DNA of 20,909 nucleotides, from positions 1-20,909 of IMG/VR virus record IMGVR_UViG_3300044611_001548; one strand, 5' to 3'. Positions 1-20,909 of the stretch are shown here, in pieces. Each line of letters starts with the position of its first letter. Position 1 is the stretch's first letter. Origin of the DNA: a virus. Under the pieces are notes generated by a model. The model searched no databases, was not told where the DNA came from, and saw only the letters and a list, made by a program, of their open reading frames with translations. The position numbers and the translations under genes were made by a program.

Positions 1-237
1 TTAGGTATTACCGAATACAGTACCGAACAGTACACCAAATACCTCGCTAATATTCGGCTGAAAGCGATCGGACTTGAGCCTTTATACAGGGAAGAAAAGT
101 ATAGCAAAAGTCCCTATACCCATCTGGAACGCTTCTCCGATACCAAAAAAGAAGGCCACACCAAAGCTAACTTTTTTGAAGCAACCGTTACCAGTTATGT
201 TATGTCTTCTGGCTTAACTGGATGGGATGAAATTTAA
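1..237 (+). CDS. 3' end of a rightward gene, product unknown
   Basis: Frame 1 is open from the first base to a TAA at 235-237, giving 78 residues of a C-terminus and ending in GLTGWDEI. The start lies outside the window. I do not recognise the family. The visible part is mixed alpha-helical, rich in Tyr, Lys and Glu, with no transmembrane segment and no catalytic motif. It is followed about 100 bases later by a strong intrinsic terminator, which supports it as a real transcribed gene. It reads opposite to most of the phage cluster and could be a host gene at a prophage edge or a rightward phage gene. The sequence alone cannot separate these. Confidence 0.6.
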   Translation, partial: LGITEYSTEQYTKYLANIRLKAIGLEPLYREEKYSKSPYTHLERFSDTKKEGHTKANFFEATVTSYVMSSGLTGWDEI

Positions 238-333
238 AATTTACGGGACAAAAATGACCCTATTTCTTACCATAAAGTGGCAATTATGTCAAATATTTTG
301 ACAACTTTTGACCAAACTTAGCAGCCTTTATAT

Positions 334-370
334 AAAAGGAAGAAATTAGCGCTAATTTCTTCCTTTTTTT
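334..370 (+). terminator. Palindromic rho-independent terminator
   Basis: Bases 334-367 form a perfect palindrome with two 17-base arms centred on AGCGCT (350/351), and the T-run continues to 370. It closes the rightward gene ending at 237. Because the left arm starts with AAAA, the hairpin is also flanked by Ts on the minus strand and could stop leftward transcription. Confidence 0.85.
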
Positions 371-535
371 GCTTAGGTAATCACTCTTTCTCGCCATTTA
401 CTTTACGGGGGGATTCTATGCAGATTGCTTCGATCAGTTTCATGGTAAAATTATCCTTTTTTTAGCAGGAGCGATCGTTACAGCATTGTGGCGATCTTTT
501 TTTTCTAGGAATCCTTAGTTATCTGTTAATAATAA
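371..535. other. Intergenic stretch without a supported gene
   Basis: No convincing coding region is seen. A short stem GATCG (473-477) pairs with CGATC (492-496) across a 14-base loop and is followed by eight Ts (497-504). This may be a second weak rightward terminator, but the stem is only 5 bp. A 20-codon leftward ORF beginning ATGAAACTGATC lies in this stretch with no other support. Confidence 0.4.
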
Positions 536-844
536 CTATTTATCCTCGAAAAGTTTAGAAATCAAAGTAATCCCCACCGCGCAAATAATAGGCAGGATTA
601 AGTTAGACGGTTCGTTGATTCTCGCTATTGGTTCACTTGTTTTTAGAGTGCGATAAAAATCTAATGGCGTTACGCTGATCTGCCCCAATTTTCCCAATTC
701 CTGTATGACACCATCGGGATGGGTAGGAAGCTTGTAGCAAACGCACTGAGTAGCATCTCGGTTAAAAAATTCGGTTAACGGTTGTTCGATTGGTTTCATG
801 GCTTTTTTGGGTAAAATGAGATTGTACTTGTCAAAAAAATTCAC
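536..844 (-). CDS. Small membrane-anchored protein, unknown function
   Basis: The protein has 102 residues when read from a GTG at 844; an in-frame ATG at 796 would give 86 residues. Neither start has a clear Shine-Dalgarno sequence. The N-terminal three quarters are soluble and contain two cysteines (CVCYKLP). Residues about 82-96 (LILPIICAVGITLI) form one hydrophobic segment near the C-terminus, followed by a short charged tail. This is the layout of a tail-anchored or single-pass membrane protein. It is the last leftward gene of the cluster and lies downstream of the HTH/coiled-coil gene across a hairpin. No family is recognised. A role in lysis or host takeover would be speculation. Confidence 0.55.
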   Translation of the reverse strand: MNFFDKYNLILPKKAMKPIEQPLTEFFNRDATQCVCYKLPTHPDGVIQELGKLGQISVTPLDFYRTLKTSEPIARINEPSNLILPIICAVGITLISKLFEDK

Positions 845-892
845 CTTTTGGAAGGATTTGATTGATAGTGTGACTTTGTGGAGTTAAGGTTT

Positions 893-920
893 AAAACGAG
901 CCGGTGAGGTTCGTTTTTTT
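893..920. terminator. Stem-loop, likely terminator of the coiled-coil gene
   Basis: Bases 893-902 pair with 908-917 (10 bp with one G-U pair) around the loop GGTGA, and Ts run to 920. The tract is best in the rightward sense. Leftward, the stem itself ends in TTTT. It sits 7 bases past the second, distal stop (927) of the coiled-coil reading frame, as expected if the gene once ended there. Confidence 0.55.
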
Positions 921-926
921 GTCCGA

Positions 927-1127
927 TTAGTAGCCCGATGCGGCAAGCTGTTGATCGAACGGGAGTTTTTGAATTAACTCTTGATTTTTTTGCTTTAGCC
1001 TTGCTTTTTCATCTTTTAATTTCTCGATTTCTTGCTTTTGGCCGGCGATGATGTTGTCAGTTAGAGTCGTAGACCTTCCTTTTTCGATCTGTCGTTTTAA
1101 GGCTCGGTTTTCCGCTTCTAATGCGCT
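927..1127 (-). pseudogene. In-frame continuation of the coiled-coil protein after a TAA
   Basis: Immediately after the TAA at 1128-1130 the same frame stays open for 66 codons to a TAA at 927-929. The translation begins SALEAENRALKRQIEK and ends LAASGY. It continues the heptad-like, Lys/Glu/Gln-rich coiled coil of the gene upstream, so it looks like the original C-terminus cut off by one nonsense change. It has no start codon with a ribosome-binding site of its own. The alternatives are stop-codon readthrough or a sequencing error. Confidence 0.7.
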
Positions 1128-1784
1128 TTACTTTTCTTGTAATTCCCGATGCTTTTTTTGTAGTATGGTGTACTTTTCTTGTAGTTCCCGATACTCGTTT
1201 TTTTGAAAATTGGGCTTAACAGGATCAGACTTAACAGAATCAGTAACAGAATCAGGCTTGACGGGATCGAAGTTGACAGAATCGGGTTTGGCCTCATCGG
1301 ATTTTTTCTTGGCACAATTAGCTATCTTCTTAATCTGTGCTGGTGTCGGGGTATTAGTCCCCGTCTCGGTCGTTATCTTTTGCCAGAGCGATCGAATTTC
1401 CGTGACCCGTCCAAGATTACAGGCGAGTCCCGTTTCCGATGCGTTATCGTGCGCTTCTTTTGTGGCAAAGAGAATCACGCGATCCCGATTTAATATTGGG
1501 GAAAAGGCCTTGTAAGAGTAAGTGTTAATTGGCACGCCCAAAATCATTTCGATCATTCGGGCTGAATTTTCTTCTTTGACGCGCCGGAACATATAGGGCG
1601 AAAGGTGAGCATCCGAGAATTCCTTAAATGTTTTGTAACCGATCGCTACATATCCCCCTTTCTCCTCGAATTCGTGCAAGATATGACGCAACTGATTATT
1701 GATTTGTCGAATGCCTTCAAGGCATTTGTTAATTTCCCCGACAAAGCTTTGAAAAATAGCTGATAATTCTTGAGTTTGTGTCAT
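1128..1784 (-). CDS. Predicted HTH-like DNA-binding protein with coiled-coil tail, truncated
   Basis: The ATG at 1784 is preceded by GGAG at 8 bases, so the start is firm. The 218 residues show an N-terminal helical segment, then a module around GYKTFKEFSDAHLSPYMFRR (residues about 49-68). This resembles the 'GYxSFxExxxxxxG-S..YRLI' helix-turn-helix region of KfrA/ParB-like and phage regulators. Next comes a basic linker with short DPVKPDSV-type repeats (about 167-190), then a coiled coil with a 14-residue repeat (RELQEKYTILQKKH). The frame stops at a TAA exactly where the repeat predicts Tyr (TAC). The gene lies downstream of the small gene ending at 1843. A regulatory or partition-like role is inferred from fold resemblance only. 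Confidence 0.65.
   Translation of the reverse strand: MTQTQELSAIFQSFVGEINKCLEGIRQINNQLRHILHEFEEKGGYVAIGYKTFKEFSDAHLSPYMFRRVKEENSARMIEMILGVPINTYSYKAFSPILNRDRVILFATKEAHDNASETGLACNLGRVTEIRSLWQKITTETGTNTPTPAQIKKIANCAKKKSDEAKPDSVNFDPVKPDSVTDSVKSDPVKPNFQKNEYRELQEKYTILQKKHRELQEK
1129..1192 (-). repeat. 42-bp-period repeat encoding coiled coil
   Basis: Bases 1129-1150 and 1171-1192 match at 21 of 22 positions, with a period of 42 bp (14 residues, two heptads). The copies encode RELQEK followed by TAC (Tyr) in the upstream unit and by TAA (stop) in the downstream unit. Confidence 0.75.
1212..1287 (-). repeat. Degenerate 15-bp repeats encoding D-S/P-V units
   Basis: Imperfect units of 12-15 bases encode successive PDSV, FDPV, PDSV, TDSV and SDPV peptides. 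They form a low-complexity hinge between the HTH-like domain and the coiled coil. Confidence 0.6.
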
Positions 1785-1842
1785 TCAATTGTCTCCAGAT
1801 TTTCGGTTTTTATGTTGGCAAATAGCGGACTATCCAGCTGAT

Positions 1843-2082
1843 TTAGAATAGTTCGGGTATATCTCTTTGGGGGTTCAATATAGCATCTCCCTTCTTTTGG
1901 AGTTTCGTATCCTGTAAACGATTGAGTCGTTCTTTTGCCATTAGCGATTCAATTCCAAATTCACTTGCGGCAATTAATAACTCAACGATGCCTTCTTTAA
2001 CTTCGTTTGGAAGCGAACAAAAACGACTCCAGCGACTATGATAGTTTCTTGCAATGATCGGACAGATATTGTTTTTGGACAT
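1843..2082 (-). CDS. Small basic protein of unknown function
   Basis: The 79-residue protein starts with ATG at 2082. It begins MSKNNICPIIARNYHSRW, then has a helical stretch (EVKEGIVELLIAASEFGIES) and a Lys/Arg-rich tail. No family is recognised. A good leftward promoter (-35 at 2131-2136, -10 at 2108-2113) would start transcription about 20 bases upstream, and the gene heads a short operon with the HTH-like gene 58 bases further on. No strong ribosome-binding site is seen. Its position beside a divergent promoter pair fits a small regulator, but nothing in the sequence shows DNA binding. Confidence 0.6.
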   Translation of the reverse strand: MSKNNICPIIARNYHSRWSRFCSLPNEVKEGIVELLIAASEFGIESLMAKERLNRLQDTKLQKKGDAILNPQRDIPELF

Positions 2083-2107
2083 AGGAGTATTTTGAATTCA
2101 TACTTAA

Positions 2108-2136
2108 AGTTTAAAGTAAACTTCTTGAATTGTCAA
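2108..2136 (-). promoter_or_regulatory. Sigma70-type leftward promoter
   Basis: Read leftwards, TTGACA (2131-2136), a 17-bp spacer and TAAACT (2108-2113) precede the ATG at 2082. The -35 is a perfect consensus match and the -10 matches 4 of 6. The -35 abuts that of the rightward promoter. Confidence 0.6.
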
Positions 2137-2153
2137 GCAAAATCTGTTACACT
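2125..2153 (+). promoter_or_regulatory. Extended -10 rightward promoter
   Basis: TTGAAT (2125-2130), 17 bp, then TGT-TACACT (TG at 2145-2146, -10 at 2148-2153) lie 26 bases before the ATG at 2180. The TG dinucleotide one base before the -10 is the extended -10 signature. Confidence 0.5.
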
Positions 2154-2179
2154 TTTATAAAAGCTTTGGGATAGACAAA

Positions 2180-2617
2180 ATGATCGACTCAACGATCGGA
2201 ATAGCGGGGCAGTTCCTGTCAAATCCGACAATAAAAGCGAATGCGTCTCTCGTATTTAGCGTCGCCACGGGTGCGCCCACGATGGCAGTAGATGAGGTAG
2301 GCAATCCGATCCTCGCTGCATCTGCTACGGCTACGGTCACGCTTGCCTGTTGGCTTCAACAGAAAAAACCTCCCTACGCCGATGTGCAGGAGGGAAGTTA
2401 TCTCGACTCCGAATATTTTGAGGGAAGGCTAGTAGACCCCAAAAACTATCCTTTCCCGGTTCCATCCACGGGGGATATTTGGGTTACGATTAACGGACGA
2501 TCTGGACTCGTTCGGCAGTTAAACGCTTTCGAGTCCCCAACGAGTCAACAATTAAACATCTCAGACAAGCTAGGACGGAGGATTAAGCTTTATGCCAGAT
2601 TTGACCAAGGCAATTAA
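2180..2617 (+). CDS. Phage protein, possible head-completion or neck protein
   Basis: The protein has 145 residues from the ATG at 2180. The first 60 residues are Ala/Val/Thr-rich with an apolar stretch (ILAASATATVTLACWL) that is only weakly membrane-like. The second half is beta-rich (GDIWVTINGRSGLVRQL, LGRRIKLYARFD), which reminds me of small head-tail adaptor barrels. No family match is certain. It is rightward while the surrounding head genes are leftward, and it overlaps the next gene by 26 bases, so the two are co-transcribed. A structural role is an inference from fold impression and context. Confidence 0.6.
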   Translation: MIDSTIGIAGQFLSNPTIKANASLVFSVATGAPTMAVDEVGNPILAASATATVTLACWLQQKKPPYADVQEGSYLDSEYFEGRLVDPKNYPFPVPSTGDIWVTINGRSGLVRQLNAFESPTSQQLNISDKLGRRIKLYARFDQGN

Positions 2618-2882
2618 ATCTCGATTTCCCTTCTCCGAAATCGAACAATGGAAAATTAGAATTTTCTTGCCAGACAACAAAAGCGATCAAGAAGACTTTC
2701 GGCACTACATTGATGTCAAAGCAGGAGACAAGCCGCTCGATAAAGCAGAATGGCTACTCGCTCGTTATAATGCCGTCCGTGCGGTCGGGATTCCTGTTTG
2801 CCCGTCTTTAGTTAAGCCGATCCCTGACTGGGATCAGATTGAAAATGAATTGAGATTCGTGGTTAGTCTAAATCCTTCCTAG
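2592..2882 (+). CDS. Small acidic phage protein, unknown function
   Basis: The protein has 96 residues. The ATG at 2592 is preceded by GGAGG at 10 bases, which fixes the start inside the previous gene. The sequence is soluble, with a DKAEWLLARYNAVRAVGIP helix and charged ends, and has no recognised motif. It is translationally linked to the upstream gene by the 26-base overlap. Its last 20 bases overlap, tail to tail, the end of the leftward holin-like gene, leaving no room for a terminator between them. Together with its partner it may be a connector pair, but this is a guess. Confidence 0.6.
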   Translation: MPDLTKAIKSRFPFSEIEQWKIRIFLPDNKSDQEDFRHYIDVKAGDKPLDKAEWLLARYNAVRAVGIPVCPSLVKPIPDWDQIENELRFVVSLNPS

Positions 2883-3078
2883 AATCACCCGCTAAAAACA
2901 ACCCCAAAGCAATTAGTGTTCCCTGCCAATTGTCTGAGGTAATGTAGTGAGCGAATAGCACAATCCCCGAAAATTCGGGGTGTTGGTGTGCGTAAGTAAT
3001 AAAATCACTTAAGACGTAAATAGCGGCAACTAACGAAGTTTTCCAATCTTTAAACAGCGATCGATTCAATGTCTTCAT
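2863..3078 (-). CDS. Holin-like small membrane protein
   Basis: The protein has 71 residues. There are two consecutive ATGs (3081 and 3078); AAGG upstream sits 7 bases before the second, so 3078 is chosen. The pattern DWKTSLVAAIYVLSDF, a middle Pro/Phe region, then TLIALGLFLAGDSRKD matches the common small phage membrane protein layout 'NWKTT...LLGLFxAxD', often called holin or holin-like. Two apolar helices (about residues 12-27 and 51-62) and a charged C-terminus are visible. It overlaps the end of rusA by about 29 bases. The endolysin lies 7.5 kb away, so pairing with it is inferred. Confidence 0.55.
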   Translation of the reverse strand: MKTLNRSLFKDWKTSLVAAIYVLSDFITYAHQHPEFSGIVLFAHYITSDNWQGTLIALGLFLAGDSRKDLD

Positions 3079-3457
3079 CATAAACCCTTCTAAAAACTGG
3101 ACTATCGCTAATTGTCAAAATTACTCTATCTTCGTCCCATTTAGTGAATGTGTGATCGTATCCTTGAATAATCTTTAGATTATCCTCGACAATTATTCCT
3201 GCGTGTTTTAGCCCGTCATTAATGTATTTCGCTGCAGCAGAAGTATTGTCAGGATCGCGATTAAAATTAACAAGTTTCCATTCGTAGTGTAGCCAAACTT
3301 GACCTAGAAATTGTGGAATTTTTTGCTTTTTTGCAAGCCCTGCAATATAAAGGGTCCACTCGTTTTTGACCCTTGCACTTTTAAATTTGTTGGTTCGCGC
3401 CTTCCGAATCTGATCGTTTAGCGTAGGAGGAAGGGGACAGGTAAATACAGCGATCAT
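3050..3457 (-). CDS. rusA: RusA-family Holliday junction resolvase
   Basis: The protein has 135 residues, close to the usual 120-140 of the family. It should cut four-way DNA junctions, here probably to resolve branched phage DNA during replication or before packaging. The hallmark is the acidic cluster: RDPDN near residue 70, then AAAKYINDGL, and GIIVEDN about 20 residues later, corresponding to the metal-binding aspartates of E. coli RusA. The N-terminus CPLPPTLNDQ is also typical. The ATG at 3457 overlaps the stop of the upstream gene by four bases (ATGA), which indicates coupled translation. The catalytic residues appear intact. Confidence 0.9.
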   Translation of the reverse strand: MIAVFTCPLPPTLNDQIRKARTNKFKSARVKNEWTLYIAGLAKKQKIPQFLGQVWLHYEWKLVNFNRDPDNTSAAAKYINDGLKHAGIIVEDNLKIIQGYDHTFTKWDEDRVILTISDSPVFRRVYDEDIESIAV

Positions 3458-4122
3458 AGGCTAACAGGTCTATACTTCCGAAAAACCAATAATAGATCGT
3501 TGGGAACCGTTCCAAGTTGTCCTGATCCGTAGCTGATTTTTAATTCTTCAAACGGCAGTTCTACGCTTGTAACACCCTTGAAGCTTCCCGTATTACATAC
3601 CCAGTCAAGAACCCGCCCAAAAGCGGCTTTTAGCTGTCTCACTTGTCGGGTATCTTGGGTAAAATCAATGCCAGCAGAATACTCTACGTCAGCCTCGGAA
3701 AACTCAGGAAATGGTTCACGAGTATTCCATGAGTGTCCGTATCCCCATGATCGCCCGTAAACGGTTGACAAATGAATCTGCCCGTCCACGTCGATCGTGT
3801 AGTCGTCAGGTGTTAGAACTTTCCAGTTATCGGGAGCGATCGCCCGATTAAATCCGTCTGTTACGTTTCCGAGGCGAACTTTGATGACCGGTTCAGGGTC
3901 TTCTGCAATCGGTGTACTTGGGGAGACATAGGTAAGCCTGAAGTTTTGGAATTTTAGGTTAACCCGCAGTTTTTCCCGATGTCGAACAATCTCTAGCGGG
4001 CGATCAGCCCCTCGATCTCCCTCGACAATAGTTTCGACAAAAGAAATTGCGCCTTCTAACGCTTCGTCCGTTAGGACAACGCCAGGCGCAAATAAAAAGA
4101 GGTCATCGGGAGTGAAAATCAT
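3454..4122 (-). CDS. Phage protein of unknown function, probably virion-associated
   Basis: The open frame reaches back to 4176, but the start is placed at the ATG at 4122 because it forms a four-base ATGA overlap with the stop of the zinc-ribbon gene, as rusA does at the other end. This gives 222 residues. The protein is beta-rich, with Asp-rich and Tyr/Trp-rich stretches (GRSWGYGHSWNTREPFPEFS) and no membrane segment. No family is recognised. Its place right after the major capsid and a small zinc-ribbon gene is where head-completion or neck proteins usually lie, so a connector role is plausible but unproven. Confidence 0.7.
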   Translation of the reverse strand: MIFTPDDLFLFAPGVVLTDEALEGAISFVETIVEGDRGADRPLEIVRHREKLRVNLKFQNFRLTYVSPSTPIAEDPEPVIKVRLGNVTDGFNRAIAPDNWKVLTPDDYTIDVDGQIHLSTVYGRSWGYGHSWNTREPFPEFSEADVEYSAGIDFTQDTRQVRQLKAAFGRVLDWVCNTGSFKGVTSVELPFEELKISYGSGQLGTVPNDLLLVFRKYRPVSL

Positions 4123-4343
4123 ACAATTTTGAGCATCGGACAATATTTCTGGTTTTCTTTTGTCCGTTGCGGGCAAAACGAGGCTCTTTCTTCGTCATTA
4201 TACTGCAATCGACCACCGCAGTCGCCGCAAAGCTTTATACCTTGACTTTTCAGATTTACAAGCTGGTACTCGCTTTCGGCGGGCGGAAAATCGGGCGGGG
4301 GGATTTCGCCCGTTATTTCGGTTTTTGTTTTTGTTTCAGCCAT
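4119..4343 (-). CDS. Small zinc-ribbon protein
   Basis: The 74-residue protein has an acidic, Pro-rich N-terminus (TGEIPPPDFPPAESEYQL) and a C-terminal cysteine module: CGDCGG, then FCPQ and YCP, four cysteines spaced like a zinc ribbon. The start ATG at 4343 lies 13 bases after the capsid stop, with AGAG upstream. The stop overlaps the next ATG (ATGA). Small zinc-ribbon proteins between capsid and connector genes are common in phages. Here it could be a structural cement or a regulator; the sequence does not decide. Confidence 0.7.
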   Translation of the reverse strand: MAETKTKTEITGEIPPPDFPPAESEYQLVNLKSQGIKLCGDCGGRLQYNDEERASFCPQRTKENQKYCPMLKIV

Positions 4344-4356
4344 AGTTTTCTCTTGA

Positions 4357-6258
4357 TTAGCTTAATCCAGAAAGTGCGTTATCGGTAGTACGGAATTTGG
4401 CCACCCGTAACTGTTGGCTGGCAACTCCCGAACCAGTGGGATCAACGTCGAGGGCATCAACTCCTTCCCACGAAAGCCATGTCAAGCGAGACTCACGATC
4501 AAAGTTGGTAACGGAATCGGTGCGAACCTCTACAGGCATTGCGATTCCCCGTCCTACCGCCCCGTGTCCAAAGAAATAAGAGTCACGGAATAACGCGGTG
4601 GTAGAGGGAGTGCGAACGGTAACGTTACTCACCCCGTCTGCCCCAGCGTTGCCTACACCAAAAGCGTTAGATTCAAAAACGTGAACACCTTCGACAACTC
4701 CCATATAGCCGTTAACCCGTGGCTCGGATTCGTCGGGAACGTAAGCCGGAAGCATGGCATTGAGAAAATCGAGAAGGTTGGCTTGGGTTGGAGCCTCCCA
4801 ATCATCATCTAAATCTTCTCTTAATTGTTTCCAAGCGGTAGGATTTAGGACTGCCATAAAGTTCCCGTCTGGCAACGGCTCCCACGGGCTACTGGATGAG
4901 TGAGCGCGGTGTCTCATCTCTCGAAGGAATTGTTGATTCATGCGGCCGTCGCCGTTCTGTAGTGCAGTTGCCGCCGTGTTAATCGTGTTGCCCTGGTTGT
5001 ACCAGATCACCGAGGTCAAATCGTAACGAGAACGGATTAGGCGATCCTCAAATTGAGCGTAGTCATAGCCAAATTTTTGATTGAGTTCCGCCGCCAATTC
5101 GTAAGCCGAAAAATACTCAACGAAGCTAACAATTCGGATCGGGTTAATTTGTGTAGAGGCACTTTCTTTACCACGTCCATACTCACGAATTTCCACATCG
5201 ACTTTGGAAGTAGACATGGAATCGCTACGGGTCGTAATTGAACTGTAAGCGTTACCCGCCGATAGTTCGTAGTCAGCAAGGGAAGGTGAGGTGGAAAGGT
5301 AGTTAAATCTTCCAATTTGAATTACGTTTCCTCGCGATTTTGCAAAATCGTATCGCACCAATGGCATCATGTGAAACACGAAGCCGGGGCGATGAGTGAC
5401 ACGCATAATTGCCGAAAGTGTAGGCAAGAAACCACCGGGAAGATCGGAGATAATCGTGTTAGCTACACTTTCCCCTGGATCGATCATCTGAATGTCGGTT
5501 CCTCTAAACAGCCCCGCTTTTTTGCCCCACGAATCTAGGTCGTTTAAAACGTGTCGATAGTTTTCTTTGACATAGCGATCAAGTTCGGTTTTGTCAAAGT
5601 CTAAAACTCGCTCTTTAGCCCCTGTAAATTTTACGGCCTTTGGAAGTGAGTCGATGTGGTGTTGTATTTCCCGAAAAGTACCGGGTAACTTATCGTTGTA
5701 GCCAATCGCAATATTCGTGTTAAAGTTTAACGTTTTGAATTTCGGGGCATTGTTTTGTGTTTTCACTTCGACCGTTTCTACCTTTTTTGCGGGCTGACTA
5801 GAACCGTGGAGTTTTCCGAGGTCATTAAAGTTGTTGATGACTCGTTCCGACTCGGCCGCTTTAGCTTCGAGTGCGGCAATTTTTTTGTTTGCCTGTTTGA
5901 TAGCTTCGGAGGCTTCATCAAAGGAGGATTTAATTTCGTTTTTTTCGACTTCTGCTTGTTGCTTTTGCGCTTCTAATGCAGATTGTTTTTCGGCTTCAGC
6001 CGCCGCCTTGACTTCTGCAATTGCAGAACTTACAGCACTCGCAATCAGTGACTCGATCGCTTTTAAGTCGAGCGGGGCGGGGGGAGTTTCGGTTTCAGTA
6101 TTCTTGACGGGGACAACCGGGGTAGCGGTTTTGATTTCGCCGCGTTCTACGGCTTTAACCTTCATCTCAAATAATTCTTTTTCGTCAACGGACTGCCCGT
6201 CGGAATCTTTGACGACTACGGGAGTAATCCGTTTGATTTCTTGTAGTGTTTTAGACAT
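4357..6258 (-). CDS. Major capsid protein with N-terminal coiled-coil domain
   Basis: The protein has 633 residues, large for a capsid subunit. Residues 1-60 are charged and flexible, about 64-142 form a long Ala/Glu/Lys coiled coil, and from about 175 onward a globular part carries capsid-like features. These include a TSPSLADYELSAGNAYSSIT region followed by a helix containing DYAQFEDRLIRSRYDLTSV, a GNFMAVLNPTAWKQLR segment and an AMPVEVRTDSV segment, as in N4 gp56-type/HK97-fold coat proteins. The N-terminal coiled coil probably acts as a built-in scaffold (delta domain) that the neighbouring protease may remove. The family assignment is by pattern, not alignment. A TATAAT lies upstream. 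No clear Shine-Dalgarno is seen. Confidence 0.8.
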   Translation of the reverse strand: MSKTLQEIKRITPVVVKDSDGQSVDEKELFEMKVKAVERGEIKTATPVVPVKNTETETPPAPLDLKAIESLIASAVSSAIAEVKAAAEAEKQSALEAQKQQAEVEKNEIKSSFDEASEAIKQANKKIAALEAKAAESERVINNFNDLGKLHGSSQPAKKVETVEVKTQNNAPKFKTLNFNTNIAIGYNDKLPGTFREIQHHIDSLPKAVKFTGAKERVLDFDKTELDRYVKENYRHVLNDLDSWGKKAGLFRGTDIQMIDPGESVANTIISDLPGGFLPTLSAIMRVTHRPGFVFHMMPLVRYDFAKSRGNVIQIGRFNYLSTSPSLADYELSAGNAYSSITTRSDSMSTSKVDVEIREYGRGKESASTQINPIRIVSFVEYFSAYELAAELNQKFGYDYAQFEDRLIRSRYDLTSVIWYNQGNTINTAATALQNGDGRMNQQFLREMRHRAHSSSSPWEPLPDGNFMAVLNPTAWKQLREDLDDDWEAPTQANLLDFLNAMLPAYVPDESEPRVNGYMGVVEGVHVFESNAFGVGNAGADGVSNVTVRTPSTTALFRDSYFFGHGAVGRGIAMPVEVRTDSVTNFDRESRLTWLSWEGVDALDVDPTGSGVASQQLRVAKFRTTDNALSGLS

Positions 6259-6285
6259 AGTATTTTTTCACGATAGCTAAGAAAA

Positions 6286-6291
6286 ATTATA
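6286..6291 (-). promoter_or_regulatory. Perfect -10 box upstream of the capsid gene
   Basis: Read leftwards, TATAAT stands 27 bases before the capsid ATG at 6258, in the 48-bp gap after the protease gene. No good -35 is found at 16-18 bp. A capsid-only transcript would fit the need for high expression. Confidence 0.4.
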
Positions 6292-6306
6292 CTTGAAGTT
6301 TCGCTA

Positions 6307-7020
6307 TTACGCCATAACAAAAGCGTTCAGGTTTTTATCGAGAATTCTGGCCTGTCGGCAATTTCCCGCAAATACAAAAGAGCATTCTAGGGAGTCTATC
6401 TTGCCAGTGCGGCGATAGTAAGGCGTTAACAGTTCCTCTTCTACCCAACCTGCCATATACGGGGGGTAATGCTCGCAGTGTTTGTCCTCGTAAGGAGTAT
6501 TGCAGATGGGGCAGTAGGATTTTCCATAAAAGTTTGCGCCGATCGAAACGTTTGCTCGCCGGCCGTAGAGAACATCCGAGGCTCCAGGGTGGGATTGCTC
6601 GACAAAAGCAAATACCAAAACCTGGTGATAGCCGTCTCGCTCGATAATAGCCCTATCTTCACTCGGATTCGGAGATTTAGAAAGAAGTTTCCGCATCCCT
6701 TCCTCGCTTACGCGGGGTAACGAGTAAAGTAGGGCATCGTAAACCATCCCAAAAGTTTTTTCGCATCGATCCCATTCGTGATCGATCATTAGGGGACAGC
6801 CAGGATAGCTCGCTACCATCGTCGTCAAAGCTGTTTCATCCCAAGCCATAAGCGAGCCGTGAATTAGGTTATTGCTGGCCATCATCGGGAATCGTAAAAG
6901 CTCTGATGCTTCCCACGGATCGGCTCCCATCGGACAATAGGCGTTAATTGCCGTCAGTTCCTCGGCTGTCGGCTCGCGCGTTTCTAGTAATTTTTCAAAA
7001 TCCGAGTGAGTTAGTAGCAT
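6307..7020 (-). CDS. Putative prohead protease with zinc-finger-like insert
   Basis: The ATG at 7020 (237 residues) is preferred over an upstream TTG at 7044, because AGGA lies upstream and MLLTHSDFEKLL is a normal N-terminus. Phage head-maturation proteases show a His in a 'DHxx' strand and a Ser in 'VSIG'. Here these are H81 (LMIDHEW) and S159 (ANVSIG). Between them lies a charged helical region. After the Ser comes a CxxC-x8-CxH cluster (C170, C173, C182, H184), as in many phage protease-like proteins with a small metal site. The position between minor head and capsid genes fits. It may cleave the capsid coiled coil. The catalytic assignment is inferred. Confidence 0.6.
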   Translation of the reverse strand: MLLTHSDFEKLLETREPTAEELTAINAYCPMGADPWEASELLRFPMMASNNLIHGSLMAWDETALTTMVASYPGCPLMIDHEWDRCEKTFGMVYDALLYSLPRVSEEGMRKLLSKSPNPSEDRAIIERDGYHQVLVFAFVEQSHPGASDVLYGRRANVSIGANFYGKSYCPICNTPYEDKHCEHYPPYMAGWVEEELLTPYYRRTGKIDSLECSFVFAGNCRQARILDKNLNAFVMA

Positions 7021-7167
7021 GGCTATAAAAAATCCTAATAACAATTCTAGCTGTAAAACAGAAATTTATGGTAAGATAAAAGCGATAAATACAAATATAA
7101 ATCAAAAATTTGTTCCAGTTGCTCTAGCATCAGTTGCGAGGTTGTCTCCTGCCTCGTTTTTTCTTGT

Positions 7168-7812
7168 CTATAGCCAACCCCAGCTTGAGCCAGCAAGTAG
7201 GTTTGTTGTCGGGCGCGTGCGAGAATTGGAAAATTCAAAATAACATCCACAGTTGTCCCGACAAGAACAGCGATCCGTAGGACGGGGGAGGGTTCCAATT
7301 GGTTGCCATCCCGCCGCTTCGTACACGATGCACTCGCGGCAGGATTCGGTTTTTGTTCTAATTCGCCGCTCCCATCGGTTGACCAAAGCGTTTCCCCGGC
7401 GATTCCCCTCCTCGAAAGCTTCACGGGCTTTGGCAATGTAACGTTTTGAGCGGTTTAAGATTTGTTTTTCTGTTTGAGTTCCAAGAATAATATCCCGGCT
7501 AAACTTTCGGAGTCTAGCGTACTGTGAGCGAAGGATTGCCCCGATTCTGCCGTAATCGGATTGGGTCATATCTGGCTTTCCGATTCGGTATAGCTGGATC
7601 GTTAAAATTTTGATTTCCTCGCTCATTCGAGATTCCCATTCTCGAACGGTGATTCGCTCGGAAAGCATATCCCGTGTAAGCCGATTAGTCCGATTAATCC
7701 TTTCGTTGATCGCTGTAGCGACAAGTTCACGAACGCGAGCGGCCGAGATAAACTTCTTAGTCCGGTTATCGTGATAGCGTCGGGTTTGGGGATTAAACGA
7801 AAAATCGGTCAT
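7168..7812 (-). CDS. MuF/SPP1 gp7-like minor head protein
   Basis: The 214-residue protein starts at the ATG at 7812. The N-terminal two thirds are charged helices (RNRLTRDMLSER-type composition). The C-terminal part has the hallmark of phage head-morphogenesis proteins: two Cys in SCREC, then GWQPIGTLPRPTDRC, then SCRDNCGCYFEF, a cysteine-rich motif usually read as a metal site. Such proteins sit inside the procapsid or at the portal and may be ejected with DNA. It lies between portal and protease genes, as is normal. It starts 6 bases after a 50-codon membrane gene. Downstream, 7021-7167 is an AT-rich gap with no gene. Confidence 0.75.
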   Translation of the reverse strand: MTDFSFNPQTRRYHDNRTKKFISAARVRELVATAINERINRTNRLTRDMLSERITVREWESRMSEEIKILTIQLYRIGKPDMTQSDYGRIGAILRSQYARLRKFSRDIILGTQTEKQILNRSKRYIAKAREAFEEGNRRGNALVNRWERRIRTKTESCRECIVYEAAGWQPIGTLPRPTDRCSCRDNCGCYFEFSNSRTRPTTNLLAGSSWGWL

Positions 7813-7818
7813 CGTAAG

Positions 7819-7971
7819 CTAAAGAAACGTAGGAAACTCAATCCAGACATCGACTGCCATTTTCGCAAACAGAAGTGCAAAAAACCATGCGGCGGCAAGG
7901 CAAGCCAGTACAAACCCGACACCTATGCCCGTTAAAACAATTGAAGATAATATTTTAAGGAGTAGCAACAT
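7819..7971 (-). CDS. 50-residue single-pass membrane protein
   Basis: This short gene has an ideal AGGAGG Shine-Dalgarno 7 bases before the ATG at 7971 and ends with TAG at 7819. It encodes 50 residues, beginning MLLLLKILSSIVLTG, with almost continuous apolar character from residue 8 to 36 and a short hydrophilic end (VDVWIEFPTFL). It sits between the portal and minor head genes, six bases before the latter, so it belongs to the head operon. Membrane peptides here could help lysis or DNA entry. No family is recognised. Confidence 0.7.
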   Translation of the reverse strand: MLLLLKILSSIVLTGIGVGFVLACLAAAWFFALLFAKMAVDVWIEFPTFL

Positions 7972-8008
7972 CGATTATCCTCCTAGTTAACACTGGAAAA
8001 ATCGGCCA

Positions 8009-8176
8009 TCAATTTTCTATTTCTGGCTCAAGAAAGTTTTTAAAATCAGGATCGGGAGGCTTTTTTTTCCAGTCCGAGATCGCTAGATTTATGTCCTCAG
8101 AATTTACGGTTGCTTTTGACAATAAGCGTGTTACTGGATCGAGAGCTTTTTCTTTTGGATTAAATTTACTTCGCAT
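8009..8176 (-). CDS. 55-residue hydrophilic protein, unknown function
   Basis: The ATG at 8176 opens a 55-residue frame, MRSKFNPKEKALDPVTRL..., ending DFKNFLEPEIEN. It is charged, with a basic N-terminus and an acidic, Pro-rich C-terminus, and has no membrane segment. It starts 1-2 bases after the stop of a smaller upstream ORF and is 37 bases from the membrane gene, consistent with tight packing in the head operon. Codon use and composition resemble the neighbours. The function is not visible. Confidence 0.6.
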   Translation of the reverse strand: MRSKFNPKEKALDPVTRLLSKATVNSEDINLAISDWKKKPPDPDFKNFLEPEIEN

Positions 8177-8179
8177 GAT

Positions 8180-8275
8180 TCACTCAATACAAAGGTCTTC
8201 GGGATGGACGGGGCGATGAAAAGCATATCCTTGAAAATATTCTAATCCTAAACTGCTGCCTGATAATACGGGCAA
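8180..8275 (-). CDS. Possible 31-residue ORF after the portal gene (TTG start)
   Basis: A TTG at 8275 has GGGAG close upstream. It opens 31 residues that include LGLEYFQGYAFHRPVHPEDL and stop just before the ATG at 8176. The frame is the same as that of the portal and is open right back to the portal's TGA, so this could be a short separate gene, a readthrough extension of the portal, or chance. The peptide composition looks protein-like. No family is known. Confidence 0.3.
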   Translation of the reverse strand: MPVLSGSSLGLEYFQGYAFHRPVHPEDLCIE

Positions 8276-8296
8276 ACGTCTCCCTCGTATAATGCG

Positions 8297-9592
8297 TCAA
8301 GTAGTTCTTCTAGGCTTCTTTTCACTGTTTTCCTCTTGTGATTTGTTATTACTTTTTAGCGTACTTTCTTCTGCGGCGGTGTCTTCGGTTTCGTCGCCCG
8401 TCATGCCATCAATCGATTCTGACCATTTTGGCCAGAGAATACGATACTTGTTTTGGGCGTTTTCAAAATACCAATCATAGCTTTTTCTTAGCACTAGCTC
8501 CGTGTCGATCACCTGTTTAATCGCACCTGTCAGCAACTGACACCACCCGTAGCGCATCCGGGAGTAACGGCGGTCAGGCGATCTTGATAACTCTTTGGTT
8601 CCCCCCTTTGATTCGAGTCCGGGGAAAAAATATGAAGGAAAGCCTGGAATAATTAGCTTGTACCGACACTGTAAAACATTGTCAATTAATCCTGAAAGAT
8701 CGGGATTAAGGTTTGCCATTTTGCGAATGTCGTATTCTTTGCTAGTTAAAACAAAATCGGTGATTGCCCCCGATTGTCGCCGTAGCTGTATTTCTTGTTC
8801 AAATTTTCGCTTGTTTTCCTCGCTCATGCTAGGAAAAATAAACAAGGTTGGATCGCTTGCAATGTCATCGGCTTTTTTTTGGAGGTTGTCGGTTGCTCGT
8901 TTTACGTCTGCCCACGCATCAAGAGATGTACACCAGAGGGAACGGCCATAAAGATAATTGGGAGAATGCCGGAGATGAATCAGTTTTTCTGGCTCAAAAA
9001 AATAATCGGGATCGGAGTGCGATAAATATTTTCTCTGCTCGAATCCTAGCAGTTCGCCTTGATCGCTCTCTTTTCGGAACATCTCGAATGTAGGCAGATA
9101 TAAGCTTTTGCTTACTCCAAAATCCTTGCTTTTGTTTGGGGATAGTCCCTCTCGTTCGATACCTAGCTCGATGAAGCAATCGCCTTTCCCTAATGTCCAC
9201 CGCAGAGCTTTTTTAAGCGTGTCACCGCCAATCACATAGGAATCTAGTGATTGTTTCCTTTGACGTAATTCTTCGGCAATTGCGAAAACTTCGGCGTTTA
9301 CTGGCGTTTCTTCGTCATCGAGCGTATCGGCAATTGACCATCCCTGATCGTCCCCGTCGTTGCTGGCGAAAGTATCGTCAGCGGCCATTTCGAGGGAATG
9401 AAAAACTTCATAGCACCATTGGTTAAGCTCGATTAGCTCGCGGGAAATCCGTGGGTCTCGAATCGGATTTTCCTCGATTTCTAAGTCGTATCGCCGCGTC
9501 ATCGATAAAATTCCCGATGTTGCAAGCGATCGCTGTGACCCTCTCAGCGATCCGTCTTGTTTTTTGTCCTTTTTTTTCTTTCCTTTGGCCAT
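8297..9592 (-). CDS. Portal protein
   Basis: The protein has 431 residues, in the usual 400-550 range. The portal forms the twelve-subunit DNA gate at one vertex and is the first gene of the head block. Supporting features are a basic Lys-rich N-terminus, RYDLEIEENPIRDPRI early on, and IGGDTLKKALRWTLGKGDCF (typical portal wing strand and helix). A HLRHSPNYLYGRSLWCTSLD segment is followed by ADVKRATDNLQKKADDIASD, the stem helices. The C-terminus is acidic then basic and looks disordered. The ATG at 9592 has no strong ribosome-binding site, but a promoter-like sequence ends about 20 bases upstream. The stop TGA is followed by an in-frame open stretch. Confidence 0.85.
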   Translation of the reverse strand: MAKGKKKKDKKQDGSLRGSQRSLATSGILSMTRRYDLEIEENPIRDPRISRELIELNQWCYEVFHSLEMAADDTFASNDGDDQGWSIADTLDDEETPVNAEVFAIAEELRQRKQSLDSYVIGGDTLKKALRWTLGKGDCFIELGIEREGLSPNKSKDFGVSKSLYLPTFEMFRKESDQGELLGFEQRKYLSHSDPDYFFEPEKLIHLRHSPNYLYGRSLWCTSLDAWADVKRATDNLQKKADDIASDPTLFIFPSMSEENKRKFEQEIQLRRQSGAITDFVLTSKEYDIRKMANLNPDLSGLIDNVLQCRYKLIIPGFPSYFFPGLESKGGTKELSRSPDRRYSRMRYGWCQLLTGAIKQVIDTELVLRKSYDWYFENAQNKYRILWPKWSESIDGMTGDETEDTAAEESTLKSNNKSQEENSEKKPRRTT

Positions 9593-9614
9593 CGGGAGTT
9601 ACAATTCTTTCCCT

Positions 9615-9643
9615 ATTCTAAAGGAAAAAGACGACTTTGTTAG
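9615..9643 (-). promoter_or_regulatory. Candidate promoter for the head operon
   Basis: Leftward: CTAACA (9638-9643), 17 bp, TAGAAT (9615-9620), about 22 bases before the portal ATG. A weak stem (AAAGAC 9646-9651 with GTCTTT 9627-9632) followed by Ts overlaps it and could end the upstream transcript. The two readings compete, so confidence is limited. Confidence 0.4.
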
Positions 9644-9676
9644 CTGTCTTTCTTGAAACATCACGAAAGGAAAGTT

Positions 9677-10045
9677 TTAAAATTCTTGCCACTCTATCAC
9701 TCTCTCTGGCAGATCACCGGACTCTTGCCAGATAATACTAGGCTTATCGTCGGGATCGTCATCGTCGAGAATTTCGTCGGGATCACCTTCGTTGCTAGGA
9801 ACTTCGTATAGTCTCCCAAAACATTCTACAATATTACTAGAATAGCTGGGACGGTTTCTGACAGCAATCTCGACGGGAACAATTTCTGAGGGGAGTAACC
9901 AAAGGTTTTCTGGTTCGGGACACTGAAAATCTACTGATAAGTATGGCCCATCAGGAATAATTTCCACGATCCGACCTGCTCCGCGATCAATATATTCTTT
10001 AAGAATATCTGAATTAATTTTGACAAATTCTCCTACACTAAACAT
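9677..10045 (-). CDS. Small acidic protein with a barrel-like N-terminus
   Basis: There are two ATGs at 10048 and 10045; AGAGGAG lies 4 and 7 bases before them, so the second is chosen, giving 122 residues. The N-terminal half (FSVGEFVKIN, GRIVEIIPDGPYLSVDFQ, LWLLPSEIVPVEI) has the strand-turn pattern of an SH3/KOW-like small barrel. The C-terminal half is strongly acidic (GDPDEILDDDDPDDKP). It overlaps the end of the upstream gene by 8 bases and is the last gene before the head block. No family is recognised. A nucleic-acid or protein-docking role is a guess from the barrel impression. Confidence 0.6.
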   Translation of the reverse strand: MFSVGEFVKINSDILKEYIDRGAGRIVEIIPDGPYLSVDFQCPEPENLWLLPSEIVPVEIAVRNRPSYSSNIVECFGRLYEVPSNEGDPDEILDDDDPDDKPSIIWQESGDLPERVIEWQEF

Positions 10046-10316
10046 CATCTTGCTCCTCTGGTTGATTTAAAATTGCTTTTTCTCTCTCGATAGATTCGGC
10101 GGTGAAAAATAGCTCATCGACAAGCCGATCCATTAAAATTTCGGCTACAGAACGGGAGATTCGTAGTTTTGCCAACGCCTCACTAATTTCAACGACATAT
10201 TGATCGTTTTGAGCAAAACACTCATTTTTTGTAATCGAAACAATTAAACAGCAATTTACAAAAACCTTGTTGCCGTCAATATCTTCGATGATTAATGGTC
10301 TGTATCCTTTGTTCAT
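10038..10316 (-). CDS. Small protein of unknown function
   Basis: The 92-residue protein starts with ATG at 10316. It opens with a beta-like segment (RPLIIEDIDGNKVFVNCCLI) and ends in a long helical, acidic part (EILMDRLVDELFFTAESIEREK). Its stop overlaps the start of the acidic barrel-like gene, so the two are made together. No catalytic motif, membrane segment or known family is seen. It sits downstream of a 47-residue coiled-coil gene that has a strong promoter, and the three probably share a transcript. Confidence 0.6.
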   Translation of the reverse strand: MNKGYRPLIIEDIDGNKVFVNCCLIVSITKNECFAQNDQYVVEISEALAKLRISRSVAEILMDRLVDELFFTAESIEREKAILNQPEEQDDV

Positions 10317-10378
10317 GGCTTTACATTGTAATAGTTTGGTTAATTGAATAGACTCGCTATCGGTGGATTTGTGAATAG

Positions 10379-10522
10379 CTACTCCTTTTTTGAGTCTGCA
10401 AAGGAGTGTAAGGATTCCGATATTTCCTTTAAATATCGGTTCATTTCTTTTTGTTCTGCAACTAATTCCTGAAGGAGATTAATTAGTTGATTGAGTTCAG
10501 ATAATAATTCTCTTTCGTTCAT
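10379..10522 (-). CDS. 47-residue coiled-coil peptide
   Basis: The gene is short but well supported: a near-consensus promoter lies 33 bases upstream and GGAG precedes the ATG at 10522. The product, MNERELLSELNQLINLLQEL..., ends with SFADSKKE and TAG. Leu recurs every 3-4 residues through most of its length, so an amphipathic helix that oligomerises is likely. Such small coiled coils may be anti-repressors, scaffold-like or lysis-timing peptides. None can be chosen here. It is the first gene of a small cluster just downstream of the endolysin. Confidence 0.65.
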   Translation of the reverse strand: MNERELLSELNQLINLLQELVAEQKEMNRYLKEISESLHSFADSKKE

Positions 10523-10554
10523 ACGAAACAACTCCAAAAAACTTGATTAATTAA

Positions 10555-10583
10555 ATCATACACAAGCTTTCTGGAATTGTCAA
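10555..10583 (-). promoter_or_regulatory. Near-consensus sigma70 promoter
   Basis: Leftward: TTGACA (10578-10583), a 17-bp spacer, TATGAT (10555-10560). It should start about 25 bases before the ATG at 10522. It shares the 11-bp GAATTGTCAAG (plus-strand reading, 10574-10584) with the promoter at 2127-2137. It is the best promoter in the window. Confidence 0.75.
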
Positions 10584-10602
10584 GTAGATTGGGAGAATAA
10601 AT

Positions 10603-11355
10603 TTAGATAAATCGTAAAGCTCTCTGGTAGTACCGTTCTCTGTCTGCAAGCCCGTTGTATCCCCCGTTCACTCGTCGGGTAACTTGCCGAACAGTTGCGC
10701 CCCGATCAATTAAAGCATTCATATTGTTGTTGTGCCACCAAAATCCACTAGGTAAAAATAGATAATTTTTGGAGACATATTGCCAGCCTTCCATAACTCT
10801 TTGATCGCCGATAAAGTTGGCAAAAGCTTGATAGTTAGCACGTCCAGTCATTTGCAAAGCGTCCACGCCTTTAAACCGCGGTCCATCGCCTGGAAAAACA
10901 TTCCCCAAATCCTGCCGCCCCTCGTAAGCGGCTCCTGATGCCAGTTCAACCATCCATCTTAAACCGCCGCTTTCGTGGGCAATTTGAGCAAGAAAATGAC
11001 GAACACGGGGGATGGTGGTTATATCGAATCGTTTGAGACAGCGATCAAGGGACTGGAATTGATGATCGGTTATCGCTCTCTCAAAAATCGCTTCGCACTG
11101 GTCTTTTCTGACGACAGGAGACTCTATTCCCGTTCCATCAAAATGCCCTTGAAACGCGTACCAGTTATAGCGTCCATCTATCGGGGGATGGACTTCTATT
11201 AGGTAGTGATTTCCTTTCCGCTTTAGCCATTTATAAATTACTTTTTGTCCTTTGGCAATCGGAACAGATTTAAAATCTGGGGGTAGATTCGGGCTAGAGG
11301 AGTCGAGCGGGTGGGTTTTAAGGAGTGTGTTTTGAGTGGCGAGTAGGCTATTCAT
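10603..11355 (-). CDS. GH19-type endolysin
   Basis: The protein has 250 residues. It hydrolyses peptidoglycan glycan strands, for release of progeny. Residues about 25-75 form a small basic beta-domain (KGQKVIYKWLKRKGNHYLIE, then GRYNWYAFQGHFDG) that may bind the wall. From about 84 to the end comes a glycoside hydrolase 19 fold: HFLAQIAHESGG with catalytic Glu128, then VELASGAAYEGR with Glu137 as likely second acid, DLGNVFPGDG, and ALQMTGRANY. No signal peptide is seen, so export needs a holin. It starts two bases after the stop of the membrane/coiled-coil gene, as in a lysis cassette. The usual 'GRG' before the Gln strand reads GVD here. Confidence 0.85.
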   Translation of the reverse strand: MNSLLATQNTLLKTHPLDSSSPNLPPDFKSVPIAKGQKVIYKWLKRKGNHYLIEVHPPIDGRYNWYAFQGHFDGTGIESPVVRKDQCEAIFERAITDHQFQSLDRCLKRFDITTIPRVRHFLAQIAHESGGLRWMVELASGAAYEGRQDLGNVFPGDGPRFKGVDALQMTGRANYQAFANFIGDQRVMEGWQYVSKNYLFLPSGFWWHNNNMNALIDRGATVRQVTRRVNGGYNGLADRERYYQRALRFI

Positions 11356-11356
11356 T

Positions 11357-11848
11357 TTAGGCTTCGATAGTTTCTGTTAAGGATTTAAAACAGGTAAATA
11401 TTTTTATTTGCTGTTGTCGAATTTCCATTAAATGACAATCTTGGGATTCTTGCCGTGATCGTAGTTCGCTAAACTGATGCTCATAACTAGGCAAAACCAG
11501 ATCGGCTACCTGTTGTTTCGTTTCGACAACCGCCATTCGTTCAGTTAATCCCGTGATTTTTTCGCTCAAGTTTTTGACCGAATTATCGAGATTCTTCACA
11601 CTTTCATCGAGTTTTGACATCATTTTTTCAAGCCTACTGGATTGGGTATCGCTAAACTCTGTAGCCTTTTCAAGGTTAATACGATCCAATTCTTCTGCCT
11701 GTGATTTAGATTTGATCAACAAATACGATATGATGATCGAGCTTGTTGCCAGCACAACACTAAATATAACGCCCCAGTCTTGCAGTGTCCAATCGGACGG
11801 GCGATTGATAACTGTTGTGGGCGAAACAAGGATAGAGGTAGTTTTCAT
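11357..11848 (-). CDS. Membrane protein with coiled coil, lysis-linked
   Basis: The protein has 163 residues. One transmembrane helix spans about 24-46 (WGVIFSVVLATSSIIISYLL), preceded by a short polar N-terminus. After it comes a long coiled coil (about 50-150) with LDESVKNLDNSVKNLSEKI repeats and a Thr/Glu-rich end. The stop and the endolysin ATG are separated by one base (TAAAATG), so translation is coupled. A membrane anchor with a coiled coil beside an endolysin fits a hemolysin XhlA-like, holin-accessory or spanin-like protein. A second small TM protein elsewhere resembles a holin, so the division of labour is open. Confidence 0.65.
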   Translation of the reverse strand: MKTTSILVSPTTVINRPSDWTLQDWGVIFSVVLATSSIIISYLLIKSKSQAEELDRINLEKATEFSDTQSSRLEKMMSKLDESVKNLDNSVKNLSEKITGLTERMAVVETKQQVADLVLPSYEHQFSELRSRQESQDCHLMEIRQQQIKIFTCFKSLTETIEA

Positions 11849-11930
11849 TTTTCGTAGTCAATACTCTATCCGTAATTTTACTCACAATAGTCAACTACAA
11901 CGGAATTAGCTTGAGCTTTTTAAAACTATA

Positions 11931-14255
11931 TTAAGCCCGTGGCGACGAAAATAGGAAGTCATTTCCTGGCATAAAATTCCCAAACGTAGGAACAGCCAAA
12001 AAATTATCCGTGTTTTCCCAGAGATTTTTGCACGTCTTGTAGGTACGATCGCACCCTGCGGTGAGCCGTACTGAATCGTGAGCGGCGATCGAGTCGGCCG
12101 CCCCAGTAAATAACTCGATCCGTGTAGTTCCTGAAAATGGAAAAAATTGAGATGTGTAAATTGCGTAAGTAGCGTTTTTATTCTTGCCGTCAAGAAAAGT
12201 CAAGGTTCCCCACGCAAGGTTCTCAAAAATTCCATAAACCTCGACAATACGGCGATCTGCAATACTTCCCACAGAAGTTGTATAAGTTGGGACGGTTTTT
12301 TGGCATCCAGTCCCGTCACCGTTGTTTTGCCCAAAAAACCATCCACACAGGGGCGTTACCCGCTCGTCCCGTGATTGCCGAAGTTTGATACTGGCCTCGG
12401 TAAGATTTTCGAGGGTGTAGGTTTCGCCACTTTTCGAGTTGATTTCCCCGACAAAGCCAATTTGCACCCGCTCGTCGGGCAAATCTAGGAGCGAGTCGGG
12501 GAGGTTTCGCCAGTCTATAATTGCCGTGGTAATCTTAGCTTCTTGAAAGCGGGGCGAAAGAATTAGCGGCTCGGTTAGGTCGTCAATAAATGCCCCTCGG
12601 AATTCTTCGTTATTGGAAGTCAATCCGATAGAGCGATCAAGCGCGGTCGGGTCAAGGGCGCAGCGAGAACGATAGGTCACTCCATCGATCCTAATATCTC
12701 GCGAGTGATTGGTATATCCAAGTCTTTCCCCGTCCGCAAGCTCGATCAGGATAGCTCTACAGATCGTCAGGACGGGATCGGATAAATCTCCCCCCGTCCC
12801 CCCATCCCCTCGAATTCCGTCCGTAAAACGTCGGATTTGAAGCTCTCCTAGGGAATAGACGCGCTGATTAGTTTGATTGGAATAATTGAGGGATTTTGAG
12901 TTAAATCGAGAGATTACGTTTCCCCCGTTCAGGAGATCGGGGAATTGAAAGGTTGCACCGGTTCCCTTGTGGGAAAGCCAGAGGCAAATCAAATACTCGA
13001 GCTCGTTTTGACGAAGGTTTCTCCGTTGTTGCAGGGAATTGGTATCAACCGCTTTTCGCCGGCGTGAGAACCGCTTTCTTTCCCCGCTAGAGAGTTCGGC
13101 AATATTGGTTTGAAATTCGGGCGATAGTGTTGAGGCTTTGTAGAGATTGAGCTTGAATTTGTGATTTGTGCCGTCTTCAAATACATCAGTAGGAACGATC
13201 GCCGGCTCAATCCTCGACTCGCGCAGAACGAGCGAGGGAATCTCGAACACGCCCTTTACCTTGACTGGGTTTCCATCGACAATTTTGACCAGCGGTCGAT
13301 AGTCAAGGCGATCGCTCTCAAACGAGCAAGGAACTTTAAAACTCCCCTCCCATGTCAAAATTCCTACGGCGGGCGGGTTGTCGAAAACGATTCGGTCAGG
13401 AGCGACAACGTAGCCCGTCAGTTCGTTGTCGTCTCGGTAAATTTTTAGTCCAGTATCGGGGAACAAGATCGGGCGGTAGTGAATGTTTCCACCGCAAGAG
13501 TATGCTTTGGTCAAAACAAACTCGGTCAGGATTCCGTCTGCACTGGGATAAAGAGCGCCCTGTGATGTGGCTCCGTTGCCGAGGTCTATCTGGTTCCTTG
13601 TAGCCCAATCATCTGATAAATCCCGATAAAGAAAATCCCCTTTCGCTCCCTGTCTTCCTTCGTGAAAGTCGAGAAGACTGTCAAGGTCGTCGGTTCGCAG
13701 GGCAGACCTAGAAAGATTAAAAATTCGGATCGGGTCAGCCCATTCCACAATTCTTTGTTCGGCATCGCCAGTGTTGTCGTACTCGTAATTTTGAAACTGG
13801 ATTTCTACGCTAAAATCCTTGTCTGGTAAAATCGGGAATTCGGGAAGATTTACGGGATAGGGATTTGCAGGAAAATGGGCGGGATCGGTGATACGAACTA
13901 TATGGGTAATTTCAACGTTATAGCCGAGCCTACTGCTCCCAGTAATCGAGCCTTGATAAAAATAATTAGCGGATGTCCGATAAATTTCACCGCCACCACC
14001 AACAATGCCAAACCCAATATTTCGAGTATTATAGTCAGCCTCAGAAACATAGCCAATTCCTTGTATTTGTCCATACTTGGTGATAATTTTCCACAACTGC
14101 CCGGATGTTCCTAATCCCCCATCAAAAGTTACTATATCTAGTTTTGGGTTTTTATCCCAAGAAATAGGGTTTGATGTGCGCCAAAAGCCAGGGCTGTCTC
14201 CTAAGCCGTTTAAAGGTTTTTCTCGACAAGTTCCAAATAGATGGTAATAAAGCAT
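11931..14255 (-). CDS. Fused distal-tail and hub protein (DUF2460-like + DUF2163-like)
   Basis: The protein has 774 residues. In many siphophages and in Rhodobacter gene transfer agent these are two genes. Residues 1-130 are Gly-rich and unrecognised. About 170-320 matches the DUF2460 pattern: IRIFNLSRSALRTDDLDSLL, GRQGAKGDFLYRDLSDDW, and PCSFESDRLDYRP, a distal-tail protein. About 345-480 has a second copy-like segment (ELEYLICLWLSHKGTGATFQ). About 494-770 matches DUF2163: SRDIRIDGVTYRS, then PLCGWFFG and AGCDRTYKTC with C637, C651, C735 and C742, and the end FMPGNDFLF. These four Cys could hold an Fe-S cluster as in lambda gpL and related hubs. The ATG at 14255 has a weak ribosome-binding site. 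Confidence 0.8.
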   Translation of the reverse strand: MLYYHLFGTCREKPLNGLGDSPGFWRTSNPISWDKNPKLDIVTFDGGLGTSGQLWKIITKYGQIQGIGYVSEADYNTRNIGFGIVGGGGEIYRTSANYFYQGSITGSSRLGYNVEITHIVRITDPAHFPANPYPVNLPEFPILPDKDFSVEIQFQNYEYDNTGDAEQRIVEWADPIRIFNLSRSALRTDDLDSLLDFHEGRQGAKGDFLYRDLSDDWATRNQIDLGNGATSQGALYPSADGILTEFVLTKAYSCGGNIHYRPILFPDTGLKIYRDDNELTGYVVAPDRIVFDNPPAVGILTWEGSFKVPCSFESDRLDYRPLVKIVDGNPVKVKGVFEIPSLVLRESRIEPAIVPTDVFEDGTNHKFKLNLYKASTLSPEFQTNIAELSSGERKRFSRRRKAVDTNSLQQRRNLRQNELEYLICLWLSHKGTGATFQFPDLLNGGNVISRFNSKSLNYSNQTNQRVYSLGELQIRRFTDGIRGDGGTGGDLSDPVLTICRAILIELADGERLGYTNHSRDIRIDGVTYRSRCALDPTALDRSIGLTSNNEEFRGAFIDDLTEPLILSPRFQEAKITTAIIDWRNLPDSLLDLPDERVQIGFVGEINSKSGETYTLENLTEASIKLRQSRDERVTPLCGWFFGQNNGDGTGCQKTVPTYTTSVGSIADRRIVEVYGIFENLAWGTLTFLDGKNKNATYAIYTSQFFPFSGTTRIELFTGAADSIAAHDSVRLTAGCDRTYKTCKNLWENTDNFLAVPTFGNFMPGNDFLFSSPRA

Positions 14256-14283
14256 TAAAATGATACTTGATCAGTGTAAATAG

Positions 14284-14433
14284 TTAATTTTGAATTGGTA
14301 TTTCTACCGCTATTTCCTCTAAGAGTTCTATCGCTTTGTCCAATTTTGAAGCAGGTATTTGCCTAACTAATCCAATAAGCTTGAGAAACTTTTGGATTGT
14401 GGGGTGAGCGATGTCTTTGTTTTGAAAATTCAT
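14284..14433 (-). CDS. 49-residue helical peptide of unknown function
   Basis: An ATG at 14433 opens 49 residues (MNFQNKDIAHPTIQKFLKL...), ending with VEIPIQN and TAA at 14284. The sequence predicts two helices joined by a Pro turn (VRQIPASKLDKAIELLEEI) and is mildly acidic. It fills the gap between the tail fibre and the distal-tail/hub gene and would be made on the same transcript. No Shine-Dalgarno is obvious, so expression is uncertain. In tail operons small genes here often encode fibre chaperones, but nothing in this peptide shows that. Confidence 0.5.
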   Translation of the reverse strand: MNFQNKDIAHPTIQKFLKLIGLVRQIPASKLDKAIELLEEIAVEIPIQN

Positions 14434-14549
14434 TTTAGGTTGAGTTTTGTGTCTATACTATACTATCATTAAAACCCGCTCACTACCCATAACCCCTACA
14501 CAAATCCAAAAGGGATTATTACTACTATCAAGGGCGATTTTTGTTGCTA

Positions 14550-17024
14550 TTAAAGTGAATAAAATCCGGGCGAGTTGGCAACTCCCTCGGAGTTCCCTGG
14601 CAATGAACCGTTTACTGTCCCGCGTATATAGCCACCTTTTTCGGCGAAGTATCGTCTTCCGTTTGCCGATCCCAAAAAAGTCGAGTTTACAAAATCTATG
14701 CTTCCCTGCCAAATTGAAGAAGCAAATCCGAATGTAGAGCCAAAAGTTGGTGTTCCTACTAAAGTAATGGTTCTACCAGCGCAAGAAAAAAAGCCAGAAA
14801 ATTGCGCCAAAACATGAAAACCCATCGCTGAATTTCCCGCTATCGTGTAGTTTCCGGCAACTCGTACTAGCCCGCCTTCGGATACTGCAATATGAGCGAA
14901 TCCCGCGTTCCCGAATCGAAGATTTTGGATTTCAACAGAAGCGTTAGAGTTAACCTCTAAGCAGTTCCCAGACGAACTAGAGATCTCGATCCCGTCTATG
15001 ATCCAATTAGAAATATTTCCACTTGCAATAATCGCTGTTGTGGTAGTTGATAAAACGACATTTGCGGGGGTATTTGAATTCCCCTTAATCGTTACTTTTC
15101 CAGCCCCGACTAAATATTTTAAAGCGATCGGTTCGGTGTAAGTGCCGTTTTGAATTTGTATTGTTACAGCATAAATACCGAGATCGAGAGTCGCGGCAAC
15201 ATCGATCGCTTTTTGCCATGTCGCAAACGAAGATCCTGTCGTCAACCCATCGTTACTATCGCTTGCGCCACTATATCCCACGAAATAGGTTCGATCCGCG
15301 GTCAGCAATTCTCGGTTAGTCGAGATATTACTAAAAGCCAACGCCGATCTTAGGGCGATCTGTCCCGATGATAGAACGCTCGGATAATACGATACCTCGT
15401 CTATTAATGCCGTTACCCATCTCGTTGCCGATCCCGATTGGTAGGCGATCATCCCGTTACCGTTCGTCCCAGTTATCGCCTCGCTTCCTGATGTATTGCC
15501 TTGAAATACCTGAGTCCCGTTCAGGTAGATCGTTAGCTGAAGCGAATTTGATACCGTCATTGCAAGATGATTGATTCGAGTTCCTAAGTTGGTATTCGTT
15601 TCGTAAAACCCCACGAACTCGCTTAATCCAATCAACTCGTTCCCGTTGCTATCGGTAGAGTTATTGCCGACCCCTAAATAGAACTCGCCTTTGTTCGATC
15701 CCGCCTGCACCCGTATTCCGAAAAATACCCCCTGCTGGCTCGTATCAGGCAGCTTAATCATTCCCTCGATCGTGAAGGGAACCGATGTAAAGCCGACATT
15801 GTTTATTAGAACCCCCTGACTAGACGCTCTAGAGAAACTAACACTTTTACCGACGTTAGAGGTAAGTAGTGAGGATTGATTTAACGTCGGCGAATTCTGG
15901 TAGTCTCCCGTATTGGCTGGGGCGATTAAATTACTTGCGGTAGTACCCGATGTTTCATCTAGGGGAAAATAAGCCGCAGCCCCGTACTGTACCGCTAGAT
16001 TCCGGTAGTTGAGATCGACGAAAGAACCCCCTCCACCCGGCACGCTAACCGTAACAGCACCACCGCTATTCGTGGCGGTAACTCCCGCGCCCGTGAAATT
16101 CAGACTCGTGGCGTTAATCGTGAGGGTTGTCCACTCGTCTTGTACGGTGATAGCGCCGCCTGTACCCGTACCCGTACTCGATAGCGTACCTCCCGATAGA
16201 CTCAATCCCGTCCCTAACTGAATTTCCTCTACATCTCCCGATCCCGATGTTGATCGCCCTAGCAGTCGATTGGTGGCGATGTTTTGGAGTTTAGGTAACG
16301 TTACCGCGTCATTATCGATCGTCCAGTTCGTACCCGTACCCGATACGGTAATATCGCCCTTATCCCCGTCAGTAACACCTACCCCGCCTGCGACTATATC
16401 GCTCACCTGTTTCTGTAGTTTTCCGATCGCCCCTAGTACCGTATCGGTTGCGGCTACTGCCCCTCCTGTGGCCGTACTTAATCCCGTCAGTACGGTCGCT
16501 CTAACTTTCGGGAAGAAATTAAAAAAGCCCTTATTTCCCGATTCTTTCCCATAAAAAGTATCGTCTGCTGGATTTCCGGCGATTGAATCCGCTACTTCCG
16601 CCGCATCGACCTTCATATCTCCATCGCTATCGTATTCTGCCGCAAGCATATCACCCCCGCTTGGAGCAGTCGCCCACGAATCCCCATCGTAAAAAAACGT
16701 TCCACCCGACACGAGAGAAACATTTAATCCGGCAAAAGGCTCGTAAAATTTCCACGCTCCCGATACTGGTTGTCCGTTTACACCGATTGCTGGACAAGCG
16801 ATCTGGTTAGTTTTTCCCGCCCACGCTCCCGACGCGCCAGCGGGAACGATGTAAAAAGAGTCAGCGGTTAGTCCACTTGTCGGAGGCGTTGTTAAGGTTC
16901 GGGAAAGAATCGGGGCGCGCCCAACGCTGACAAGCCGGAATAACTCGTTTGCGACTTGCTCTTTATATTCCTGAGAAGAATTTAATAAAAGCCCGTTATT
17001 TCCCAATATTCTCGCTGTAGTCAT
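14550..17024 (-). CDS. Tail fibre/spike with LamG and beta-helix domains
   Basis: The chosen ATG at 17024 has AGAGGA 8 bases upstream (a TTG at 17030 is the alternative), giving 824 residues. It overlaps the helicase end by 29 bases. Domains in order: N-terminal DUF2793-like adaptor (residues about 38-120, APILSRTL, GAWAGKTNQIACP, GTFFYDGDSW); one EF-hand-like loop, YDSDGDMKVDAAEV (about 130-145); a fibre repeat of type GDKGDITVSGTGTNWTIDND (about 220-290). A LamG-like sheet domain runs about 345-545 (FTIEGMIK..., ALIDEVSYYPSVLS), then a right-handed beta-helix from about 570 to the end (SFATWQKAIDVAATLDLGIY...). Both C-terminal parts are usual in host-binding spikes that recognise surface sugars. 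No autoproteolysis motif is seen. Confidence 0.8.
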   Translation of the reverse strand: MTTARILGNNGLLLNSSQEYKEQVANELFRLVSVGRAPILSRTLTTPPTSGLTADSFYIVPAGASGAWAGKTNQIACPAIGVNGQPVSGAWKFYEPFAGLNVSLVSGGTFFYDGDSWATAPSGGDMLAAEYDSDGDMKVDAAEVADSIAGNPADDTFYGKESGNKGFFNFFPKVRATVLTGLSTATGGAVAATDTVLGAIGKLQKQVSDIVAGGVGVTDGDKGDITVSGTGTNWTIDNDAVTLPKLQNIATNRLLGRSTSGSGDVEEIQLGTGLSLSGGTLSSTGTGTGGAITVQDEWTTLTINATSLNFTGAGVTATNSGGAVTVSVPGGGGSFVDLNYRNLAVQYGAAAYFPLDETSGTTASNLIAPANTGDYQNSPTLNQSSLLTSNVGKSVSFSRASSQGVLINNVGFTSVPFTIEGMIKLPDTSQQGVFFGIRVQAGSNKGEFYLGVGNNSTDSNGNELIGLSEFVGFYETNTNLGTRINHLAMTVSNSLQLTIYLNGTQVFQGNTSGSEAITGTNGNGMIAYQSGSATRWVTALIDEVSYYPSVLSSGQIALRSALAFSNISTNRELLTADRTYFVGYSGASDSNDGLTTGSSFATWQKAIDVAATLDLGIYAVTIQIQNGTYTEPIALKYLVGAGKVTIKGNSNTPANVVLSTTTTAIIASGNISNWIIDGIEISSSSGNCLEVNSNASVEIQNLRFGNAGFAHIAVSEGGLVRVAGNYTIAGNSAMGFHVLAQFSGFFSCAGRTITLVGTPTFGSTFGFASSIWQGSIDFVNSTFLGSANGRRYFAEKGGYIRGTVNGSLPGNSEGVANSPGFYSL

Positions 17025-19845
17025 CTCCAAATTCCTCTTTCATACATTTTTCTATCCAATCGGGATTACCGCAACAACGATTCAAGTAGTCCCAATAGCT
17101 TTTTACGTCATCTTTAGTATAGTTTGTCCCGAAAACTGCGTAAAGTTTCCAGAAAGCTTTAGGCCACCATTGCGATAGCTTATAAATTCTAACAATTTCG
17201 TAGCGCGCCCATTCTGGTTTTTTGCCCTTCTCGTAAGCCTCTCGTCTTGCCTGTCGATAAGCGTAGTAGAGGGTTTTGTCCTCGTCTGGAAGTATTAACT
17301 GAAGCTTTTCGCTGGCAATCCGTTTTTCTGTTCGAGCGGAAGGAAACTCGAAACCGCACTCTGGACAAACACGAGCGGAGGCGTGAACCATGCACCCGCA
17401 ATTTTCGCACTCCTTGACGGGAGCTTCTCTTTTTTCTGTGTTTAATGCCTTCCGAAGATCGGGATAGGTCACGTCTTCGATAAACCCGTGACGCTTGGTA
17501 TTTCCTGCCTGATCTAAAACAAGGCAATCGGTTTTGTTAAGTTGAGGGCAGAGCCGTTGTCCTCGCCCCGTCATCTGGATATACAAAGTCATAGATTTTG
17601 TCGGACGGGAATGGATAATACAGCTAATTTCAGGCAGATTAAATCCGATTCCACAAGTATTGATATTGATAATCCCCCGCATTTTTAATTGCGCTACATT
17701 TTTAAAAATCTCTTTTCGTTCCTCCTGTGGAGTTTCTGCGGTAATAACGGCGACGGGAATTCCTTGATCGGTAAATTCTTTAGCCAGCGAGTCCGCGTGA
17801 ACTTTCCCTGCGGCAAAACACACGAATTGACGGTTTTGTCCGAGTCGCTTGTACTCGGAAACAATTGATTGTACCGCCTCTAAGCATCGAGTTTCGAGTT
17901 CCGCCGCATCAAAATCGCCACCCGTAGTTTTAACCCCTTTGGTGTCAATTTGGTTTTTGGTGGCAAAGTACACGCATCCCAATAAAGCTTTCCGCTCGAT
18001 CATCTCTTTCGGAGTCGGGCCGGTTACTTGCGTCTCGAAAATATCTCCTAACTCCTCCCGTTTTGACAATCGCCACGGGGTCGCCGTCAGTCCGATGACG
18101 ATCTGGCTGTCCATTGATAGTTCTTTCCCAGAAAATAAATGTTCTTGTTTCCTTAAAATCTCCCATGCAGAATTCAATTCTTGCATCTTCTTTTTACTTC
18201 CCCCGTGATCGGGGTGATGGAGTAATGTGAGAGATTTGTACTTTTGCTTTACTTCCTCGAAAGTGACTCGATACCCGAATTCTAGACTTTCTCTCTCGAT
18301 AGCGATGCCTAAAATAGCTAGTTCGGAACTAATATCTACTATCGAGGTTGTTTGTTTCCCGTCTTTGAGATTATTAAAATTATCTCGAAACCAAAGTGAA
18401 TAGGCGGAAAGATGGCACTCATCAAGAAATATTACTTCAGGATTAAACCAAGAAATATCTCGTCTTGCTAGTGTTTGTGTGGTGGCAATTTGTACTTTTT
18501 GCAGACGATCTTCTCTATAGTTTCCCGCTATAACTCCTGCGGTTAATCCGAATTTTTCAAGAGCGTCTAGAGTCTGGTCAATCAAGCATATAAACGGCAC
18601 GACGATCAGGGTGCGGCGGTGCTTTTTAATCGCTGCATCGTAAATCATCTGACAGAATAGGACAGTATTGTGGGTTACGGTAAAATCTCCTAGTAAAAAA
18701 CGGCGATTTCCGTCGATTGTAAACCCATAGTAATCATCTTCCTTCAAAAACTCTAGCTTGAAATTCGTTCTTAAAACATTGCATTTCTGTTTTTCTATGT
18801 ATTCTTTCGGGGTTTTCTTGTATTCGGTCTTGATCGGGATAGTCTCTGTGTTGCCGCTAATTCTGACACGATAGTAAGTTTCTCCTTTTACTTCTTTGGT
18901 TCCTACACTTGCAAAAAAGCCTAAAGAGCGAGAGAGAAAAACAATTTGATCCGCAAGTTCTTTTCTTCTTTGCGCTATTTCGTAGCCTCCATTTATCTGC
19001 CAGTGTCCGTCCGTGTCAAGAAGTCCAGCGAGAAGTTCTAACCTGACTTCTCTTGAGTTGATTAGATAGTTTCGAGGGATATGCTTGTTTTCGATGAGAG
19101 ATAAGTCTTTTATCATGTTTAGCAAATAATTTTTTCCTGGCCCCTTCTCTCCTGTTGTGATCCTATGAAGCTGAGAATTCGGATTGTCATTTCTTGCATC
19201 AGAATAGACTTTCATCCCTAAACGATCAGCGTATTTCTTGATATAGTCGATCAATACAGGATTGGACGTGCAGACCCCCGTGTTCCTGTGATTGCCATCT
19301 CCTAGCCATATTCCAAGAAAGTAGGGGTCTATCGTGACAGGCTTGCTATCGAATTCTACAGGAACCCGATAGAGCAACATCGAGATTTGAATATGTTTCG
19401 GGAGAGAAAGATACTGATCAATAGAAAAATCGTAAATATTTCCGTTAATCCATCCTGATTTCGGGTAGCTTCTCCCATTATAAACTAGCGAAAGAATGTG
19501 ACTACGATTGCAGGTAAACGGCTCTCCCTTGTTCGGGATTACCTTTACCATAGTTTCTCTTCCTCTACAGATTGAATCGACATGACGGGGCTTGCTGTCA
19601 TCCCCCATCAGAATATCCCCTACTGCAATATTTTGTGACAGCTTCACGCTACCGTCATACATAATAATTGGCGTATCTTTTGCTAGACACTTACCGTAGC
19701 CGCACGGTGCAACTACTAGCACGCGCTTGAATCCCGATCTAAGCTGATCATAAATCTCTTTTTTAAGAGCTTTTTGATCAGGGCGAAGTTGGATTGTCGG
19801 GGTCGGAATCCTAAAAGGTTGTTCTTGGAATAAAGTTAAATTCAT
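16996..19845 (-). CDS. SF2 DNA/RNA helicase with intein and inserted J domain
   Basis: The frame is open to 19980, but the start is placed at the ATG at 19845, five bases after the previous stop with GGAG upstream, giving 949 residues (608 after splicing). Walker A is GYGK + T, broken by an intein (53-393). Motif II is DECH (475-478); a DnaJ-like domain follows (about 506-567) with HPD at 544-546; motif III is TATP (587-590); motif VI is QMTGRGQR (757-764). Beyond these, a zinc ribbon (C813, C816, C827, C830) and an unrecognised Trp-rich tail follow. It is an ATP-dependent unwinding enzyme, probably for phage replication or recombination. The motif set resembles Irc3/RadD/XPB-like SF2 helicases. 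Its position next to tail genes is unusual. Confidence 0.85.
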   Translation of the reverse strand: MNLTLFQEQPFRIPTPTIQLRPDQKALKKEIYDQLRSGFKRVLVVAPCGYGKCLAKDTPIIMYDGSVKLSQNIAVGDILMGDDSKPRHVDSICRGRETMVKVIPNKGEPFTCNRSHILSLVYNGRSYPKSGWINGNIYDFSIDQYLSLPKHIQISMLLYRVPVEFDSKPVTIDPYFLGIWLGDGNHRNTGVCTSNPVLIDYIKKYADRLGMKVYSDARNDNPNSQLHRITTGEKGPGKNYLLNMIKDLSLIENKHIPRNYLINSREVRLELLAGLLDTDGHWQINGGYEIAQRRKELADQIVFLSRSLGFFASVGTKEVKGETYYRVRISGNTETIPIKTEYKKTPKEYIEKQKCNVLRTNFKLEFLKEDDYYGFTIDGNRRFLLGDFTVTHNTVLFCQMIYDAAIKKHRRTLIVVPFICLIDQTLDALEKFGLTAGVIAGNYREDRLQKVQIATTQTLARRDISWFNPEVIFLDECHLSAYSLWFRDNFNNLKDGKQTTSIVDISSELAILGIAIERESLEFGYRVTFEEVKQKYKSLTLLHHPDHGGSKKKMQELNSAWEILRKQEHLFSGKELSMDSQIVIGLTATPWRLSKREELGDIFETQVTGPTPKEMIERKALLGCVYFATKNQIDTKGVKTTGGDFDAAELETRCLEAVQSIVSEYKRLGQNRQFVCFAAGKVHADSLAKEFTDQGIPVAVITAETPQEERKEIFKNVAQLKMRGIININTCGIGFNLPEISCIIHSRPTKSMTLYIQMTGRGQRLCPQLNKTDCLVLDQAGNTKRHGFIEDVTYPDLRKALNTEKREAPVKECENCGCMVHASARVCPECGFEFPSARTEKRIASEKLQLILPDEDKTLYYAYRQARREAYEKGKKPEWARYEIVRIYKLSQWWPKAFWKLYAVFGTNYTKDDVKSYWDYLNRCCGNPDWIEKCMKEEFGDDYSENIGK
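18145..18330 (-). other. DnaJ-like J domain within the helicase
   Basis: The stretch covers residues about 506-567 of the 949. Helix I-like ELAILGI is followed by an unusually long linker, then helix II (TFEEVKQKYKSLTLLHHPD), the HPD tripeptide (bases 18208-18216), the HGGS turn and helix III (KKKMQELNSAWEIL). It lies between motif II and motif III, where related helicases usually have about 15-30 residues. A J domain with HPD activates DnaK/Hsp70 ATPase. Confidence 0.8.
18667..19689 (-). mobile_element. LAGLIDADG intein inside Walker A
   Basis: It covers 341 residues from Cys53 (CLAKDTPIIMYDGS, the N-terminal splice block) to His-Asn393 (RRFLLGDFTVTHN) with Thr as the +1 residue. Block B is visible as GEPFTCNRSHILSL. 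The LAGLIDADG endonuclease motifs are FLGIWLGDG and LLAGLLDTDG, both with intact Asp. All residues needed for splicing and homing look present. Excision rebuilds GYGKT, so the helicase can bind ATP only after splicing. Confidence 0.93.
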
Positions 19846-19850
19846 TTTGC

Positions 19851-20702
19851 TTATACTCCACAATGCCCTGCACATTCTTTTCCGAAGCCGTAATCGATTC
19901 CAAGCGGAAGAGATAATTGATCTAGTACGGCATCTTCTAGTGGCAAGCCTGACGAATGAACAAAAACATCTTGTCGGCATTTGCCAATAGTTACTAAATG
20001 CCGAATTTTTTTGTCAACTTCTACAGCCCGAGCAAATTCATCGGGTTCTTCTTGCCTCATTCGCATCCATTCTTGTCGATGCTTAAACGGACAGAAGAAA
20101 CATGATGATTTTGATACGTTCCGATTTAGATGAAGGTAATTGTAAACGGCGCAATCGTTGCGATTCCACCCTAGATAAATAAGCGGGTGTTTGTTGTTGA
20201 GCCACTTATCTTGATTAATTTTCGCTCTTCTCTGTTCATCAACAGAAATTCCGAGCCAAAGTTTAGCGGTCAGGGGTGGGATTCTTTGACCTTTTTTGTA
20301 TCCCAGTCTGGCGCGGATTTCTTTTTGGATCGGCTTAATTTTAAATTCTTCGGTACACTGCCTTTTTAGCATTCCGACTTGACCATCTAACGACCTTGTA
20401 AACCATGGAATAGAAGCGAGTCCCCACCATTGCTCGTGAATTGGAATGATTGATCCATTTTTTTCAATGCGCTGAACTACTACCGTGTCATACTCGGCTC
20501 TTGACAGCATTTCAAATATTTGGTTAACGTGATCGTAAATCGCTTTCGGTTCCGCTCCTGTGTCGGCAAAAATAATTGTTTTCGGGAGAGTTAATCCAAG
20601 ATCGAGTAGTTTGTGGGGTTCATGAATTAATAGAAGGGCTATAGCGGTTGACTGAACGCCGCCGCCAAAGGCAAAAAATGTTTTACTGTCTAGGTTTTGC
20701 AT
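19851..20702 (-). CDS. PAPS-reductase-like PP-loop protein
   Basis: The 283-residue protein starts with ATG at 20702. The N-terminal PP-loop FGGGVQST (12-19) and ADTGAEPKAIYDHVNQI belong to the adenine-nucleotide alpha-hydrolase/PAPS-reductase superfamily, which adenylates a substrate or reduces sulfate. Cysteines at 116 (RQC), 201 and 204 (CFFCPFK) and a terminal ECAGHCGV (277, 281) are typical of phage members and may bind Fe-S. True sulfate assimilation is doubtful. DNA or tRNA thiolation-like roles (DndC relatives) are possible. The stop overlaps the helicase ribosome-binding site, so these two genes form an operon. The exact substrate is unknown. Confidence 0.75.
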   Translation of the reverse strand: MQNLDSKTFFAFGGGVQSTAIALLLIHEPHKLLDLGLTLPKTIIFADTGAEPKAIYDHVNQIFEMLSRAEYDTVVVQRIEKNGSIIPIHEQWWGLASIPWFTRSLDGQVGMLKRQCTEEFKIKPIQKEIRARLGYKKGQRIPPLTAKLWLGISVDEQRRAKINQDKWLNNKHPLIYLGWNRNDCAVYNYLHLNRNVSKSSCFFCPFKHRQEWMRMRQEEPDEFARAVEVDKKIRHLVTIGKCRQDVFVHSSGLPLEDAVLDQLSLPLGIDYGFGKECAGHCGV

Positions 20703-20909
20703 TTTAATTCATCGAAAATTTGGGTTTGAACCCCCGCCCTTTAGCGATAGCTACCAATAAGGCTTAGAGGAAATCCGAACTAGGGAAGTATTCGGAGGTC
20801 TGTGACATCTAACGGCTCGACGGGCTATTCACCGCTTACGTTGTCCGAATTAGCCCAGACAATCCTCGTCTCTTTCAGGGCGAGGTTGGTGAACCTCTTT
20901 TAGTGCGAT
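20703..20909. ncRNA. Noncoding hairpin-rich edge, possible structured RNA
   Basis: No long frame crosses this 207-base edge. Inverted pairs include TCCGAA (20774-20779) with TTCGGA (20791-20796), GGGCTA (20822-20827) with TAGCCC (20851-20856), and GAGGTT (20882-20887) with AACCTC (20892-20897). There is also a GGGTTTGAACCC palindrome at 20722-20733. On the minus strand, 19 codons open at the window end stop at 20850, possibly the end of another gene. The density of pairs suggests a structured RNA, for example a transposon-end omega/HEARO-type RNA. The strand and class cannot be fixed. Confidence 0.35.

Follow-up and report, generated by a model that had tools for sequence, protein, structure and literature searches.

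Ordinary nonsense alleles occur in virus populations. Phages with reassigned stop codons have also been described, including phages using genetic code 15, in which TAG is read as Gln (PMC9523058). Among the literature titles found, none bears on the gene considered here, which is interrupted by an in-frame TAA in a 20,909-base virus record from IMG/VR. The whole of this stretch is referred to below as the window, and it is probably a fragment because near relatives in IMG/VR reach 64.5 kb.

The closest named phages are met through a different gene of the window. The open reading frame (ORF) at 8297-9592 (minus strand) has 34.5% identity over 83% of the query to proteins of Cylindrospermopsis phage Cr-LKS4, where the annotation is portal protein, and Cylindrospermopsis raciborskii virus RM-2018a, the only named phages that it matched. 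A RusA-like resolvase, recognized in a PHROG search, and a protein with a baseplate-hub domain are also encoded in the window and, taken with the portal-like match, these suggest that the source virus is a tailed phage, probably with a cyanobacterial host.

An Interrupted Gene and Its Open Frame

The features of the locus are as follows, in window positions.

1843-2082, minus strand: small ORF of 79 residues just upstream of the gene, possibly on the same transcript
1128-1784, minus strand: the gene's present open part (218 residues), made up of a mostly helical N-terminal region, a linker and some three coiled-coil heptads (helix layout from low-confidence models)
1116-1199, minus strand: two 42-base units (14 residues, two heptads each) sharing 32 of 42 bases; both distant relatives are 14 residues shorter here
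1128-1130, minus strand: codon 219, where TAA stops the frame prematurely; all four near-identical records read TAC (Tyr) here, and both distant relatives have a Tyr preceding the corresponding heptad
927-1127, minus strand: rest of the frame, 66 codons and a TAA stop, encoding what is left of the coiled coil and then a conserved tail with LPFxxQLxA
893-917, minus strand: weak hairpin lacking a T run, 7+2 pairs, nine bases past the second stop

The frame opens with ATG at 1784, meets TAA at 1130-1128, continues for 66 sense codons and closes at a second TAA at 929-927, so that the intact frame is 285 residues long, the same length as in four near-identical records. The preliminary description, made from the letters of this DNA, had proposed that one nonsense change turned TAC into TAA in a gene originally some 285 residues long, with a frame running 66 codons beyond the stop; the continuing frame is there, and TAC is found in all four near-identical records, each of which encodes 285 residues. 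By itself the open tail frame is mild evidence, with 439 of 20,000 composition shuffles open over 66 codons, and it is the homologues that provide strong evidence. Relatives conserve the tail in this frame, and all five alternative frames of the 198 bases downstream of the TAA are interrupted by a stop; a separate gene or another frame downstream was therefore rejected. The protein end predicted from this record is thus not the usual one of the family, and a gene call on the record would consequently be 67 residues too short. Upstream, a promoter-like site lies at 2136-2108 (minus strand); 500-3100 holds four sites of this kind, and chance alone would give 4.1.

A hairpin terminator had also been proposed to follow the frame. 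A hairpin is present at 893-917, but it is weak (-8 kcal/mol, z -1.47, with 14 of 200 shuffles folding at least as well), has no T run after it and is not among the terminators listed by a terminator scan, and the case for a terminator here is weak. Further along, a 34-base perfect palindrome with a T run at its end (334-367) is kept in all four near records and is likely a terminator.

The stop lies within a repeat, as had been noticed earlier. The units at 1116-1157 and 1158-1199 have 32 of 42 bases in common, and in a scan of lags 15-69 the next best was 27/42 at lag 21, with all others at 20/42 or below. The upstream copy does carry the tyrosine codon TAC, at 1172-1170, at the place equivalent to the stop. 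In the intact relatives the tyrosine at this place belongs to a heptad series formed by Y198, L201, Y205, L208, H212, L215, Y219, L222, N226, L229, and I233.

Relatives of the Gene

Six relatives were found when IMG/VR was scanned with the 218-residue protein, and a second scan with an alignment returned the same six contigs; both scans may leave out records very near the window, and further copies carrying either base may hence have gone uncounted. Four relatives are near-identical to the window: G001 (98.4% identity over 13,500 bases), G002 (one difference, at 1128, in 6,779 bases), G003 (five differences in 14,410 bases), and G004 (21 differences in 4,483 bases). The two distant relatives, G005 and G006, encode 251 and 246 residues, with best-segment identities of 64 and 59%, respectively, and lack 14 coil residues, exactly two heptads, as well as 23 linker residues. 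A looser pattern scan yielded no further member, its nine contig pieces being the six known relatives and three (L062-L064) that match in a different protein and were left out of the relative count. Scans of genome contigs found no relatives of the gene, a phage collection gave no match by DNA (window 1-8000) or to the 218-residue protein, and a plasmid search by protein gave no useful match. The first 160 residues of a relative had one match in the phage collection, at E 0.3, to a protein annotated as GTP cyclohydrolase.

In the homologue comparison proposed in the preliminary description, a tyrosine before the xxLxAEN heptad and the full tail are found in six of six relatives, G005 and G006 included, and a stop at the place of codon 219 in none of the six. 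As none of them ends here, the TAA is neither the normal end of the family nor a conserved readthrough site.

A Private Difference

Positions were compared over ungapped stretches only (window 1-13500 for G001, 145-6923 for G002, 105-14514 for G003, and 1-4483 for G004). Over 145-4483, where all four near records are aligned, 1128 is the sole column at which the window differs from all of them; this count leaves out the G001 match beyond 13500, which continues to 14268 and in further pieces. Across its 858 bases the gene in G001, G002, and G003 is identical to that of the window except at 1128, and the flanks show no indels against G002 and G003. A second private difference, synonymous, is found at 12999 in the comparison with G001 and G003 only, and the record therefore has at least one other private difference. 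We consider it very likely that the TAA is a nonsense difference private to this record, in a gene that is intact apart from it, and that it has no regulatory role.

The window and G001 are not evenly alike along their length, with two differences over 1-4000, up to 72 per kb at 5001-6000, and four and two per kb at 9-11 kb; window 4001-8000 resembles a recombination block. Window 14269-16466 is strongly diverged or replaced in G001, where only one match of about 220 bases (82% identity) was found, and this stretch overlaps with ORF 14550-17030, a large one and possibly a tail or fiber gene. An intein with homing-endonuclease domains (Hom_end_hint, Hom_end, and LAGLIDADG_3) is located at 18667-19689 on the minus strand, inside ORF 16996-19980. 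It interrupts the P-loop of a phage helicase between PCGYGK and TVLF, where G006 has an uninterrupted PCSYGKTILF and G001 and G005 match across the insert. The same helicase ORF has a DnaJ-like domain at residues 572-613, between its ResIII and Helicase_C domains, with a score of 27.7 bits, just below the curated cut-off of 27.8.

Tail Conservation and Protein Identity

Comparison of the coding sequences indicates that the tail is conserved as protein in the family. Over 62 aligned tail codons, G005 and G006 are separated by 27 synonymous and 21 nonsynonymous changes (per site, pS 0.69 and pN 0.14), and the invariant residues include LPF..QL.A; when either is set against the window group, synonymous sites are at or close to saturation. 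Between G004 and the window group the tail shows three nonsynonymous and no synonymous changes, and short-term constraint on the tail may therefore be loose.

The 218-residue part had no match at 0.01 in either Pfam or PHROG. With four full-length relatives, the best Pfam match was to Wtap (E 2.1e-5 in one member), which in the first member scores 18.6 bits against a cut-off of 35; for this first member the best 25 of 37 families all score under their cut-offs, and their matches fall within residues 165-279, mainly in the coiled coil. In PHROG, phrog_77 (SbcC-like) matches all four full-length relatives (best E 3.3e-5), the first member covering only positions 649-795 of 967. The Wtap and phrog_77 matches probably reflect coiled-coil similarity. 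A sequence search of the PDB gave no match better than E 0.16. Two AlphaFold models are poor (mean pLDDT 53.5 and 54.5); they make the N-terminal region mostly helical, and the full-length model adds the linker and two long C-terminal helices. We infer that the product may be an oligomeric phage protein whose coil sets its assembly state. That the N-terminal region might bind DNA is a guess to which the searches lent no support.

Origin of the Stop Codon

The chances that this is a real fresh nonsense mutation, and not a consensus error, are about even. The event would be a C-to-A substitution on the coding strand, private to one virus lineage, that stops the 285-residue protein after residue 218; what would be lost is the remainder of the leucine/tyrosine-heptad coiled coil together with the conserved C-terminal tail. 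The truncated product may thereby lose, or have weakened, its oligomerization and whatever contacts the tail makes, and the gene would therefore be impaired, yet dispensable to the extent that the phage could still be sampled.

An error in the consensus or assembly of the contig, with the sampled phage carrying an intact gene, is a serious contender that we rate a little short of an even chance. The TAA is present in one record only among those compared, while near-identical records over 6.8 and 14.4 kb are without it. In addition, nonsense changes make up 4.6% of possible coding substitutions (2,613 of 56,304, counted over 21 ORFs picked by hand from the 66 of the window), which places the chance of at least one nonsense change among the two private differences at about 9% without selection. 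Under purifying selection nonsense should be rarer still among natural differences, and this leans toward error. Error-like differences also exist in another contig of the set: against G003 the window shows two adjacent differences at 119-120, 16-17 bases from the end of the G003 contig, which are probably contig-end errors in G003. However, base 1128 is more than 1.1 kb from the contig end, and against G002 and G003 there are neither indels nor clustered differences around it. Mis-assembly of the repeat was considered as a source of the TAA and rejected; the other copy carries TAC, so confusion between the copies would yield TAC instead of TAA. In the window, the 17-base word that surrounds the stop is unique. 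Mutation or error, the change is in either case an ordinary one.

It is improbable, although conceivable, that the 218-residue form is an allele under selection, one example being a coiled-coil protein that assembles differently once shortened. Coil length does differ within the family by exactly two heptads, and changes in coil length are thus tolerated in some form. On the other hand, not one of the six relatives has the short form, the distant relatives share a conserved tail, and past the stop the frame is identical to that of G001-G003 and gives no hint of decay or adaptation. Were such an allele real, loss of the tail and part of the coil would alter phage behavior and short and long alleles would coexist in nature, which we likewise regard as improbable. 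An allele shown to be both real and recurrent would represent a natural loss-of-tail variant of an uncharacterized phage coiled-coil protein.

Programmed readthrough or a reassigned TAA, giving both long and short forms, is highly improbable: the frame past the stop is open and identical to that of the intact G001-G003, but no relative has a stop here, and TAA terminates 14 of the 21 ORFs used, being the commonest stop among them, and is therefore not reassigned. Neither the window nor seven loci, all of them fragments of larger genomes, yielded a tRNA gene. Restart after the stop was also considered and rejected, with no ATG, GTG, TTG or CTG in frame and ATT at codon 271 as the only candidate found. 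Of the three explanations offered at the outset, fresh truncation and assembly error thus both stand, and regulated readthrough is disfavored, no relative found having a stop at this place.

Comparison With Known Systems

An in-frame stop inside a phage gene is what this locus shares with the code-15 phages (PMC9523058). It differs from them in having a single TAA, which is the commonest stop, with no tRNA found in the window and relatives that carry a sense codon. The likeness to Cr-LKS4 and RM-2018a lies in the portal-type protein of ORF 8297-9592, whereas the phage collection holds no counterpart of the 218-residue protein or, at the DNA level, of window 1-8000. Compared with the ordinary nonsense alleles of virus populations, the change seen here is not separable from a consensus error, but it resembles them in being a single-base substitution that only one lineage carries, in a frame that is intact apart from it.
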